A DNA stretch of 64,000 nt from Kordiimonadaceae bacterium (GTDB lineage Bacteria; Pseudomonadota; Alphaproteobacteria; Sphingomonadales; Kordiimonadaceae), in NCBI GenBank assembly GCA_017640725.1, contig JAEPQB010000001.1, forward strand, positions 806,001 to 870,000, in the 5' to 3' direction. Shown here one piece after another: positions 1 to 64,000 of the stretch. The stretch's first letter is position 1; each line of letters starts with the position of its first letter. The notes below the pieces were generated by a model, which was given only the letters and a program-made list of their open reading frames with translations, was not told the origin of the DNA and made no database searches. Both the position numbers and the translations under genes were made by a program.

Positions 1-66
1 AGTGCCGCCGTCAAGCACGCATTCTCAACAGATATGCGTGCTGGCATTAGGTAAGGCGGCCCCCGC

Positions 67-975
67 CTAAAAACTGATCCAAAACTTCTCAGGAATATTG
101 CGGATGCGCTCGCTAAGATCCGGGTTTTCAAGTGAAAACACCAGCGGCCTGTGATGGCGCAGCTCCCCTAGGCCCTGCAGAATGCTGGGGTGACTGTTGA
201 AATAAGTTTCAAAAGCACCGCTTTCATAGGCGGCCAACAAACCTTCCTCGATGATGCGAGCGCGGCTTTCATCATCGGGGCCGGTGTAAAAAAAGCTGTC
301 GAACCGATAACTCAACATGACAGAGGGTTCGATCACGAGGGGGTTCGTCACGCCGCCCTCAGCATTGCCGCCTGCCAAGTTCCTCAACTCCTGTGAGACC
401 TCTTGTACACTGCGGGGATAAGCCACAAACCGGCCCCGTCTTAGCATCGGGTACAGTTGACTTTTTTCGCCCGTCACCACCTTCAAACCGGAATGTCGCA
501 TGATCTCAGTATCCGGCCATGATGGGCTGGAGCCAAAAGTGATTTTCCACTGCAGCGAGTCAAAATTATCTATGTCTGAGAATAGGTGCAAATTACTACG
601 CTTAACCACCAACAGACGATAACCCAACAATCCGCGTGTCAGCGGAATGGGGACCAAGGTTAACCGCTTCTCTCGGGATCGGCTGTTACCGCTGTCGATC
701 ACATTGAACACGGCTGATCCAGCGGCAAGTGCGCGAATTGCGCGGCTGCGGTTCACGTCAAAATACACCACCTCCATCGTATGGTCGCCGGCAGCTTGTT
801 CAAGGGCAAGCCGCAACAAGCCAACGCGGTAGTCGTCACGCGACTGGTTGGCCGGGTCAACGCCCAGAATGAAATGCTCGGAATGACTTTCGCTCGTGAT
901 ACTCAGGAAACCGCAAAAAACCACCAGCAACGCTGATAGAATTCTTTTCATTACAAATCGACCCTGTCGCATCAT
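67..975 (-). CDS. Periplasmic solute-binding-like protein
   Basis: A 302-residue exported protein. The N-terminus has a basic stretch and a hydrophobic core (about residues 9-30, beginning MKRILSALLVVF), which fits a Sec signal peptide. The rest resembles a type-2 periplasmic binding fold: an early strand FILGVDP, a middle segment with repeated small/hydrophobic strands, and a C-terminal helix pair. It lacks ABC permease or ATPase neighbours, so it may be an orphan sensor or receptor rather than a transporter subunit. I kept the upstream ATG because a GAGGCAGG sequence lies about 7 nt before it. An internal ATG at 951 would give a more typical signal peptide. The family assignment rests on overall architecture and is only moderately sure; the ligand is unknown. 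Confidence 0.6.
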   Translation of the reverse strand: MMRQGRFVMKRILSALLVVFCGFLSITSESHSEHFILGVDPANQSRDDYRVGLLRLALEQAAGDHTMEVVYFDVNRSRAIRALAAGSAVFNVIDSGNSRSREKRLTLVPIPLTRGLLGYRLLVVKRSNLHLFSDIDNFDSLQWKITFGSSPSWPDTEIMRHSGLKVVTGEKSQLYPMLRRGRFVAYPRSVQEVSQELRNLAGGNAEGGVTNPLVIEPSVMLSYRFDSFFYTGPDDESRARIIEEGLLAAYESGAFETYFNSHPSILQGLGELRHHRPLVFSLENPDLSERIRNIPEKFWISF

Positions 976-1105
976 ACGCCTGCCTCATTCGTGAAGCAAA
1001 TTGACGCGTGTCCAACGGCATAGATGTACCAAATAATCACCAAGATTGTATTAACGCATTCTGATTGCTATGCATCGACAGCAACATTTGGCGCGGAGAA
1101 CAAGA

Positions 1106-1684
1106 ATGATCAGGCCACTTTATGATTGGATGATCGAAAAGGCGCAAAGCCCGGCAAGTGAAAAATGGCTGGCCGGCATTTCTTTTGCAGAATCCAGTTT
1201 CTTCCCGATACCGATAGACCTGATGCTGATCCCGATGATTTTGGCGAACCGTGTGAAGGCTTGGCGGCTTGCCACCATCACGCTGATTTTCTCGGTTCTG
1301 GGCGGTGTGGGCGGATATTTGATCGGGGCCTTCTTGTTCGAAACCGTCGGCCAACCCATTGTTGATTTTTATGGCTATCAGGACCAGTTCGCGCGCTTTC
1401 AGGATTATTACGCCGAGTGGGGGATTTTGATTGTTTTGGTTGCTGGCTTCTCCCCGCTTCCGTTTAAGGTGGTTACGATTGCGAGCGGCGTTGTAGGCAT
1501 GAACCCCCTTGTGTTCACACTGGCTGCCATCCCGGCCCGCGGCGCGCGTTTTTACCTGGTTGCAGGCCTGTTGTGGTGGCTTGGTGACCCGATTCGTGAA
1601 TTCATTGAAAAACGTCTCGGCCTGTTTACCGGCGTAATGGCCGCCCTCGGCATCGCAGGCTTTGTCGCGATTAAATATATTTAA
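1106..1684 (+). CDS. YqaA/DedA-like VTT-domain membrane protein
   Basis: A 192-residue integral membrane protein of the YqaA/SNARE-associated (VTT) type. Visible marks are an amphipathic N-terminus, FAESSFFPIPID near residues 28-39, a glycine-rich membrane stretch (GGVGGYLIGAFLFE), VAGFSPLPFKVVTIASG in the middle and ARGARFYLVAGLLWWLG towards the C-terminus. These match the re-entrant loop pattern of the DedA superfamily, which has been linked to lipid carrier flipping and membrane homeostasis; the precise role here is inference. The ATG at 1106 is preferred to one 36 nt upstream because GGAG precedes it and the protein then starts like its family. It is followed 12 nt later by dsbB and then coq7, so the three are probably one transcript. 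Confidence 0.85.
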   Translation: MIRPLYDWMIEKAQSPASEKWLAGISFAESSFFPIPIDLMLIPMILANRVKAWRLATITLIFSVLGGVGGYLIGAFLFETVGQPIVDFYGYQDQFARFQDYYAEWGILIVLVAGFSPLPFKVVTIASGVVGMNPLVFTLAAIPARGARFYLVAGLLWWLGDPIREFIEKRLGLFTGVMAALGIAGFVAIKYI

Positions 1685-1696
1685 GGCAACAGGTTC

Positions 1697-2185
1697 ATGA
1701 GTAACTCCATATTTTCCCTTCCCAATCGAAACCCGGTTTTGTTTGCCGGTGTTGCGGCTGCCGTAATCCTTGCAAGCGCCTTTGGCTTTCAGTTTTATGG
1801 GTACCACCCCTGCGACATGTGCTGGTGGCAGCGCTATCCTTATATGGTGGCGATGGGTGTTGCGCTTTTTGCAACCGCCGTGCAGAAAATTCCGCAAAAA
1901 TGGATACTCTTCCTGCTGGCCCTCACGTTTGCGGTAGACGCCGGGCTCGCCATGTTTCATGTGGGCGTAGAACAGCGCTGGTGGGAAGGCATCAGCACCT
2001 GCTCGGGCATGGTTGGCGTCACTGACAGCGTGAATGACGCGCTGGACGCCATCATGAATGCGCCACTTATTCGCTGCGACGAAATAGCATGGTCCTTGTT
2101 CGGCATATCCATGGCAGGCTATAACTTCCTCCTGGCAACGGGTTTGACCGTGTTTTGCGTCAGCAAAGCACGCCAAGCCAAGTAG
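1697..2185 (+). CDS. dsbB: Disulfide bond formation protein B
   Basis: A 162-residue four-helix inner-membrane protein of the DsbB family, which reoxidises DsbA and passes electrons to quinone. The first periplasmic loop carries the active pair in YHPCDMCWWQRYPY (about residues 35-48), with the Arg that follows in DsbB proteins. The second pair appears as ISTCSG and LIRCDE in the second periplasmic loop. Four hydrophobic segments are visible. It lies between the yqaA-like gene (12-nt gap) and coq7 (28-nt gap) on the same strand. Pairing with a ubiquinone biosynthesis gene makes sense because DsbB donates electrons to ubiquinone, though that link is inference. Confidence 0.92.
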   Translation: MSNSIFSLPNRNPVLFAGVAAAVILASAFGFQFYGYHPCDMCWWQRYPYMVAMGVALFATAVQKIPQKWILFLLALTFAVDAGLAMFHVGVEQRWWEGISTCSGMVGVTDSVNDALDAIMNAPLIRCDEIAWSLFGISMAGYNFLLATGLTVFCVSKARQAK

Positions 2186-2213
2186 GCCAGATAAATCGAC
2201 TAGGACCTCCAAG

Positions 2214-2780
2214 ATGGCTGACACCAAAAACGATCCTGAGACACGCCCCCTGCCCGGCGACCGCACGCTTGACCAGGAAATTGAGCGCATGGTGAGGGTG
2301 GATCACGCTGGCGAGTTTGGGGCTGTACGCATTTATGCCGGTCAGCGCGCCATTATGGGAGATGATCACCCAAAGGCAGGTCTTCTCAGGCACATGCATG
2401 AGCAGGAAAAGGTGCATCTGGACCGGTTTAACAAAATCATCAACGAGCGCGATGTGCGCCCCACCATCATGGCACCCTTGTGGGATATCGCCGGTTTTGC
2501 CCTTGGTGCAACCACGGCCATGATGGGAGACAAGGCGGCCATGGCCTGCACGCAGGCGGTCGAAGAAGTGATCGACGAGCACTATGAAGAACAGCGCCAA
2601 AAGCTGAAGGGCAAAGACCCCGAACTTGAGCAAGTGATCAAGGACTTTCAGGCCGAAGAAGTTGAGCACAAGAAAATCGCAGAAGCCCACGGCGCTGAAG
2701 AAGCCGTTGGTTACCCCGTGCTGTCGGGTGTAATTAAAGCGGGCTGTCGCGCTGCCATCTGGATATCGAAGCGGGTTTGA
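2214..2780 (+). CDS. coq7: Demethoxyubiquinone hydroxylase Coq7
   Basis: A 188-residue di-iron hydroxylase that adds the C6 hydroxyl in ubiquinone synthesis (demethoxyubiquinone to demethylubiquinone). The ligands are plain: RVDHAGEFGAVRIY (first Glu), EQEKVHLDRF (ExxH), an EEVIDEHYEEQ helix and AEEVEHKKIAEAHG (second ExxH). The length is normal for bacterial Coq7, and a C-terminal hydrophobic stretch probably docks it to the membrane. It is the third gene of the yqaA-dsbB-coq7 run, with GACCTCCAAG just before the start. Presence of coq7 implies a ubiquinone-based aerobic respiratory chain. Confidence 0.95.
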   Translation: MADTKNDPETRPLPGDRTLDQEIERMVRVDHAGEFGAVRIYAGQRAIMGDDHPKAGLLRHMHEQEKVHLDRFNKIINERDVRPTIMAPLWDIAGFALGATTAMMGDKAAMACTQAVEEVIDEHYEEQRQKLKGKDPELEQVIKDFQAEEVEHKKIAEAHGAEEAVGYPVLSGVIKAGCRAAIWISKRV

Positions 2781-2803
2781 TAGACCCGCCCTAGTCTGAC
2801 AAT

Positions 2804-3505
2804 TTATCTCAGGATGACCGACCCACGCGGGGTGCGAATGGTCAGCCACATGTTTGGCACACCCGATGGCTGCAGCACGATTGGCAACCGGTTGCTTTCC
2901 ACGAGCTCTTGCAAGCCCGTGACTTGCGGGTTGGCGATCGTCAGCTGCGCAATCTCAGCGCCCTTTGGCGACGTGGCAGCCGGGTGGGGTTCACTGGTCC
3001 ATTTGATGACAAACTGAAACCGGTCAGGGCCAAAGTCAAAGTCCGGCAGCGGCTGCGTCACCCAAGAGAGAGCCGTACCATCCGGCTTGTTACGTCCTCC
3101 CGAATTACGGTCACCAAGGCGCACGCTGGAGAGCGATTGTGGCGGGTTTTCCAGGTCTGCGCCAAATGCAAAACCCACGATATGCTCGCGTGTGAAACGG
3201 CTGGCTATACTGCCAAGCTGTTCGGGCGTGACACCTTTTTGCGGGCCCAAAATTTCTAGGTAAGTACATTCACCAAGCGACACCAGATAGTTCTCGGTCA
3301 GCCCGTTGGTATGCTTGCCGCCGTACTCCGGCTTGATCGAGGTGATCTCCTCAAACCGGGCGACATACTCCTCGAGGTCAGGCACGGCCCAGATTACATG
3401 GTCAAGTGACACACCGGCTTCACCGCACTGATTAGCCTGTGCCTGAACACCAAAACTCAGCCCCATCGCAATCAGAGGCACAACAAACAAAGATTTAAGC
3501 TTCAA
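2804..3505 (-). CDS. Secreted glyoxalase-like (VOC) domain protein
   Basis: A 233-residue exported protein of the glyoxalase-like/VOC type. From a TTG start near 3505 it reads MKLKSLFVVPLIAMGLSFG followed by VQAQA, a standard Sec signal. The mature part opens with VSLDHVIWAVPDLEEYV, the metal-ligand His and first strand typical of the fold, then GGKHTNGLTENYLVSLG and TYLEILGPQ. A longer reading from 3712 would overlap the upstream HNH gene by more than 200 nt and has no signal sequence, so the TTG start, overlapping the HNH stop by 11 nt, is preferred. It is translationally coupled to the HNH gene. Substrate unknown. Confidence 0.75.
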   Translation of the reverse strand: MKLKSLFVVPLIAMGLSFGVQAQANQCGEAGVSLDHVIWAVPDLEEYVARFEEITSIKPEYGGKHTNGLTENYLVSLGECTYLEILGPQKGVTPEQLGSIASRFTREHIVGFAFGADLENPPQSLSSVRLGDRNSGGRNKPDGTALSWVTQPLPDFDFGPDRFQFVIKWTSEPHPAATSPKGAEIAQLTIANPQVTGLQELVESNRLPIVLQPSGVPNMWLTIRTPRGSVILR

Positions 3506-4067
3506 GTTCTGTATCCCAATACAAATAATCCCGCCAACTTTCGTGAAGGTAGTTGGGCGGGAATTGTCGGCCATTGGCGTTGAGTTCATGCGTGGTGGGG
3601 CGATGCGGTTTTCGCCTTGGATACATGGAAGACTCTTTCGGCGTCCTTCCCCCCTTTTTAAGATTACAGGGCGAGCAGGCCGCGGTGATATTTTCCCAAC
3701 TGGTTCGCCCACCCTGACTACGCGGGATCACATGGTCAAACGTCAGTTCATCGGGTGAACCGCAGTACTGGCACGTGAATTTATCCCGAAGGAACAAGTT
3801 AAACCGGGTGAAGGCCGGATATTCTGGTTGGCGAATGTATTTTTTGAGCGCAATCACGCTCGGCAGCGCCACCTTTGTCGAAGGTGAATGCACGCACGTG
3901 TCATATTCTGAAATAATGTTCACTCGATCCAAAAAAACGGCCTTCAGGGCCGTTTGCCAGTTCCAGATACTGAGTGGATAATAACTAAGTGGCCTGTAGT
4001 CGGCATTCAAAACGAGCGCCGGACAGGTCTCTGGCGTAGGCAGTCTGGGCGCGAACGCAACACCCAT
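3495..4067 (-). CDS. HNH endonuclease
   Basis: A 190-residue HNH nuclease with two zinc-binding CxxC pairs (CQYCG near residue 100 and CSPCN near 131) bracketing the catalytic DHVIPRSQGG motif. The N-terminal part (ALVLNADYRPLSYYPLSIW) is the conserved leader of a chromosomal HNH family common in alphaproteobacteria and unrelated to phage or restriction loci. No methylase or phage genes are near, so this looks like a housekeeping copy whose cellular role is not established. A run of Gs (GGGGGAACG) before the ATG serves as ribosome-binding site. Its 3' end overlaps the TTG start of the exported VOC gene. Confidence 0.88.
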   Translation of the reverse strand: MGVAFAPRLPTPETCPALVLNADYRPLSYYPLSIWNWQTALKAVFLDRVNIISEYDTCVHSPSTKVALPSVIALKKYIRQPEYPAFTRFNLFLRDKFTCQYCGSPDELTFDHVIPRSQGGRTSWENITAACSPCNLKKGGRTPKESSMYPRRKPHRPTTHELNANGRQFPPNYLHESWRDYLYWDTELEA

Positions 4068-4289
4068 AGTCGTTCCCCCTGATTATTAGGAAGGAGAGCC
4101 GACGCCCATCATCGGCCCGGATTCCTTCATAAAATTGAAGGCCCTTCCGACATCATCAAGAATCAAGATACAGTGTTACGTGCGTATGACAAGACATTAT
4201 CTAGTGTGAAAAAGTCATAAACGACTCGAAATCGCAAATTTTGCGCAATAAGTGGAAAAATGAACACGACTCGGCCTGTTTAGCCCGAC

Positions 4290-4757
4290 TCACATCTCAG
4301 TTTGCACTATAGCCCAGCGCGCCTGCATATCAGTTTCGCTCAGATCGTCTACTTTATGTTGGATAAACCAGCTGTAGCCAAATGGGTCACTCACCATGCC
4401 GCCCCGATAACCATAGAACTGGTCTTCCACTCCGCGTAGCTCGGAACATCCGCAAGCCACTGCGTGGGCAAAGGTTGCATCAGCGTCTTCCACAACAAGA
4501 GTGAACTTGACGGGAGAGCCGCCAATAGAAACCGGGCTAAGTGCGCCAAAATCGGGCCATTCGTCGGCAAGCATCATTGCTGTTTCCCCGATTTGAATTT
4601 CCGCATGCGCGATTTTGCCGTCGGGGTTTTCGAGGCGCAGCACCTCAGTTGCGCCAAAGGCTTTCTTATAAAAGGCAATCGCCTCGGCAGCCCCTTTGAC
4701 ACAAAAATAAGCGGTTACGCCCATTGGCTTGCTTGGTGTTTTGCTGTCGTCACTCAT
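4290..4757 (-). CDS. PhnB-like VOC family protein
   Basis: A 155-residue VOC-fold protein of the PhnB/YdcJ-like glyoxalase group. Key segments are VTAYFCVKGAAEAIAFYKKAFGA, NPDGKIAHAEIQIGETAMMLAD and DPFGYSWFIQHK, giving the paired beta-alpha-beta-beta-beta modules. The function of most such proteins is unknown; some modify or bind small metabolites or antibiotics. It is transcribed away from the TetR-family gene at 4870, and the 18-bp perfect palindrome at 4827-4844 lies between them, so it is the likely target of that repressor. Confidence 0.85.
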   Translation of the reverse strand: MSDDSKTPSKPMGVTAYFCVKGAAEAIAFYKKAFGATEVLRLENPDGKIAHAEIQIGETAMMLADEWPDFGALSPVSIGGSPVKFTLVVEDADATFAHAVACGCSELRGVEDQFYGYRGGMVSDPFGYSWFIQHKVDDLSETDMQARWAIVQTEM

Positions 4758-4826
4758 GGCCGGGCCCTTTCCTGGGAATATCCATATTGTCTCATCTATA
4801 TTGCTTGTGACCGCAACTCATTTATG

Positions 4827-4844
4827 TTACGTTACGTAACGTAA
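4827..4844. promoter_or_regulatory. Perfect 18-bp palindromic operator
   Basis: TTACGTTACGTAACGTAA reads identically on both strands. It sits in the 112-bp gap between the divergent VOC gene and the TetR-family gene, 26 bp before the TetR start. Its size and position fit a TetR dimer operator; binding itself is inferred. Confidence 0.75.
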
Positions 4845-4869
4845 ATATAAGAGAAAGTCAACACACACC

Positions 4870-5457
4870 GTGACAGCAGAAGAAAACACAAAACAAAGGG
4901 GTCGCCCAAGAAGTGAGGCAACCCGACAAAAAATTATGAGGTCCACCGCTGCCCTCATCCAGGAACGCGGTGTGCCAGGCGTCACGATTGAAGCCGTTGC
5001 GGCGCACGCAGGCGTCGGCAAGCCAACCATTTACCGCTATTGGTCTAATGCACATGAGCTTGCCATGGCCGCGCTGATGGAAGCTGTACCTGAAGCGAAG
5101 CAACCAGGCTCCGATGACCCGATAAAGGCCTTGCAAATGCTCTTGCACGGGGTTGCGTCAACTTTCAACGACCCGGCCGGGAGGCACGTGGCGCTGGCAC
5201 TGGCATCGGCGGACGCCTCAAGCGAAATTGCCAAGGCATTCAGAAGCCATTTCATTCAGTCGCGCCGCAAAGAGGCAGAAGCGCTCTTGTCCCGCGCGAT
5301 CGAAACAAATCGAGTGAACGCAGATATGCGCATCGATTTAACACTCGACATGATTTTTGGTGCAGTGTTGTATCGTCTGCTGATGGGGCATGCCAAGATC
5401 ACGACCAAATTCATGGATGAGCTACTCGCTGCAACTATTGGAAAAACGCATCAATGA
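4870..5457 (+). CDS. TetR/AcrR family repressor
   Basis: A 195-residue TetR-family regulator. The N-terminal helix-turn-helix is clear: RQKIMRSTAALIQERG, then VTIEAVAAHAGVGKPTIYRYW (about residues 38-58). The C-terminal part is an all-helical ligand domain without recognisable specificity. Translation starts at a GTG. It probably represses itself and the divergent VOC gene through the palindrome at 4827-4844. Its stop overlaps the start of the GNAT acetyltransferase by 4 nt (ATGA), so the two are co-translated. Confidence 0.92.
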   Translation: MTAEENTKQRGRPRSEATRQKIMRSTAALIQERGVPGVTIEAVAAHAGVGKPTIYRYWSNAHELAMAALMEAVPEAKQPGSDDPIKALQMLLHGVASTFNDPAGRHVALALASADASSEIAKAFRSHFIQSRRKEAEALLSRAIETNRVNADMRIDLTLDMIFGAVLYRLLMGHAKITTKFMDELLAATIGKTHQ

Positions 5458-5948
5458 ACATTCGCGCTGAAAGACCAGAAGATCAAACCACCATTCATGC
5501 TCTTACTGCAGCAGCGTTTGCGGGTGTCCCTTACAGTGACCAGACCGAACCCGCAATTGTGGACGCCCTGAGGGCAGCAGGCGCTTTATCTCTTTCTTTG
5601 GTGGCAGAAGAAGATGGCAAACTCTTGGGCCATATCGCGTTTTCTCCGGTCAGCATCGACGGGCAAGACCATGACTGGTTTGGGCTTGGGCCCGTGTCCG
5701 TCTGGCCAGACAACCAACGAGGCGGCATCGGCTCTGCCCTGATAAATGAAGGGTTGGCGCGTTTGCGCGCAAATGGCGCAAAAGGATGCGTACTGCTTGG
5801 CGATCCTGCCTACTACAGCCGCTTTGGCTTTGTGAGCAGCGCAGCGCTTACCTACCCCGGCCCCCCGGCAGAATATTTTCAGCATCTATCGTTCGAGGAC
5901 CCAATGCCAACCGGGATCGTTAGCTATCACGATGCTTTCAATCAGTAG
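5454..5948 (+). CDS. GNAT family N-acetyltransferase (YhbS-like)
   Basis: A 164-residue GNAT acetyltransferase. The acetyl-CoA-binding motif A is seen in LGPVSVWPDNQRGGIGSALINEGL, with the pyrophosphate-binding QRGGIG signature, followed by LGDPAYYSRFGFV, which marks the YhbS-type subgroup. The substrate is unknown. It overlaps the TetR stop by 4 nt and is thus under the same control. Its last codons overlap the 3' end of the convergent TfoX-like gene by 11 bp. Confidence 0.9.
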   Translation: MNIRAERPEDQTTIHALTAAAFAGVPYSDQTEPAIVDALRAAGALSLSLVAEEDGKLLGHIAFSPVSIDGQDHDWFGLGPVSVWPDNQRGGIGSALINEGLARLRANGAKGCVLLGDPAYYSRFGFVSSAALTYPGPPAEYFQHLSFEDPMPTGIVSYHDAFNQ

Positions 5949-6261
5949 ATGGATTGTCGACTTTTCCATCTGACTTCAGTTCGCTTTTGACTGCGTCCTT
6001 GAATTCCTTCGGAATCTTATGGAAATCCAAGTCCATCAGGCCTGCAAACATGGCCCAGAGGAAATTGAGCGTAACCGGGTGCCCGGCAGCTTTGACCGCT
6101 AGGAAGGCATCAATTACGCCGTAGTTGACGAGGTCTGCCACAGTCATAATATTGAGTTCATTGAGCTCGCGCTTGGATTTAGGTCCCAGATAGCGAACGC
6201 TGTCAACAGGGTCATCTGGATTCAAGTGAGCACCTAAAGGCATCGGATCAACGGATGACAT
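5938..6261 (-). CDS. TfoX C-terminal domain protein
   Basis: A 107-residue protein made almost entirely of the TfoX C-terminal helix-hairpin-helix-like domain: VRYLGPKSKRELNELNIMTVADL (residues about 22-44) followed by GVIDAFLAVKAAGHPVTLNFLWAMFAGLMDLDF. The N-terminal TfoX domain is absent. In gammaproteobacteria TfoX/Sxy proteins control competence, but stand-alone C-terminal proteins are of unknown role. I chose the ATG at 6261 because GAGG lies a few bases upstream; an upstream ATG at 6288 would add nine residues. It diverges from gluQRS, whose start is 35 bp away. Confidence 0.82.
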   Translation of the reverse strand: MSSVDPMPLGAHLNPDDPVDSVRYLGPKSKRELNELNIMTVADLVNYGVIDAFLAVKAAGHPVTLNFLWAMFAGLMDLDFHKIPKEFKDAVKSELKSDGKVDNPSTD

Positions 6262-6295
6262 TGTCGCCTCGGATAATTGAAGGTACACGCACTGT

Positions 6296-7168
6296 ATGAG
6301 CGGAGGTCTCGCAATTCAATCTGACTTTGTTACCCGGTTTGCGCCCAGCCCAAGCGGCTTGCTGCACAAGGGCCACGCCTACTCTGCCCTGATGGCTTTC
6401 CAGGTAGCTCAGCGGGCGGGAGCCCGGTTTTTATTGCGGATTGAGGATATCGACACCACTCGCTGCAAGCCGGAATTTACAATTGCCATTTATGAAGATC
6501 TGGCATGGCTGGGTATTGCGTGGGAAAAGCCGGTGCGCATTCAGTCTGAGCATTTTGAAGATTATGCCACGGCGCTGGGGCGCCTGAAGGATATGGGGGT
6601 CGTTTACCCCTGCTTCTGCACGCGAAAAGATATTCAGGCAGAAATTGCCAAATCCCCTTCGGCGCCACACGGGCCGGATGGCCCCATTTACCCCGGCACC
6701 TGCCGACCACTTTCAGCAGATGAGCAAGAGGCCCGCATTGCTGCGGGCGAAGCGCACGCCTGGCGGCTGGACCTGAAAGCCGCGCTGGCGATCACGGGCA
6801 ACCAGCTTACATGGCAGGATGAGCACAAAGGGTTGGTAAAAGCCACACCTGAGGAGCTAGGCGATGTGGTACTGGCACGCAAGGATACGCCCACAAGCTA
6901 TCACCTTTCTGTGGTGCACGACGACGCGCTGCAAGGCATCACCCACATTGTGCGCGGCGAAGACCTTTGGCACGCCACGCACATTCATGTGGTGCTGCAA
7001 AAGCTGCTCGGCTACCCGACTCCAACCTACAGCCACCATCGCCTGCTGACCGATGAGCATGGCAAACGCTTCGCCAAACGCGACAAAGCGCTCACGCTGC
7101 GCGCCATTCGAGATAGCGGTGTGGGTGCAGATGAATTGATAAAATCGTTGCGGCTGGATCCCGGTTAA
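6296..7168 (+). CDS. gluQRS: Glutamyl-Q tRNA(Asp) synthetase
   Basis: A 290-residue truncated glutamyl-tRNA synthetase paralogue that attaches glutamate to the queuosine base of tRNA-Asp. The class I HIGH-like motif is in FAPSPSGLLHKGHAYSA (residues 14-30) and the KMSKS equivalent is KRFAKRDKALTLR near the C-terminus. A zinc site is suggested by CFCTRK and YPGTCR. The anticodon-binding domain is missing, as expected for this family. The stop overlaps the convergent beta-helix gene by 4 bp. Confidence 0.93.
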   Translation: MSGGLAIQSDFVTRFAPSPSGLLHKGHAYSALMAFQVAQRAGARFLLRIEDIDTTRCKPEFTIAIYEDLAWLGIAWEKPVRIQSEHFEDYATALGRLKDMGVVYPCFCTRKDIQAEIAKSPSAPHGPDGPIYPGTCRPLSADEQEARIAAGEAHAWRLDLKAALAITGNQLTWQDEHKGLVKATPEELGDVVLARKDTPTSYHLSVVHDDALQGITHIVRGEDLWHATHIHVVLQKLLGYPTPTYSHHRLLTDEHGKRFAKRDKALTLRAIRDSGVGADELIKSLRLDPG

Positions 7169-8157
7169 CGGCTGCGTTGGGTCAGGTCCACTTTCGGCAG
7201 TTCCGGGGCGTCGGGCCAGTTCAGATCACCGCGGCTATCAAAGAAATAATTGCTGCCGGACCAGTCATATTCGATGTCCCCGACGATCACATTACCCGCC
7301 AGTTCAGGGCCCGCCAGCCCTTCCAGAAGATTGATGAATTTGGAGCCGCCTTCGCGGTCAGAAACGATGATGTTTTTCTCAAGCCGCAGGGAGTTTTTCT
7401 CAAACCGCGTGCCTTCAACGCCAAACGACAAAATAAACCAGTTTTCCGTATTGGCCCCTTCAACCAGCAAGCTGTTGCGCACAATCGCGCGTCCGCCGTT
7501 CGGGATATCAATCAGGTAACTGTCATTACCTTCAAGCGAGGCCACCACGCTGTTTTCAACGAGAATGTATTTTGCCCGAATCTTGAGGCCGTGGCCATGA
7601 TCGTGCGAACCGATAATGCGCGTACGGCGAACAATCACCTGCTGCGCGCCGCTCACATAGACGCCGTGGGCCCGGCCCGCCTTGCCATTGCCTTCAAAGA
7701 TGCTGTCTTCGATCAGGATTTTGTTGGCTCGGTCCCATGTCAGAATACCGTTTTCATTGTGCGAAAAATTGACCTTGCGAAGGGTCAAATCGCCGCTTTC
7801 CAAGCGCACACACGCGCCGTTCCGGCTTCTGACCGCTACATTCTTGCATTCAATGGAATCGATCGTGATGCCATCCGATTGGATAACAAATGTCGCCTTT
7901 CCGCCAACAGAGGCCCCGTCAAAAATCACACCGGGTGCGCCAATGATTAAAACACCGTCTTTGCCCTTTTTCAGGGTCGCGCCCTCGTGGTACATGCCCG
8001 GCTCCAACCGGATGATGCCACCAGGGTTGACCCGGTCGAATGCCGTTTGCAGGTCTGGTTGCAGAACGCCGTCTGCATAAATCGCCCCCGCCTGCGCATT
8101 TGCAGAAGCGGTCAGTCCGGCGGCAAAAGCCAAAGTCAGAAGCAAACGTTTGATCAT
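7165..8157 (-). CDS. Secreted right-handed parallel beta-helix protein
   Basis: A 330-residue exported protein. MIKRLLLTLAFAAGLTASANAQA is a textbook signal peptide, which is why the ATG at 8157 is chosen over one 99 nt upstream. The mature protein opens with YADGVLQPDLQTAFDRVNPGGIIRLEPGMYHEG, the usual cap of pectate-lyase-like beta-helix proteins, and continues with regular hydrophobic rungs (FVIQSDGITIDSIE, LRLEKNIIVSD and similar). No catalytic residues of a known polysaccharide lyase are obvious. It could be a carbohydrate-active enzyme or an envelope structural protein. It stands alone between gluQRS and the HIG1-like gene. Confidence 0.82.
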   Translation of the reverse strand: MIKRLLLTLAFAAGLTASANAQAGAIYADGVLQPDLQTAFDRVNPGGIIRLEPGMYHEGATLKKGKDGVLIIGAPGVIFDGASVGGKATFVIQSDGITIDSIECKNVAVRSRNGACVRLESGDLTLRKVNFSHNENGILTWDRANKILIEDSIFEGNGKAGRAHGVYVSGAQQVIVRRTRIIGSHDHGHGLKIRAKYILVENSVVASLEGNDSYLIDIPNGGRAIVRNSLLVEGANTENWFILSFGVEGTRFEKNSLRLEKNIIVSDREGGSKFINLLEGLAGPELAGNVIVGDIEYDWSGSNYFFDSRGDLNWPDAPELPKVDLTQRSR

Positions 8158-8274
8158 TGTGTCGATCCGTGTTGAGACAAGGTGTCGCGCCCAGTAGGGC
8201 AGTGGATATAAGTCATTGCCGCACGGGCGCTGACCAGTATAGTAGCGGCCTATCATGATTCAAGTGAGTCTAAC

Positions 8275-8463
8275 ATGAACATATTCTTCATATTGGCGCT
8301 GCTCGCGGCTCTGGGTTCATTGTTCACAGTTTTCGCTGGAACAATCAACATGGCACGCGGTTCCCAACAAGACCGAAAAAACAGCAACAAATTGATGCAG
8401 TTGCGCGTGGGATTGCAAGCGTGCGCTGTTTTGTTTGCTGCAATAGCCTTTTCCAGCGACTAG
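8275..8463 (+). CDS. HIG1-like two-helix membrane protein
   Basis: A 62-residue protein with two hydrophobic helices (residues about 3-26 and 43-60) joined by a charged loop. The loop-to-helix junction NKLMQLRVGLQACAV matches the pattern of the HIG1 family (LMxxRVxxQ), whose members associate with cytochrome oxidase; in bacteria their role is less clear. It lies just before the cobalamin adenosyltransferase and ETF genes, an arrangement repeated in many alphaproteobacteria. It is separated from the adenosyltransferase by 6 nt and probably cotranscribed. Confidence 0.72.
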   Translation: MNIFFILALLAALGSLFTVFAGTINMARGSQQDRKNSNKLMQLRVGLQACAVLFAAIAFSSD

Positions 8464-8469
8464 CCGTCA

Positions 8470-9036
8470 ATGGTAAAACTGACCAAGATTTACACGCGCG
8501 GCGGCGACAAAGGCCAGACCTCGCTTGCAGGCGGCAAGCGCGTTGAGAAAGACGATGCGCGGGTCGCCGCATACGGAACTGTTGACGAAGCAAATGCCAC
8601 GATCGGTTTGGCGCGCCTGCATACCAGCGGCGAGGCGGACAGCATGTTGTCACGCATTCAAAATGACATGTTTGATGTTGGCGCGGACCTGGCGACCCCC
8701 GGCGATGACTTTGAACCCAACGAAATGACGCTCCGCGCGACAGACGCGCAGGTAACGCGCCTCGAAGCGGAAATTGACGCGTTGAACGCTGACCTTGCGG
8801 ATCTCATGAGCTTCATCCTGCCGGGCGGCTCTCCCGCGAGCGCACATTTGCACTTGGCACGCACAATTGTGCGCCGCGCGGAACGCGAAGCGATCACTGC
8901 TTCAAAGACAGAGTCAATCAATCCTGTTGCGATAAAATATTTGAACCGGCTGTCGGACCATCTATTTGTTCTGGCAAGGCACCTCAATGACGAAGGCAAG
9001 AGCGACGTTTTGTGGGTGCCCGGGGCCAACCGGTAA
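8470..9036 (+). CDS. PduO-type ATP:cob(I)alamin adenosyltransferase
   Basis: A 188-residue adenosyltransferase that makes adenosylcobalamin from cob(I)alamin and ATP. The ATP-binding N-terminus KIYTRGGDKGQTSLAGGKRV, the YGTVDEANATIGLAR segment and the C-terminal LNRLSDHLFVLAR helix with its cobalamin-pocket residues are all present. The length matches the PduO family. It suggests the cell has an adenosylcobalamin-dependent enzyme such as methylmalonyl-CoA mutase, although none is in this window. No cobalamin riboswitch was recognised upstream. Confidence 0.93.
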   Translation: MVKLTKIYTRGGDKGQTSLAGGKRVEKDDARVAAYGTVDEANATIGLARLHTSGEADSMLSRIQNDMFDVGADLATPGDDFEPNEMTLRATDAQVTRLEAEIDALNADLADLMSFILPGGSPASAHLHLARTIVRRAEREAITASKTESINPVAIKYLNRLSDHLFVLARHLNDEGKSDVLWVPGANR

Positions 9037-9229
9037 ATAAGCCAAAAAGGTCTCAAAAGGCCAGCCAGCGCCCGCTTTACGTAGGGTCATGATTGACTCA
9101 GGCAAAGTGATAGGCTACCGCTGACCTCCCTAACGAATCCAAGGGCTGGCGTGCCCCGGTGCGCAGGCCCGAACCACAGATTTCGCGGGATGATCCCCAT
9201 CCCTCGAACAACGCGGGAGAAAGAAACCC

Positions 9230-9976
9230 ATGAAGATCATGGTGCCCGTCAAACGGGTTGTAGACTATAACGTGAAGGTTCGCGTGAAGTCCGACAATAC
9301 TGGCGTTGAACTCGCCAACGTAAAGATGTCCATGAATCCCTTCGACGAAATTGCCGTTGAAGAGGCTATTCGCTTGAAGGAAGCTGGTGCTGCTGAAGAG
9401 ATCGTTGTTGTCTCAGTTGGCCCTAAGGCCGCCACGGAAACTATCCGCACTGGCCTGGCCATGGGCGCGGACCGCGGCATCCTCGTTGAGCATGACGGCG
9501 AAACTGAGCCACTTGCGGTTGCCAAAGTCTTGAAGGGCATTGTTGAAGCTGAGAACCCGGACATTGTTCTTCTTGGTAAGCAAGCCATTGACGGCGACAA
9601 CAACCAAACTGGCCAAATGCTTGGTCAGCTTCTCGGTTGGGCACAAGGCACGTTCGCCTCTGAAGTTAAAGTTGATGGCGGCGTTGTGAACGTCACCCGC
9701 GAAATCGACGGCGGCCTTGAGACGGTTAAACTCGCTCTGCCTGCAATCATCACTACTGATTTGCGCTTGAACGAGCCACGCTATGCTTCGCTGCCAAACA
9801 TCATGAAAGCGAAGCGCAAGCCAATTGATGAGAAAACGCCGGGTGATTTTGGTGTTGATATGGCAACGCGCCTAACCGTGCTGAAGGTGGAAGAGCCGCC
9901 CAAGCGTGAAGCAGGCATCATTGTTGACTCCGTCGAAGCCCTTGTCTCCAACCTCAAAGAAAAGGGAGTAATCTAA
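9230..9976 (+). CDS. etfB: Electron transfer flavoprotein beta subunit
   Basis: A 248-residue ETF beta subunit. It begins [19 protein letters not shown], the conserved start of the family, contains [16 protein letters not shown] and [19 protein letters not shown], and has the ETF beta signature region [20 protein letters not shown]. The AMP-binding fold is intact. ETF carries electrons from acyl-CoA dehydrogenases to ETF-ubiquinone oxidoreductase. GGGAGAAAG precedes the ATG. The stop shares one base with the etfA start (TAATG), so the two subunits are translationally coupled. Confidence 0.97.
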
Positions 9977-10902
9977 TGACCGCTCTCGTATTTGTTGAAC
10001 ACGACAACGCCTCTGTTAAAGACGCGACGCTTTCTACTGTCACAGCCGCAAAAGCTTTTGGCGAAGTGCACGCACTCGTTGCTGGTTCTGGCTGCGAAGG
10101 CGCAGCGCAAGCTGCAGCCGCTATCGACGGTGTATCTAAAGTGTTGGTGGCTGACGACCCTGCATACGCACACACCCTTGCTGAAGAACTGTCGGCGGTG
10201 GTGCTTTCTGTCGCTGACGGCTATGACGCAATCCTCGCACCAGCTACAACAACGGGCAAAAACTTCATGCCACGTGTTGCTGCTGCCCTCGACGTAGCGC
10301 AAATCTCAGACATTGTTGAAGTTGTCTCAGAAGACACATTCAAGCGTCCGATTTATGCCGGCAACGCGATTGCGACAGTTCAAACTGCTGATGCCAAGAA
10401 AGTCATCACTGTGCGTGCGACAGCGTTTGACAAAGCTGCTGCCGAAGGTGGTTCAGCCACTGTTGAAGCGATCGGTGCCGCCGCAACTGACGGCAAATCT
10501 GAATATGTTGGTGCAGAACTTTCAGTCTCTGATCGCCCAGAACTTACATCCGCAAAAATCATCATCTCAGGTGGTCGTGGCATGGGCTCTGGCGAAAACT
10601 TCGCCATCATTGAAAAAGTCGCCGACAAGCTGGGTGCTGCCGTTGGTGCATCACGTGCTGCTGTGGATGCGGGTTTTGTGCCGAACGATTATCAGGTTGG
10701 TCAAACCGGCAAGATCGTTGCGCCAGAGCTTTACATCGCCGTTGGCATTTCCGGTGCCATTCAGCATCTTGCAGGCATGAAAGACAGCAAGATCATCGTC
10801 GCCATCAACAAGGACGAAGAAGCGCCCATTTTCCAGGTGGCGGACTATGGCCTTGTGGCTGATTTGTTTGAAGCGGTGCCAGCACTCGAAGCTGCGCTCT
10901 AG
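9976..10902 (+). CDS. etfA: Electron transfer flavoprotein alpha subunit
   Basis: A 308-residue ETF alpha subunit. The FAD-binding C-terminal domain is clear: ISGGRGMGSGENFAIIEKVA, GASRAAVDAGFVPNDYQVGQTG and PELYIAVGISGAIQHLAGM. The N-terminal domain opens TALVFVEHDNASVKDATL. It is coupled to etfB by a one-base overlap and is followed by a strong hairpin with a T-run, so the operon probably ends here before the dehydrogenase gene restarts. Confidence 0.97.
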   Translation: MTALVFVEHDNASVKDATLSTVTAAKAFGEVHALVAGSGCEGAAQAAAAIDGVSKVLVADDPAYAHTLAEELSAVVLSVADGYDAILAPATTTGKNFMPRVAAALDVAQISDIVEVVSEDTFKRPIYAGNAIATVQTADAKKVITVRATAFDKAAAEGGSATVEAIGAAATDGKSEYVGAELSVSDRPELTSAKIIISGGRGMGSGENFAIIEKVADKLGAAVGASRAAVDAGFVPNDYQVGQTGKIVAPELYIAVGISGAIQHLAGMKDSKIIVAINKDEEAPIFQVADYGLVADLFEAVPALEAAL

Positions 10903-10932
10903 TCACCCTTCTGCAACAGTGAGCAATTTTCG

Positions 10933-10960
10933 AAAGGGCGCCTTCAACTGGCGCCCTTTT
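10933..10960 (+). terminator. Rho-independent terminator after etfA
   Basis: A GGGCGCC arm (10936-10942) and its complement GGCGCCC (10950-10956) enclose a 7-nt loop and are followed by TTTT. Flanking A and T runs extend the stem by about three pairs. It lies 31-58 nt after the etfA stop. Confidence 0.85.
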
Positions 10961-11021
10961 GTTCTATAATCTACTCAAGAGAGCGCGATAATGCGCACAC
11001 CACACGGGTAAGAGAACGGAT

Positions 11022-11894
11022 ATGGTTGATACAGTAGGCATTATCGGCGCAGGACAAATGGGCAATGGCATCGCGCACGTGAGCGCACTGGCGGGCCTGA
11101 ATGTGGTTTTGCAGGACATGTCAATGGACCTGGCGGAAAAGGGCCTGACTGTCATCAAAGGCAACTTGGAGCGCCAGGTTGGCAAAGGCAAAATTACACC
11201 GGAAGACATGGCGGGTGCACTGGGCCGCATCACCCTTGGCGACTCGCTTGCCGCGCACGGTAACTGCGATTTGGTGATCGAAGCTGCCGTTGAAAATGAA
11301 CAGATCAAAACATCCATATTCAAGGACCTGTGCCCGCACCTGAAAGCAGATGCATTGGTGGCGTCAAACACGTCCTCAATTTCAATCACTCGGCTTGCAG
11401 CTAGCACCGACCGCGCAGACAAGTTCATGGGCGTACATTTCATGAACCCGGTACCAATTATGAAGCTGGTTGAGCTGATCCCCGGCATTGCGACAGCCGA
11501 CGACACCTTTGAAAAGTTTGCGGCTTTCACAGAGAAACTGGGCAAAACCACCGCTGTTTCAGAGGATTTCCCGGCGTTTATTGTGAACCGCATTTTGATG
11601 CCAATGATCAACGAAGGCATTTACACACTGTATGAAGGTGTAGGCAGTGTGGAAGCCATCGACAATGCCATGATGCTGGGTGCCAACCATCCTATGGGGC
11701 CATTGACGCTCGCGGACTTCATCGGCCTAGACACCTGCCTGTCGATCATGCAGGTGCTGTATGACGGCCTCGCGGACAGCAAATATCGCCCGTGCCCGCT
11801 ATTGGTGAAGTATGTGGAGGCTGGATGGCTTGGTCGCAAGTCCGGCCGCGGTTTCTATGATTATGGCGGCGATATCCCAGTACCAACTCGGTAA
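11022..11894 (+). CDS. 3-hydroxybutyryl-CoA dehydrogenase
   Basis: A 290-residue NAD-dependent 3-hydroxyacyl-CoA dehydrogenase. The Rossmann motif is TVGIIGAGQMGNGIAHVSA (residues 4-22). The catalytic His-Glu region appears as FMGVHFMNPVPIMKLVELIPG, and the C-terminal domain has FPAFIVNRILMPMINEGI and GPLTLADFIGLD. It oxidises 3-hydroxybutyryl-CoA in fatty acid or polyhydroxybutyrate metabolism. Its position after etfBA is common in alphaproteobacteria and fits a beta-oxidation role, with ETF taking electrons from the preceding acyl-CoA dehydrogenase step. hbdA or paaH-like names are used in relatives; I leave the symbol blank. Confidence 0.93.
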   Translation: MVDTVGIIGAGQMGNGIAHVSALAGLNVVLQDMSMDLAEKGLTVIKGNLERQVGKGKITPEDMAGALGRITLGDSLAAHGNCDLVIEAAVENEQIKTSIFKDLCPHLKADALVASNTSSISITRLAASTDRADKFMGVHFMNPVPIMKLVELIPGIATADDTFEKFAAFTEKLGKTTAVSEDFPAFIVNRILMPMINEGIYTLYEGVGSVEAIDNAMMLGANHPMGPLTLADFIGLDTCLSIMQVLYDGLADSKYRPCPLLVKYVEAGWLGRKSGRGFYDYGGDIPVPTR

Positions 11895-11997
11895 GCCCGG
11901 CCAGCAATCTAATGCATTGGATCAGCTTTTCTGGTTTGTGACCTTGCTTATTGAATGATACGTCTCGGCGTCCCCTTTCAGGCAGCAGGAGGACCCC

Positions 11998-12675
11998 ATG
12001 AGCAATTTCACTCTCGTTATCGGCAACAAGAATTATTCCAGCTGGTCGCTTCGCGGTTGGCTGGCCCTCAAGCACGCCGGCCTTGAGTTTGAAGAAATCA
12101 AAATTGACCTCTACACGCCAGAGAGCAAACCGGAGCTTTTGAAGCACTCCCCCACCGGCATGGTACCGCTTCTGAAGCACGGCGATGTGCGCGTTTGGGA
12201 CAGCCTTGCGATAATCGACTATTGTGCCCGATTGGCGCCGGATAAATTCTGGTGGCCGGAAAGCGATGCAGCCTACGCCTATGCACGCTCGATTACGTCA
12301 GAAATGCATTCAGGCTTTTTTGCGCTCAGGAACCATGCACCAATGAATTTGCGCGCCCATTTCGCTGGCCTTGACCTGAGCGAAGAGGTGGAAGCTGATG
12401 TGCGCCGAATTGAAGCTCTATGGACCGAGGCCCGCGAGGCCTATGGTGCGAAGGGTGATTTTCTTTTCGGTGAGTTTTCGGCGGCGGACATGCTTTACGC
12501 ACCGGTCGTGCATCGGTTCAACAGTTACGGCATCGAGGTGAACGACACCTGCAAGGCCTATATGGTGGCGGTGCTCCGGCAATCCTTTATGCAGGAGTGG
12601 GCCGCTGCCGCAGCAGAGGAAACCGCCATCATTGTCGCCGGCGAAATACCGAAAGACGCAAAAGGCCTGGGATAG
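11998..12675 (+). CDS. Glutathione S-transferase
   Basis: A 225-residue GST. The thioredoxin-like N-terminal domain reads LVIGNKNYSSWSLRGWLALKHAG, with Ser in the catalytic region, and contains the glutathione-binding SPTGMVPLLKHGDVRVWDSLAIIDY, including the cis-Pro and the Asp-Ser pair. An all-helical C-terminal domain follows (GEFSAADMLYAPVVHRF). The substrate is unknown. AGCAGGAGGAC directly before the ATG is a strong ribosome-binding site. It is followed on the same strand by a lipoprotein serine hydrolase 74 nt later. Confidence 0.9.
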   Translation: MSNFTLVIGNKNYSSWSLRGWLALKHAGLEFEEIKIDLYTPESKPELLKHSPTGMVPLLKHGDVRVWDSLAIIDYCARLAPDKFWWPESDAAYAYARSITSEMHSGFFALRNHAPMNLRAHFAGLDLSEEVEADVRRIEALWTEAREAYGAKGDFLFGEFSAADMLYAPVVHRFNSYGIEVNDTCKAYMVAVLRQSFMQEWAAAAAEETAIIVAGEIPKDAKGLG

Positions 12676-12749
12676 CGTGTGGCGGCAAAGTCTGGACGCC
12701 TCGCCTGCAGCAGCCTAAACTTCGATGCATGGGGAGACGGAGCATTAAC

Positions 12750-13763
12750 ATGCGTGCCATCATACTTTCAGCGTATTTGCTATGCCTGACAGGGTGCGCT
12801 AGTGAAGCTGAAGACTGTGTTACGGTTTCACTGGTCTGCGCGCTTCAACAGTTTGACAATGACGACCATGGCGACCTGAAATCTGTTGTCGTCATCCAAA
12901 ACGGAGAATGGCTAGCCGAGCGCTATTATGGCGGTGCGGATGCCGAAACATTGGTTGATGTTCGCTCAGCGGGCAAAAGTGTTACCTCGCTTTTGATGGG
13001 TATTGCCATCGATGAAAACGCCATTGGCAGTTTGCAAGACCCTGTTGAACAATATTGGCCAGAAGCGGCAGGCACCGCTCTCGGACCAATCCCGCTCGAT
13101 GCCGTGCTAACCATGCGCACCGGTCTTCATGCTGACGCCGATGACCCCACCTCGCCCGGTTATGAAGACAATATGGACACGTCCGACAACCCAATGGCGG
13201 TTGCGCTTTCAGTGCCGAAGTTTGAAGAACCCGGCACCGTATATCGCTACAATTCCCTAGCGGCCTATATGGCTGGAATGGTTATCGGCAACGCGACCGG
13301 CAGGGGCATGGAGGCTTTCGCGCAGGAAAAGCTGTTCAAGCCACTTGGTATTGAACGCTATGACTGGCAGGAAGACCGTGATGGGACTACCAAGGGTCAA
13401 GGAAATCTGTTTTTAACCGCAGCCGGGTTTGCTCGTATCGGTCAGCTGGTTTTAAATAAAGGCAGCTTTGATGGCAAACAGGTCGTTAGTGAGCGCTGGA
13501 TCAATGAAAGCCTCACACCGCGTGTGGACATTTCTTCCAGCACCTCAAATGCCACGCATTACGGATATTATTGGTACCAAAACAGTTTAGAGATTGCAGG
13601 CGAACCAATAACTTATTGGTTTGCATCCGGAAACGGCGGCAACAAGATTTATATCGTACCAGAACGCCAAATGGTCGTCACCGTTATGTCCACAGCATAT
13701 GGCCAAGGTCGTGGCCACCGCCGTGCGAAAGCCATTTTCCAGTCAGTGCTCGAATTTCAATAG
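12750..13763 (+). CDS. Beta-lactamase-fold serine hydrolase lipoprotein
   Basis: A 337-residue predicted lipoprotein: the signal ends in a lipobox, LLCLTGC (Cys at about residue 16). The class C beta-lactamase/PBP-like fold is shown by the SxxK motif in RSAGKSVTS, YNS in YRYNSLAAYMAG (the YxN position) and FASGNGGNKIYIVP near the C-terminus (the KTG-equivalent strand, here GNGG). Such proteins are usually esterases or peptidases rather than true beta-lactamases. A GGGGAGACGG stretch precedes the chosen ATG; a longer frame from 12597 overlaps the GST gene and lacks a signal. The 3' end converges on the DUF1428 gene with only 6 bp between them. Confidence 0.85.
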   Translation: MRAIILSAYLLCLTGCASEAEDCVTVSLVCALQQFDNDDHGDLKSVVVIQNGEWLAERYYGGADAETLVDVRSAGKSVTSLLMGIAIDENAIGSLQDPVEQYWPEAAGTALGPIPLDAVLTMRTGLHADADDPTSPGYEDNMDTSDNPMAVALSVPKFEEPGTVYRYNSLAAYMAGMVIGNATGRGMEAFAQEKLFKPLGIERYDWQEDRDGTTKGQGNLFLTAAGFARIGQLVLNKGSFDGKQVVSERWINESLTPRVDISSSTSNATHYGYYWYQNSLEIAGEPITYWFASGNGGNKIYIVPERQMVVTVMSTAYGQGRGHRRAKAIFQSVLEFQ

Positions 13764-13769
13764 ACCGAA

Positions 13770-14126
13770 TTACAGCTCAACAAGTGCCTCAAATCCGCCA
13801 TAGATCAGGCGTTTGCCGTCAAAAGGCATGTTCATCATCGCTTCGCCCGCGGCTTCCATATCTGCGAACACTTTGGGGTTGGCGTCTTCACGAAACGCTT
13901 TGTTGGGCCAGACAACATAGGAAAATACGACTGTCTCGTCGTCTTGTGCATGCACGGCGCGGCGAAAGTCGGTGACCTCGCCAGTGGGCACGTCGTCGCC
14001 CCAACCTTCAATCACCGTCAAAGCACCATGTTTTTTAAAGAGCGCCGCCGCCAGTGCAGAGTGCTTTCGGTACTTGTCTTTGTTGGCTGTCGGTACAGCT
14101 GCGACAAAACCATCGATATAAGTCAT
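13770..14126 (-). CDS. DUF1428 family protein
   Basis: A 118-residue protein of the DUF1428 family (YbaA-like, dimeric alpha-beta barrel fold). It starts MTYIDGFVAAVPTANKDKYRKHS and contains VIEGWGDDVPTGEVTDFRRAV and VFSYVVWPNKAFRE, both typical of the family. The function is unknown. It is monocistronic as far as can be seen. Confidence 0.88.
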   Translation of the reverse strand: MTYIDGFVAAVPTANKDKYRKHSALAAALFKKHGALTVIEGWGDDVPTGEVTDFRRAVHAQDDETVVFSYVVWPNKAFREDANPKVFADMEAAGEAMMNMPFDGKRLIYGGFEALVEL

Positions 14127-14199
14127 TCCCCTTCTCCCCTAATCCCTTACTGGTCTGCGGAATGACTATAACAAATTCAGGGGATGATTTCGACGCACC

Positions 14200-14229
14200 T
14201 GCTCCGCCGGGCCTTCGCCCGACGGAGCA
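14200..14229 (-). terminator. Long GC hairpin after the PD40 operon
   Basis: A 13-bp stem with one mismatch and a CTTC loop (left arm 14200-14212, right arm 14217-14229) begins 8 nt past the stop of the minus-strand PD40 gene. It lacks a good T-run, so it may be a terminator or a hairpin that stabilises the transcript 3' end. Confidence 0.5.
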
Positions 14230-14236
14230 AGGTTAA

Positions 14237-15112
14237 CTATGGTGTTGATCGTAAGTCTTCGATGACCTTGGCATCAACCCACATGATATCGACATTGCTG
14301 TTGCCATCGCTGTCGACGCCAACTGTTCTATTGAAGAAAAGATACTTGCCATCGGGCGTCACAAATGCCGCGAAATCCGCCATAGACGAGTTGATGCCAT
14401 CTCCAAACTTTTTGGCTTCACCCCAACTACCATCTGGTTGTTTGAAACTGACAAACAGGTCAGCATTGCGCTCTTCAACACCACGTTGACCATCCCAGAT
14501 GATGTAGCTCTCGTCAGGTGCAATGAAGGGATGCGCGTTCCATTCACCGGTGTTGATCACTGCTGGCAACGGTTTTGGGTCTTCACGTTTTCCGTCAATC
14601 ATTCTGGAATAGCGTAGCGTGCCATTCTCAGAGGCCTCGTCAAACACGATGGTGTTTTGCGCAGATTCGGTAACCCGCATGATGCGAATATCTTCAAACG
14701 CCGCGCCCAGCCGCTTGAAATCAGACCAACCGTCCGGTGTGCGCTCTTTAAAACTACGGCCAAAAAACATGGTTTGGCCATCGGTCGACAGGGTGGGAGT
14801 GCCCCGTCGCTCCCCAAGCAATCGCTCCGTCCAGCGACCGTTTTTTTCTTCGAACACAACGAATTGGCGCTCGGGGTCCGCGCCGGGGACTTCGCGCACC
14901 CAGTAAAGCTCATTCATGCCCGGCGCGAACACAGCACCGTATTCCCATTTGTCCGTTGAGATCACCCCCGGGGCAAACACCTTTGGAGTTTTCCCGGGCG
15001 GCGTTTGGCCTAGGTACGGGCCTTCAAGGGTGGGCATGGCGTCCTGAGCATGAGCAGTGCCCACACATAGGGCAGCACCGAGAACAATCGCAGTCAAAAA
15101 ATTTGATTTCAT
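14237..15112 (-). CDS. Secreted PD40 beta-propeller protein (copy 1)
   Basis: A 291-residue exported protein. After the signal peptide (NFLTAIVLGAALCVGTAHAQ) comes a motif, GPYLGQTPPGKTPKVFAPG, that is shared with two other proteins in this window. TolB/WD40-like PD40 blades follow: STDGQTMFFGRSF, APDESYIIWDGQRG and TPDGKYLFFNRTV. These proteins are expected to be periplasmic six- or seven-bladed propellers. It is the last gene of an operon running from 18169 and lies 9 nt after the beta-lactamase-fold gene. No enzymatic role can be assigned; a binding or scaffold role with the neighbouring hydrolases is inference. Confidence 0.8.
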   Translation of the reverse strand: MKSNFLTAIVLGAALCVGTAHAQDAMPTLEGPYLGQTPPGKTPKVFAPGVISTDKWEYGAVFAPGMNELYWVREVPGADPERQFVVFEEKNGRWTERLLGERRGTPTLSTDGQTMFFGRSFKERTPDGWSDFKRLGAAFEDIRIMRVTESAQNTIVFDEASENGTLRYSRMIDGKREDPKPLPAVINTGEWNAHPFIAPDESYIIWDGQRGVEERNADLFVSFKQPDGSWGEAKKFGDGINSSMADFAAFVTPDGKYLFFNRTVGVDSDGNSNVDIMWVDAKVIEDLRSTP

Positions 15113-15121
15113 CTTTCCCTC

Positions 15122-16342
15122 CTAGCTCACAAACGCCGGCACAATTACTTCTGTGACCTGTTCCATTAGCGTGCCTTCGTTGTCATGACCAGTGAAGACA
15201 ACCACTAAATCCAATTCATCAACCACGATGATGCGCTGGTCGCCACCACCCCAGGCAAATGTGGCGTTGTAACTTTTTTCGCCAACCATCAGTGGTGACT
15301 GGTAGAAAAAATAGCCATAGCGATAACTGTCGGGCATCCAGTCTTCAGCGGGTTTGACAAGCCCTGTTGTTGCTCTGGCAATATACTCTGCAGGAACAAA
15401 CTGTTCGCCGTTCAATTTGCCATCATTAAGGACAAGGCTGCCCAACTTCAGCATATCGCGGGATGTCATGCTGACCAGCCAGCCTGCCTGCGGCAAGCCA
15501 CTAACGTGCGTCTCCCAAGCATAGTTTGAAATGTCCAGTTTATTGAGCACCTCCGTTTTGATGAAGTCTTCAGCAGACCCTGGCACAACTGCGTCAATTA
15601 CAGTCATGACAAGCATGGGGTTGAAGTTGCCATAAAGGTAGGTTTGCGTTTCGTCTGTTATGGGCCCGCTTTCCTGCAGCAGTGTTTGGACCAGTCCTTG
15701 CCCTTTCAGTTGACTTGTTTGTTGGCTTGTGAACTCGTTTGCATCGCGCTCTAGTTCTTCTCTCAATTCGCTGCTGACGTTAAGTCCACCGTGCATGGTG
15801 AGGGCTTTGTGAAGCGTGATTTTCTCTGCACCCTCCACCAGTTTAGATCGGTCCAAGTCGCCAAGAAAATCGATGAGTGGCTTATCAAGGTCCGCCATGG
15901 TCAAGTAACCAAGTTGCATCGCACGTCCAAGGATCAAGCTTGTATGGCCCTTGGTGGCAGATGCTTGCGGGTGCGCAAGATTGATGCGGCCACGCCGGAA
16001 GTAGCTTTCAAACACCAGCTTATCTTTATGGGCAACCAGCAGGCTGTCGTATCGTCCATATTTGCCCGCGCCAATGTCTTCAGCGAGTTGCACTATGCGC
16101 GCCACTTTGTCGGTGTCAATGTCCAGAACCCCCACCTGTGTGGACCCGTCTCTTTCATCGGGTGCGGTGTCTATGAATGCTGATTCCAGCAGGGAAACTT
16201 CTCTGAACGGCAGATCCGCTTCAGTGGCAGAGGCCTCTGCTGCGGTGCTTACTTGGTCCTGAGCATTCAAAGCGGTGATGCTGCTAAAACCGCTGAGCAA
16301 TAGGATTGCAAAAAGTTGTCTAAATCTACGTGTCGCTGTCAT
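15122..16342 (-). CDS. Secreted beta-lactamase-fold serine hydrolase
   Basis: A 406-residue exported hydrolase of the class C beta-lactamase/PBP4-type superfamily. The signal peptide covers about residues 1-26 (FRQLFAILLLSGFSSITALNAQ). The SxxK nucleophile motif appears as ASATKGHTSLILG, a YxN-like element as YLYGNFNPMLVM and a C-terminal strand as FAWGGGDQRIIVVDELDLVVVF, typical of the esterase branch. The ATG at 16342 is preferred; upstream codons would add a basic stretch with no signal. It lies between two PD40 genes in the same operon, with 9-nt and 80-nt gaps. Substrate unknown. Confidence 0.83.
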   Translation of the reverse strand: MTATRRFRQLFAILLLSGFSSITALNAQDQVSTAAEASATEADLPFREVSLLESAFIDTAPDERDGSTQVGVLDIDTDKVARIVQLAEDIGAGKYGRYDSLLVAHKDKLVFESYFRRGRINLAHPQASATKGHTSLILGRAMQLGYLTMADLDKPLIDFLGDLDRSKLVEGAEKITLHKALTMHGGLNVSSELREELERDANEFTSQQTSQLKGQGLVQTLLQESGPITDETQTYLYGNFNPMLVMTVIDAVVPGSAEDFIKTEVLNKLDISNYAWETHVSGLPQAGWLVSMTSRDMLKLGSLVLNDGKLNGEQFVPAEYIARATTGLVKPAEDWMPDSYRYGYFFYQSPLMVGEKSYNATFAWGGGDQRIIVVDELDLVVVFTGHDNEGTLMEQVTEVIVPAFVS

Positions 16343-16422
16343 TGTTTTCCTCCCGTGTGGATAAGAGTTCTCAGCATTCAGAGGCTGAAACCGCCGAGAA
16401 TTTTTCTGTTTGTGTATCTTGA

Positions 16423-17301
16423 TTATGGTTTGGGCTTCAGATCTTCGATGAATCCAGCATCCACCCAATAAATGGCAACCGTTCGGTCATCACCGGTCCC
16501 AATGCGCCGGTCAAAAAAGAGAAACTTCCCGTCAGGTGAAACGGTCGGATAGTTTTCAGCATGAACTGTGTTGATCTTGTCCCCCAAGTTGATGGCCTGA
16601 CCCCATGACCCGTCTTGCAGACGGTAGCTGATATAGAGGTCAGAAGTACCAAAGCCGTCTTCCCGCCGGCTATCCCAAATAACGTAGGACTCATCGGGCG
16701 CAATATAGGGGTGGGCATTGTATCGACCCACCGCAAACTGGGCACCGAGTTCTTTTGGTTCTTCGTAGGTACCATTCACCAAACGCGAATAGCGCAGCGG
16801 CACATCCAACTCAGGACTGAAGGAATCGAAGTAAAGTGTGCCACTCGTTGCAACGGACAGGCGCATAATGGGTAAGTTGGCTATTGGCGCACCAATAGGC
16901 TGCAAGTCAGTCCAGCCAGTGGCGGTACGTTCCATAAATCGGGTTTGAAAATAGAGCGTATTGCCGTCTGGCGAAAAAGAAGGCTCGGTTTCACCTTCAA
17001 AGACAACCGATTGTCGCCACTGACCATTTTGGTTTTCGATGGCAATCAATTGCCGCTCTGGCCCATCTTTTGGTCCTTTGACAAAGTAGAAGGCGTCCAT
17101 CGAGCCCGCAAACATACCCTCTTTCGATTCATACAATGGAGCATTGACTATGCCTGGAGCAAAGACCTCAGCAGTCTCTCCTGGCGGCGTTTGCCCAAGA
17201 TATGGACCGGTCAAGCCCGACAGTTCTTGTTGCGCCTGGACTTGGAAGGCCAAAACAAAGCTGGCAAGCAACGCGCACTGGACAGGGTTTTTCCGCTTCA
17301 T
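16423..17301 (-). CDS. Secreted PD40 beta-propeller protein (copy 2)
   Basis: A 292-residue exported PD40 protein and close paralogue of the gene at 14237. The signal is MKRKNPVQCALLASFVLAF plus VQAQ. The shared motif GPYLGQTPPGETAEVFAPG follows, then blades with SPDGNTLYFQTRF, APDESYVIWDSRRE, GFGTSDLYISYRLQDGSWG and SPDGKFLFFDRRI. AAGGAT lies 7 nt before the chosen ATG; an ATG 15 nt upstream is less well placed. It follows the esterase gene within the operon. Duplicated PD40 genes flanking a hydrolase suggest tandem duplication within the cluster. Confidence 0.8.
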   Translation of the reverse strand: MKRKNPVQCALLASFVLAFQVQAQQELSGLTGPYLGQTPPGETAEVFAPGIVNAPLYESKEGMFAGSMDAFYFVKGPKDGPERQLIAIENQNGQWRQSVVFEGETEPSFSPDGNTLYFQTRFMERTATGWTDLQPIGAPIANLPIMRLSVATSGTLYFDSFSPELDVPLRYSRLVNGTYEEPKELGAQFAVGRYNAHPYIAPDESYVIWDSRREDGFGTSDLYISYRLQDGSWGQAINLGDKINTVHAENYPTVSPDGKFLFFDRRIGTGDDRTVAIYWVDAGFIEDLKPKP

Positions 17302-17326
17302 GGTGGTATCCTTCATTGGGTTGGTC

Positions 17327-18169
17327 CTATTGGCCGAACTGCTGCTTCAACCATTTGATACCGCGCACAAACGTCTCCGGAACGGCTGAGCCATGGTCGG
17401 AGTTTTCAATGATTTGCAAACCTGTGTGCGACAAGCCGGAATCAGCGGCACGTTCCAAGACAGTCATAAAACCATTTGCAAGATCCACCTCAGAGGTTTC
17501 CAGCTCACCGAGCGAGACAAAAACACCTGGCTTTGAGGTTTCCAATTTGGCGCCGTTTTGCTGTGCAAGCGTGGAGGAGAAAGCCAAGCTGATCTCATTG
17601 AATGCGGGGCTGCCCAATATATAACGATCGAAAGTATCTGGTTCTGAAAACAGCACAAAGGCCCCAAATGCCCCACCCAGTGAATAGCCCAAATAAGCGC
17701 GCTGATCATTAGCCCGATAGTTTTGTTCCACAAAACTGATCACGCCATCGCGAATGAACGACAAGTGCTCAGCGGCCTGGCCAAAGTTATATTGCGCCTG
17801 CCGCTCGGGGTTGGTTGAAGCAACCGGTGTGTAGTCGCGAAACCGGCTCACAAATTCGCGTTCGTCTCCGACGTCCAGCTGCCAACTAATGCCAACCAGT
17901 ATCACCTCTGGCATCAAATATTCGGTTGTGCCAGACAGCAAGTCCATGTGCCACTTTGCATCAGTGGTATAGATCACAGGGTATCGTTTTTCCGGGTTTT
18001 CCCGGTAGCTTTCCGGCAGTTTGATATAGAGAGCATACTGCCGATCGTTCGCTTTATCTTCAATTGGGACCACTTCACTTCTTGGCATCCCAAATGGCTC
18101 AAGCCCTGATACCGCGGTGCTTGTCAAGCTCCACACGGTGAGCACTAGCAGCGCCGTTGCATACTTCAT
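17327..18169 (-). CDS. Secreted esterase, Fes/IroE-like alpha/beta hydrolase
   Basis: A 280-residue exported alpha/beta hydrolase (COG2819-type, relatives include siderophore esterases IroE/Fes and other carboxylesterases). The signal peptide spans residues 1-22. The fold is marked by YPVIYTTDAKWHMDLLSG, LVGISWQLD, the nucleophile elbow GYSLGGAFGAFVLF (Ser in GYSLGG) and a C-terminal ENSDHGSAVP containing the catalytic His. It is the first gene of the operon and diverges from the TonB-dependent receptor, so hydrolysis of a ligand taken up or displayed by that receptor is a reasonable inference. GAGGAATGAC precedes the ATG. Confidence 0.85.
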   Translation of the reverse strand: MKYATALLVLTVWSLTSTAVSGLEPFGMPRSEVVPIEDKANDRQYALYIKLPESYRENPEKRYPVIYTTDAKWHMDLLSGTTEYLMPEVILVGISWQLDVGDEREFVSRFRDYTPVASTNPERQAQYNFGQAAEHLSFIRDGVISFVEQNYRANDQRAYLGYSLGGAFGAFVLFSEPDTFDRYILGSPAFNEISLAFSSTLAQQNGAKLETSKPGVFVSLGELETSEVDLANGFMTVLERAADSGLSHTGLQIIENSDHGSAVPETFVRGIKWLKQQFGQ

Positions 18170-18323
18170 GTCATTCCTCGCATGTTCTGTTCAGCTGTGA
18201 TTATTCAACTGTGTATCGGCGCATGGACGCATAGAAAGAAAGTTATACAACGTCCGTGCGACGAACGGTTCGCCTCACACGCTGGACTGTTAAGTTATAA
18301 CACTAACAACTTTTGACTTAGCA

Positions 18324-18342
18324 TAAGGCCAAAAGTGCCTTA
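18324..18342. promoter_or_regulatory. Small inverted repeat upstream of TonB receptor
   Basis: TAAGGC (18324-18329) and GCCTTA (18337-18342) flank 7 nt in the divergent promoter region between the esterase and the TonB receptor. A TTGACT lies just upstream. It could be an operator or part of the leader; the repeat is short. Confidence 0.3.
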
Positions 18343-18388
18343 GTCTGTCGAAATAGTTTGTTTCGATTAGTTTGTGAGTCACTTGGCG

Positions 18389-20479
18389 ATGACGTTTGTG
18401 GTTTTTTCCTTGCTTCTGACAGCTTCTGTCACGAACGCAAACATTGATACAGACACGGATAACGCGCCGGAACTAATTGAAGTTTCTGGACGTGCGCTGG
18501 ATACCATCGGCGAAGTGCTGGCGGGCTCAAGTGGCACAGTGGGCTACGAAGACTTGAAAAACCGACCCATTTCTCGGGTTGGGGAAATATTGGAAGTCGT
18601 TCCGGGACTAGTTGCAACTCAGCATTCTGGCACAGGCAAAGCCAATCAGTTTTTCCTACGCGGTTTTAACCTTGACCACGGAACTGATTTTGCCACCACA
18701 ATTGATGGCGTGCCCCTGAATATGCGATCTCATGGGCATGGTCAGGGTTATACGGACCTCAACATCCTCATACCCGAGCTGGTAGAACGCGTCGATTTTG
18801 AAAAAGGCCCCTATCACGCGGATGTTGGCGATTTTGCAACCGCCGGCAACGCCCGTATTCGCACTTATAACCGCTTGAATGGTGGCAACGGTTTGGCACG
18901 CGTTACGCACGGCAGTTACGGTTATGGCCGTGCCCTTCTCGCTGGCAGTTTTGACCTGTTTGACAATGTCCAGGTGTTGGCGGCTGTTGAAGAGGAACGA
19001 TTTGATGGCCCATTCGAGGTACCAGAGGATTTCAAAAAGCAAAATGGTCTTTTCAATGTGTCCGGTCAGACTTCAGAGTTGGACTGGCGCATCAATCTGA
19101 GTGGCTATGAAGCCAATTGGCGAGCAACAGACCAAATCCCCCTGCGCCTGGTGGAAGCAGGTGAGCTTGATTTGTTTGGATCCATTGATCCTGACCTGGG
19201 TGGCAGCACCGAACGCTATAGCGCGTCTGCAGAAATATCTGGCTGGGGGGCACGGGTCTCCGGCTATTTTGTCGACTATGATTTTCAACTGTTTTCGAAT
19301 TTCACCTACTTCCTCAACGAACCGTTTTTCTTTTTCAGCCAGTTGCCGCCAGAAAAGAGAAGCCTGAATGCGGTCACAGCCGCGCATGCACAGCCGCAGC
19401 GCGGAGATGAAATTGAGCAAGTTGATCGTCGACAGGTTTATGGCGGCGACCTCTCATATGTTTTTGCTTTAGGTCAGCAGGTCGATCTCGAACTGGGCGC
19501 AGCCTATCGCCATGACGATATCTCCGAAGTGGGCCTTCACGGAACGGCATCCCGTGTGCGACACACGCTGGTTCGTGACGATGTGGTCAGCTCCACAAGC
19601 TACAGCGGCTATGCCATCGCACGCGGCGATTTTGGGCGACTGCGCCTGGAGGCAGGCCTGCGCTCTGACACGCTTGATGTGGAGGTTACTGCAGCACGCC
19701 CTAAAAACAGCGGGGAAGCTCGCGAAACAATTTGGTCCCCCTCCGCCTCCCTTGCTTACCGTCTGTCTGACCGGGTTGAGCTGTATGCAAACTACGGCGA
19801 GGGTTTTCATTCAAATGACGCGCGCGGCGCAACGATCACCATCGAGCCGCTGACGCGTATTCCCGCTGAGCAAGTGCCACTGTTGGCCAAATCTCGCGGT
19901 GCAGAACTTGGGGTTCGGTACGAAACCTCTTCGCTAAAAACTGCGTTTGTTGGCTTTTGGCTCAACCTCGACTCTGAGCTTGTTTATGTTGGCGATGCGG
20001 GCACTGTGGAAGCGCAGGGCGGCAGTCGTCGGTTTGGTTTTGAAGCCAGCGCCTTCTGGCAGATGAATGAATGGGCTAATGTATTTGTCAATTACGCCCT
20101 GACGCGTGCCCGTTTTCGCGGCGAACAGGAAGACAGAATACCAAATGCAGTTCCCTCAGTATTGAGTGCGGGATTAAAACTTGAGCCGATCGCCGGGATC
20201 ACATCCAACTTGATCCTTCGTCATGTGGGGTCCGCGCCGCTTAATGAGGATGGCAGCGTCACATCAAATACAACCACGACGCTGAACTGGGGCGGCTTTT
20301 ATGAACACGGCAGGCTGCGTTTTGGTGTTGAAGTGTTAAACCTTCTGAATAGCCGTGCCTCTGATATTAGTTACTTCTTCGAAAGCCGACTGGAAAACGA
20401 GAGAAATCCTGTTGCAGATGTGCACGCGCACCCCCTTGTGCCGCGGCAGGTTCGTGTTTCCATTGGGCTGATTATTTAG
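18389..20479 (+). CDS. TonB-dependent outer-membrane receptor
   Basis: A 696-residue TonB-dependent receptor. After the signal peptide (MTFVVFSLLLTASVTNA) there is a TonB-box-like ELIEVSG, then the plug domain with ISRVGEILEVVPGLVATQH, FFLRGFNLDHGTDFATTIDG and the His-rich SHGHGQGY. A 22-strand barrel follows and ends in the usual aromatic/hydrophobic strand RQVRVSIGLII. A GTG 15 nt upstream (18374) is an alternative start. The ligand is unknown; the His-rich plug segment might point to a metal or metal chelate but is also common in this subfamily. It diverges from the esterase/PD40 operon and is followed by the TolB-like/TPR gene. Confidence 0.9.
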   Translation: MTFVVFSLLLTASVTNANIDTDTDNAPELIEVSGRALDTIGEVLAGSSGTVGYEDLKNRPISRVGEILEVVPGLVATQHSGTGKANQFFLRGFNLDHGTDFATTIDGVPLNMRSHGHGQGYTDLNILIPELVERVDFEKGPYHADVGDFATAGNARIRTYNRLNGGNGLARVTHGSYGYGRALLAGSFDLFDNVQVLAAVEEERFDGPFEVPEDFKKQNGLFNVSGQTSELDWRINLSGYEANWRATDQIPLRLVEAGELDLFGSIDPDLGGSTERYSASAEISGWGARVSGYFVDYDFQLFSNFTYFLNEPFFFFSQLPPEKRSLNAVTAAHAQPQRGDEIEQVDRRQVYGGDLSYVFALGQQVDLELGAAYRHDDISEVGLHGTASRVRHTLVRDDVVSSTSYSGYAIARGDFGRLRLEAGLRSDTLDVEVTAARPKNSGEARETIWSPSASLAYRLSDRVELYANYGEGFHSNDARGATITIEPLTRIPAEQVPLLAKSRGAELGVRYETSSLKTAFVGFWLNLDSELVYVGDAGTVEAQGGSRRFGFEASAFWQMNEWANVFVNYALTRARFRGEQEDRIPNAVPSVLSAGLKLEPIAGITSNLILRHVGSAPLNEDGSVTSNTTTTLNWGGFYEHGRLRFGVEVLNLLNSRASDISYFFESRLENERNPVADVHAHPLVPRQVRVSIGLII

Positions 20480-20568
20480 CCAACCAAGACAAGCAAGCTG
20501 GCAGATCATTATGTTTTCGACAATTTACAGGCGGCTAATCTGCTATAAGGTGCAAACTTTCAAACCTT

Positions 20569-22419
20569 GTGTTCACACTTAGGATCGATGCCTTGCCTGG
20601 TTCGCTCTCACCGTCGCATCAAGCAGACCCGCCATCTCAGGCAGGTCTAAGCGCCTATCGTTTCGAAATCACGGGCGGATTGTTGGTCATTTTTGCGACC
20701 ATGCTGCTTGTGGCGGTTTTTGTTGCGATTGCACCCGAACCGACCGAACAGCAAGTTGCAGTTGAAAAAGGTGTATTGGCCGTTCTGCCTTTTGACAGTG
20801 TGGGCCAGGAAAACACTGGAGCTGACCTCGCCGCAAACTTTCAAGACAGCTTGATATCTTCGCTAGCCAACATGAGCGGTGTCAAAGTGATCGCAAAGTC
20901 ATCTGTCTTGGCGTTCGTTGAAAGTCAGATGCCGTTGCATCTGATCGAACAAGAATTGGGTGCCACTGCGTATCTGTCTGGGTCGATCGAGCGCGACGGC
21001 CCGCGCGTTCGAATTCAGGCTCGCCTAACCGACACCAAAAGCGGTCTGGTAGATTGGACGAGAACCTATGACCGGGAGCTCAGCTCTGACAGCTATTTTG
21101 AAGTCCAGTCAGAGATCCTAAGCGGCATCAGTCGTTCGTTATCCAATGGCTTTAACTTTGCAGATCAGGCCAAGCTAAGCCGGCGTCCAAAAACAGACCT
21201 CGGGGCCAGCGACTTATTTTACCGGGCAAAACGAATTTTCGAGCTGCGAGAGGTGGACAACTATCTCACAGCCACTTTGGAAGAACTTGAAAAAGCATTG
21301 GTGATTGACCCTGACTATGTCAGTGCTCTGTCACTAAAAGCGCATGTGGAGTTGGCACAGTATTGGTACGCCAGCAGAGGCCGCGAGTGGATAGAAAAGG
21401 CGGACAAGACACTGAAAGCCGCAGAAGCGTTGGCGCCAGAGGACCCAGGCACGATGGTAGTTCGCGGATACTATCACTATTGGGGCTTCAGGGACTATGA
21501 CAAGGCCAGTGCCATTCTGGAACGTGCCATGGACCTGGCAGCAAACCGTTCTGACGTATGGGAACTGAGCGCATATGTTGCGCGTCGGCAGGGCCGGTTC
21601 AAAGAAACTCTGACTTACTTATCAAGAGCCCGAGAGCTAAACCCATTGGATATCGAACTTGTTACCGAGGTCATTGAAACACAAGCGACATTGGGGGCGC
21701 TACAAGACACAATTCAGTTGGGCAACGCATATCTTGAGCGATACCCAGACAATTATGATCTGATTGATAATATGGATCGCATGTGGCGACTGCGTGGCGC
21801 CCCTGACCGAGCATATGCCGTGTTAGAAAATGAAGTCGCAGCACCAAACTGGGGCTTCTACAGCAGACGAACGCGTACGGCTTTGTTGACCCAGGACAGG
21901 GGGAACATTGAACGAGCACTTCAGGACCTACGCAATCAATCAAGCGGATCGGTCGAGCATTTCCTGATTGAACGCATGTTTGCAATTGACGCAGCCAAGC
22001 TCTCGGGAAATCTCGAAGAAGTGGAGACACTGGAGCAAGAAATCAGGCAAAAAGTTGCCAACACCCCTTTCGCTTTCCAAAACGAATGGACGCCCAACGG
22101 CCTTTGGACCCCAGTGGATGTGCCAAGCTATTTGGGGGATACAGCAGCCGTTGAAGCAGCCGTGCGCGACTATGAAATGCAGTTTGCCCCTGACTATTGG
22201 CAAACTGCCCGGCATTGGTCCTCAATCGCAAGCGCGTTGGCGCGCGTAGGGCTGGTGGACGCGTCCATGAATTACATTGAACGGTATGTGACCCTTTATG
22301 GGCCACTTTCTGTGCTCCGGTTCGAAAATAACCCTGTTTACAGGGACGCACGAAAATCACCACGTTATCAGCGTCTGATTTCAGAGGCCCGCAGGTTACT
22401 GGATTTGCAGACATCATGA
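20569..22419 (+). CDS. Membrane-anchored TolB-N/TPR protein
   Basis: A 616-residue protein with a short cytosolic N-terminus, one transmembrane helix (about residues 34-54, GGLLVIFATMLLVAVFVAIA), a TolB-like/FlgO-like domain (VLAVLPFDSVGQENTGADLAANFQ through ATAYLSGSIERDG) and a long TPR-type helical region to the C-terminus. In many relatives the N-terminus carries a CadC-type winged-helix DNA-binding domain or a cyclase domain; none is seen here, so this looks like a truncated or specialised signalling/scaffold member. Translation starts at a GTG. It lies between the TonB receptor and two methyltransferases on the same strand, 89 nt after the receptor. Confidence 0.75.
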   Translation: MFTLRIDALPGSLSPSHQADPPSQAGLSAYRFEITGGLLVIFATMLLVAVFVAIAPEPTEQQVAVEKGVLAVLPFDSVGQENTGADLAANFQDSLISSLANMSGVKVIAKSSVLAFVESQMPLHLIEQELGATAYLSGSIERDGPRVRIQARLTDTKSGLVDWTRTYDRELSSDSYFEVQSEILSGISRSLSNGFNFADQAKLSRRPKTDLGASDLFYRAKRIFELREVDNYLTATLEELEKALVIDPDYVSALSLKAHVELAQYWYASRGREWIEKADKTLKAAEALAPEDPGTMVVRGYYHYWGFRDYDKASAILERAMDLAANRSDVWELSAYVARRQGRFKETLTYLSRARELNPLDIELVTEVIETQATLGALQDTIQLGNAYLERYPDNYDLIDNMDRMWRLRGAPDRAYAVLENEVAAPNWGFYSRRTRTALLTQDRGNIERALQDLRNQSSGSVEHFLIERMFAIDAAKLSGNLEEVETLEQEIRQKVANTPFAFQNEWTPNGLWTPVDVPSYLGDTAAVEAAVRDYEMQFAPDYWQTARHWSSIASALARVGLVDASMNYIERYVTLYGPLSVLRFENNPVYRDARKSPRYQRLISEARRLLDLQTS

Positions 22420-22498
22420 TGATCCGAACAGTTTTCCCGAAACGCCGCTTTTGAGAGCTTCAACAAATAATATCATCCCATCCATAGAGGTCCGAATA

Positions 22499-23344
22499 AT
22501 GATTAGAACCACCAAGATATTGGTCAGCGCATGTGCAGCACTTTGGCTCGCAAACGGCGCTTTCGCCCAAGAGGCACCTTCTGCAAGTGTTGTTGAGCAG
22601 GCTATTGCTTCCAATGCAGACCGATTGCCCGGCGACGCCGACAGAGACAGCGCACGCCATCCGGCGGAACTGATTGCTTTTCTGGGACTGACACCGAACA
22701 TGACGGTCGCCGAAGTCAATCCCGGGGGTGGCTGGTATTCTCGCATTCTGGCGCCGTACGTCAGGGGCCGAGGCCGGTATGTTGGCCTCGAACACCACCC
22801 TGACATCTACAAGGATCGCTACCCAAATTATGCTGAAGGGCTACGCGCCTTCCCGGGCAAAGTGAAAGACAACCCTTCCCTATTCGGCGACAAAGCAATC
22901 GGAGCTTGGATTCCATCTGATGCCGGTCTGCCCGCCGCATCGAATTCACTGGATGTGGTGATTGCGGTTCGGGCTCTGCATAATTGGATTGAGGCTGATT
23001 TCTTTGACGCCGCCGCAGATCAGGTTTGGCAAATGCTTAAACCAAATGGCGTTTTTGGGGTTGTGCAACATCGTATTGACGAGGATTTTGACGGGTCTTT
23101 TGAAGACGCGATCGCCAAAGGTCGCTGGAAACAATCGGATTTGATTAAAGCGATCGAAGCTCAAGGTTTCGAATTTGTTGCCGCTTCTGAAATGAACGCC
23201 AACCCTCGGGATACCAAAGACTACCCAGAAGGCGTCTGGACTTTGCCTCCCTCCTATGAGTTGGGTGACAAAGACCGGGAAAAATACGCCGCCATAGGGG
23301 AAAGCGACCGTATGACTTTGAAGTTCAGGAAAGTTGCGCGCTAA
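22499..23344 (+). CDS. SAM methyltransferase with an export signal
   Basis: A 281-residue class I SAM-dependent methyltransferase-like protein with an N-terminal signal peptide (MIRTTKILVSACAALWLANG followed by AFAQ). The Rossmann core shows VAEVNPGGGWYSRILAPYV (motif I), GLEHHPDIY, and LDVVIAVRALHNW (motif IV region). SAM is cytosolic, so an exported member is odd, yet this exported group recurs in alpha- and gammaproteobacteria. It may act on a substrate during export or may have lost methyl transfer. It follows the TolB-like/TPR gene by 79 nt. Confidence 0.78.
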   Translation: MIRTTKILVSACAALWLANGAFAQEAPSASVVEQAIASNADRLPGDADRDSARHPAELIAFLGLTPNMTVAEVNPGGGWYSRILAPYVRGRGRYVGLEHHPDIYKDRYPNYAEGLRAFPGKVKDNPSLFGDKAIGAWIPSDAGLPAASNSLDVVIAVRALHNWIEADFFDAAADQVWQMLKPNGVFGVVQHRIDEDFDGSFEDAIAKGRWKQSDLIKAIEAQGFEFVAASEMNANPRDTKDYPEGVWTLPPSYELGDKDREKYAAIGESDRMTLKFRKVAR

Positions 23345-23415
23345 GCACTTTTTGCATCGGACGCGTTAATCGGCACGCTGCTGAACGCATTCCACCGAAC
23401 AATGAGGCAAAACCT

Positions 23416-24186
23416 GTGAGCGAACGCAAGCATTCAGCACTGTATCGATATGTCGAGCGGATTCAGGGTGACCGCCCATGGGGTGCGGTGCTGGATGCAG
23501 GCACCGGCGTAAACTCTCTCAGCTGGTTGACAGGCCTGGAAACTGATCGCTGGACCGCTGTTACGGGATCTATAAGAGAAGCCAACTGGGTTCGCGGCGC
23601 CATCAAAACGGCTTTCCGATCACAGGACAAGTTTTTGGAAGGCAACTGGGCAGACCCGGATCTCTTGCAGGGCGAGGCGTTTGATACGGTGCTGGCGGAT
23701 TATCTGCTAGGTGCCATCGATGGGTTCGCACCCTATTTCCAACAGTGTCTTTTCCAGCGCTTGCGACCGCTCACGCGTGGTCGGCTCTATGTCACAGGCC
23801 TTGAGCCCTATGTACCAACACTCAGGCCTGAAACCAAAGCAGGTCAGCTCATTTGGGAAATTGGGAGATACCGCGACGCCTGCGTACTGCTTTCAGGACA
23901 AAGGCCCTACAGGGAGTATCCCGCTCAATGGGTGGTCGACAACCTCGCCCGCTCAGGTTTTGCGGTTCAAAGCGTAAAACACTTCAAAATCAGCTACAAA
24001 AAACGGTTTGTGAACGCCCAGATAGACTTGGTGTTGCCGGGACTGGAGAAACACAAAGATCGTACGCTCGTCGATGCGCTAAAAGCGCACGGTGAAGCTC
24101 TTCGTGCTGAGGCGTTGGCTTTGGTTGAAACTGAGGGGGCACTCAAACACTGTCGCAACTATGTGATTGTAGCGGAACCTGTTTAG
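23416..24186 (+). CDS. Class I SAM-dependent methyltransferase
   Basis: A 256-residue cytosolic protein. VLDAGTGVNSLSWLTGL (residues 25-41) is motif I of a class I methyltransferase, followed by an acidic strand end and AFDTVLADYLLGAID (motif IV region). The C-terminal half (LVDALKAHGEALRAEALAL) is helical. The substrate is not evident. Start is a GTG with GAGG 9 nt upstream. It is the last plus-strand gene of the TonB block, and its 3' end lies 3 bp from the convergent LysR gene. Confidence 0.78.
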   Translation: MSERKHSALYRYVERIQGDRPWGAVLDAGTGVNSLSWLTGLETDRWTAVTGSIREANWVRGAIKTAFRSQDKFLEGNWADPDLLQGEAFDTVLADYLLGAIDGFAPYFQQCLFQRLRPLTRGRLYVTGLEPYVPTLRPETKAGQLIWEIGRYRDACVLLSGQRPYREYPAQWVVDNLARSGFAVQSVKHFKISYKKRFVNAQIDLVLPGLEKHKDRTLVDALKAHGEALRAEALALVETEGALKHCRNYVIVAEPV

Positions 24187-24189
24187 CCC

Positions 24190-25038
24190 CTAGGCGCACA
24201 GCACTTTTTCAACCAGATCGATAAGGACATTTAGTGCGGGTTCGTTCTTGTGGTGCTTGGGATAAAGAGCATGCAGCGGAACCGTGTCGAGCTTGAATTG
24301 AGACAGTTGGACTAACCTGCCACACTCAATCAGTGGGTTGGCTATATGTCCCGGCATCTCCGCATAAGCCAAGCCCGCAATCACGCTCGGCAAAAGGGCG
24401 GTAAAAGTGTTAGCGCTAACCTTCGCACGTGGCGTCACATTGAATGGCTGACCTTTGAATTGCCCCGACAACCCTAGAGATCGACCTGTCATGTGAGCGA
24501 AGGCAGCTTTCTCAAGATCTCGAACATCCTCAATTTCATTCGCAAGGTCTGGTGCTGCCGCCAAAAGTAATCCGCCACTGCGCAATTTGCGGGCGACAAG
24601 ATTACTTTCTTTTAACGGACCTGACCTTATCGCCAGGTCAAAGTCAGCCTCCACCAAACCAAGCAGATTGTCATCACCAACAATCTCGACGACAGTTTCC
24701 GGGAACTGCTCCTGAAATTTCGTGGTGGCCTCAGGCAAAATAGAGATGCTCATTTCAAGCGTGGCGGTTACCCGCAGCCGGTTCCGGGATGCTTTGTCGA
24801 TGTAGCAGTCGTCAACGGCCCGCACGACTTCTTTCAGTTTCAACAGTGTATCCTGAGCTTGCTCAACTGCAGAGATACCGCGTCCTCCTCGAACGATCAG
24901 TCGTTGGCCCAATTCAGCTTCGAGTTCTTTTATGCGCCGACTGATCGTTGACGGCGGCACACCAAGCTTCAGTCCAGCCGCTGAGAGGCTTCCAGTTTCC
25001 AGCGCCAGCAACACGGTACGAACGGCATTGATATTCAC
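24190..25038 (-). CDS. LysR family transcriptional regulator
   Basis: A 282-residue LysR regulator. The N-terminal winged helix is LLALETGSLSAAGLKLGVPPSTISRRIKELEAELGQRL, and the effector domain follows with LAIRSGPLKESNLVARKL. The C-terminus is of the usual length for the CrgA/DhcR-like group. It diverges from the NmrA/VOC pair, and a T-N11-A palindrome lies 11 bp before its start, so it probably controls that pair and itself. Confidence 0.93.
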   Translation of the reverse strand: MNINAVRTVLLALETGSLSAAGLKLGVPPSTISRRIKELEAELGQRLIVRGGRGISAVEQAQDTLLKLKEVVRAVDDCYIDKASRNRLRVTATLEMSISILPEATTKFQEQFPETVVEIVGDDNLLGLVEADFDLAIRSGPLKESNLVARKLRSGGLLLAAAPDLANEIEDVRDLEKAAFAHMTGRSLGLSGQFKGQPFNVTPRAKVSANTFTALLPSVIAGLAYAEMPGHIANPLIECGRLVQLSQFKLDTVPLHALYPKHHKNEPALNVLIDLVEKVLCA

Positions 25039-25048
25039 GTGAGTGATC

Positions 25049-25065
25049 TTTGCATTTTTCGCAAA
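25049..25065. promoter_or_regulatory. LysR-type operator
   Basis: TTTGC (25049-25053) and GCAAA (25061-25065) form a 17-bp interrupted palindrome of the T-N11-A kind in the 108-bp gap between divergent LysR and NmrA genes. A further GCAAA half-site lies near 25092. Confidence 0.5.
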
Positions 25066-25146
25066 CCTTGTTTTCTTTTTTTCGTTCTACGCAAATTATA
25101 GGCTTTTCGGTACGGTGGCTGCAAACGATTTGAGGGGATCGAGGGA

Positions 25147-26025
25147 ATGAATAATCCAACAATTGCAGTTGTCGGGGCAACCGGTTCGCAAGGCGGTTCC
25201 GTGGTGCGCTACCTTAAGCAAAAAGGGCCGTTTAAGGTTCGCGCGCTCCTGCGTGAAGGGTCCAGTTATGATGGCCCGGCGGATGAAGCCGTGGTGGGCA
25301 ATCTGGATGATGTGCATTCCATGACCGGTGCTCTGGAGGGAGCATACGGTGTATTTGTCGTGACAAACTTCTGGCAGGAAGGCACCAACGAGATCGCGCA
25401 AGCCGAAAACGCTATCGAGGCTGCGCGAACTGCAGGTGTTTCCCATTTTGTTTGGTCGTCTTTGCCCAATGTTGAGGCCATCTCATCCGGAAAATGGACA
25501 GTGCCGCATTTTACGGACAAAGCGAAAGCAGATGCTATTGTCGCCACTGCGGGATTTCCTAAGTTCACCATCACCCAGCCGGCATTCTATTTTGAAAATT
25601 TCGTTCGCGATATGGCCCCAACAGATCTGGACGGCGGTGCCAAAGGTTGGGTTATTCCCATAGACCCTGATGCCCGCGTCATCCATATGGCTACGATTTC
25701 AGAATATGGTCGCCTGGTGGCAGCAGCATTCTCTCATCCGGAAGCTGCGAACGGCCAAACTCTGTCGATGGCTGCGGGCCTATATAGTTTCAACGACATT
25801 GCGGCGGCATTCAGTGAGGGCGGAGAAAAACATTCGGTTACTCAGGCACCCCTGGAAACCTATGAAAACTTTTACCCCGGCGCAGATGAAATTGGGCAGA
25901 TGTTGAGCTATTTTCAGGATCACACATACATGGGACCTGGTGCCCAGCCGCGCATTGATGCCGCCAATGATCTGGTCGGAGGCCCATTTACGACATTTGC
26001 AGACTGGCTAGCGCAAAACCGATGA
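25147..26025 (+). CDS. NmrA/HSCARG-like NAD(P)-binding protein
   Basis: A 292-residue protein of the atypical short-chain dehydrogenase NmrA group. The dinucleotide-binding motif is AVVGATGSQGGSVVRYL, followed by VRALLREGSS and GAYGVFVVTNFW. The active-site Tyr-x3-Lys of ordinary SDRs is not apparent, as expected for NmrA proteins, which act as NADP sensors or quinone reductases. It diverges from the LysR gene and is followed 82 nt later by a glyoxalase-fold gene. A role in detoxifying electrophiles is inference. Confidence 0.87.
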   Translation: MNNPTIAVVGATGSQGGSVVRYLKQKGPFKVRALLREGSSYDGPADEAVVGNLDDVHSMTGALEGAYGVFVVTNFWQEGTNEIAQAENAIEAARTAGVSHFVWSSLPNVEAISSGKWTVPHFTDKAKADAIVATAGFPKFTITQPAFYFENFVRDMAPTDLDGGAKGWVIPIDPDARVIHMATISEYGRLVAAAFSHPEAANGQTLSMAAGLYSFNDIAAAFSEGGEKHSVTQAPLETYENFYPGADEIGQMLSYFQDHTYMGPGAQPRIDAANDLVGGPFTTFADWLAQNR

Positions 26026-26107
26026 TTTTCATGACTAACTCCATGCAGAAAGGTGCATAGATTGGCCACCGACTTTGTCTCAAACTATCGGAATTTTAGG
26101 GAATGAC

Positions 26108-26503
26108 ATGAAAGAAATAACTCGTATCAACCATGTTGGGCTGCGCGTACGTGACATGAACGTATCACGGGAATTCTACGAAAAACTTGGGTTTGAATTT
26201 ATTGTTGGACCGGTTGGCCCCGAACCCGTGGCTATTGTTGAACACCCATGCGGTGTGAATATCAACTTGATACTCAACGCCTCTGAGGACGCTTCCCCCA
26301 AAAACGTTCTGATGGACTATGATCAGAAAAACACTGGCTATACGCACATTGCGCTTGAAATCACTGACGCTGATAGCGTGCTTAAGCAGCTACAAAGTCA
26401 TGGCATTGAAATCACGGAAACCGTTGAATATGGCGGCGCTTACTTCTTTTTTGCGCGCGACCCGGATGGCAATGTGATTGAGCTTCACAAGCCGGCCAAT
26501 TGA
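26108..26503 (+). CDS. VOC family glyoxalase-like protein
   Basis: A 131-residue protein of the lactoylglutathione lyase-like VOC family. INHVGLRVRDMNVSREFYEKLGF starts the first module with the His ligand, YTHIALEITDADSV starts the second, and FFFARDPDGNVIELHKP carries the terminal Glu ligand. AGGGA lies 6 nt before the chosen ATG; a TTG 33 nt upstream would add residues with no family similarity. It probably shares a transcript with the NmrA-like gene. Confidence 0.87.
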   Translation: MKEITRINHVGLRVRDMNVSREFYEKLGFEFIVGPVGPEPVAIVEHPCGVNINLILNASEDASPKNVLMDYDQKNTGYTHIALEITDADSVLKQLQSHGIEITETVEYGGAYFFFARDPDGNVIELHKPAN

Positions 26504-26545
26504 ACCACTAAGGTCACCGACGACTAACCATGGATGAGAGATTGG

Positions 26546-27634
26546 CTACTCTGATTTTCCGTTGATGACGGGATACCCCATGTTCATCCAGCCGAAGATG
26601 CCTTCATACATGGTTGCAGTGCGGGTGAACCCTCGGCTGCGCAGTCGGGATATGACATCGTCTGCCGCAGCCCTTGGGCACGAGCAATAGGCAACAATCT
26701 GCACATCCTTCGGCAGATCACCCACAACATCATCAAGATCCACATAATAAGGAAGCGGCACCGCTCCTTCGATGTGCACACGCTGCCAAACCGATGTAAC
26801 GCGTGTGTCCAACAGGACCATACGTTTTTTCTCTTCAAGAGCGACCAAAAGGTCTGCTGCAGAAACGTAAAGGCCGTCCTGAAGGTCAAATTCCGGGTCC
26901 GCACCATTTTTGTTAATCACATATTGATCTGGCATTGGCACGTCGCGCAGCACCACTTTGGACTGCTGCCATCCCATGGCGCGGCTGCGCAAAAAGGCGG
27001 TAAGGCCGTCAATCTCATCAGATGTCAGTCTGTCTTTCCAGGCCTCCATCGGCGTGCCGTCACGGCCTTCCCGGATAGCGTACCGGATGAATTCGTCCGA
27101 GTTATGCGACAGCGCTGATGGATTGCCGAGAGCCGGTGCAGTTACGCCCTCACCGTTCACCCCGTGGCATTCCGTGCAGTTTTCTGCGTACAAGTCTGCG
27201 CCTCTTGTGGCATCACCCTGAACCAAATCTTTGGTTATGCGTACGCGCTTCGTATCCGCCTGCCAGAAAAGCCAGTAGGTGAGGTCCCAGGTTTCATCCA
27301 ACGTTAGCGGTCCGCCAACCTCGTCAAGGTACCCTCCCATCGGTGTGCCATCACGGCCATATTGGATGGGGCGCAGCACTTCATGTGGCACGCCGGAACT
27401 GAAAAGGCTTTTACTGCGCAGCGACGGCGCGTGATCATTCACATACCCTTGCCGGTCCGCACCGTGGCAAAGCGAGCAGTAGCGCTGGTAATTGGCTGCG
27501 GCCTGCGCGGACTGTTCGTCTGTCAGCTTGCGCGGATCCCGGATGGTTCGATAGTCGTAGTCTTCAGAAACAGCTGCTGATTCTGCGGCCAAGAGCAGGC
27601 CAAAAAAGAGGCTTAAAAGGGTGTGGATGCGCAC
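26546..27634 (-). CDS. Dihaem c-type cytochrome fused to rhodanese
   Basis: A 362-residue exported fusion. After the signal peptide come two class I cytochrome c domains with haem motifs CSLCHG (residues about 53-58) and CTECHG (about 155-160), each with a following Met in GTPM that could be the sixth ligand. The C-terminal third is a rhodanese domain with LLDTRVTSVWQRVHIEGAVPLPYY and the active Cys in VAYCSCPRAAADDV. The combination suggests periplasmic sulfur transfer coupled to electron transport, as in thiosulfate or sulfide handling. No sox genes are nearby. It stands alone and converges on the VOC gene. Confidence 0.85.
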   Translation of the reverse strand: MRIHTLLSLFFGLLLAAESAAVSEDYDYRTIRDPRKLTDEQSAQAAANYQRYCSLCHGADRQGYVNDHAPSLRSKSLFSSGVPHEVLRPIQYGRDGTPMGGYLDEVGGPLTLDETWDLTYWLFWQADTKRVRITKDLVQGDATRGADLYAENCTECHGVNGEGVTAPALGNPSALSHNSDEFIRYAIREGRDGTPMEAWKDRLTSDEIDGLTAFLRSRAMGWQQSKVVLRDVPMPDQYVINKNGADPEFDLQDGLYVSAADLLVALEEKKRMVLLDTRVTSVWQRVHIEGAVPLPYYVDLDDVVGDLPKDVQIVAYCSCPRAAADDVISRLRSRGFTRTATMYEGIFGWMNMGYPVINGKSE

Positions 27635-28038
27635 GAACTTACCTTTCCGTAGGTGCCTGACGGCATTCTTTCAGGCTCATGCCCCTTTGTAGTGCCCGAT
27701 TACTGTAATGCTATACTATATTGTTGACCTGCGGCACCGTAACACACCTAGCAAGAAACACTAGGAATAGTCGGCTTTTCTAAACCTAAGTCTAGGGATT
27801 CGTTTGGTATTCTCGAACAACATTCCAACTACTTCTTGGCCGCTTTTGTCTGTGATTGAGGATGCATGTAGCTGCCGGAACACAGAAATTCAACAGTAGC
27901 ACACCACGGGCTAGCAGGCGGTGTTTGTCATCAAACTTCACGAGTAAACACCGGTATTTATTAAAGTTTTTCGCGTCATTTGCAATTCATCGCAATCAAT
28001 TTCATGGTGCTTGTCGAAACGTTGTGGGGTGTGTTGCC
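27635..28038. other. 404-bp intergenic region, cytochrome to DUF1996 gene
   Basis: This gap holds the divergent upstream regions of the cytochrome-rhodanese gene and the DUF1996 gene. A weak inverted repeat CCTAG-N9-CTAGG lies at 27747-27765. The DUF1996 reading frame stays open upstream to 27856, but that extension is low in family resemblance and lacks a signal peptide, so I treat it as leader. No RNA gene was recognised. Confidence 0.5.
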
Positions 28039-29973
28039 ATGAAGCATAAGACGACCATTACAGGCACAATTATTTCTCTTTCTGCGACATTGGCTGGAAG
28101 CGTGCACGCACAAAGTGGGACGAGAATTACCGCCTTTGACCCCTCCACTGGCTTTAGCCTGGGCAACCCCGTAGTGCAGCAACTGACGGTTACACCTGGC
28201 TCTGACGTCAAAATGGTTCTTGAGGCCCCTGAGGGCATTTCAAATGCGCGGCTATTGCGTTCCACTGGCAGCAGTAATTGTCCATCGTTTCAGCAGGATG
28301 ACAACACAGTTCCGTTCGAATTCACCATCACTGCGCCCGCTGAGGAAGCCATCTGCGATTACACGCTTCATATGTGGGAACCAAATTGGGCATACGCTGG
28401 CAACGAGGATTTTACGCTTAATTTCAGCTTTGTTGTGCCGACTGCCCCTGAGGACAGTTTTGAGCACCCTGAAGGTAGCAACCACATTGCATATACTCGT
28501 GGGAGCAGTGATTTTTCTGACTTTCTGGTTGGAGAACTTGCGCCGTCCAGAAGTGCCCACGGCAATCGGTTTACCTGTGTTGTGAGCCATTTCAGCTATG
28601 ACGATCCAATCGTTTTTCCAGGCGACCCTGGGCGCGCGCATTTACATATGTTCTGGGGCAATACTCGCACAAACGCTCATTCCACACCGGAAACGTTGCC
28701 TTTTGAGGGCAACAGCAGCTGTCAAGGCGGGATCAATTACCGGGTTGGCGCCTGGATGCCTGCGCTGTTTAATGAAGCGGGTGAAGTGGTTATCCCTGAC
28801 CGGTTGTTTGTCTACTATAAAACCTTCCTCAGGGCAGGCGGCAACTATGAGGCCGTGCAACCAGTGCCGCAGGGTCTGGAAATGCTGGCGTCCCGGTCCA
28901 CAATGAATTACGGAAACCAGATCACCATCGGCCGAACCGACATCAACGGCGATGAGATGCTTGAAGCCAGCATTGCTTTCCCCTCCTGTGTCGCGACTGT
29001 TGATGGCACAATGGCAGGTCAGCCAATCTTGTCGCACCGGCAGATGCCCGGTGACTTGGCAGGCACGATCAACAGCCATGTGTCCTATCCGGGCGGGCCG
29101 AACTCCAATGAGGTTGATTGCCCGAACACTCACCCTTACCGCTTCCCAACACCTCAGTTTCAAGTTGCTTTCAGAATGTCAGAGGCCGGTGAAAACCCAT
29201 ATCTTTCCTCCGATGCCATGATGAATGCTGCACCGCTTTCGACATTGCATGGCGACTATATTTTTGGGATGGATCCTCTCACTAGCGAACTCATGGTTCG
29301 ATGTGTGCAAGAGGCAAGAAACTGCACTTTTGATGGCGGCACTTCGGCATTATCAGAACGTTTCTATAGCGCCGAGACCGGTTACAGGCTGTATGAAACG
29401 GGAGTTCGGCTCTATGAAGATGTGGACCGAACACCGTTTGGCACCAGCCTGCCGCCCATGCTTGCTGACCATGATCACGATCCACTTCCTGAGCCAGAGC
29501 CCGTTCCAGAACCAGAGCCAGAACCGACACCTGAACCAGAACCGACGCCGGACCCTGTTCCCGAACCTGACCCGGCGCCAGAACCAACACCTGCACCCAA
29601 AATTCAGGCCGAGTTCTTCCTCTATAACGCCAGAACGGGTAGTCTGCTGGCGAGCGTACCGGACGGTGCGCGGTTTTATCCCTGGCTTGCAGACCACGCC
29701 GTCAACATAAAAGCGAGCACCAACATTGAAGTTGGCAGCGTAGAATTCATGGTTCGTGAATTGGGCAGCTTTACCGACAACGCACAGCCCTACTTCGCCT
29801 TCGGCGATGACAATGGCAGTGCGTTTGGATTTGGGCGAGCGCTCGGCGCGGGCCGTCATCAGGTCACCGCCCGATTTTATGAGCAAGCGGACTTGGGAGG
29901 ATCATACCTCGGAGAGGCGACCGTCACCTTTTTCATAAGAGGCAAAAAAGGCGGAGACGCGAAGGTTCGTTGA
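28039..29973 (+). CDS. Exported DUF1996-like protein with Pro-Glu linker
   Basis: A 644-residue exported protein. The signal peptide is at residues 1-24 (TIISLSATLAGSVHAQ). A domain of about 110 residues is followed by a DUF1996-like region with DPIVFPGDPGRAHLHMFWGN, FEGNSSCQGGINYRVGAWMPAL and a YGNQITIGRTD segment; DUF1996 is known mostly from fungal secreted proteins and some bacteria, of unknown function. A linker of alternating Pro, Glu and Asp (residues about 483-521) leads to a C-terminal beta-rich domain of about 120 residues with an RHQVTARFYEQADLGG edge, like an Ig-type or carbohydrate-binding module. The architecture resembles secreted polysaccharide- or surface-binding proteins. 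Confidence 0.7.
   Translation: MKHKTTITGTIISLSATLAGSVHAQSGTRITAFDPSTGFSLGNPVVQQLTVTPGSDVKMVLEAPEGISNARLLRSTGSSNCPSFQQDDNTVPFEFTITAPAEEAICDYTLHMWEPNWAYAGNEDFTLNFSFVVPTAPEDSFEHPEGSNHIAYTRGSSDFSDFLVGELAPSRSAHGNRFTCVVSHFSYDDPIVFPGDPGRAHLHMFWGNTRTNAHSTPETLPFEGNSSCQGGINYRVGAWMPALFNEAGEVVIPDRLFVYYKTFLRAGGNYEAVQPVPQGLEMLASRSTMNYGNQITIGRTDINGDEMLEASIAFPSCVATVDGTMAGQPILSHRQMPGDLAGTINSHVSYPGGPNSNEVDCPNTHPYRFPTPQFQVAFRMSEAGENPYLSSDAMMNAAPLSTLHGDYIFGMDPLTSELMVRCVQEARNCTFDGGTSALSERFYSAETGYRLYETGVRLYEDVDRTPFGTSLPPMLADHDHDPLPEPEPVPEPEPEPTPEPEPTPDPVPEPDPAPEPTPAPKIQAEFFLYNARTGSLLASVPDGARFYPWLADHAVNIKASTNIEVGSVEFMVRELGSFTDNAQPYFAFGDDNGSAFGFGRALGAGRHQVTARFYEQADLGGSYLGEATVTFFIRGKKGGDAKVR
29485..29597 (+). repeat. 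Pro-Glu/Thr-rich linker repeats
   Basis: Within the DUF1996 protein, codons for Pro-Glu, Pro-Thr and Pro-Asp dipeptides repeat imperfectly, giving a rigid extended linker of about 38 residues that separates the DUF1996 region from the C-terminal domain. The unit is too short and irregular for a CRISPR array. Confidence 0.85.
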
Positions 29974-30047
29974 CGGGGTCTAAGCATGGGGTAGTTGAAC
30001 TATCGTGTGCAGGTCGTTTGGAATTATGATTGTCGGGTTGAATTGGG

Positions 30048-30599
30048 TTACCATCGGTCAGGTGCAGAAATGCCCAGTGCTTCTTTAATTACCTTGCTCA
30101 GGCGTTGGCCATCATCCATGACCGAGAGGCAGCCTGTATAAACACTGAATTCGATATCGGCTTCTGCGCTCAGGATTCGATAATAAATGGTGCCCTGATC
30201 TGTGATCATATATTTGTCGCAGTGGTCATCTTTCAGCCGAAGAACCTCGCGCTGGACAATACCGAATACAACGGGGTCCAACTTGATAGGCTCGGTTTGT
30301 TTATTTTCTTTGATCTGGGGGTGGGAAAGGCCGCGCAGCTTCAGCGAACCGTCGCTGAATAACTGAATACTGTATCTTGGCCCCGTACCCCAGCCACCAC
30401 CAGTGCGCGATATGCGAATGGCAGCCCTGCCCTTAGTTTGCTCCTGCAATTCATTGCGCGGCTTTAGGATATCTTCAATTGGTTTTTTGGTGCTGGTTGT
30501 TGGCGGTTCTTGCCCCAAAGCATGGACGTTGGTTCCTGCTAACGTTACCGCCAAAACAAAACCACACAGGCCCATTTTTCGCGCGTACCGCATGGTCAT
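30048..30599 (-). CDS. Exported DUF6438-like protein, operon gene 3
   Basis: A 183-residue exported protein with signal MRYARKMGLCGFVLAVTLAG and a soluble domain that starts IRISRTGGGWGTGPRYSIQLFSDGSLKLRG and contains QGTIYYRILSAEADIEFSVYTGC. The GPRYSIQLFSDG strand resembles the conserved part of DUF6438 proteins, so this is a tentative match. Its ATG at 30599 shares one base with the preceding stop (TGATG), which shows translational coupling to the large gene upstream. An ATG at 30593 is equally possible. Function unknown. Confidence 0.6.
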   Translation of the reverse strand: MTMRYARKMGLCGFVLAVTLAGTNVHALGQEPPTTSTKKPIEDILKPRNELQEQTKGRAAIRISRTGGGWGTGPRYSIQLFSDGSLKLRGLSHPQIKENKQTEPIKLDPVVFGIVQREVLRLKDDHCDKYMITDQGTIYYRILSAEADIEFSVYTGCLSVMDDGQRLSKVIKEALGISAPDRW

Positions 30600-32590
30600 C
30601 AGTCTGGCTCTATGAACATGCATTTGTCGCCGCTGAGAACACCGTCGCATTGCCCTAACACGCGCCACCGCCAAGATTGATAAATTGAAATGACCGACGC
30701 ACAGCCGGGTCCATGGATAGTATCTGGACGCCTGAACTGGTCCAGTTGACAGGTCTCTCCTGCGCGCATTTCATAAGCGGCAGCTTCCACCAGCGGAGAA
30801 GTCAATCCAGCCAACCGGTTGAAGGCATCCCGCCTCGTATCTTTATATTTGTCGCCCTTGTACAAAAGCTCCATCAAGCTAATGCCGCCCATCGCGTTGT
30901 ATTTCCACATTTTGATCCACGCCTCTGGGCTATAAACACCTCCGTAATGATGAATCTTAAGGAATTTTGCATAGTTCCACATGCCGAGCGGGTCGCCCTG
31001 ATCAGCCGATTTTTTTGCCCAATAGAGACCCTTATAGGTATTGGTTTTCATCCACCCCCGTTCGCCCCAGGTTTTTGCCAACGCCGTATACTCAGGCCCA
31101 TAGGCCGCAGCAATCATGGCCTGCGACGGTGCGTGGCCTGCCTCTGCCGCGCGGTACCGCCAATAACGCTCCTGCCATTTGTCTTTTAGCCCGCCTTGTG
31201 CGTAAACCACAGAAAGGAAGTACATGGCCTCTGCATCCCCCTCTTCGATCCGGAAATAGAGAGGGAGAAACTTGTCTGCGAAACCAACAGCCCGCAAATA
31301 AGTATCCGCGAGCGGTGTAAAGCCCGCAGAATACAGGCGTCGTTTGTCCATGGCATGAAAGCCATTGATGTGAACTTGTTTCAGGCCGGGACAACTGCTC
31401 TGCGCCGCGACTGTCAACTTCCTGATCACCGTGTCCAGTTCAGCACCTGGAGTGCCAGTTTCACCTGCTCTTGGCGGCAAAAAGACGCTTGGTTTGCTTG
31501 TGACAGCATCGAACGTGACAATAGGAGCACACCAATCAGGGTCACTGGTGTCAGGGGTCGCTAACGGGCTGATGCCCTTCCGCAGGAAAAAGTCGGTTTC
31601 AATGTCTTGTGCGGTTGCAAAAACGTCATGGGTGCTATCATTGATCGGACAGTGTCTATTGGAAAACGCGCCCTCTGTAGTGAGGATTCCCGCACTGGAA
31701 AAGTCAGGCAGAATCTCCTCAAGCCTGATGGGGTGGATCATAAAATCGTTGAAAAGCCGCCAAGGGTTTAGGCGCCTGTCAGCCTTTGCATATTGCCTGG
31801 GAATATTCAGCGACCTGGCAATTAGGCCAACCTTAAGCCACAGAACATCGCGTATTTTTTCATCAACATCGTCTATTTCCGTTAATTGTCCACTACGCCG
31901 AACGGGTCCTTTGGAATATTTGTTGTATTTCTTGTCCCCGTAATTATGCAGGTCAAAAAAGGCCCGGAAAGTGGCGCCGGTTTCCGTGTGTCCCTTGGAC
32001 AAGTGATGGGCATAACGCTCATCAATGTAGGCAAACCCCTCCTCGCGCGGCACATTGCTTGTGGCAAGGCGAAGGCTTCCGTCCTCCTTTGATCGGAAAT
32101 TTTCGAGAGAGTATTTGAGAATGTCCGCATTCACCTGCAGCTTGAAAAACTCCTCCAGCAGCTTTTGAAGATGGGTGAATTTGGTGGCTTGATCCCGCAG
32201 GTGGCTGCGCTGCATTTCGTCTTGCAATACCGGGTCTGACGAGCCCGCAATATAATCCTCCACGACTTCATCAGGATAGAGGTTGAACGAAAAAGACTGC
32301 TGCATCACTGCCTGGATATGGTCCTTGATTTGGTCGTCCTCAAAGAAATCCGGGAAATATGGGTTTTCAATGTGCTTGGTCGCCAAAGAGGCAACAAATC
32401 CCCTTGCATCAACATCGATTTGGCCATCAATGATGCGTTGCACAATCGGGAAATTGTAAGTGGGTGCACAGGCATTTGCCCGAATCTCAGCGGGCAAGGC
32501 AACAGTTCTTTGTGGCGCCCAAATGAAGGCCAGCCCAGCTAGCGCCACAACCATCCATAATATGTATGTTGGTTTCGCTTCGGTCCGCAT
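30599..32590 (-). CDS. Exported Sel1-like helical protein, operon gene 2
   Basis: A 663-residue protein with one N-terminal hydrophobic segment (YILWMVVALAGLAFIWAP) that could be a signal peptide or anchor. The N-terminal 400 residues have no family I recognise. The C-terminal third contains Sel1-like repeats: GDAEAMYFLSVVYAQGGL, GHAPSQAMIAAAYGPEY and GDPLGMWNYAKFLKIHHYGG. Cys residues at several positions in the mature part (CAPTYNF, CPGLKQ, CQLDQF) hint at periplasmic disulfides. It starts 2 nt past the stop of the upstream gene and overlaps the next start. Sel1 domains usually mediate protein contacts; no further role can be given. Confidence 0.7.
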   Translation of the reverse strand: MRTEAKPTYILWMVVALAGLAFIWAPQRTVALPAEIRANACAPTYNFPIVQRIIDGQIDVDARGFVASLATKHIENPYFPDFFEDDQIKDHIQAVMQQSFSFNLYPDEVVEDYIAGSSDPVLQDEMQRSHLRDQATKFTHLQKLLEEFFKLQVNADILKYSLENFRSKEDGSLRLATSNVPREEGFAYIDERYAHHLSKGHTETGATFRAFFDLHNYGDKKYNKYSKGPVRRSGQLTEIDDVDEKIRDVLWLKVGLIARSLNIPRQYAKADRRLNPWRLFNDFMIHPIRLEEILPDFSSAGILTTEGAFSNRHCPINDSTHDVFATAQDIETDFFLRKGISPLATPDTSDPDWCAPIVTFDAVTSKPSVFLPPRAGETGTPGAELDTVIRKLTVAAQSSCPGLKQVHINGFHAMDKRRLYSAGFTPLADTYLRAVGFADKFLPLYFRIEEGDAEAMYFLSVVYAQGGLKDKWQERYWRYRAAEAGHAPSQAMIAAAYGPEYTALAKTWGERGWMKTNTYKGLYWAKKSADQGDPLGMWNYAKFLKIHHYGGVYSPEAWIKMWKYNAMGGISLMELLYKGDKYKDTRRDAFNRLAGLTSPLVEAAAYEMRAGETCQLDQFRRPDTIHGPGCASVISIYQSWRWRVLGQCDGVLSGDKCMFIEPD

Positions 32591-32592
32591 GA

Positions 32593-33621
32593 TTAAAGCA
32601 CCCAAACACCGTCCGGGGACTTGCACATTTTGTTGGTTTCAGATTTCTCGTCAACCGTCACATCAACAGTTTTGCATTCGGTCTTCACGGCACTTTGTTG
32701 CTCTTCGGTCTCATTCTTCTTCAAAAGGGCGCGCGTTTCTTTCACTTCTTCTTTTGAATAATAGGTTGTTTTGTCTTCATCAGCTGGACGCTGCGACCGG
32801 TCTGCGGCGCGTTGTCTCCTAGCTTCTCGCGCTGCTGATTTGGCATCACCAGACTTAAGCTTGGAGACCGCTTTGTCAGCGCCGACTTTTGAATCCAATG
32901 GTTGCGCCGCTAAATCGGCCTTCGGCACGTAGCCGGAAATCAGGCCATCAATATCAATAACAGCCCATTCGTCGCCAGGGTCCCCAACCCAGCCTGCAAC
33001 ATGCAGGACGGCCCCTGTTTTAAGCGCCTTGAGGGGCCGACGGGCTCTCTCACTTGCCATGTCACGCAAAAACGTTTTGCTGGCTACTTCGTAGTATCCG
33101 CCGTCAACCGTCATGCCGGCTGCGCTCAGCTTTTCAACGGGGCGCCGAAACTTCAGGCCAACTTCCTGCTCTTCTTGCTTGGTCTCCTTTGGGGTTACTG
33201 TCACCGTTTTTCCGGTTTCACTGGACTGGTAGGTGTGGGTTTCGCCGTCTGAATTTGTCTCCAAAGTTTCAGTAACCGCCTCGCCCATTTCGGCACGCTC
33301 GCCGCATGTGAGGTCGGCTACCATCGAAGCGGTGAGCATGGTGCCACTATATTGCGCAAGCACCGCAAGGTCGCTTGACCCCCCTGCCACCTGCTGCGCC
33401 AGCGAGCCCGCAAAAACAGACGCAACACTCGCCGTTGTGGCGCAGCCATCCTGGTCCTTAGGTCCTTTCATACCCCGGAGTAAGGCATCAACTGCTGAGC
33501 CGGGCACATCAAGTTTTGGTAGTTTAAACTGTGCGCTCGCGGTACCGGACATCGACAGCGCCAGCAAGCATGCGCCCGCCAGTGTTTTGATGGAATGAAG
33601 ACGGAACTGTTGTGTGATCAT
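32593..33621 (-). CDS. Exported SH3-like-domain protein, operon gene 1
   Basis: A 342-residue exported protein. The signal is LAGACLLALSMSGTASAQ. The N-terminal part (residues about 30-150) is Ala/Ser-rich and contains one Cys pair region (DQDGCATTASVAS, DLTCGERAEMG). The central region (about 195-245) resembles a bacterial SH3 domain: LKTGAVLHVAGWVGDPGDEWAVIDIDG then GYVPKADL. The C-terminus is charged and probably disordered or coiled (SAAREARRQRAADRSQRPAD), ending with a Cys pair. It is first of three coupled genes. A GGGGG stretch precedes the ATG. Function unknown; the SH3-like domain may bind peptidoglycan. Confidence 0.68.
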   Translation of the reverse strand: MITQQFRLHSIKTLAGACLLALSMSGTASAQFKLPKLDVPGSAVDALLRGMKGPKDQDGCATTASVASVFAGSLAQQVAGGSSDLAVLAQYSGTMLTASMVADLTCGERAEMGEAVTETLETNSDGETHTYQSSETGKTVTVTPKETKQEEQEVGLKFRRPVEKLSAAGMTVDGGYYEVASKTFLRDMASERARRPLKALKTGAVLHVAGWVGDPGDEWAVIDIDGLISGYVPKADLAAQPLDSKVGADKAVSKLKSGDAKSAAREARRQRAADRSQRPADEDKTTYYSKEEVKETRALLKKNETEEQQSAVKTECKTVDVTVDEKSETNKMCKSPDGVWVL

Positions 33622-33713
33622 TTCGTTACCCCCACCCTGAGAAGGCAACGATAACAGAAATTGGCGTTTTTTTTAAGGGCGTGTCTTCTTAACCCAATGG
33701 CGGTGCTTTTGAG

Positions 33714-34307
33714 TTAAGAGGTACCTTTTTTCAGGCCGCCAACAAACTGCAGAAACGTGCGCTGCGCTTCTTCCTGTGCTGCACGCGCGCCCTTTGACCG
33801 GACGATTGAAAGCGCAGCTTCCGTGAGGATGGCATTCAGCATCCTTACGACCAAATCTGCGTTTTCAATTTTGATTTCGCCGGATGCGTTTGCTTCCTCC
33901 AGCCATGCTTTCATTTGCGCGAGGCTGTGCTTTGTTTCAATTTTTCGGCAACGCTCCCACCCGATGGCTGCAGGACCCTCGATGATCAGAATTTTGGCAA
34001 CATCGAAGTCGGTCAGTGCCTCCAGCCACGACAAACTGGTACCAATCAGCTGCTCAAAAGGAGAAGACGCGGCCTCATTATTCTCGAGTGCCTGCTGAAT
34101 AGCACCCTTCGATTCCCTTTCGTACACCGCTGCAACCAGGTCCTCCACAGACGCATAATGATGATACATGGCACCCCGGCTGACGCCAGCGGCATCCAGG
34201 ATGGTACGGGTCGTCGTGCCCTGTACGCCTTCCGCAATAATAAGCTTTCTGGCGGTTTCGATCAGGCGGTTGCGGGTCGCTTCTCTGCGTTGTTCTTGAG
34301 TAGGCAC
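33714..34307 (-). CDS. TetR family repressor
   Basis: A 197-residue TetR regulator. The helix-turn-helix reads RKLIIAEGVQGTTTRTILDAAGVSRGAMYHHY (residues about 21-52). The C-terminal ligand domain has FVGGLKKG at its end. It faces the SnoaL-like gene across three evenly spaced 17-bp palindromes, so it most likely represses itself and that gene. Confidence 0.92.
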   Translation of the reverse strand: MPTQEQRREATRNRLIETARKLIIAEGVQGTTTRTILDAAGVSRGAMYHHYASVEDLVAAVYERESKGAIQQALENNEAASSPFEQLIGTSLSWLEALTDFDVAKILIIEGPAAIGWERCRKIETKHSLAQMKAWLEEANASGEIKIENADLVVRMLNAILTEAALSIVRSKGARAAQEEAQRTFLQFVGGLKKGTS

Positions 34308-34330
34308 TAAATTTTCCGAATATCACCTAT

Positions 34331-34347
34331 ACAGATCAGTGATCTGT
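34331..34347. promoter_or_regulatory. TetR operator 1
   Basis: ACAGATCAGTGATCTGT is a perfect 8-1-8 palindrome, 24 bp before the TetR start. It is the best of three related 17-bp sites in this gap. Confidence 0.7.
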
Positions 34348-34356
34348 TTTTCATTT

Positions 34357-34373
34357 ACAGACTGCCGGTCTGT
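34357..34373. promoter_or_regulatory. TetR operator 2
   Basis: ACAGACTGCCGGTCTGT shares the ACAGA/TCTGT arms with operator 1 and starts 26 bp further on. Confidence 0.65.
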
Positions 34374-34383
34374 ATGTATATAT

Positions 34384-34400
34384 ACCGACCATTGGTCTGT
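34384..34400. promoter_or_regulatory. TetR operator 3
   Basis: ACCGACCATTGGTCTGT keeps the GGTCTGT arm and an inner GACCA/TGGTC palindrome. It starts 27 bp after operator 2 and ends 22 bp before the SnoaL-like start, so occupancy would block that promoter. Confidence 0.65.
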
Positions 34401-34421
34401 TATATATCAAAGGATAGAAAA

Positions 34422-34802
34422 ATGAAACACGAATCCACTAATGAAGTTCCAGAGGCGTTTGACCATTATCTGGCGGCATGGAATGAGACGGATGTCACCA
34501 AGATCCGTGGTCATTTTGAACGCTCTTGCACTGACGATGTGTTTTTTGTCGATCCTACCGCGACAACGCGCACGATCGATGAACTCACAGCTTTTGCGGT
34601 TAAGGTGCGCACCGAACGGCCAAATGTGCACAATCGCCGGATTACTGGCGTGGACGGCCATAACCTGCGCTATCGCTACCTTTGGGAAATCTATGACAAT
34701 GACAAATTGGTGTTGCACGGCATGGATGTCACTACGATCAATGAAGACGGCAAGATCGTTCAGATCGACGGCTTCTATGGCGACTTTCCAGAAATGGAAT
34801 AA
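34422..34802 (+). CDS. SnoaL-like/NTF2-fold protein
   Basis: A 126-residue NTF2-like protein of the SnoaL type. AFDHYLAAWNETDVTKIRGHFERSC opens the cone-shaped fold, FVDPTATTRTIDELTAF follows, and EDGKIVQIDGFYGDFPE ends it. The substrate is unknown; members include isomerases, cyclases and ligand-binding proteins. The ATG at 34422 has AGGA upstream. It is divergent from the TetR gene and is its probable target. Confidence 0.85.
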   Translation: MKHESTNEVPEAFDHYLAAWNETDVTKIRGHFERSCTDDVFFVDPTATTRTIDELTAFAVKVRTERPNVHNRRITGVDGHNLRYRYLWEIYDNDKLVLHGMDVTTINEDGKIVQIDGFYGDFPEME

Positions 34803-35033
34803 CGCGACTTAGGTGGACCTGAAGATGCAAATTCCCGTACTGAAATTGCCTTCGCGTTTGACTGTTTGGGAGACGATCGCGCTGTCTCTCAATCAGGGCG
34901 CGCTCGTGCAGATGGCGACGAACAGTTCAAATGTAGCCATCTGCGCCGACGAGCTTTATTTGACGATGAAGGAAAGTCCGTCCAGGACACGGCAGGTGAC
35001 GGAGTAAAAGACCTCGGCGACTTTCCTTTACGT
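34803..35033. other. 231-bp gap after the SnoaL-like gene
   Basis: Two overlapping plus-strand frames pass through here, one of 64 codons from a GTG at 34813 and one from 34866 that runs into the amine oxidase gene. Neither resembles a family I know, and neither has a good ribosome-binding site. It may be decayed coding sequence or plain spacer between convergent genes. Confidence 0.35.
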
Positions 35034-36401
35034 TCAGCCTCGCCCTGTTATCAAATGCGAGGCGGCGCGGCGGCCATCGCTCCAGGCCGTGTCCACATAG
35101 CCAATAGTGTCCGCGAGCGCTTCACCCGCCAGAAGAATGCGGCCAGCTATTGGCTCCCGCAGTTGCTTGTTGTCATGGGCCCGAAACTGCGGGTTTGGAT
35201 ACATGTAAGCACCGCCAGCGAGAGGGTCTTTGCCCCAACGATTAATATAAAACCCTTCGGGTGCCGGCAAAGCAACACCCAGCTGTGATTGAAGATAGTC
35301 GTGGAAGAACTCTCGCGCCTCGTCATCCGATAGGGATTCGAGCGCAAGGCCACGCTTTCCGCCAACAGCTCCTAGCAATACGGGGTTGCCATGCGACTTG
35401 GCAAAATCGACCAAAAAATGGACGTCCGGGGAGTCGCAAAACACCATAGCGTCGGATGGCAAATCCCATGACGCCTCCGGGTAGCGCACCCACAGTTTCA
35501 CAAAACTGCCCATTTCCATCCCAGCCAAGGCGTCAGTATGCCGTTTGGGCAGGCCGGGCTGGAAGTCTATAGCGCCCGATTTCAAAACCCCTATTGACGC
35601 CGTCACAATCACGGCATCCGCCGCAATGTCACGCCGGTTGGTTTTAATTTGAACGCCAGCAGAAGTACGGATCACGGCGCTTACACTTTCATTTAGTATT
35701 GGTTTGGAGCGCTGAATAAGTGCTTGAAGCAGGGATTGCATGCCCCCTACGACTGTTGGCTCAATCAGGTCAGCTGTACTATCCCCGCCGCTTGGGCCAA
35801 TCAGTACATCGCCGGACAGATCATCAAGGTCTGCGGCTGACGAACCGACCATAAGACGTCTGCCAACGCAGCCACTTGCTGTTGTCGGGTCGAGTGAATT
35901 TCCAATCAAGTCACTGATGCTTCTGGCGCGAGGCCGCCCACCCAAAAACATCTGGGTTTGATGCCAGAGGTAAGGAGCGGCTAGGGGTGCCTCAAGTTCA
36001 GCTTCAATGCTTGCGATATCCACCGGAATGAATTTGCCTCTTTGCACCGCAGTAGGGACTTGCAAATTCGTCGAGCTGTCAACCAAGCCGAGTTTTCTGG
36101 CGATGGGTAACAATTCGCTGTTTCCCTTGCGCAGCCAGTTAGCCCCGAGGTCAGCTGGAAAACCACCGAGCGATACCGTATGCGCACGGCCACCTACACG
36201 ATCACGCGCTTCCACCACTTCTACATCAAAACCGGCTTCGAGGAGCAATTCGGCCGCACCAATACCCGCAAAACCCGCCCCTATGACAACCACTTTTGAG
36301 CCAGGCCGAAGCGGTTCAACAGGTGAAGCGCACGAAGTCGTTCCTGCCGCAACACTTGCAGCCGCTGCCCCCATCAATAACTTGCGTCGATCTATATCCA
36401 T
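35034..36401 (-). CDS. Flavin monoamine oxidase family protein
   Basis: A 455-residue FAD-dependent amine oxidase. The N-terminus DRRKLLMGAAAASVAAGTTSC looks like a Tat-type signal with a possible lipobox Cys. The FAD motif is VVVIGAGFAGIGAAELLLEAG then VEARDRVGGRAHT. GRILLAGEALADTIGYVDTAWSDGRRAA at the C-terminus is the amine oxidase FAD end motif. Amine substrate unknown. It diverges from a TetR-family gene across an operator array, and a second FAD amine-oxidase-like protein follows that regulator. Confidence 0.88.
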   Translation of the reverse strand: MDIDRRKLLMGAAAASVAAGTTSCASPVEPLRPGSKVVVIGAGFAGIGAAELLLEAGFDVEVVEARDRVGGRAHTVSLGGFPADLGANWLRKGNSELLPIARKLGLVDSSTNLQVPTAVQRGKFIPVDIASIEAELEAPLAAPYLWHQTQMFLGGRPRARSISDLIGNSLDPTTASGCVGRRLMVGSSAADLDDLSGDVLIGPSGGDSTADLIEPTVVGGMQSLLQALIQRSKPILNESVSAVIRTSAGVQIKTNRRDIAADAVIVTASIGVLKSGAIDFQPGLPKRHTDALAGMEMGSFVKLWVRYPEASWDLPSDAMVFCDSPDVHFLVDFAKSHGNPVLLGAVGGKRGLALESLSDDEAREFFHDYLQSQLGVALPAPEGFYINRWGKDPLAGGAYMYPNPQFRAHDNKQLREPIAGRILLAGEALADTIGYVDTAWSDGRRAASHLITGRG

Positions 36402-36421
36402 GTGGCACCCTCCGATTGCTA

Positions 36422-36463
36422 ACCTGTACTATGACAGGTAATTTAACCTGTCAAGTGACAGTT
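36422..36463. promoter_or_regulatory. Operator array with CCTGTCA/TGACAGG half-sites
   Basis: Four alternating half-sites lie in the 90-bp divergent gap: ACCTGT (36422-36427), TGACAGGT (36432-36439), ACCTGTCA (36446-36453) and TGACAGTT (36456-36463). The inner pair forms a 22-bp palindrome with perfect 8-bp arms. This fits cooperative binding of two TetR dimers. Confidence 0.68.
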
Positions 36464-36491
36464 ACACCCAAAACATGCTAGGAGGCAGGCA

Positions 36492-37097
36492 TTGGCCGCA
36501 CCAAATCGAAGAAAAACCGCTGACGAACGCCGCACCGAAGTCCTGGAAGTGGCGGCCAAGATATTGTCAACGGAAGGAGCCGCCGGCCTTTCTTTGCGGG
36601 CGGTAGCCGGCAAGGTTGGGATCAAGCTGGCGTCACTGCAGTATTATTTCCCTACGTTTGCGAGCCTCGTTGAAGCCTTGGTGCAAACCATGGTTTTGCG
36701 CCACACCGAGGGACTTCAACTGGCCGAAAATGCCTCCGGCAAGTCACCGATGCATGATTTGAAGTCTGCACTCAGGTGGCTCGCGGTTGATGTGCCAATG
36801 AGCCTTGAAGAAGCTGGGCTGGAAATTCAGTTTTGGGCGCTGGCGCAGTTGAACCAGGAGGCGCAATCGGCGCTCAACAATTATCATGGTGCCTATGTGG
36901 CGTTGCTGGAAAAACTCGTACTGAAGGCATTGCCCGGCCTGTCAGAAAAAGACGCCTGCACGCGAGCAAAACTAATAGCGTCTCTCTTGGAAGGCTCGGT
37001 TCTGTTTGTTACGCTGGACAGTAGCGGCGAAGCTTCCGACGCCGACTATGAAGACTTGTATGAAACAGCACTCATGATCGCGTTGCAGCCTGCCTAG
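36492..37097 (+). CDS. TetR family regulator of amine oxidase locus
   Basis: A 201-residue TetR regulator. The helix-turn-helix is in LEVAAKILSTEGAAGLSLRAVAGKVGIKLASLQYYF (residues about 16-51). The C-terminal domain ends in a segment, DADYEDLYETALMIALQ. Translation starts at TTG, which is supported by AGGAGG at the proper spacing (7 nt). It lies between two flavoprotein oxidase genes and next to a strong operator array, so it probably controls amine degradation. Confidence 0.92.
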   Translation: MAAPNRRKTADERRTEVLEVAAKILSTEGAAGLSLRAVAGKVGIKLASLQYYFPTFASLVEALVQTMVLRHTEGLQLAENASGKSPMHDLKSALRWLAVDVPMSLEEAGLEIQFWALAQLNQEAQSALNNYHGAYVALLEKLVLKALPGLSEKDACTRAKLIASLLEGSVLFVTLDSSGEASDADYEDLYETALMIALQPA

Positions 37098-37215
37098 AGC
37101 GCAGTACCATTGCCAACTGCTGTATATCTGCAACCGATTGATTTGCCTATATTTGAACCGCAATGCTAGGGTTCCAGCCGGAATACGCACATTTCTCCTC
37201 GAAGGGGTGCCCACT

Positions 37216-39162
37216 TTGAAAGACTCGGACAAAAAGCTCGGCATGCACCGCGCCATCACGCGGCGCGACCTGGTTTATGGCATTGGTGCAGCGGCATTTG
37301 CCGCGCCGTTCGCGGCAAAAACCGGCAGCGCCGTTGCGCTTGATGGGCCCTCTGCAAATACCACCAGTTATCCGCCGTCATGGACCGGACTGCGCGGCAG
37401 CAATGACCGCGCTTTTGCAGCAGCCCACGCGGTTGGCCGCGACGGCAGGTCCGATTTTGGACCGGTTGAGGATGAGGGCGACATCTATGACCTCGTGGTA
37501 GTGGGCGGCGGCGTAAGCGGGCTTGCGGCTGCGCACTTTTATCGCCAGAAAAATCCTACAGCCCGCATTTTGATACTGGACAATCACGACGATTTTGGCG
37601 GTCATGCCAGACGCAACGAGTTTCAAGTCGACGGCAAAACCCTGATTAGTCACGGCGGTAGCGAAACCATGGTGGCACCATCTAGCTACAGTGATGTTGT
37701 CAAAGGCTTGCTAGCAGACCTGGGCGTGGACATAAGCGCGTTTTACCAAGCATTCGACCAAAGCATCTATGACAAGCATGACCTGAAATGGGCCATACAT
37801 TTTACCGAAGAAAAGTGGGGTGCGAACCGTCTCATCCGTCGGGTATTTAGCGGCTGGGACAAGTCAGAAACGGATGACCTGCTAACGCTTGAACAAGCGG
37901 TTGCAATGGTGCCAATCTCAAAAGTGGCCCAAGGGGAATTTCTGCGCCTCCTAACTATTGAAGAAGACCAGATCCCGCATGTTGCCGTGGCGGACAAGAT
38001 GAAATTCTTGTCTTCAATCTCCTACAATGACTTTCTAAAAGGCCATCTCGGCGTTACCAACACAGAAGTGCTCGACCTATTGCAGTCCTTCACGCAAGAT
38101 ATCGGCCTCGGCATTGAAGACATTACGGCGGCGCGTGCGATTACTTATGCCCTTATGCCCGGGTGGGAAGCTTCAGGTCTGCCGCCACTTGAAGGTGAAG
38201 ACGAGCCCTACATTCACCATTTTCCTGATGGTAACGCATCAATTGCAAGGCTATTGGTGCGCGCGCTGATACCCGGGGTAGCTGCCGGCAACACAGTGGA
38301 CGATCTGATCACAGCTCGATTTGACTATTCGAAACTTGATCAAGCAGATGCACCTGTAAAAGTGCGACTAAATTCTACGGTGGTCAAAGTTGCGCATGAT
38401 GGCCCTTTTCAGTCAGCACGGGCTGTTCACGCAGTCTACATGAAGGGCGATAAAGCGTACCGGGTCAAGACACGCCATTGCATTCTGGCCTGCTACAATT
38501 CGATGATCCCTCATATCTGCAAAGAACTGCCAGAGCAGCAGCGGGAAGCCATGGCGCAGCAAGTAAAGCAACCGCTCCTCTACACCAGTGTTGCCTTCAA
38601 GAACTGGCGTGCGTGGAAAAACCTCGGCATTTATGGTGCCTATGTCCCGGGCGCATACCATAATACTGTGCGGCTCAACTTCCCGGTTAGCATGGGCGAT
38701 TATCAGTTCGCACAATCGCCCGATGAACCCATAACGGCCACCATGTACCGGGACGACCCTTATGAGCACCGCGAAGGCCTGACACCACACGAACAATTTC
38801 GGGCGTTGCGTTACGAACTCTTGTCTACGCCGTTTGAAGATATTGAGCGCAGTATCCGTACCCAGCTTCAAAGCCTGCTGGGAGATGGCGGCTTTGACGC
38901 GGCAGATGACATTGCAGGCATTACTGTCAATCGCTGGGCCCACGGCTATGCCTACTGGCCGTCACCTCTAAGCGACGAATTCCCCATGGATGAAGATTTT
39001 GATGGGGCCTATTGGTACAGCGATGACGAACGCTGGCCCCATGTGCGAGCCCGAAAGCCTTTTGGCCGCATCGCCATCGCGAATTCTGACGCAGCAGCTA
39101 ATGCGATGCTGCAATCTGCCATTGAAGAGGCGCACCGAGCAGTGACGGAATTGCCGGGCTAA
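37216..39162 (+). CDS. Spermidine dehydrogenase-like Tat-exported flavoprotein
   Basis: A 648-residue FAD/NAD(P)-binding oxidoreductase. The segment KLGMHRAITRRDLVYGIGAA is a Tat-type signal with RR, as in the spermidine dehydrogenase (SpdH-like) family, where LGMxRxITRRDF recurs. SYPPSWTGLRGSNDRAFAAAHA, the FAD motif DLVVVGGGVSGLAAAHFYRQ and LDNHDDFGGHARRNEF are also typical. I prefer a TTG at 37216, which has AAGGGG before it, over a further-upstream TTG; an internal ATG at 37243 would shorten the n-region. Likely a periplasmic polyamine dehydrogenase. It shares the locus with a TetR gene and an amine oxidase. Confidence 0.82.
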   Translation: MKDSDKKLGMHRAITRRDLVYGIGAAAFAAPFAAKTGSAVALDGPSANTTSYPPSWTGLRGSNDRAFAAAHAVGRDGRSDFGPVEDEGDIYDLVVVGGGVSGLAAAHFYRQKNPTARILILDNHDDFGGHARRNEFQVDGKTLISHGGSETMVAPSSYSDVVKGLLADLGVDISAFYQAFDQSIYDKHDLKWAIHFTEEKWGANRLIRRVFSGWDKSETDDLLTLEQAVAMVPISKVAQGEFLRLLTIEEDQIPHVAVADKMKFLSSISYNDFLKGHLGVTNTEVLDLLQSFTQDIGLGIEDITAARAITYALMPGWEASGLPPLEGEDEPYIHHFPDGNASIARLLVRALIPGVAAGNTVDDLITARFDYSKLDQADAPVKVRLNSTVVKVAHDGPFQSARAVHAVYMKGDKAYRVKTRHCILACYNSMIPHICKELPEQQREAMAQQVKQPLLYTSVAFKNWRAWKNLGIYGAYVPGAYHNTVRLNFPVSMGDYQFAQSPDEPITATMYRDDPYEHREGLTPHEQFRALRYELLSTPFEDIERSIRTQLQSLLGDGGFDAADDIAGITVNRWAHGYAYWPSPLSDEFPMDEDFDGAYWYSDDERWPHVRARKPFGRIAIANSDAAANAMLQSAIEEAHRAVTELPG

Positions 39163-39193
39163 TTAGAATTGCGGCCATCCAAGCGAGCGAAAT

Positions 39194-40336
39194 CTACAAA
39201 AACCACTGTAAGCGCAGGGAAAACACCACTGCATCATTGGCGCCCAAGCCACCGGGGTTGTCAATAGCCTGAAGGTTGCCATGCAGGACCAAATTGTCAC
39301 GTACGGGCGCCTTGTAAAAAACCTCATAGGCGGTTTCTGCTTTTTTAAAAAATGGCGCAGAGGCGTCATTGCTGAAACTTGCATGTGACACGCCAGCGCC
39401 TATCACGTCTGCAGAACGAGCCCCATTGAACCCCTGCCATTTAATGCCTGTACCGAAGTGAAAGTCGAGCGGACTGACTTCCCCGTCAGCGAAGCCAACC
39501 TGGGCGTAGGCACCAACACCACTGTCGGTGAGATCTTGGTCCAATGTCGTATAGAAACCGCCTGTGGACGACTCAACGCCGCCGTCAAAACGGGTGGTGT
39601 CACCATCCAGGTGCCAGTAGCCAACTTTTAGGGCGCCGGGAAGCCCCCAAACGCCCTCTTGCCACTGAAGTCTGCCTTCAAAGAAGTATGCATATTGCTG
39701 CGCAGCGAAAAAATCTCTGAGCGTGAGGGTGTTTTCGTCCTGCCCCTGCCTGAAAGTGGCGTCATACATGCCAAATGCGATCTGGAAACTCGGCGACACA
39801 TCGAAAAATGCATTTACGCTCATGGATGGAGGGCCTTGTGCAATGATTGTCGAGCTTCGAACCGTAGAGAACCCAAAATGATGCGCAGCATTGCGAGGCG
39901 CGAAGAACTCGCTCAAAGGGTCCACCTTCCCCAGCTTCAGCCTTAGCCGTTTGTTTAACAGGCGAGTTTGAAACCAAAACATGTGAAGGCGGTCATATTC
40001 CGGGTCGTCAAGGCGATCAAAGCGTTGGATGTCGCCAATGATTGTCGAACCGTTGGGCCCCGTGTGATTTTGGTACTGAAAAAACAGTTGGCTTTCTGAA
40101 AGTCCAAATGACTTTTCGAGGTCTAAACCAACATTCAATGTGGTTCGCTGGCGGTAACTGGCTTCTTCACCACTGACAACTGGTCCCTGAAATCCGGCCT
40201 CTAATGAAGCACCAAAATCAAGATATTGAAGTGGTTTAAGGTCATCACCTTCTTGGGCAAATACAGGCCCTCCAATTACGGCAATCACAGCAAAAATTGT
40301 GAAGGCCAGAACGGTGTTAAATGTTGAATTCATCAT
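39194..40336 (-). CDS. OprB-type carbohydrate porin
   Basis: A 380-residue outer-membrane porin of the OprB type. The signal is TVLAFTIFAVIAVIGGPVFAQ. The mature protein shows the usual LFFQYQNHTGPN, RFDRLDDPEYDRLHMFWFQTRL and LRLKLGKVDPLSEFFAPRNA, and ends with a terminal aromatic strand, VVFSLRLQWFL. OprB porins pass sugars, but some relatives pass other small solutes; near amine oxidases it might serve amine uptake. That link is inference. It converges on the spermidine dehydrogenase-like gene. Confidence 0.8.
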   Translation of the reverse strand: MMNSTFNTVLAFTIFAVIAVIGGPVFAQEGDDLKPLQYLDFGASLEAGFQGPVVSGEEASYRQRTTLNVGLDLEKSFGLSESQLFFQYQNHTGPNGSTIIGDIQRFDRLDDPEYDRLHMFWFQTRLLNKRLRLKLGKVDPLSEFFAPRNAAHHFGFSTVRSSTIIAQGPPSMSVNAFFDVSPSFQIAFGMYDATFRQGQDENTLTLRDFFAAQQYAYFFEGRLQWQEGVWGLPGALKVGYWHLDGDTTRFDGGVESSTGGFYTTLDQDLTDSGVGAYAQVGFADGEVSPLDFHFGTGIKWQGFNGARSADVIGAGVSHASFSNDASAPFFKKAETAYEVFYKAPVRDNLVLHGNLQAIDNPGGLGANDAVVFSLRLQWFL

Positions 40337-40407
40337 GTTGCACCCCTGCAATCAATTGCCCAAGCGTCGGCCTTGAGGGACCGACGCACTCTTATGCTCT
40401 GAAGGGG

Positions 40408-42249
40408 CTAGCCCGACGCCAATTGGAGCTTTGGGGTGGAGTGTGCGACGGAGTCTGTACTTTGCACGTCTTGGACTTGTTCAAGAAAACGGGCCACAGT
40501 TTCGCGCAAGTTTTTGGATTGAGTGCTCATCTCCGCCGAAGCCGATTGAACCTTTGCAGCGGCATTTTCGGTTTCTTCGGCGGCGCTATCAACTTGCTCA
40601 ATATTTTGCGTGACTTCCAAGGTCCCACTGGCAACCTCATCGACACTTCTGGCAATTTCCTGTGTCGCGACACCTTGCTCTTCAACGGCTGCCGAAATGC
40701 CCGTAGAAATTTCATTCGTTTCTTCAATGGTGTTGCGAATGTGTTCTACCTTCGAAGCAACTGAGTCCGTCTCTTTTTGAATACTCGCAATTTGCGAACT
40801 GATTTGCTCAGTTGCACTTGAAGTTTGGGAGGCCAGACTTTTCACTTCACTCGCGACAACTGCAAATCCCCGGCCTGCATCACCTGCGCGGGCCGCCTCA
40901 ATCGTGGCGTTGAGTGCCAGCAAATTGGTTTGCTCTGCAATATCCGTGATCAGGTCGACAATCGTTCCAATGCTGTCGGCCGCTTCAACCAGATTTTGAA
41001 TAAGGCTGTTCGCCTCTTCCGACTGGACGACCGCGCCGCTCGAGATTTTTGCAGACTTTGTAACCTGCTGAGAAATTTCGAGAATGGAGTTAGATAGTTG
41101 ATCGGCGGCAGACGCAACGGTTTGTACGCTGTTAGACGCTCGGCCTGATGCAGAGCTGGTTCCTTCAGCCAATGATTTGGTTTGGTTTGCTGCCCCTTTC
41201 ATGCCGTCTGCCAGTGTACCAACTTCGTCAACGGCAGCAGTGACCGATGCTAGGATGGAGTTGGAATCCTGCCTGAACTGCTCCGCCAGCTGCTCAATTT
41301 TTTGCGCTCTTTCTGCTTGTATCGCCTGTTGCTGCTCGCGTTGCTGCTGGATCTTCGCCTGCTCTTCCAACTTCTGTTGCTCAGCCTCGACTTTAGAAGC
41401 TTGCAGGGCCTCCTGTTCTTTGCGCAGCTCCTCGGCTTCAATCATGCCTTTCCGAAAAACCTCTACGGCTCCGGACATTTCACCAATTTCGTCTTTGCGC
41501 CCAAGCCCTTCAACTTGAACTTCCAGGTCACCTTTTGCCAAGTCAGACATAATGCCGGTTAGACTGACAATTGGAGCGGAAATCAGACCGCCAATGAAAC
41601 GCGCCGCAAAAACACCAACGATGATGGAGATAAGCAACGTCAACCCGACCGCCCAATAGGTTGCAGAGACAACAAAATCGTTCTCTGCTTTGCGCTCGGC
41701 CATCAACCGTTCTTCGATGCCCGCAAACTCAGCCATGATGGACCTGAATTTGTCGAAATAGGTTTTGCCGCGGGCTTCCCCTACCAACTGAGCGATATCG
41801 TCCATGGTCAGGTCCGCGCCAACGCGGCGACGAGTGGCAATTGCTGCATCTGCAATTTCGGTCTGCCAGGCACGCAAAGTCGTCTCGGCTTCCCTCAATC
41901 GCTCGACTTGTGGTGGGTTGTCGCTAACCGTAGCGCGCAGGTCCGCAAGCTTTTTATAAGCAACCTGCTCACCCCAGTTGTATGGCTCAAGAAACTGGTC
42001 TTTCCCTGCCAAAAGAAAGCCCCGCATACCCGTTTCCATATCCACCGCGGCGCCAACTATCGATCCCACTTCCGCAAGGACGACGCGTGTGTGGTCCACC
42101 CATTTGGCTTTGTCGACAATACTCAGCAGGTTAAAGGTTGTAATTGCGGCTAGAATGACAGTGAAAACCAGCGGCAGCACGCCAGCCAGCATGGTCTTGT
42201 GTTGTGTTTTTAGATTAGTGAAGCTACCCACGGCAGGACCCCCAAACAT
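40408..42249 (-). CDS. Methyl-accepting chemotaxis protein, CHASE3-HAMP
   Basis: A 613-residue chemoreceptor. TM1 is at residues about 20-40 ([15 protein letters not shown]), a periplasmic CHASE3 domain follows ([20 protein letters not shown]), TM2 is [19 protein letters not shown], then HAMP, a Gln/Glu-rich coiled coil (about residues 290-330) and the signalling domain with its hairpin tip [20 protein letters not shown]. No CheR-binding pentapeptide is visible at the C-terminus. The ATG at 42249 is chosen because upstream codons add about 94 residues without family similarity. Confidence 0.92.
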
Positions 42250-42721
42250 TGTTTCAGTCGTGTTTGTGCAAAACTCAAAACATATGTCGCTTCCCTGGCG
42301 CAGAACGTGATCACAAAACCTTAATAAATACCTAATGAGCTGGAATAACACCGTGTTCGGCGTTAAGAAATTCCCTCTTGTCCCTTCAAACGTGTAGGCG
42401 CAAAACCAGAAAGTGTATTTCATGCGACATGCATTCTTGTTGGCGGCCGGACGGCGAAATCCATTACCAGTAGATTCGATGCCTTTGCAAAACCGGTACA
42501 AACGGGTGGCGAGCCATATGATGCCGACCAATTTGTGCGGACGGAGTAACCCTAAGAATGGCGGGCATGATCGAAAACCAGGAGCTCAATCCGTCTGCGT
42601 TGGTGGTCCCGGAGTTTGCTCATGTGCTCAATGCATCGGGTGAAGAGTTATTTCTCTTTGGCCGAAAAGCTCTTGAAATTTTGCGATCACAATATTGGTA
42701 ACAGGTTACCAACCAAAGACC
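42250..42721. other. 472-bp intergenic region, chemoreceptor to Sel1 gene
   Basis: This gap contains the promoter of the chemoreceptor and the 3' end of the Sel1 gene transcript. Only short overlapping frames on either strand cross it and none resembles a known protein. The only clear structure is a palindrome at 42695-42712. I see no RNA gene. Confidence 0.5.
42695..42712. other. 18-bp palindrome after the Sel1 gene
   Basis: TTGGTAAC and GTTACCAA (8-bp perfect arms) flank AG, 10 bp after the Sel1 stop. No T-run follows on either strand, so it does not look like a standard terminator; it could be a protein-binding site. Confidence 0.4.
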
Positions 42722-45700
42722 CTAATAGGACCAGACGGCATCTGGACCATCAATATGGATTGAGCGTCCGAATGTGGCAAAAGTTGCTTTCACATCTTCT
42801 CGAGACAGTAGAATTTTCCGCTGGCTGAGAATCTGCTGCTGAAAGTCAGTTATCAACCCTGATGGGTTGGACGATTGAAACAGCCTCAATGCAGATTCGC
42901 GGTGAGCGCGGTCTTCAAGCCGATCCATTAACAAGGTCGCTGCGCGCTCATAGTCCTCGCGGCACAGAGCAGCATCGAAAACAGTCCCTTTGTTTTCTTC
43001 ATAATTCGCGACCAATTGTTCAAACACAGCGTCTGATTTTTGCTTCTGACCGGTTTGGAAATAGGCGCAAGACTGCGCAAACCAAACGAACGTGTTCAAA
43101 TAGGGAGTGGAATTTTCGAAATCGTACGAGTCTGCAAGCGCCAAAGAGTCTTCAAAACGGCCATACTCCATCAAGACAATGATGCGGTTAATGAAAACGC
43201 TGTCAGCATAATAGTATTTGTCACGGTCCAATTCACTGAGCTTGGTCAGCAACTCCATGCCCTCTTGCTCCCTGCCCAGCTCTAGCAAGGTGAATGCGCG
43301 CAGGCTGCTCGCCCACAAAGCCCAGTCGGTGACACCAACTTGCTCATTCCAGTCAGCGATAGCGGGCAAAGCCACATCAAGAACCGCTGGCATATTTCCC
43401 ATTTGCCTGAGCGCATTCATGCGTTTCCACAAAACTTGAAAATTGTCAGCAGCGGCTGCGAGCTCCGTTGCCGTGCTTGCGTCTTCGGTGGCAAAAGCTT
43501 TGCGAAGATCTGGGCCCGCTTTCTCTTCCAAGTTAGGCCAAAGCGGTTCAAACCGTCGGTCAATCAACATACCCAGCAACGTGTCCGCGGAGTTTATTGA
43601 TTCCAGGTGGCGCTGTGCCTGCTTCTTGTCGTTTTGCTTCAACAACACCTCGGCAGCTCGCCTATATATCCATTCCGGGGCCAAGGCTTCATCGCCCTTG
43701 TAACTGCTGCCTGCAAGCGCAAGGGCCAATTGGTCATAATGTGTATCTAGTCCGTCATCCTCGAGCGAATTGGTGACATACCGCATAAACTCAGTAGAAA
43801 ATTCGTTCGTGTTATTTGGGAAAAGCGAGATGTACTCGACAATTAGGTCAGAGGTCTCACCATACTGCTCGTTCAAGTAATGCAGATTGATAAACTGGCC
43901 CAGGGTCTCCGCCGACTTTTCATCGACTTCCCCGACAGACTTTTTGAGCCACTCAATGGCCGCTCCATAATTAACCTCAGTTCCAATCCCTTCTTGGTAA
44001 AAGTAACTGAGATTATAGGCTGCTTGTTGGTTGTTACTTTCGGCTGCAAACTTTGTGAACCCAAAGGCCTTTTCGAAATCCTGTTCGCCCCCTAGGCCAT
44101 TTTGATAATAAACCCCCAGGTTAACGGCAGCATCTGTGCTGCCGCCTTGTGCCGCTTTCTCGAAGTATTGGAGAGCTTTGGCATAATCTTGCTCGGTGCC
44201 AAGTCCAGCGTCAAACATGTGGCCTGCGTTATACATTGCCGTCACATTGCCGCCGTCCGCCGCCTTCTGGAAGGCATTGAGGGCAGACCCGTAATCTTGT
44301 GGGCCACCCCTGCCACCATAATACATCACACCAAGGTTAAGGGCGGCATCACTGGACCCGAGCGCCACAGCCTTCGCATACAGGTCGCGTGCCTGCGCCA
44401 CGCTTTCGCTGTCGGCCTGTTGCTCGATCATTCTGGCATAATTGAAAGCACCTGTGCCATTGCCAGCGTCGGCCGCTTCCTTATAGAGCTCAATCGCTTT
44501 TTCCTGGTCTTGGAATACGCCTTGGCCATTTTCATAAAGTTTGCCCAGGTTGTTGACTGCCATGGAATATTTCAGCTCTGCGGCTCGCGAATACCATTCA
44601 GCCGCCTTTTGATAGTTTTGGTCAGTGTGCAGACCGTTTTCATGCATGTAACCGAGGTTATGAATAGCAACGTCGACATCTTCATCCGCAGCATCCAAAA
44701 ACCAATTGTATGCGTCTTCATAGCTTTGGGTGGCACCCCGGCCAAAATAGTAGCTGATGCCAACTTCAGCTTTCGCCACGGCATAACCAAGGTCCGCCGC
44801 GGCTTTAAACCTGTCGAAAGCCGCATCGGCGTCTTTGTCTATGCCAAGGCCGTCCCTGTACATGACCCCGAGATTATACTCGGCGTGCATGCTGCCGTTT
44901 GCTGCGGCAGCTTCAAATAGCGTTTTTGCTCTTTGCCGGTCCAGCCCCACTGCCGGTTCTTCAAGATAAAGACGGCCGAGATTATTCTGTGAAATGGCAT
45001 CCCCTTGATCTGCCGCCAGCTGATACCACGTCGCTGCCCTAACGGGGTCGGCTGTAACGCCTCGACCATGAGAAAAGATTACGCCCATTTCTCTTTGGGC
45101 TGCGGCCCAACCAGCTTCCGCAGCGGCGTCAAACGCCAGATATGATTTGCCAATGTCAACGTCCTGACCTAGCCCATCGCGGTACACCACCCCAATATTG
45201 TGATACGCCGCCAACGATCCGGCAGTCGCGGCTTCCTGAAATACTTCAAGGGCCCGGCTTTGATCTTGAGCAACGGCGTAGCCATACAAATACATGATAC
45301 CGATATAGTTGCGGGCCTCAGCCTGGCCCTGCTCAGCCGCTTTTTCAAACCAACCTAGGGCCGCCTCATAATCTTGCTCTGTAGCTGTTCCCTGGTACAG
45401 GTACAAAGCCAGATTATACTGTGAATCAGCATTGCCCTGGGCGGCGGCTTTCTTGTACCAGGAAAGCGCCGTAGCAAAATCAACCTCGACGCTCATTCCC
45501 TGTTCGTGCATCACGCCCATATTATGCTGTGCCAACGCAACTGGCTCGTCAGCGAGGGCTGCTTTTTCTGACCAGAAATAGGCCTGCTCAAAATCTTGTT
45601 CGACACCCATTCCAAGCAAGTACAAGCCACCAATATTGGCCTCCGCCATTGGCAGTCCCTGATCAGCTGCGCTCAGGTACAATTCTGCGGCGCGCGCCAG

Positions 45701-45994
45701 GTTTTGGCGAACCCCTTGGCCATTCTGGTACATGACCGCCAAATTGTTTTGGGCCAGCGCATAATTTTGGTCTGCCGCCTTTTGATACCATTCTGCAGAT
45801 TGGTAATAGTTTCTGGGGACAATGGTGCCTTCGGAGTAATAGACACCAAGATTATATTGGCTTTCGACATTACCGGCATTCGCCTCGTCGATAACATCGT
45901 CAATGGTTCGCTCAAAAGGCGCTTGTGTGGCCCAAATCGCTGCGCCAACCAAAAGTGCAACAATCGCCGCGATACCCAGCAGCTTTTTACTCAT
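42722..45994 (-). CDS. Large Sel1-repeat protein, membrane-anchored
   Basis: A 1090-residue protein with an N-terminal hydrophobic segment (LLGIAAIVALLVGAAIWATQ) that anchors it or directs export. About 18 consecutive Sel1 repeats of about 36 residues follow, each like GSMHAEYNLGVMYRDGLG. They cover roughly residues 40-690. The remaining 400 residues form an alpha-helical TPR-like region without a recognised domain. Sel1 repeats mediate protein-protein contacts in envelope and signalling complexes. An ATG at 45994 is preferred because MSKKLLG opens the hydrophobic segment. It follows the AraC-type membrane regulator by 59 nt and is probably in its operon. Confidence 0.85.
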   Translation of the reverse strand: MSKKLLGIAAIVALLVGAAIWATQAPFERTIDDVIDEANAGNVESQYNLGVYYSEGTIVPRNYYQSAEWYQKAADQNYALAQNNLAVMYQNGQGVRQNLARAAELYLSAADQGLPMAEANIGGLYLLGMGVEQDFEQAYFWSEKAALADEPVALAQHNMGVMHEQGMSVEVDFATALSWYKKAAAQGNADSQYNLALYLYQGTATEQDYEAALGWFEKAAEQGQAEARNYIGIMYLYGYAVAQDQSRALEVFQEAATAGSLAAYHNIGVVYRDGLGQDVDIGKSYLAFDAAAEAGWAAAQREMGVIFSHGRGVTADPVRAATWYQLAADQGDAISQNNLGRLYLEEPAVGLDRQRAKTLFEAAAANGSMHAEYNLGVMYRDGLGIDKDADAAFDRFKAAADLGYAVAKAEVGISYYFGRGATQSYEDAYNWFLDAADEDVDVAIHNLGYMHENGLHTDQNYQKAAEWYSRAAELKYSMAVNNLGKLYENGQGVFQDQEKAIELYKEAADAGNGTGAFNYARMIEQQADSESVAQARDLYAKAVALGSSDAALNLGVMYYGGRGGPQDYGSALNAFQKAADGGNVTAMYNAGHMFDAGLGTEQDYAKALQYFEKAAQGGSTDAAVNLGVYYQNGLGGEQDFEKAFGFTKFAAESNNQQAAYNLSYFYQEGIGTEVNYGAAIEWLKKSVGEVDEKSAETLGQFINLHYLNEQYGETSDLIVEYISLFPNNTNEFSTEFMRYVTNSLEDDGLDTHYDQLALALAGSSYKGDEALAPEWIYRRAAEVLLKQNDKKQAQRHLESINSADTLLGMLIDRRFEPLWPNLEEKAGPDLRKAFATEDASTATELAAAADNFQVLWKRMNALRQMGNMPAVLDVALPAIADWNEQVGVTDWALWASSLRAFTLLELGREQEGMELLTKLSELDRDKYYYADSVFINRIIVLMEYGRFEDSLALADSYDFENSTPYLNTFVWFAQSCAYFQTGQKQKSDAVFEQLVANYEENKGTVFDAALCREDYERAATLLMDRLEDRAHRESALRLFQSSNPSGLITDFQQQILSQRKILLSREDVKATFATFGRSIHIDGPDAVWSY

Positions 45995-46053
45995 AAACGC
46001 CCCCAAAACTAAACAAACGACCAAATGTCATCATGACGATAATTCATAAGTCG

Positions 46054-47127
46054 TCAATGCGATAAGCTTTGCGACAGTGCGCTCCGATAGTCGCTGGGGG
46101 ACATGCCCTCAAGCGCCTTAAATTCTTTGTTGAAGCTGGATTTAGTTCGAAATCCGGCTTCATACATAACGTCAATCATCGCCGCTTCGGGATGGGCCTT
46201 AATGTATGCCTTCGCGCGCTTAATGCGCTGCCGGTTCAAATAACGGGAATAGCTCTCATCGTAGGTGTGGTTCACTGCCAGCGACAGCTGCCGAATAGGA
46301 ACACTTAGGCGATACGCCATCTCCTTCAGGCTGGGAGGTTCTTCTTCGTAAAAGTCAGGTTTACCCAACTCTTGCGCCAAAGCATGCGTGATGCTCTGAA
46401 ATTGTGCGAGATCAGCGTCATCCACATACATTCGCTTTTCAGGCCCAGTCTGCGCACCAAAGCTATAAATCCATTCAAAGTGCCGCGAATTCTGCAATGC
46501 CAGCAACAGCATGAAGGCAACGAGAATAAGCTTGAACAAAAGTGTGAACATAATCGTGGGCGCTTGGTCACTTGCCGTACCAGCTTGAATTTCCATGTAA
46601 ATCATCAAGTCCGCCACAAACATGATCAGGAAATAGCCGCTAGCGAGCCAAATCCAGCGCTTTATGCTATTGGCATAGACCCCCAAGGCCGCCGGGCCAT
46701 CAGCATTGCCGCGCGCGAGGAAACTTAGGGCCACCGCATAACCCAATTGACTGAGAAGCACGGTGTAATCAACAAGAGTGAGAAACTCCCCGCCCGCCAT
46801 CAGGCCGACCGCAAACACAGCCGGGATCAAATACAGGCTGTGTATTGCTTGAAGCTTGAAACGAGGAACGGCCGCTGCTTTGAAAAATAAATATGCTACT
46901 GGGCCAAGCAACAAAGGCATTGCCGGCAGGAGCATCGCAGGCAAACTGGGCCTACCAAAAAGCGTGATGAGATACAAAAGCGCTGCCTGCGCCGCCAAAA
47001 TAAGAAACGCAATTCCCAGCAAGCGCGAAAGCAACGGATGCTTGGCCGGGACCCGCAACATATGCAGCGCAAAAATCAGGCAGGCAAAGCTAACAGCATA
47101 GTCAAGATTTTGGATCAGTAGCCCCAT
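46054..47127 (-). CDS. AraC family regulator with membrane N-terminus
   Basis: A 357-residue protein with about seven hydrophobic segments in the N-terminal 220 residues (for example PAMLLPAMPLLLGPVAYLFFKAA and ILVAFMLLLAL) and a C-terminal AraC-type DNA-binding domain, with RLSVPIRQLSLAVNHTYDESYSRYLNRQRIKRAK and MYEAGFRTKSSFNKEFKALEGMSPSDYR. Membrane-bound AraC regulators of this kind are thought to sense an envelope or small-molecule signal. It precedes the Sel1 gene on the same strand. Confidence 0.9.
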   Translation of the reverse strand: MGLLIQNLDYAVSFACLIFALHMLRVPAKHPLLSRLLGIAFLILAAQAALLYLITLFGRPSLPAMLLPAMPLLLGPVAYLFFKAAAVPRFKLQAIHSLYLIPAVFAVGLMAGGEFLTLVDYTVLLSQLGYAVALSFLARGNADGPAALGVYANSIKRWIWLASGYFLIMFVADLMIYMEIQAGTASDQAPTIMFTLLFKLILVAFMLLLALQNSRHFEWIYSFGAQTGPEKRMYVDDADLAQFQSITHALAQELGKPDFYEEEPPSLKEMAYRLSVPIRQLSLAVNHTYDESYSRYLNRQRIKRAKAYIKAHPEAAMIDVMYEAGFRTKSSFNKEFKALEGMSPSDYRSALSQSLSH

Positions 47128-47244
47128 GGTAGTTTCTTAGGAAAGCCATGCAGTTTTTTCTAGGAGAAAATCGTGACCACAAACGCGTTCCCGGTCGCGT
47201 GACCATGTAATTCCGGCTAGCTGAGGCAAAAAAGGAATGCCTCT

Positions 47245-48756
47245 ATGAGTAAATTTTTTAGTTACCTGGTTCCAATCGGCCTGCTTTTTACCCTGTCAGT
47301 TTCGGTGCCAGCCAGAAGTGAAGAACAGACATCACCGCTAGCGATTACAAATGTCACGATTATCTCCCCTGACTTGGCTGAACCACAAAAGAATATGGCT
47401 GTCATCATCAATAAGGGACAGATCACAGCTATTGTCGAAACATCGGTCATGGGCGACTTCCAGGGTGAGGTGATTGATGCCGCGGGCATGTATTTAACGC
47501 CGGGCCTGATGGATAGTCATGCCCACACAACCCATGTGCCGGGTTTCGATTATGCAGGGTCTCCGCAGGAAGCAAAACATCCCGAACTCGTCACGGCGTA
47601 TCATCGGCAGCAACCACGCTCGCTGCTGTATCATGGGGTCACACAGGTCTTGGACCCCTCCCCCACACCGGAGTGGACCAAGTTCACGGACGGGGACATT
47701 CATCCAGACCTGTTTCGCTGCGGTGTGCTGCCAAACCTGGGCGCCTATCCGCAAATTCCGATCAACCGCGCCATAGAGGCCTTTCCCCACTTCATTATGG
47801 ACCCGGATAGCGGGTACAATATGAAAAAAGGGCTGACTGCCGACCCTACTGACCATACGCCCGAAGCGGCCCTGAAAGCGATTAAGGAAAGCGGCGCGGT
47901 CTGTGCCAAACTATACATTGAAGATGGCTTTGGCGGTTTGGCGCATTGGCCCATACCGACAGATAAATTGCTTGGCGATATTCGGCGCGCGGCTGATGCA
48001 CACGGCCTCGTGTTGTACGCTCATGCCAATGCCCTGGATATGGTGCAAATAGCGCTCAGGAACAATATCGATGTCCTTGGGCACGGCATGTGGAACTGGC
48101 AGTGGCCAGCTGAAAAAGGCCCTGCCCCGCTTCAAGAAACGATCGACACCATCAAATACGAGGGCAAAGGCTACATTGCGACTTTTGGTGTGATCGATGG
48201 CCTGAAGCAATTGACCCACGAAAATCCGCTTAAAGATAAGCGACTGAACACCGTGACACCCGCCGCCCTCGTCAAATGGTACAAAACTGAAGATGCCCAG
48301 TGGTTCAAAAGTGATCTGATTGCCGGGTTCGGCCCGGCAGCTGATGCAGCCACCGCTTATCAGGCGTTTGAGGGCATCAGCGCACGGGGCGCGCGCGTGC
48401 TGGCATACCTCAACGAGATTGGCCATGAGAATTTTGTGCTGGGGAGCGACTATCCTGGCTCACCGAGCTATGCCAAGCAACCGGGCCTCAGCACGCTTCA
48501 GGAAATGGAAATGATGGCAACCGCTGGCCTGCCGCTCGATAAAATATTGGCTGCGGCAACAATCAACGGAGCCCGCATGATCGGCGTTGACCACATCTAT
48601 GGCACCATAGAGGTTGGAAAAAAGGCCAACCTGTTGCTGCTCAATGAAAATCCGCTCAACAGCATTGGCGCGTGGGATACAATCGATGCAGTCATTCTGG
48701 GTGGCCGCGCAATCAAGCGGGAGAGTTTGGCAGCCGCCCAGGAAAACTGTCTTTAG
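47245..48756 (+). CDS. Exported amidohydrolase
   Basis: A 503-residue amidohydrolase with an N-terminal signal (YLVPIGLLFTLSVSVPARSEE). Metal-binding features of the superfamily are GLMDSHAHTTHVPG (HxH near residue 92), CAKLYIEDGF, where the Lys could be the bridging carboxylated Lys, YAHANALD, VLGHGMWNW and LGSDYPGSPS with the final Asp. It resembles imidazolonepropionase-related secreted hydrolases. Substrate unknown. It diverges from the AraC gene and converges on the soluble chemoreceptor. Confidence 0.87.
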   Translation: MSKFFSYLVPIGLLFTLSVSVPARSEEQTSPLAITNVTIISPDLAEPQKNMAVIINKGQITAIVETSVMGDFQGEVIDAAGMYLTPGLMDSHAHTTHVPGFDYAGSPQEAKHPELVTAYHRQQPRSLLYHGVTQVLDPSPTPEWTKFTDGDIHPDLFRCGVLPNLGAYPQIPINRAIEAFPHFIMDPDSGYNMKKGLTADPTDHTPEAALKAIKESGAVCAKLYIEDGFGGLAHWPIPTDKLLGDIRRAADAHGLVLYAHANALDMVQIALRNNIDVLGHGMWNWQWPAEKGPAPLQETIDTIKYEGKGYIATFGVIDGLKQLTHENPLKDKRLNTVTPAALVKWYKTEDAQWFKSDLIAGFGPAADAATAYQAFEGISARGARVLAYLNEIGHENFVLGSDYPGSPSYAKQPGLSTLQEMEMMATAGLPLDKILAAATINGARMIGVDHIYGTIEVGKKANLLLLNENPLNSIGAWDTIDAVILGGRAIKRESLAAAQENCL

Positions 48757-48790
48757 CAATTCATGACGATGAAGCCGCAGGTTATTCGGC

Positions 48791-50401
48791 CTAGAGCTTG
48801 TCGATTTCCTCCATAAACGAACTGGTGCCGGTTTCCAGTTCTCCGGACAAGCCAGACAAAATGCCAGCTTGGCCGCTAAGATCGGAGATCTTGGTCGCCA
48901 TCTGGCTCATGGCCTCAAACATCATTGAAACATTCTGGGACACTTCCGTGGTTCCATTTGCGGTTTCCTGGATGTTGCTGCTGATCTCGCGGGTGGCGGC
49001 ATTTTGCTCGGAAACCGAACTCGCAATACCGGACGCGATGGAGTGCAGTTCTGCAATCAATTTCGAAATGCCCGCAATTGAGTCCACAGACTTTTCCGTG
49101 GCTTCCTGAATGGCTTTAACCTGAGACGAGATTTCGTCTGTTGAGTTGGCGGTTTGCGTCGCCAGCGACTTCACTTCAGAGGCAACCACGGCAAAGCCCT
49201 TGCCGGCGTCGCCTGCTCTCGCCGCCTCGATGGTAGCGTTCAAGGCGAGCAGGTTAGTTTGCTCCGCAATGTCATTGATGATTTCAACAACATCGCCAAT
49301 TTTTGTGGACGCTTCTCTTAACCCACCAACAACTTCAGAAGTTTCTTCTGCAGCGGTCACCGCGCCCTCGGACATGCTGGATGAGCGTTCAACCTGACGG
49401 GCAATCTCTTCAATAGATGCGTTCAGCTCTTCAGCGGCACCTGCGACAGCCTGCACTGTTGATGTGGACTCTTCCGCAGCCGCGCTGATGGTTTGCATAC
49501 GACCGGACAAATCGGCCGAGCCTTCTTCAAGGCCAGCGGCGCTGCTGGTGAGGTCCTGAGAGCTGTCAGATACAGTCGAAACAGCTGCACCAACTTCACC
49601 GCGGAATTTGGCACTTAATTGTTCCAGGTTGGTGCGCCGGGTCCAGTTCACCATGGGCGCTATATACTTGCCGTCAGAATCGTAAATTGCACTCACATTC
49701 AGGTCGAGAGTTTCCGGGCCCACCTTGATCCGCGCTTTATGAGGCAGATTGGATGGGTCTGAAAGCATGCGTTGTTGATGCTCCGGGTGCTTGTGGAAAA
49801 CATCTATCGAGGACCCTTTCATCTCGCTCACTTTAATCGGTAGATGCTCCTCAATTTCCCGCAGCGTATCTTCACTTGTCTTGTTCAGATAGTTGATTTC
49901 CCAGGTGTCTTTGTCGCATGCCATCACATTGATCGGCATTTGATCGAGCATTGAGAGCAGACGCTCCGCCTCTTTTTCCGCCATGACTTGTTTGGTGATC
50001 AACTGCCAGGTCAGCATCGGTCCTGTGTAGACGCCCTGTTCGTCGTACAGGGCCGTTATTTCGAGCCGCAGGTGCTCATCTCCAAGCTGAATACGGGCGG
50101 TGTGCGGAAGGTTACGCGGATCATTCAATATGCCGCGTTGGTATTCTGGTTTCTTATGAAAGACATCAATCGAGCTGCCGACCATCTGATCAACCATAAT
50201 GGGGAGTTCATGCTCAATCGCGCGCAGCGTCGCCTTGCAGGACTCGTTCATATAGGTAATTTCGAAATCCGGCAGCGTACACACCATAATGTTGGCAGGC
50301 ATCACATCCAACACAGACCGAGCATCAAAACTAACGTTACTATTTGGCGCCCCTGATGCGACGCCCTCCGGTTCGTTACTTCTTTTCAACAAATCAAACA
50401 T
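48791..50401 (-). CDS. Cytosolic double-PAS methyl-accepting chemoreceptor
   Basis: A 536-residue chemoreceptor without transmembrane segments. Two PAS-like domains are tandem duplicates: [20 protein letters not shown] in the first and [20 protein letters not shown] in the second, at about residues 75-95 and 195-215. The signalling domain follows with tip [28 protein letters not shown] before the ATG is a good ribosome-binding site. It sits 57 nt after the BLUF hybrid kinase, so the two may share a transcript, which suggests control of motility by light or redox state. Confidence 0.9.
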
Positions 50402-50458
50402 TGTGTGGTCCTCCAGTAATATCGGTCTTGCGAACGCCTGGCAGCTGGGGCGCATTTG

Positions 50459-52723
50459 TTAGCTGGACCGTCGTTCCTTGCCCCGTGGCAGCGCGGTCGC
50501 GCCCGGGAACTCCAAAATTCGCTTTTCCGGTTTCTTTTCTGCTTGTTCGAGAGCTTTTAGGAATCCCTGCAGCAGAGCCGGTGGGGTGAATGGTTTGCCA
50601 ATGTGACTGTTCATGCCGGCTGTTCGGTATCGCTCGATGTCGTCCGGGAAAACATTGGCAGTGAGGGCAATGATGGGGGTTGACCGGTTGGGCCCTTTTG
50701 ATGACCTAACCTCTTCTGCCACCTGAAGCCCGGTGAGCTTCGGCATATTTACGTCGAGAACCAGCAGGTCGTACCGCTCGGCAAGCGCCGACTGCAGGGC
50801 TTTTTCTCCGTCAGTCGCCAACTCAAATTGAATGTCTTCGGACTCGAGGACCGCAGCGAGATAGCGGGCATTCACAGCATTGTCTTCCGCGACAAGAATA
50901 CGCAGCTGCTTCAGAGATTGACTGCCTTGGCTTTTTTGGTCGTGCTCAATCCTGTCCGCGCGGCGTCGATTTCCAAGGCTCAGTGGCAACGTAACAGTAA
51001 ATTTGCTGCCCACGCCCTCTGTGCTTTTCAGCGCGATCTTACCGTCTAGGTCGCTCGTTAACTCTGAAACAATCGCCAGTCCAAGGCCAACGCCTGTGTA
51101 ATTTCCGCTGGAGCATTCACCTATCTGCTCAAACTTCTCGAAAATTCGCTTTTGATTCGCTTCGGAAATGCCGACGCCCTGGTCTTCTACACTCAACCGA
51201 AATTCCACATACTTCTCGTCCAGGCCTGCTTCCGCAGACAGGGACACAACAACATCGCCCTGCAGCGAGTATTTGATCGCATTATTGATCAGGTTGTAGG
51301 CGATTTGCGTGATGCGCTGGCGATCACCGACAAACGGGCGGCGGGCAGATGGTTCGACATGCAACATCAGCCTGAGGCCTTTGTCTTTGGCATGGTTCAT
51401 CAATGCACCAACGACTGAGTCGACTATTTTGACAGCATCAATTTGACGACGAGAAACAGGCAGGGTGCCAGACTGCGCCTTGGACAGATACAAAGCGCCT
51501 TCAACAACATTTTCCAGATGATTGGCGCAAAAGCTGATTTCGTCGAGCTGCTTGGCAAAACGAGGGTCGTCATTGCTGTCTTGCAATAAGGACAATTGCC
51601 CCACAATACCCGTTAAGGGCGTTCTGATTTCGTGGCTTAATTTTGCAAGATAATCGATTTTTTCAGAGATTATGTCTCGCGATTGTTGCAGATGCTTTTC
51701 CAGCTCCAGTTTTAATGTAGTCTCTTCCGTAATGTCCTGATGCGTGCCAACCAGTCTGACGGGATTGCCATCGGTATCGCGTTCACAGATTTGGCCGCGG
51801 CATCGCACGAACTTCTGTTCACCGCCCTGGCAAGTCATCCTGACCGTGACATCGTAGGTACTGCTTTTTCCGGACAAATAATCTGTCAAAGCAGACTCTG
51901 CGGCGGGTAAGTCGTCTGGATGCACCAATTCCTGCCACAGGCTAAAACTGGGCCTGTGGTCGCGCGGGTTAAGTCCAAGCATGGTCAGCCAGCGCTCGTT
52001 GGTCACAACATTGGTGGTGCCAATTTCCCAGTCATAGAGCGCAAGTTCGCCGCCTGCCAGCGCCGCTTCCAGACGCCTTTTGGCCTCGGTTTGCTGGCGA
52101 ATGGAAGCACTCAGTTTTCGGGTAACGCTGATGGCGTCATTGGCAAGTCCATCCACAGAAGCGCTGCCCCCGTGCAACTGATTTTGAACGTCTGGTGCTT
52201 CTGCATTAGCTGACCCAAAGAAGGGTTCATCCTGCGCGTTGAACAGGTCCTTGTCGTTTAAATAGCTTTCTATGATCGCGATCAGGGCCAGCGCATTTTC
52301 CTGCCGCCCGGTATCAGAGGATTCTGTGCGAATACGCTCCACGATAAGCGGCACCAAGCCGCCAATCTGCGGCATGAATTGCCGCAGCGGCCACATGGGA
52401 AAACAGCGGCTCTGGACGGTTCGATCCAGAACCGTAAATACACTGTGGTGCGCTTCGTCCTCGCTTATCCGGTCGATGATTGCTTTTACGGCCACGGGCG
52501 TGCCTTCAAGCAGTTGAAAGAAGGTGCGATTTTGCGCAATCAAAATGCCGGTAATACCATTGGCCCGGTTGTTTCGGTCGGCTTGGTGACGGATACGTGC
52601 AAGCAGTTCTTGGGAAATGTCTTCGTGGCAAACACTGACATAAGCGACCTGCTGAATGTCTGATGCTTCAGTATTTCGGCCCTCCAGAAACCGCGCGCTG
52701 AACGATCTGTCAATTGTGTTCAT
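50459..52723 (-). CDS. BLUF-PAS hybrid histidine kinase/response regulator
   Basis: A 754-residue hybrid sensor kinase. Residues about 24-115 are a BLUF blue-light domain: Tyr28 in QVAYVSV, Asn51/52 in RNNRANGITG and Gln70 in FFQLLEG match the flavin-contact residues; Trp111 is present in FPMWPLRQF, but the position where many BLUF proteins have Met is Leu113. A PAS domain (about 220-335) follows, then the phosphoacceptor His364 in KLSHEIRTPL, an ATPase domain with NLINNAIKYS and DQGVGIS, and a receiver with Asp657 in LLVLDVNMP. It is soluble. Start at 52723 gives MNTIDRSFSA; a longer frame lacks similarity. It precedes a cytosolic chemoreceptor. Confidence 0.88.
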   Translation of the reverse strand: MNTIDRSFSARFLEGRNTEASDIQQVAYVSVCHEDISQELLARIRHQADRNNRANGITGILIAQNRTFFQLLEGTPVAVKAIIDRISEDEAHHSVFTVLDRTVQSRCFPMWPLRQFMPQIGGLVPLIVERIRTESSDTGRQENALALIAIIESYLNDKDLFNAQDEPFFGSANAEAPDVQNQLHGGSASVDGLANDAISVTRKLSASIRQQTEAKRRLEAALAGGELALYDWEIGTTNVVTNERWLTMLGLNPRDHRPSFSLWQELVHPDDLPAAESALTDYLSGKSSTYDVTVRMTCQGGEQKFVRCRGQICERDTDGNPVRLVGTHQDITEETTLKLELEKHLQQSRDIISEKIDYLAKLSHEIRTPLTGIVGQLSLLQDSNDDPRFAKQLDEISFCANHLENVVEGALYLSKAQSGTLPVSRRQIDAVKIVDSVVGALMNHAKDKGLRLMLHVEPSARRPFVGDRQRITQIAYNLINNAIKYSLQGDVVVSLSAEAGLDEKYVEFRLSVEDQGVGISEANQKRIFEKFEQIGECSSGNYTGVGLGLAIVSELTSDLDGKIALKSTEGVGSKFTVTLPLSLGNRRRADRIEHDQKSQGSQSLKQLRILVAEDNAVNARYLAAVLESEDIQFELATDGEKALQSALAERYDLLVLDVNMPKLTGLQVAEEVRSSKGPNRSTPIIALTANVFPDDIERYRTAGMNSHIGKPFTPPALLQGFLKALEQAEKKPEKRILEFPGATALPRGKERRSS

Positions 52724-53115
52724 TTGCCAAGCCGCACCAATCAAAATTGCTCTCGACCCCCACACGCACGGTGGCAGACTGGCGAAACTTTAAGTGTGTA
52801 AAATTGTAACAATTTGTAATTTGCGGGCGGCTGGAATTCTGTACCCTATTACATTTTGAGGCTGAGCGTTCGAGACAAAAGACCTTAAATACTTTTATTT
52901 TTCAGCAATTTATTAAAATTGGCGCGAGCCAAAAGTGGAGTAACACAGCGTATTCAAGCTACATTTTAAAGTTGTGCTTTAGTCTGAAAAGACATGCTGA
53001 TTTTAAGGCCAGAGTACAGCAGAAACAAAAATAGCTTCCATGAAGGGTCCGTGACCCCCTTCACAACAAAAAACGCGACTCGCGTATCATTTTTGGGCGC
53101 GGCCGACCAATCACC
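52724..53115. other. 392-bp intergenic region upstream of the BLUF kinase
   Basis: AT-rich DNA holding the promoter of the BLUF kinase and the terminator of the PD40 gene at 53073-53085. A second short stem near 53042-53062 (GAAGGG with CCCTTC) lies beyond that terminator. No gene or RNA was recognised. Confidence 0.5.
53066..53086 (-). terminator. Terminator after the third PD40 gene
   Basis: On the minus strand ACGCG-AGT-CGCGT (53085-53073) is followed by a T-run, 31 nt after the PD40 stop. It is a compact rho-independent terminator. Confidence 0.75.
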
Positions 53116-54027
53116 CTATTGGCTGCGATACCGGTCCAGGATTTGCGCATCAACCCACATGATGTCGTTTCCGCGCGTAAAAAAGAAATACTTCCCATCG
53201 GGCGTAACCATCGGGCAATAATCGATGCCGTCGGTGTTAATCTCAGGGCCCATATTCACGCCCTGGCTCCAGGTGCCGTCCTCGCCCTTGAAACTGATAT
53301 AAAGGTCGCCGTCACCGAAACCGTCAGGTCGGGCGGCTGACACATGAATGATGTAGCTCTCGTCCGGGCTCACATATATGTCGCCTTCGTCCACATCACT
53401 ATTGATGCTGGGTCCCAAATTCACAGGTGTTTCAAATTTGCCGTCAACATATTGAGCCCGATAGCTGTCACGCGCGCCAATCGTGTCATCCCTAACAGCT
53501 GAGAAATAGAGGCTGCCATCACCAACCAACATCGGATACAGCTCGTGGCCGGGGCCGTTGATGTGTGCGCCCAGGGGTTCCGGATCATGCAGGCCCTCGG
53601 GGGTGATGCGGCTGCGCCAGATATTCAGGCGCTCCAACGAATAGCCTTTGAGCGGACGATCAGAGATGAAATAAAGCCACGCACCATCCGGCGAAAACGC
53701 CATATCCACATCGCTGTGGCCAGGAAATGTTTTGGATAGGGGGGCCATGCGTGGCTTCTGCCAGGTGCCATCGGCACGGCGAAAACTGAAATACATCTTG
53801 AATTCCCCATCCACCACTCGCGAGAACATGAAGATGCGCCCATCCGGCGAGAATACGGAATTGAGCTCCCGCTCGCCGTCGAGCGAAATGAGGCCGGGAG
53901 CAAAAATCTGAGGTGTGGTGCCTGGCACTTCTTGCCCCAGATAGTCGCCTTTGAGTTCTGGCCATTCGTCTTGTGCCAAAGCTGGCAGACTAAAAAGAAT
54001 AGAAGCAAGCAAAGCATTACGTATCAT
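53116..54027 (-). CDS. Secreted PD40 beta-propeller protein (copy 3)
   Basis: A 303-residue exported PD40 protein. The signal is MIRNALLASILFSLPALAQ. The shared motif appears as GDYLGQEVPGTTPQIFAPG, followed by blades FSPDGRIFMFSRV, FSPDGAWLYFISDRP, VSPDESYIIHVSAAR, GFGDGDLYISFKGEDGTWS and TPDGKYFFFTRGN. GGGGGTCGTC precedes the ATG; an ATG 24 nt upstream lacks that. It is distant from the 14-18 kb cluster but has the same architecture. It follows the alpha/beta hydrolase gene by 193 nt on the same strand. Confidence 0.8.
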   Translation of the reverse strand: MIRNALLASILFSLPALAQDEWPELKGDYLGQEVPGTTPQIFAPGLISLDGERELNSVFSPDGRIFMFSRVVDGEFKMYFSFRRADGTWQKPRMAPLSKTFPGHSDVDMAFSPDGAWLYFISDRPLKGYSLERLNIWRSRITPEGLHDPEPLGAHINGPGHELYPMLVGDGSLYFSAVRDDTIGARDSYRAQYVDGKFETPVNLGPSINSDVDEGDIYVSPDESYIIHVSAARPDGFGDGDLYISFKGEDGTWSQGVNMGPEINTDGIDYCPMVTPDGKYFFFTRGNDIMWVDAQILDRYRSQ

Positions 54028-54220
54028 GACGACCCCCAAGGAAATTTTCATGGCCACAATCAAGCCGACCGCACGTGAGAATGTCAATGCTCGAGGCACT
54101 TCCAGCGCACAGTGTCAATGGTGCCGTGCATTGTCGGTCAATGTCTTGCTGTGGTCAGCTGCATCTGGGCCGTTCCCTGCAATAACCGCTCGGTGAATTG
54201 GTGTGTTGAGGCTAGAAAAC

Positions 54221-54961
54221 TTACCGCAAATAGGTTTCAAACCAGTCTGCAACCTGATCCTGCACATCGGGGTTATGGACAAAAACGTTGGTGCCATGCA
54301 TGGCGCGTTTGTATTTGGTGATCCGGGTATCCAGATGATTGGATGCGGCGAAAATTTCATCTGACCAACGAAGCGCAGGGCCTTCGTTGCCGCTCACAAT
54401 CAACAAGGGCAGATCATCGCGCTCGCTCAAGCGGTCGGCGAGCAATTGGTCTGACGGTCCGCCCATCGAGACAAAGGTCTGTACATTGTCGCGCCCAAGT
54501 CCAAACTCAAGGCCCATAAATACGCCGCAACTTGCACCCCCAATACCCAAACGGCTGGTGTCCACGCCCGGCTGGCGCGCCAGCGTGTCATAAACCGCCC
54601 GCACATCACCCATCCAGTTTTCGCGCCAATAGACCATAGCTTGTTCAACAGTACGCAGCATTTGCGGCATCTCACCACCGCTGTCGCCAAAACCGCGATA
54701 GTCAAAAATGATCGAATGGATCCCTTTCGCCTGCAGTCGCTCAGCGACGCCGACCCACTGTGTTTTGCTGGTTGTTGGGTCGCACATGCTCAGCAGCATA
54801 ACCGCAGGACCGGGGCCCGCTGCCTCAAAAAACTGCGCTGACAATTCGACACCACCACTAACAGGAACGGCAAGCGGCTTGCCGCTTGCTGATGCTGCGC
54901 CAGTGACGGCACAGCCAATCAAAAATGGCAGAATGATGCGTTTGAAAAGTGTAAATTGCAT
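54221..54961 (-). CDS. Exported alpha/beta hydrolase
   Basis: A 246-residue exported alpha/beta hydrolase. The signal is ILPFLIGCAVTGAASASG. Core features are PAVMLLSMCDPTT, SIIFDYRGFGDSGG, the nucleophile elbow GIGGASCGVFMG, in which the residue at the nucleophile place reads Ser-Cys (GGASCG), and a C-terminal KRAMHGTNVFVHN with a His in the right region. It may be a dienelactone hydrolase-like esterase. Substrate unknown. Confidence 0.82.
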   Translation of the reverse strand: MQFTLFKRIILPFLIGCAVTGAASASGKPLAVPVSGGVELSAQFFEAAGPGPAVMLLSMCDPTTSKTQWVGVAERLQAKGIHSIIFDYRGFGDSGGEMPQMLRTVEQAMVYWRENWMGDVRAVYDTLARQPGVDTSRLGIGGASCGVFMGLEFGLGRDNVQTFVSMGGPSDQLLADRLSERDDLPLLIVSGNEGPALRWSDEIFAASNHLDTRITKYKRAMHGTNVFVHNPDVQDQVADWFETYLR

Positions 54962-55148
54962 GGCCTTCCCCCGAGTTAGTCCGCCACCACCCAGGGCGGT
55001 GCTGCGGTGCAGCTACCGGAGTAGCAGGCCATTTGCACGCAAACATAATCGGATGAGGTTAGCTGGGCTGGGCCTGCGACAAACCGTGCGCTTCCCTCAA
55101 CAAATGACGCTGGAGAAGTCCTCAATGTAGCCGGCAGGCAAGCGCCCG

Positions 55149-55802
55149 CTATAAGGCCGCCAATTCGTCGCTTAAATACACTTTTGTCCCGGCCCCATCC
55201 GTGAGCGCGATTTTACTCATCGCCCGGGCCACCTGTTCGATTTTGATCGGGCGATAAGGTCGGGACGGGCCAACCATCAATGGGCTCATAAGGGTCATCA
55301 TGATGCCCCCGAGCTCCTCCATTGGGCGGCTTTCCGCGCGACCGCCAGTAAGCAGCGACGGCCGCAGTATATCGAGCCTTTTGAACCCAACGGCCTTAAG
55401 GTCGCGCTCGGTTTCCCCTTTCACCCGCGAATAGAAATTCAGCGAACGGGCATCAGCCCCCATAGAGGAAACCACCAGAAAATGGCCTGCGCCCGCACCG
55501 TGGGTGATCTCGGCACACTTTAGGATGTAATCATGGTCAACTTCACGGAACTTGGCTTTGCTGCCGGCAGTTTTCTGGGTGGTACCCAAACAGCAGAACA
55601 CAGTGTCACCGGCCAATTCATGCGCATGGGTATCAATGGTGCTTGCGTCGCAAATGACCTCTGTCACCTTGTCTGAACCGGTATCAAGCGGACGCCGTGT
55701 CACAACAATAATCTTTGCCCAGGCATCGCTGGCCACAAGCAGCGGCAGCAAACGCTGCCCTATCGCGCCCGTCGCGCCAAACACAATTGCTGTTTTCGTC
55801 AT
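55149..55802 (-). CDS. NAD(P)H-binding oxidoreductase-like protein
   Basis: A 217-residue atypical short-chain dehydrogenase of the NAD(P)H-binding (HTATIP2/YwnB-like) group. The motif is AIVFGATGAIGQRLLPLLV, with VVTRRPLDTG after it and VFCCLGTTQKTAGS at the switch region. The classical catalytic Tyr is not obvious, although LVVSSMGADARSLNFYSRVKGETE contains a Tyr-x3-Lys-like arrangement. It has no clear operon partner. Confidence 0.83.
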   Translation of the reverse strand: MTKTAIVFGATGAIGQRLLPLLVASDAWAKIIVVTRRPLDTGSDKVTEVICDASTIDTHAHELAGDTVFCCLGTTQKTAGSKAKFREVDHDYILKCAEITHGAGAGHFLVVSSMGADARSLNFYSRVKGETERDLKAVGFKRLDILRPSLLTGGRAESRPMEELGGIMMTLMSPLMVGPSRPYRPIKIEQVARAMSKIALTDGAGTKVYLSDELAAL

Positions 55803-55942
55803 AGCTTCCTCACACGGCTCAGTTAGCGATTGGACTTAACTTGTCAGCACAGGCCAGGATTTATCAACATAGTATCGACCGAACATTGCCAAAACTGAAA
55901 AGGCGATTTTTCGCGTCAGTTTCAGCCCATTTCTGCCAAACG

Positions 55943-56998
55943 CTACAGGAGCCGCGTGAAGCCCACGCTACAGAAAAAATGGGCCCGCCGCTCCGCCAAA
56001 TCGAAATCCGAGCTGCGCCGCGTGCAGGAGAAAAGCCAGTCGCTCCTCTCCTTTTGCCAGCCGATACCAATGGTATTTTCCAACACGAACCGCTCGATTT
56101 CGGAACTCGAAAGTTCATGCGGGTTGCTTTTGAACTGCCCTTGCAAAAGCGCGTTATAGCCAACAAAACTGACATGGTTTGACACGATACCATAAAACTC
56201 CTGCCCCGCGTCTCGCCGGGTCAGGTAGCCGCCCACAGCACCCGTCTGCCAAACCGGCTTTTGCTTGTTCAACAGGCCAAACCGCGCCGTTACCCCTGCA
56301 TGAGCGCCGGTTTGATAGCCGACAGAGGCACCCGCCGAATATACAAGATCCAACCAATTGGCGCGCACGTCTTGGCGGTAAAACCAAGTGAGTCCGAGTT
56401 TCGCCGTAGGCTCGCCGCCGTTTGATATCTGGTTGTTCCAGCCCTTGGGGTCAAAGGGTTCCTCGCTACCCGTGGTGCTACGCACAATCTGATGCAGCGC
56501 TGTTTGTGTCCATTCACTAATAGGCAGACCCAAAAACCCGAGTGAAAGGCTGACTTCCGTCGCTGAACGAGCCTCATTTTTATATGCCACAAGGCTGTTG
56601 GTAACCTGCAAAACCGAGCTATAGGGCTTGTCCTGAAAAACGGGATTTGTTGCCGTGAGGTCGTCCGGCGTGAAGGTCAAACTTTCAAATGCTGTGCTAT
56701 ATTGGTACTGCGTTTGCGCGTCTCCGATTGACAGCATGTTCATGAGGAAATGCTGAACTTCATGGCCTGAGAACCAGCTGGCGTTTTTGCGGCAACTCGC
56801 AAACCGGAAGAAAAGCCCCATGGTATAATCACGGTCTTCGTTCACGCCGGGGAACGGTTCCAGAAACAGGTCCTGATCCAGCTGCGCGCTAACGAGGTTC
56901 AAACCGCAGTCATCTTCGGCAAAGAGCGGTGTGGATGACCCTAGTAGCCACACAACCAATATATAGCGACACCATTTGGAGCCAGTTCTCGTCGCCAT
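55943..56998 (-). CDS. LpxR-like lipid A deacylase family protein
   Basis: A 351-residue outer-membrane protein with a signal peptide. It matches the LpxR/DUF2219 family: NEDRDYTMGLFFRF near the start, QDKPYSSVLQVTNSL where relatives have DRPYAGWLY, and ALHQIVRSTTGSEEPFDPKGWNNQI containing the conserved His and the GWxNQ motif. LpxR removes the 3'-acyloxyacyl chain of lipid A. The Asn-Asp pair expected before the first loop reads Gln-Asp here (AQLDQDLF), so activity is not certain. The protein ends in an aromatic-rich beta strand, as barrels do. Confidence 0.75.
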   Translation of the reverse strand: MATRTGSKWCRYILVVWLLGSSTPLFAEDDCGLNLVSAQLDQDLFLEPFPGVNEDRDYTMGLFFRFASCRKNASWFSGHEVQHFLMNMLSIGDAQTQYQYSTAFESLTFTPDDLTATNPVFQDKPYSSVLQVTNSLVAYKNEARSATEVSLSLGFLGLPISEWTQTALHQIVRSTTGSEEPFDPKGWNNQISNGGEPTAKLGLTWFYRQDVRANWLDLVYSAGASVGYQTGAHAGVTARFGLLNKQKPVWQTGAVGGYLTRRDAGQEFYGIVSNHVSFVGYNALLQGQFKSNPHELSSSEIERFVLENTIGIGWQKERSDWLFSCTRRSSDFDLAERRAHFFCSVGFTRLL

Positions 56999-57096
56999 AC
57001 TTTGCTTCGCCTATCTTAGTTATTTCCTGTTTTCCAGTTAATAAGAATGCCTGCATAGAAGCGAGACTTATTTCTGCGTTCGCCCAAAACAATTGC

Positions 57097-57162
57097 CTAA
57101 ATCCCGCCGTTCTTCAGCGCTTCAACCAGCTTGATGCCTTCGGGCTTGTCCCACACGAGCGG
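57097..57162 (-). pseudogene. Remnant of a tlpA 3' end
   Basis: The 66 nt encode PLVWDKPEGIKLVEALKNGG plus Ile and a stop, nearly the same as the last 21 codons of tlpA at 60012-60077 (60 of 66 bases match, counted by eye). No start or upstream homology remains. Together the two copies bound the thiol-redox block, which suggests duplication or insertion at this site. Confidence 0.8.
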
Positions 57163-57236
57163 GACGAAGGGCGATGGAGCAAACATAGGCACAAAAAATG
57201 TAGGCTGAGGTTTCCCCCTGAGCCCACATCTGTTTT

Positions 57237-58085
57237 TTAGTCTTCGAATACATGCAGGAATGTGTCTGGGTGAGGACGCACACGGTAATTGTCGGTTTCA
57301 TCACCAAAGATAACTTTTCCGGCCTCATCCAGCGCAATGACTGTCGCCATCACGGTGTCGGCAGGGTAGCCCGGCATGCCAACCGGCGCGCCGCCAATAT
57401 CTTCGATGCCAAGCGTTTTAGCCGCAGCCAGGTCTTCATCCTGAAGAATTTCGAAATGGCTGGGAAGATTGAGCTTTTTCGCCAGCTCGTTATTGCGCTC
57501 CATCCCCTGGTTGGAGATGAATTTGACCTTCACGCCCGCTTTGGCAATGCGGTCCGCCTGGGCGAGAACTTCTTTGAGCTGGTTCATGCAGAAGGGGCAC
57601 CAGTTGGCGCGGAAAAAGACAATCAGGGTTTGAGAGCCCTCAAAAGACGCCGAGGTGCCTTTGCTGCCATCCAAATGATGAAACGAGAGCTCCGGCAGGG
57701 CTTCGCCTTTGATAATGACCGCACTTTTTTCGCGGTCATAGGGGCTGAACACCCGCACATACCAAAGCAGCGAAACAACACCCAGTGCAGCCATCGCCAT
57801 GGCGACAAAATCACCAGTGCTCTCGGGGCCACCGGCGGCAGACACTGTGTAAAGCAGGATGCCGAGACCTGCAAAAGACAAAAGATGGTTGATCGGCAAG
57901 CTTTTAGACGTTCGGGTGACACCGAACACATTGGTCATCACCATCAGCAGGAACGGCAACGGCAAGGTTGCCAGCATAGCGCCAATCCAGATGGGGTTCC
58001 CACCGGAAACATAGATCATGACGGCGGACGCAACGCCGCTGAGCATGTTGCTCAGGATCATGGGCAAAATTAACTTGGTTTTCAT
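57237..58085 (-). CDS. Membrane-anchored thioredoxin-fold protein
   Basis: A 282-residue protein with four hydrophobic segments in the N-terminal half (for example IGAMLATLPLPFLLMVMTNVF and FVAMAMAALGVVSLLWYV) and an AhpC/TSA-like thioredoxin domain after residue 125. The active-site region is FRANWCPFCMNQLKEVLAQ. It probably reduces or detoxifies peroxides or thiols on the membrane surface. Its topology would decide whether the domain is periplasmic. It lies downstream of the soluble peroxiredoxin on the same strand and next to the tlpA remnant. Confidence 0.8.
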   Translation of the reverse strand: MKTKLILPMILSNMLSGVASAVMIYVSGGNPIWIGAMLATLPLPFLLMVMTNVFGVTRTSKSLPINHLLSFAGLGILLYTVSAAGGPESTGDFVAMAMAALGVVSLLWYVRVFSPYDREKSAVIIKGEALPELSFHHLDGSKGTSASFEGSQTLIVFFRANWCPFCMNQLKEVLAQADRIAKAGVKVKFISNQGMERNNELAKKLNLPSHFEILQDEDLAAAKTLGIEDIGGAPVGMPGYPADTVMATVIALDEAGKVIFGDETDNYRVRPHPDTFLHVFED

Positions 58086-58255
58086 CGTCTGGTCCTTTCA
58101 TCCGCAAGGCATACGGCCCGGGCAAGTTCAGATGTGTTTTCTGCTGTCGCGCACTGTTAAGGGGAACTGTCTGCGCGCTATCAGCTATGTTGCTGCCCGG
58201 CGCCTGCCGCGCTTACAACGACAGGCGCCGAACTGCGCGAAAAGTGCTGGTCGGT

Positions 58256-58918
58256 TTAGCCAGCGGCAGGGCCCGTGAGTTGATCCAGCACAGGGAACAA
58301 GTCGTCCGGTTCCGGGCGCTGGGTATAGTCCGGGTTCACCTCGGCGTATGCAATCGTGCCATCGGTATCGATAACATAGCGGGCAGGCATGGGCAGGTTC
58401 CATTCGCCGTCACCGTGAATAACTGGCAGCTCCACTTTGAACATTTTGTGGAACTTGATGACATAGTCCTGCAACGTCCAGCGGATACCAAATTTTTCCG
58501 CGAGCTCACCCGCTTTGTCGGTCAGGATCGGGAAGCTGAGTTTGTTGTCGCGCTGTGACTTCCGGCTGTCTGCGGCGCCTTGCATTGAAATCGCAACAAG
58601 CGTTGCACCCCGGGCGCGGATCTCATCGGCAACCTCTTCAAGGGCCTGAAGGTCGATGTTGCAATAGGGGCACCATACCCCGCGGTAAAAAGTTAGCACA
58701 ACGGGGCCTTGCGCAAGCAGCTCACGCAGCACAACTTCGTTACCGTCAGAATCTGTCAGCGCAAAGTCCGGGGCGACCGCGCCAGCCTTCAGGGCGTTTT
58801 CGGCAACGCCGCGATCGATCAGGTCTTGGGTTGATTTGGCAAACGCTTCAACGGCACCAGGGGGTGCTTGTTTTACAAACTGGGCTTTGAAGCCATTGAG
58901 TTTCTCTTGCAGTGTCAT
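58256..58918 (-). CDS. Peroxiredoxin-like AhpC/TSA family protein
   Basis: A 220-residue cytosolic AhpC/TSA protein. The N-terminal helices are followed by PDFALTDSDGNEVVLRELL and the redox site TFYRGVWCPYCNIDLQALEE, with a CxxC instead of the single peroxidatic Cys of classical Prx. The Thr/Arg peroxide site is only partly conserved. It diverges from the LysR gene at 59071 and is probably regulated by it. The ATG at 58918 is chosen; codons upstream show no family match. Confidence 0.88.
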   Translation of the reverse strand: MTLQEKLNGFKAQFVKQAPPGAVEAFAKSTQDLIDRGVAENALKAGAVAPDFALTDSDGNEVVLRELLAQGPVVLTFYRGVWCPYCNIDLQALEEVADEIRARGATLVAISMQGAADSRKSQRDNKLSFPILTDKAGELAEKFGIRWTLQDYVIKFHKMFKVELPVIHGDGEWNLPMPARYVIDTDGTIAYAEVNPDYTQRPEPDDLFPVLDQLTGPAAG

Positions 58919-59018
58919 AGTCTTGGTCCTTCTGGCGAGTGGGTCATAAATTCTGGCGAAGCCGGATTTAGGCAATCGATTGCCCTGCCTCGGCCTCACG
59001 ACACTGATATTGCTCATC

Positions 59019-59066
59019 TGATTAATCATTGGTAGTATCGCAAATCACCTAATGGTTATTTGATTT
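59019..59066. promoter_or_regulatory. LysR-type operator elements
   Basis: TGATTAATCA (59019-59028) is a perfect 10-bp palindrome. AAATCA (59042-59047) and TGATTT (59061-59066) form a second interrupted one (13-nt spacing) that ends 4 bp before the LysR start. Both lie between the divergent LysR and peroxiredoxin genes. Confidence 0.45.
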
Positions 59067-59070
59067 TTGA

Positions 59071-59958
59071 ATGAACGATCGCATCTCCACCCTCCAGTTG
59101 TTTTGTCGGGTTGCCAGAACCGGCAGCTTCACCGCCGCGGGCAAAGAGATCGGCCTGTCACAGCCGTCTGTCTCCAGGCTGATTTCCAAACTGGAAGCCG
59201 ATTTGGGCGCGGTTTTATTTGTCCGCAACACGCATGCGGTGCGCCTCACGGATGCCGGGAAGGACTATCTCGCCAATATTGACCCCATCCTGTCGGCACT
59301 TGACGAAGCCAACCACCTGGCGCGCGGTAACGGCAAACTGCAGGGACGGCTGCGCGTCGGGTCGGCAACCAGTTTTGTGATCCGGGAGATTGTTCCAGTG
59401 CTGCCGGGATTTCTCGAGCAGCATCCGGGCCTGGACGTGGACCTTGTGCTGACGGACGCGCGGCAGGACCTCATTGACCAGGACATTGATGTGGCGCTTC
59501 GGTTTGGGCCTTTGCGCGACTCCACCCTTGTGGCGAGAAAGTTGGGGGAAACGCCGCGCCTGATTGCCGCCTCCCCGGCGTATCTTGCCAGGGCTGGCAC
59601 CCCCAAAACACCGGCGGACCTTGCGCGCCATGACGTTGTCATGGGACCCTCGGGCAGAAGCGCAGAGGGCTGGGCCTTCAAAAAGGGCGGCAAGGAGATC
59701 TCGGTGCGCGTACAAAGCCAACTGGCGGTCACTGTCAACGAGGTGGCAACGACTGCCGCACTCGCCGGGCTCGGTATCATTTCCACCGCGATTATTGGCT
59801 GTAAGGCCGAACTTGAAAGCGGCCAGCTTGTGCAACTGCTGCCGGACTGGAAGATGGGCAGCATAGAAATGCATGCGGTGCTGGCAGGCAGCGGGCAGGC
59901 CAAACCCTCAGCGCGCGCCTTCACAGACTATTTGGTGCAACAGTTCCGTGGCTTGTAG
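59071..59958 (+). CDS. LysR family transcriptional regulator
   Basis: A 295-residue LysR regulator of the CrgA-like group. The helix-turn-helix is LFCRVARTGSFTAAGKEIGLSQPSVSRLISKLEADLGAVL. The effector domain contains DVALRFGPLRDSTLVARKLG and the usual C-terminal hinge. It diverges from the peroxiredoxin and overlooks palindromic sites in between, so it probably regulates the thiol-redox genes. An inducer is not evident. Confidence 0.93.
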   Translation: MNDRISTLQLFCRVARTGSFTAAGKEIGLSQPSVSRLISKLEADLGAVLFVRNTHAVRLTDAGKDYLANIDPILSALDEANHLARGNGKLQGRLRVGSATSFVIREIVPVLPGFLEQHPGLDVDLVLTDARQDLIDQDIDVALRFGPLRDSTLVARKLGETPRLIAASPAYLARAGTPKTPADLARHDVVMGPSGRSAEGWAFKKGGKEISVRVQSQLAVTVNEVATTAALAGLGIISTAIIGCKAELESGQLVQLLPDWKMGSIEMHAVLAGSGQAKPSARAFTDYLVQQFRGL

Positions 59959-60011
59959 TAGGGGCCGTCTCCGCCAAGTTCAGTGACCTTGCGCCGGGAC
60001 TGACCACCATA

Positions 60012-60599
60012 CTAAATCTCGCCATTCTTCAGCGCTTCAAACAGCTTGATGCCTTCGGGTTTGTCCCACGCGAGTGGTCCGAGGTACAGCGCGCGCACCT
60101 CGCCGGCTTTATCCACCACAAAGCTGGTGGGCAGCGCGCCTTCGGCGAGGTCAAACGCAATCGCCATGGTTGGCTCTGCATAAAGCGCGAGGCCCTCTAC
60201 GCCCCATTCCTTTAGCGTTTCTTCGGCCTGGCGGATGCCGCCGCGGTCCACGTTAATGGCGATCACTTCAAACGTGTCGTCGCCCAATACTTTCTGCACA
60301 TGCGCGAGTTCTTTCATCTCTGCCCGGCACGGAGCGCACCAGGGCGCCCACAAGTTGATGAGCATGGCCTTGCCCTTCATGGCCGAAAGCTTTTTGGGCT
60401 CCCCGGTTTCCGCCATGATGATATGGTCCGAGAGCATTTGTGTGGTCTCCGGAACCGTCAAAGCCGCCATTTCACCGGTCAGGTATGGCTGGATGCTGCC
60501 GCCTGCCGCGGGCTCTTCATTACCTGGCGCAATAAACACCATAGTCGCGACCGCAATAGCGACGGCAAAACCGATCAGGAAACCACTTTTTTTGTTCAT
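60012..60599 (-). CDS. tlpA: TlpA-type thiol:disulfide oxidoreductase
   Basis: A 195-residue periplasmic thioredoxin-fold protein with an N-terminal membrane anchor (GFLIGFAVAIAVATMVFIAPG). The active site is LWAPWCAPCRAEMKELAHV with CAPC, and the cis-Pro region is ALPTSFVVDKAGEV. Such proteins reduce disulfides for cytochrome c or oxidase maturation. Its start is 151 bp from the divergent argH. Its last 66 nt have a duplicate at 57097-57162. Confidence 0.88.
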   Translation of the reverse strand: MNKKSGFLIGFAVAIAVATMVFIAPGNEEPAAGGSIQPYLTGEMAALTVPETTQMLSDHIIMAETGEPKKLSAMKGKAMLINLWAPWCAPCRAEMKELAHVQKVLGDDTFEVIAINVDRGGIRQAEETLKEWGVEGLALYAEPTMAIAFDLAEGALPTSFVVDKAGEVRALYLGPLAWDKPEGIKLFEALKNGEI

Positions 60600-60750
60600 G
60601 ACTACTCTCTTACCTCAAATTCGTTTGCTTATGGTACGCACGGCCAGCGATCACAGATTGTAATGCCTGTTGCATCATCATTGCCAAGGCAATTGTGCGC
60701 CCCTATAAGCGAGGCTTGACCATACGGATTACGCCCTGAAAGGCAAGCAT

Positions 60751-62199
60751 GTGAGCGATCAAGAAAACGAGAAGAAAACCGACAAATCGTCGCAGCAAAG
60801 CATGTGGGGCGGGCGCTTTGGCGCGGGCCCGTCTGCGGTGATGCAGGAGATTAATGCCTCTATCGGGTTCGACAAGCGCCTGTACGGCGAAGACATCGCG
60901 GGCAGCATGGCGCACGCTGATATGCTGGCGAGCACCGGCATCATCACTGCCGAGGACCGGGACGCGATCCATGCAGGGCTTGAGCAGGTGCGCGCAGAGA
61001 TTGAGGCCGGTGCCTTCACCTATGACCCAGCGCTTGAAGATATTCATATGCATATTGAAAGTCGCCTGCGCGAGATTGTCGGCGATGCGGGTGCGCGGCT
61101 CCACACCGCCCGCTCCCGGAATGATCAGGTCGCGACCGATTTCCGCCTGTGGTGCCGGGGCGCGATTGAACGGTTTGACGAACTTTACGCTGCGTTTATC
61201 AGCACACTCCTTGATGTGGCGGACACCCACGCAGACACCATCATGCCCGGTTTCACGCACCTGCAAACGGCGCAGCCTGTCACCCTTGGCCACCACATCA
61301 TGGCCTATGTAGAAATGGCGATGCGCGACCGGGCGCGCCTGATGGATTGCCGAGGCCGCCTGAACGAGAGCCCCTTGGGGGCCGCGGCGCTTGCGGGCAC
61401 TGGCTTCGCGATTGACCGGCACCAGACCGCAGAAGCGCTGGGCTTTGATGCACCGATGAATAATTCACTCGATGCAGTCTCAAGTCGCGATTTTGCTCTG
61501 GAGCTTTTGGCGACATTGTCGATCGCCGCCACGCACCTGTCGCGCCTCGCGGACGAGATTGTCTTGTGGGCCACGCCCGCGTTTGGTTTCCTGACGCTGT
61601 CGGACAGTTTCTCGACCGGCAGCTCGATCATGCCGCAAAAACGCAACCCGGACGCCGCAGAGCTTATCCGCGCCAAAGTGGGCCGCATTTCAGGCGCGAT
61701 GAATGGCCTGATGATGGTGATGAAGGGCCTGCCGCTTGCTTACTCGAAAGACATGCAGGAAGACAAAGAGCCGGTATTCAAAGCGGTTGACGACTTTGAG
61801 CTCTGTTTGGTTGCCATGACCGGCATGATGGCGGACTTTCGCCCGAACCCCGCCGCCATGCGCGCCGCCGCCGGGCAGGGTTTCTCGACAGCGACCGACC
61901 TTGCCGACTGGTTGGTGCGTGAGCTCAAGATGCCGTTCCGGGACGCGCACCATGTAACAGGGGCGATCGTCAAACTTGCCGAAGGGGAAAACTGCGACCT
62001 GGCGGATTTGACGCTCGACCAGATGCAATCTATTGAGCCAAAAATCACCTCGGCGATTTTTGACGTATTGAGCGTTGAAGCATCGGTCGCGAGCCGGACA
62101 TCGTTTGGCGGCACAGCACCTGAAAATGTGCGCGCGCAAATTTCAGCTGCCAGAAAAAAATTGGATGATTTGGAGAAATTATCCGTTACGGAGTCGTAA
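60751..62199 (+). CDS. argH: Argininosuccinate lyase
   Basis: A 482-residue argininosuccinate lyase, the last step of arginine synthesis. [21 protein letters not shown] opens the enzyme, [17 protein letters not shown] and [17 protein letters not shown] are typical, and [18 protein letters not shown] is the fumarase/aspartase-superfamily signature with the catalytic Ser loop. Length is normal, with an N-terminal hydrophilic extension of about 15 residues. It starts at a GTG. It overlaps the start of a small lipoprotein gene by one base. Confidence 0.96.
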
Positions 62200-62327
62200 T
62201 GATGAACATGACAAAAATTTTGCTTGGGTTTTCGCTTCTTTTCGCCGTCGCGGCGTGCGGAAAAAAAGGTGACGTGAAGCCACCAAGCCGAGCCGCCCTT
62301 TTTTCGTCCGTTTCCGTAAATTTTTAG
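62199..62327 (+). CDS. lptM: Small LptM/YifL-type lipoprotein
   Basis: A 42-residue lipoprotein: a short signal (MTKILLGFSLLFAVAACG) with lipobox AVAAC, followed by GKKGDVKPP, the hallmark of LptM (YifL), which assists LptD oxidative maturation in the LPS transport machine. The start ATG shares a base with the argH stop (TAATG), and lysA begins 17 nt later. argH-lptM-lysA is a conserved gene order, which supports this very short gene. Two downstream ATGs are alternatives. Confidence 0.85.
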   Translation: MMNMTKILLGFSLLFAVAACGKKGDVKPPSRAALFSSVSVNF

Positions 62328-62344
62328 ACCGTTAGGCACCTTTT

Positions 62345-63622
62345 ATGGATCATTTTTCATACAAAAACGGCGAGATGCACGCTGAAGACGTACCTTTGTC
62401 GCGCATTGCCACCGAAGTGGGCACGCCGGTTTATGTTTATTCAACCGCCACACTGCAGCGCCATTTCCGTGTGTTTTCAGACGCGTTCTCCGGCCTGAAT
62501 GCGCTGGTGTGTTTTGCAGTGAAAGCCAACAGCAATCAGGCGGTTCTATCAACCCTCGCCCGCGAAGGCGCAGGCGCCGATGTGGTGTCTGTCGGTGAGC
62601 TGGAGCGTGCGCTCAGGGCCGGCATTCCAGCCGACCGCATTGTTTTTTCAGGGGTTGGCAAGAAACCGTCTGAAATGCGCCGGGCACTGGAGGCTGGCAT
62701 CAAACAGTTCAACGTTGAAAGCGAACCAGAGCTTGAGGCGCTTGATTTGGTTGCCGGCAAAATGGGCGTTATTGCGCCCGTGTCCCTGCGGGTTAATCCG
62801 GACGTTGACGCGAAGACCCACCACAAGATCGCGACCGGAAAGTCGGAAAACAAATTCGGCATCGCATGGGACCATGCACCCGAGGTTTATAATAAAATCA
62901 AAGAGTTACCAAATGTGCGCGCCACCGGCGTGGATGTGCATATCGGCTCTCAGCTAACTGATCTGGCGCCCTTCAAACTGGCGTTTGAGAAGGTGGTTGG
63001 GCTTGTAAAATCCCTGCGCTCGGCTGGCCACGACATCGAACATATCGACCTGGGTGGCGGCCTTGGTATTCCTTATGACCCGGACGCCGAAACGCCGCCG
63101 CACCCGCTGGCTTACGGCGATATGATCAAATCTGTGCTGGGCGACCTGCCCTGCTCTATCATCCTGGAGCCCGGCCGCCTGATTGCTGGCAATGCGGGCA
63201 TTCTCTTGTCGGAAATGCTCTATGTAAAACAAGGGGAAGACCGCTTGTTTTATATCGTTGATGCGGCCATGAATGACTTGCTTCGCCCCGCCATGTACGA
63301 GGCTTTCCACCATATCAGCCCGGTGACAGAACCGGGCGACAACGCCCAAAACGCGCAGGTTTCTGCCGATTTTGTTGGCCCGGTATGTGAGACGGGTGAC
63401 ACGTTCGCCAAGGCGCGCAAAACTGTGCCCATGTCCCCTGGCGACCTGGTCGCCTTCAAGTCCGCTGGCGCTTATGGTGCCGTGATGGCCTCCACCTACA
63501 ACAGCCGGGAGCTGGTGCCGGAGGTGCTTGTCAAAGGTGCAGAATACGCCGTTGTTCGCGCCCGGCCATCGCTCGATGACATGATTGGGCTGGACAGCGT
63601 GCCTGACTGGCTGTCCGACTAA
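62345..63622 (+). CDS. lysA: Diaminopimelate decarboxylase
   Basis: A 425-residue PLP-dependent enzyme that makes lysine from meso-diaminopimelate. The PLP Lys lies in LVCFAVKANSNQAVL, and other motifs are VDVHIGSQLTDL, HIDLGGGLGIPYD, ILEPGRLIAGNAG and VGPVCETGDTFAKARK, which includes the catalytic Cys-Glu. It is the third gene of argH-lptM-lysA and ends 1 bp from the convergent receiver gene. Confidence 0.96.
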   Translation: MDHFSYKNGEMHAEDVPLSRIATEVGTPVYVYSTATLQRHFRVFSDAFSGLNALVCFAVKANSNQAVLSTLAREGAGADVVSVGELERALRAGIPADRIVFSGVGKKPSEMRRALEAGIKQFNVESEPELEALDLVAGKMGVIAPVSLRVNPDVDAKTHHKIATGKSENKFGIAWDHAPEVYNKIKELPNVRATGVDVHIGSQLTDLAPFKLAFEKVVGLVKSLRSAGHDIEHIDLGGGLGIPYDPDAETPPHPLAYGDMIKSVLGDLPCSIILEPGRLIAGNAGILLSEMLYVKQGEDRLFYIVDAAMNDLLRPAMYEAFHHISPVTEPGDNAQNAQVSADFVGPVCETGDTFAKARKTVPMSPGDLVAFKSAGAYGAVMASTYNSRELVPEVLVKGAEYAVVRARPSLDDMIGLDSVPDWLSD

Positions 63623-63623
63623 A

Positions 63624-64000
63624 CTACTTGAGAGCAGCGCTGGTCGCCGTGCCGTGCAATGCTTTGTTCACGGCAGCTACGAGCTCGTCTTTATTGAACG
63701 GCTTCGAGAGTAATTCTTCAATCAAAACAGAGAGGTTATGGGCACGCTGGCTCTCGTTAGCATAGCCAGTCATAAGGATGATGGGAACGTCCGGCCGCTG
63801 CGAACGCACTTTCAGCGCCAGCGAAATGCCGTCCATAATAGGCATGACAATATCGGTCAGCAAAAGATCGAAATGGTGCTGGTTCATCAGCTCAACCGCC
63901 TGCGCGCCGTCCTTTGCTTCAAGCACGCTGTGCCCTTGCATGGTTAGCACGCGCGAGACGAACTCGCGCACCGTATCTTCATCCTCGGCCAATAAAACCT
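63624..64000 (-). CDS. CpdR-like response regulator (start beyond window)
   Basis: A receiver domain protein whose first few residues lie beyond the right edge; the visible part ends at VLLAEDEDTVREF. The phosphoacceptor Asp is in FDLLLTDIVMPIMDG, Thr in ILMTGYAN and Lys in LLSKPFNKDEL. The sequence closely follows CpdR, the ClpXP adaptor regulator of alphaproteobacteria, including LLLTDIVMP and the LSKPF pattern. It could instead be the C-terminal receiver of a hybrid kinase such as CckA if the gene continues upstream. Only the missing DNA can decide. Confidence 0.75.
   Translation of the reverse strand, partial: VLLAEDEDTVREFVSRVLTMQGHSVLEAKDGAQAVELMNQHHFDLLLTDIVMPIMDGISLALKVRSQRPDVPIILMTGYANESQRAHNLSVLIEELLSKPFNKDELVAAVNKALHGTATSAALK

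Follow-up and report, generated by a model that had tools for sequence, protein, structure and literature searches.

A BLUF hybrid histidine kinase gene beside a double-PAS chemoreceptor gene: a candidate blue-light and oxygen sensor pair in a Kordiimonadaceae bacterium

The photocycle of BLUF domains involves a Tyr and a Gln, while an Asn contacts the flavin, and BlrP1 and OaPAC represent output types among the known BLUF photoreceptors. The roles of AppA, PixD and YcgF are described in the accessible part of PMC5812497. According to the available sections of a review, BLUF units also occur in sensor kinases, the characterisation of which lags (PMC6798134); the partly accessible literature searched yielded no BLUF kinase that we recognised as characterised. 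As for oxygen receptors, the available part of PMC13401364 describes the HAMP domains of Aer2, His234 of Pa Aer2 as the heme ligand, and an N-terminal heme PAS in IcpB. Four receptors with two PAS domains, given as having no known function, are described for Agrobacterium in the available part of PMC10851874. In these parts of the two papers, neither IcpB nor the Agrobacterium receptors are reported to adjoin a photoreceptor.

Here, we analysed a stretch of 64,000 nucleotides (the window), in which a BLUF hybrid kinase gene and a chemoreceptor gene lie next to each other (Table 1). We regard them as a predicted, new candidate for a blue-light/O2 gene pair; a description of this pair was not recognised in the openly accessible portion of the literature searched. 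The individual parts belong to known types, but the combination was absent from the relatives examined, and the halves may be mere neighbours. With a probability of about 0.58, the genes form a two-gene sensory unit, which is probably co-transcribed and in which the two outputs (a phosphorelay and CheA) are separate.

Table 1. Positions of the paired genes and their features in the window
Feature	Position	Strand	Remarks and basis
Spacer upstream of kinase, 392 nt	52724..53115	minus	terminator-like stem-loops 53085-53073 and 52932-52919; one promoter-like site 52990-52963
Hybrid kinase gene, 754 aa	50459..52723	minus	ATG at 52723; BLUF-PAS-HisKA-HATPase_c-REC; ORF and Pfam
BLUF domain, kinase residues 24-112	52388..52654	minus	Pfam PF04940, PDB matches and residue census
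Intergenic gap, 57 nt	50402..50458	minus	contains GGAGG ribosome-binding-like site for the receptor
Chemoreceptor gene, 536 aa	48791..50401	minus	soluble, double-PAS, methyl-accepting; ORF, Pfam and hydropathy
Receptor PAS1, Aer2-type heme PAS	49982..50332	minus	His82, Leu113, Trp132; phmmer versus PDB
Receptor PAS2, Aer2-type heme PAS	49616..49981	minus	His203, Leu234, Trp253; phmmer versus PDB

The open reading frames agreed with the earlier note on this DNA as to the coordinates of the two genes, their order on the same strand and their spacing. Alternative starts exist for both: an in-frame GTG at 52765 lies upstream of the kinase ATG, and the receptor would be 554 aa long if translated from an in-frame ATG at 50455. 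The ATG of the 536-aa receptor is preceded by GGAGG. No terminator-like signal was found on the minus strand within the gap. A terminator-like stem-loop sits behind the gene upstream of the pair, and a convergent gene lies 34 nt behind the pair. These features (the shared strand, the short gap, GGAGG, the upstream stem-loop and the convergent gene) count for the unit. The promoter-like sites in the region were at the chance level (4 found versus 3.8 expected), while 10 terminator-like sites were found versus 5.2 expected, part of them within genes. Since the kinase gene itself contains such sites in its own orientation, these matches carry little weight.

The domain composition given in the earlier note, namely BLUF, PAS, histidine kinase and receiver in one protein and a soluble double-PAS chemoreceptor in the other, was reproduced by the Pfam scan, the hydropathy profiles and, for the receptor PAS domains, the Aer2 structures. 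The BLUF family match was clear (PF04940: E 1.3e-22, 80.1 bits versus a cut-off of 25; 84.4 bits in the genome-wide profile search), and the PDB matches of this domain were Slr1694 (PixD), Tll0078, AppA and cyclases. Its residues were compared in a census of 77 unique BLUFs, which were taken from the own genome and part of the matches obtained at the family, class and phylum levels and remained after repeats and rows shorter than 70 residues were removed from 89 aligned rows. Tyr28, the Asn-rich segment (Asn51/Asn52) and Gln70 are present as had been claimed, and Trp111 is present as well; the place of Tyr28 is kept in 73, that of Asn52 in 76, that of Gln70 in 75 and that of Trp111 in 74 of the 77. 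Just beyond the Pfam end is Leu113, at the Met place of a semi-conserved Trp/Met pair, which is occupied by Met in 68 BLUFs and Leu in 6 (the window's own included), and gapped in 3. The replacement of the usual Met was confirmed. As Leu recurs in five other BLUFs, the strong claim that Leu113 is a special marker of the photocycle was rejected. Two of the BLUFs sharing Leu (L134 and L135) have AppA-like tails, as judged by eye only. The domain is divergent, with a terminal branch of 1.82 versus a median of 0.42 in the tree of the 77 BLUFs; its nearest BLUF, a short one of the same genome, has an identity of 39%, and this tree gave no supported placement for its origin. FAD binding and a light-driven red shift are predicted for it.

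In the remainder of the kinase, Pfam identified PAS_3 (240-328), HisKA (357-419), HATPase_c (466-582) and Response_reg (609-719). The signatures of a hybrid kinase are all present: SHEIRTP at 363 contains the phospho-acceptor His364, the HATPase boxes are NNAIKYS at 480 and GVGLGL at 544, and the receiver has Asp657 in LDVNMP at 656 and Lys710 in GKPF at 709. No Hpt domain of its own was found in Pfam, and the hydropathy profile gave no sign of a membrane segment (highest mean over 19 residues, 0.96). The same genome encodes a CheA-like protein with Hpt, H-kinase_dim and HATPase (the scan covered 604 aa of its frame of 1039 aa) and two stand-alone Hpt proteins.

The occurrence of similar kinases was surveyed at four levels, the own genome being counted in every total. 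BLUF was found in 18 of 29 family genomes (all 38 matches listed), 56 of 385 class genomes (all 81 matches listed), 211 of 396 order genomes and 119 of 398 phylum genomes. In the order survey the window's own BLUF was not among the matches listed, and a kinase of this type could have escaped notice in the same way; in the phylum survey, architectures were judged among the matches listed, where 5 of the longer frames were read and most frames of about 290-424 aa were left out. A second BLUF-PAS-HK-REC protein was not found among the family, class and phylum frames read and the order matches listed. One other long frame in the family list, that of G082 (840 aa), has the reverse domain order, HK-REC-BLUF. 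For the class, the 10 other matches over the cut-off in frames of at least 290 aa were compared with the kinase's domains; that of G374, interrupted by a stop, was compared piece by piece. The comparison was made by phmmer with this kinase's own domains, which distant kinase types could escape. When the whole kinase was searched against 296 order genomes (3 candidates scored per genome), a kinase-core match was obtained in every genome, and no match listed, the own excepted, starts before residue 163. Likewise, a scan of the genome contigs with the kinase gave at least 10 loci, all aligned from residue 155 onward. Among plasmids, 80% coverage of the whole kinase was reached in 0 of the best 5000 records, and the first 233 residues matched 32 records, in all of which only the BLUF part was matched. 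The statement that BLUF hybrid kinases are uncommon therefore holds within the genomes sampled.

The earlier note missed one point on the chemoreceptor, which is predicted from its sequence to sense O2 through heme PAS domains. In the 554-aa form, Pfam detected the MCP signalling domain (MCPsignal, E 9.6e-36) and only the second PAS (PAS_8, 26.6 bits versus a cut-off of 21.8). In the PDB, each of the two PAS domains had confident matches to Aer2 heme-PAS structures alone: 6ceq (1.9e-12), 4hi4 (5.3e-10) and 3vol (3e-9) for PAS1, and 6ceq (4.2e-14), 4hi4 (7.2e-14) and 3vol (2e-13) for PAS2. PAS2 matched no other chain at E 0.01, while one ribosomal chain also matched PAS1, at 0.055. Both domains keep the proximal His and the aligned Leu and Trp of the Aer2 heme pocket. 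These residues differ in relatives: in G034, Ile stands in place of the His of either PAS domain, the second receptor copy of G055 has Asp at the His place of PAS1, and the relative of G082 has Met in place of the PAS2 Leu. The NCBIfam Vibrio Aer2 model (NF041847) aligns over residues 39-257 at 239.6 bits versus a cut-off of 1200, which does not make the receptor an equivalog, and no HAMP domain was found in Pfam at E 0.01. Hydropathy showed no membrane segment (best 19-mer mean, 1.24). An AlphaFold2 model of PAS2, with PAS1 as the sole partner, had a PAS-like element order and a mean pLDDT of 57, too weak for a fold search. Heme binding and O2-dependent control of CheA are putative.

That the two genes are chance neighbours, i.e., two sensors with separate jobs and possibly separate promoters in a variable stretch, is rather unlikely in our estimate, but the genomic comparison provides several points for it. 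The pair was seen in no other genome sampled, so that selection for the linkage is not supported. Of 28 family genomes, 9 encode double-PAS relatives of the receptor, and BLUF matches are absent from 5 of these 9. The receptor relatives (34-45% identity) occupy other gene contexts: SspB and fumarase in G087, sigma factors in G055 and G061, an SSF transporter and a TonB receptor in G043, and DUF885 in G104. BLUF and the receptor relative are on different contigs in G055 and G104 and at least 140 kb apart in G034; in G082 the BLUFs are on other contigs, but one of them borders the end of its contig and the receptor relative sits on a contig of only 3.2 kb, so adjacency is possible. The two genes are thus apart in 8 of the 9 genomes. 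As far as this comparison reaches, it goes against the proposal of the earlier note by the note's own refuting condition, relatives in which the genes never adjoin, but it is not decisive, since the kinase was not found a second time. Among 82 BLUF loci (some overlapping, most with 1.5-kb flanks, and one short window locus, L005, stopping before the receptor), only one (L139) besides the window's has an MCP signalling domain nearby. The receptor PAS pair matched 40 plasmid records, including chemoreceptors and EAL proteins; 17 were Agrobacterium plasmid records, those listed matching at about 50%, and the annotated neighbourhood on an Indioceanicola plasmid lists other chemoreceptors and no BLUF. 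Furthermore, the flanking PD40 and cytochrome/rhodanese genes are 25.5 kb apart here versus 1.1, 2.4 and 7.0 kb in three close relatives (G052, G029 and G067), which lack the pair; as gene content thus differs between close relatives, chance neighbours are to be expected. This stretch also contains a further chemoreceptor, of the CHASE3-HAMP-MCP type (40408-42531). The composition is no outlier (GC 0.495-0.545 across 28-54 kb) and no tRNA was found in the window; we therefore call the stretch variable and not an island. Against chance stand the common strand with its 57-nt gap and the terminator-like signal ahead of the pair, with none on the minus strand between the genes. The earlier proposal of a single unit that connects blue light with both a phosphorelay and chemotaxis, based on adjacency in one genome, was left unsupported. 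The two-gene unit is weakened by the same lack of conservation, the chance-level promoter, the variable stretch and the divergent BLUF with its Leu.

Closer connections between the halves were judged to be less probable. A light-and-oxygen coincidence module, in which the kinase (light) and the heme receptor (O2) would be combined through phosphoryl or expression cross-talk between the phosphorelay and the chemotaxis array, so that cells leave places that are lit as well as oxic and hence carry a photo-oxidative danger, seems unlikely. It is quite improbable that the receptor array is a direct target of the kinase, e.g., by phosphoryl exchange between the kinase's receiver and CheA or by competition with CheY, with light altering the O2 response. 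The gene order and the hybrid kinase without its own Hpt would fit such coupling, but the pair is not conserved, the stand-alone Hpt proteins are more ordinary partners, and we know of no domain for direct contact between such a kinase and a receptor array. Also in favour of such coupling, links between a light receptor and an MCP are known in another family, where the available part of PMC12826048 gives 12 PYP-MCP fusions. Finally, the BLUF domain may have ceased to be a working photoreceptor and instead be used for dimerisation or redox sensing by virtue of its fold. Its divergent branch and Leu113 are in line with this, but Tyr28, Asn52, Gln70 and Trp111 are all kept and Leu is shared with other BLUFs; we consider this very doubtful.

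Under the preferred reading of a two-gene unit with separate outputs, the kinase would be a cytosolic blue-light photoreceptor, in which flavin excitation in BLUF would be passed through the linker and PAS to the HisKA/HATPase core; this would alter phosphotransfer from the core to the receiver of the same protein and, from there, to an Hpt and a response regulator that are separate proteins. The receptor would be a cytosolic O2 sensor, in which b-heme in the two PAS domains may bind O2 and the MCP tip may then bias CheA. The two proteins would be linked by shared expression and physiology, light plus oxygen being a photo-oxidative risk, rather than by any established physical or phosphoryl contact. 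Chromophore and heme binding, co-transcription, the signal direction and any joint response are what we infer here. The kinase is soluble, compact and complete in its motifs, and could make BLUF-to-kinase signalling testable. If its neighbour is an O2 receptor, light and oxygen, the ingredients of photo-oxidative stress, would be sensed by the products of a single transcript; as independent neighbours, the two would still be a useful but ordinary pair of parts.

Compared with the known systems, this BLUF has the Tyr, Asn, Gln and Trp places in common with AppA, PixD (Slr1694), YcgF/BlrP1 and OaPAC, whereas its output is PAS-HisKA-HATPase-REC instead of EAL, cyclase, SCHIC or a stand-alone form. 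A light module feeding a histidine kinase is also the build of the LOV and phytochrome histidine kinases; relative to LOV, phytochrome and BLUF kinases, the present protein is distinguished by an N-terminal BLUF, a hybrid form with a receiver and a cytosolic location. The receptor resembles Aer2 of Vibrio cholerae, V. vulnificus and Pseudomonas in heme-PAS with the His, Leu and Trp places before an MCP tip, but no HAMP was found in it and it falls far under the NCBIfam Aer2 cut-off. By description, it shares a simple cytosolic PAS-MCP build with IcpB of Azorhizobium, and the double-PAS build with the Agrobacterium receptors, to which the Agrobacterium plasmid matches may correspond. In PYP-MCP fusions and pyp operons, a blue-light receptor is genetically tied to a chemoreceptor (available part of PMC12826048); there, PYP is fused to the MCP, whereas here BLUF is part of another protein, the kinase, and the PAS domains of the MCP are of the heme type.

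In the window, the open reading frames and Pfam bore out what the earlier note had observed for this minus-strand pair: the gene positions, the 57-nt spacing between kinase and receptor, and the domain calls. In the kinase, BLUF, PAS_3, HisKA, HATPase_c and Response_reg all exceeded the Pfam cut-off, and the receptor carries MCPsignal. The BLUF profile check that the note had proposed gave 80.1 bits against a cut-off of 25, far above chance, and residues 1–133 of the kinase matched PixD, AppA, Tll0078 and photoactivated cyclases in the PDB. The kinase core and receiver motifs are intact, and hydropathy revealed no membrane segment in the kinase or the receptor.

Positions of the gene pair and of reference genes in the window
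Feature	Position	Strand	Basis or remark
BLUF hybrid kinase, 754 aa	52723-50459	minus	ORF and Pfam domains
Chemoreceptor, 536 aa	50401-48791	minus	ORF and Pfam MCPsignal
PD40 protein gene, just upstream of the pair	53116-54099		Relatives 83–85% identical in G029, G052, G067
CHASE3-HAMP-MCP, second chemoreceptor	40408-42531	minus	In the same 25.5-kb stretch as the pair
Cytochrome c/rhodanese gene	26546-27634		Relatives 85–88% identical in G029, G052, G067

The shared strand, the short gap containing a ribosome-binding-like GGAGG, the terminator-like stem-loop (53085–53073) behind the gene upstream of the pair, and a convergently oriented gene 34 nt past the end of the pair suggest that the kinase and the receptor alone could form an operon. 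One promoter-like site was found upstream of the pair on the minus strand (52990–52963), which is at chance level, and 10 terminator-like sites were found against 5.2 expected, some of them inside genes.

The coupling of light to chemotaxis, as the earlier note had it, is unproven: nothing in the genome comparison shows a conserved kinase–receptor linkage, and none was seen in the sampled relatives (G numbers denote genomes, L numbers loci from them). Of 28 family relatives, nine have receptor matches that extend over the two PAS domains and on through the signalling tip; G055 and G061 each have one further match, which starts only at residue 145 and 136, respectively. Five of these nine genomes (G087, G061, G096, G043 and G064) gave no BLUF match. 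The single BLUFs of G055 and G104 lie on contigs other than that of the receptor relative, as do both BLUFs of G082 (one is at a contig end, and the receptor contig is 3.2 kb), and the nearer of the two in G034 is 140 kb away. The scanned neighbours (flanks from eight of the nine genomes) were unrelated genes. When the whole kinase was searched against 296 order genomes, only its own entry started before residue 163 among the matches listed; among the best of these, a 534-aa protein of G029 is the PAS-HK-REC part only (37% identity). No second BLUF-PAS-HK-REC protein was found among the frames read from BLUF-profile searches of the family, class, phylum and order (for the latter two, the matches listed).

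The chromosomal setting was compared with G029, G052 and G067, where the PD40 and cytochrome c/rhodanese genes are separated by 2.4, 1.1 and 7.0 kb, respectively, versus 25.5 kb in the window. In G067 and G052, genes of the 60–63 kb region of the window are conserved beside the PD40 relative. The kinase, the receptor and the amidohydrolase have no relatives in the 18–20 kb examined from each genome, and the AraC-type gene is matched in just one of the three stretches, at 28%. The 25.5-kb region, which also holds an amine oxidase, an OprB porin, a TetR regulator and a second TetR regulator below the cut-offs, is a variable stretch. A small dispersed repeat of about 70–100 bases (57095–57167 and 60012–60116) matches two places each in the G067 and G052 stretches.

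The BLUF domain was placed among 77 unique rows, taken from the window's own genome and from loci found by searching the family, class and phylum. The kinase BLUF retains the Tyr (73 of 77 rows), the second Asn (76), the Gln (75) and the Trp (74). At the Met place, 68 rows have Met, 6 have Leu (the kinase BLUF included) and 3 have a gap; the Leu to which the earlier note had drawn attention is a real substitution, yet a recurrent one. In a tree built from these rows, the kinase BLUF stands alone on a long branch (1.82 versus a median of 0.42), and its nearest relative is 39% identical.

Other architectures were observed among the loci. A family relative (L143, 3246–5753; G082 contig 394) has the reverse build, with HisKA/HATPase and receiver first and a C-terminal BLUF whose Trp/Met end fails to align. 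Two proteins of more than 1100 aa (L153, 7176–10532, G680; L154, 3947–7264, G806) carry a C-terminal BLUF behind what appear by eye to be a substrate-binding-protein part, PAS, GGDEF and EAL. The window's own genome (L158; G000 contig 7, 32000–41000) encodes two short BLUF proteins in tandem on the minus strand (4710–5156 and 4145–4615), followed on that strand by thymidylate synthase (3245–4039) and a histidine kinase (1299–3182). In L139 (G345 contig 5), the BLUF of a receiver-BLUF protein (4634–5593) carries Phe at the Tyr position and Glu at the Gln position. About 0.65 kb away lies a convergent frame that encodes an MCP signalling domain (6249–8456); this may be a case of a BLUF blind to light in the vicinity of a chemoreceptor.

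The PAS domains of the receptor point to oxygen. At E 0.01, the second (PAS2) matched only the PDB chains 6ceq, 4hi4 and 3vol; the first (PAS1) matched these and, at E 0.055, a ribosomal chain that is regarded as a chance hit. All three chains belong to Aer2, from Vibrio cholerae or Pseudomonas aeruginosa (PMC8694187 gives the species for 6ceq and 3vol). The heme ligand of P. aeruginosa Aer2 is His234 (PMC13401364). Receptor His82 (PAS1) and His203 (PAS2) align with this residue. The Aer2 pocket residues Leu264 and Trp283, whose places agree with the alignment, are retained as Leu113/Trp132 in PAS1 and Leu234/Trp253 in PAS2. Among 10 aligned receptor relatives, both His are kept in 8 (of the other two, G034 has Ile at both places, and the second protein of G055, whose match is shorter, has Asp in PAS1) and both Trp in all 10; at the Leu place, G082 has Met in PAS2 and G034 Ile in PAS1. 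The G034 protein (L150, 5649–7244) perhaps uses a different ligand or cofactor. The heme-PAS matches and the retained His, Leu and Trp predict that the receptor senses oxygen in the cytosol through two heme-PAS domains.

In the likeliest scheme, blue light on the BLUF domain would act through the linker and PAS to alter the kinase, whose receiver would pass phosphoryl groups to a separate Hpt and on to a regulator; six Hpt matches occur in the genome, of which two are stand-alone and one belongs to a CheA-like protein (Hpt, H-kinase_dim, HATPase). O2 on the receptor heme would alter CheA. All steps downstream of the photon or of O2 are what we infer. If expressed together, the two genes would allow a cell exposed to both light and oxygen to tune gene expression as well as swimming.

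The pair joins known parts in a combination that this sampling found nowhere else. The NCBIfam Vibrio Aer2 model spans both receptor PAS domains (best stretch, residues 39–257) at 239.6 bits, below its cut-off of 1200; given this score, and as no HAMP domain was found, the receptor is not Aer2 in the strict sense. The new part, and the point worth adding, is its oxygen-type PAS pair.
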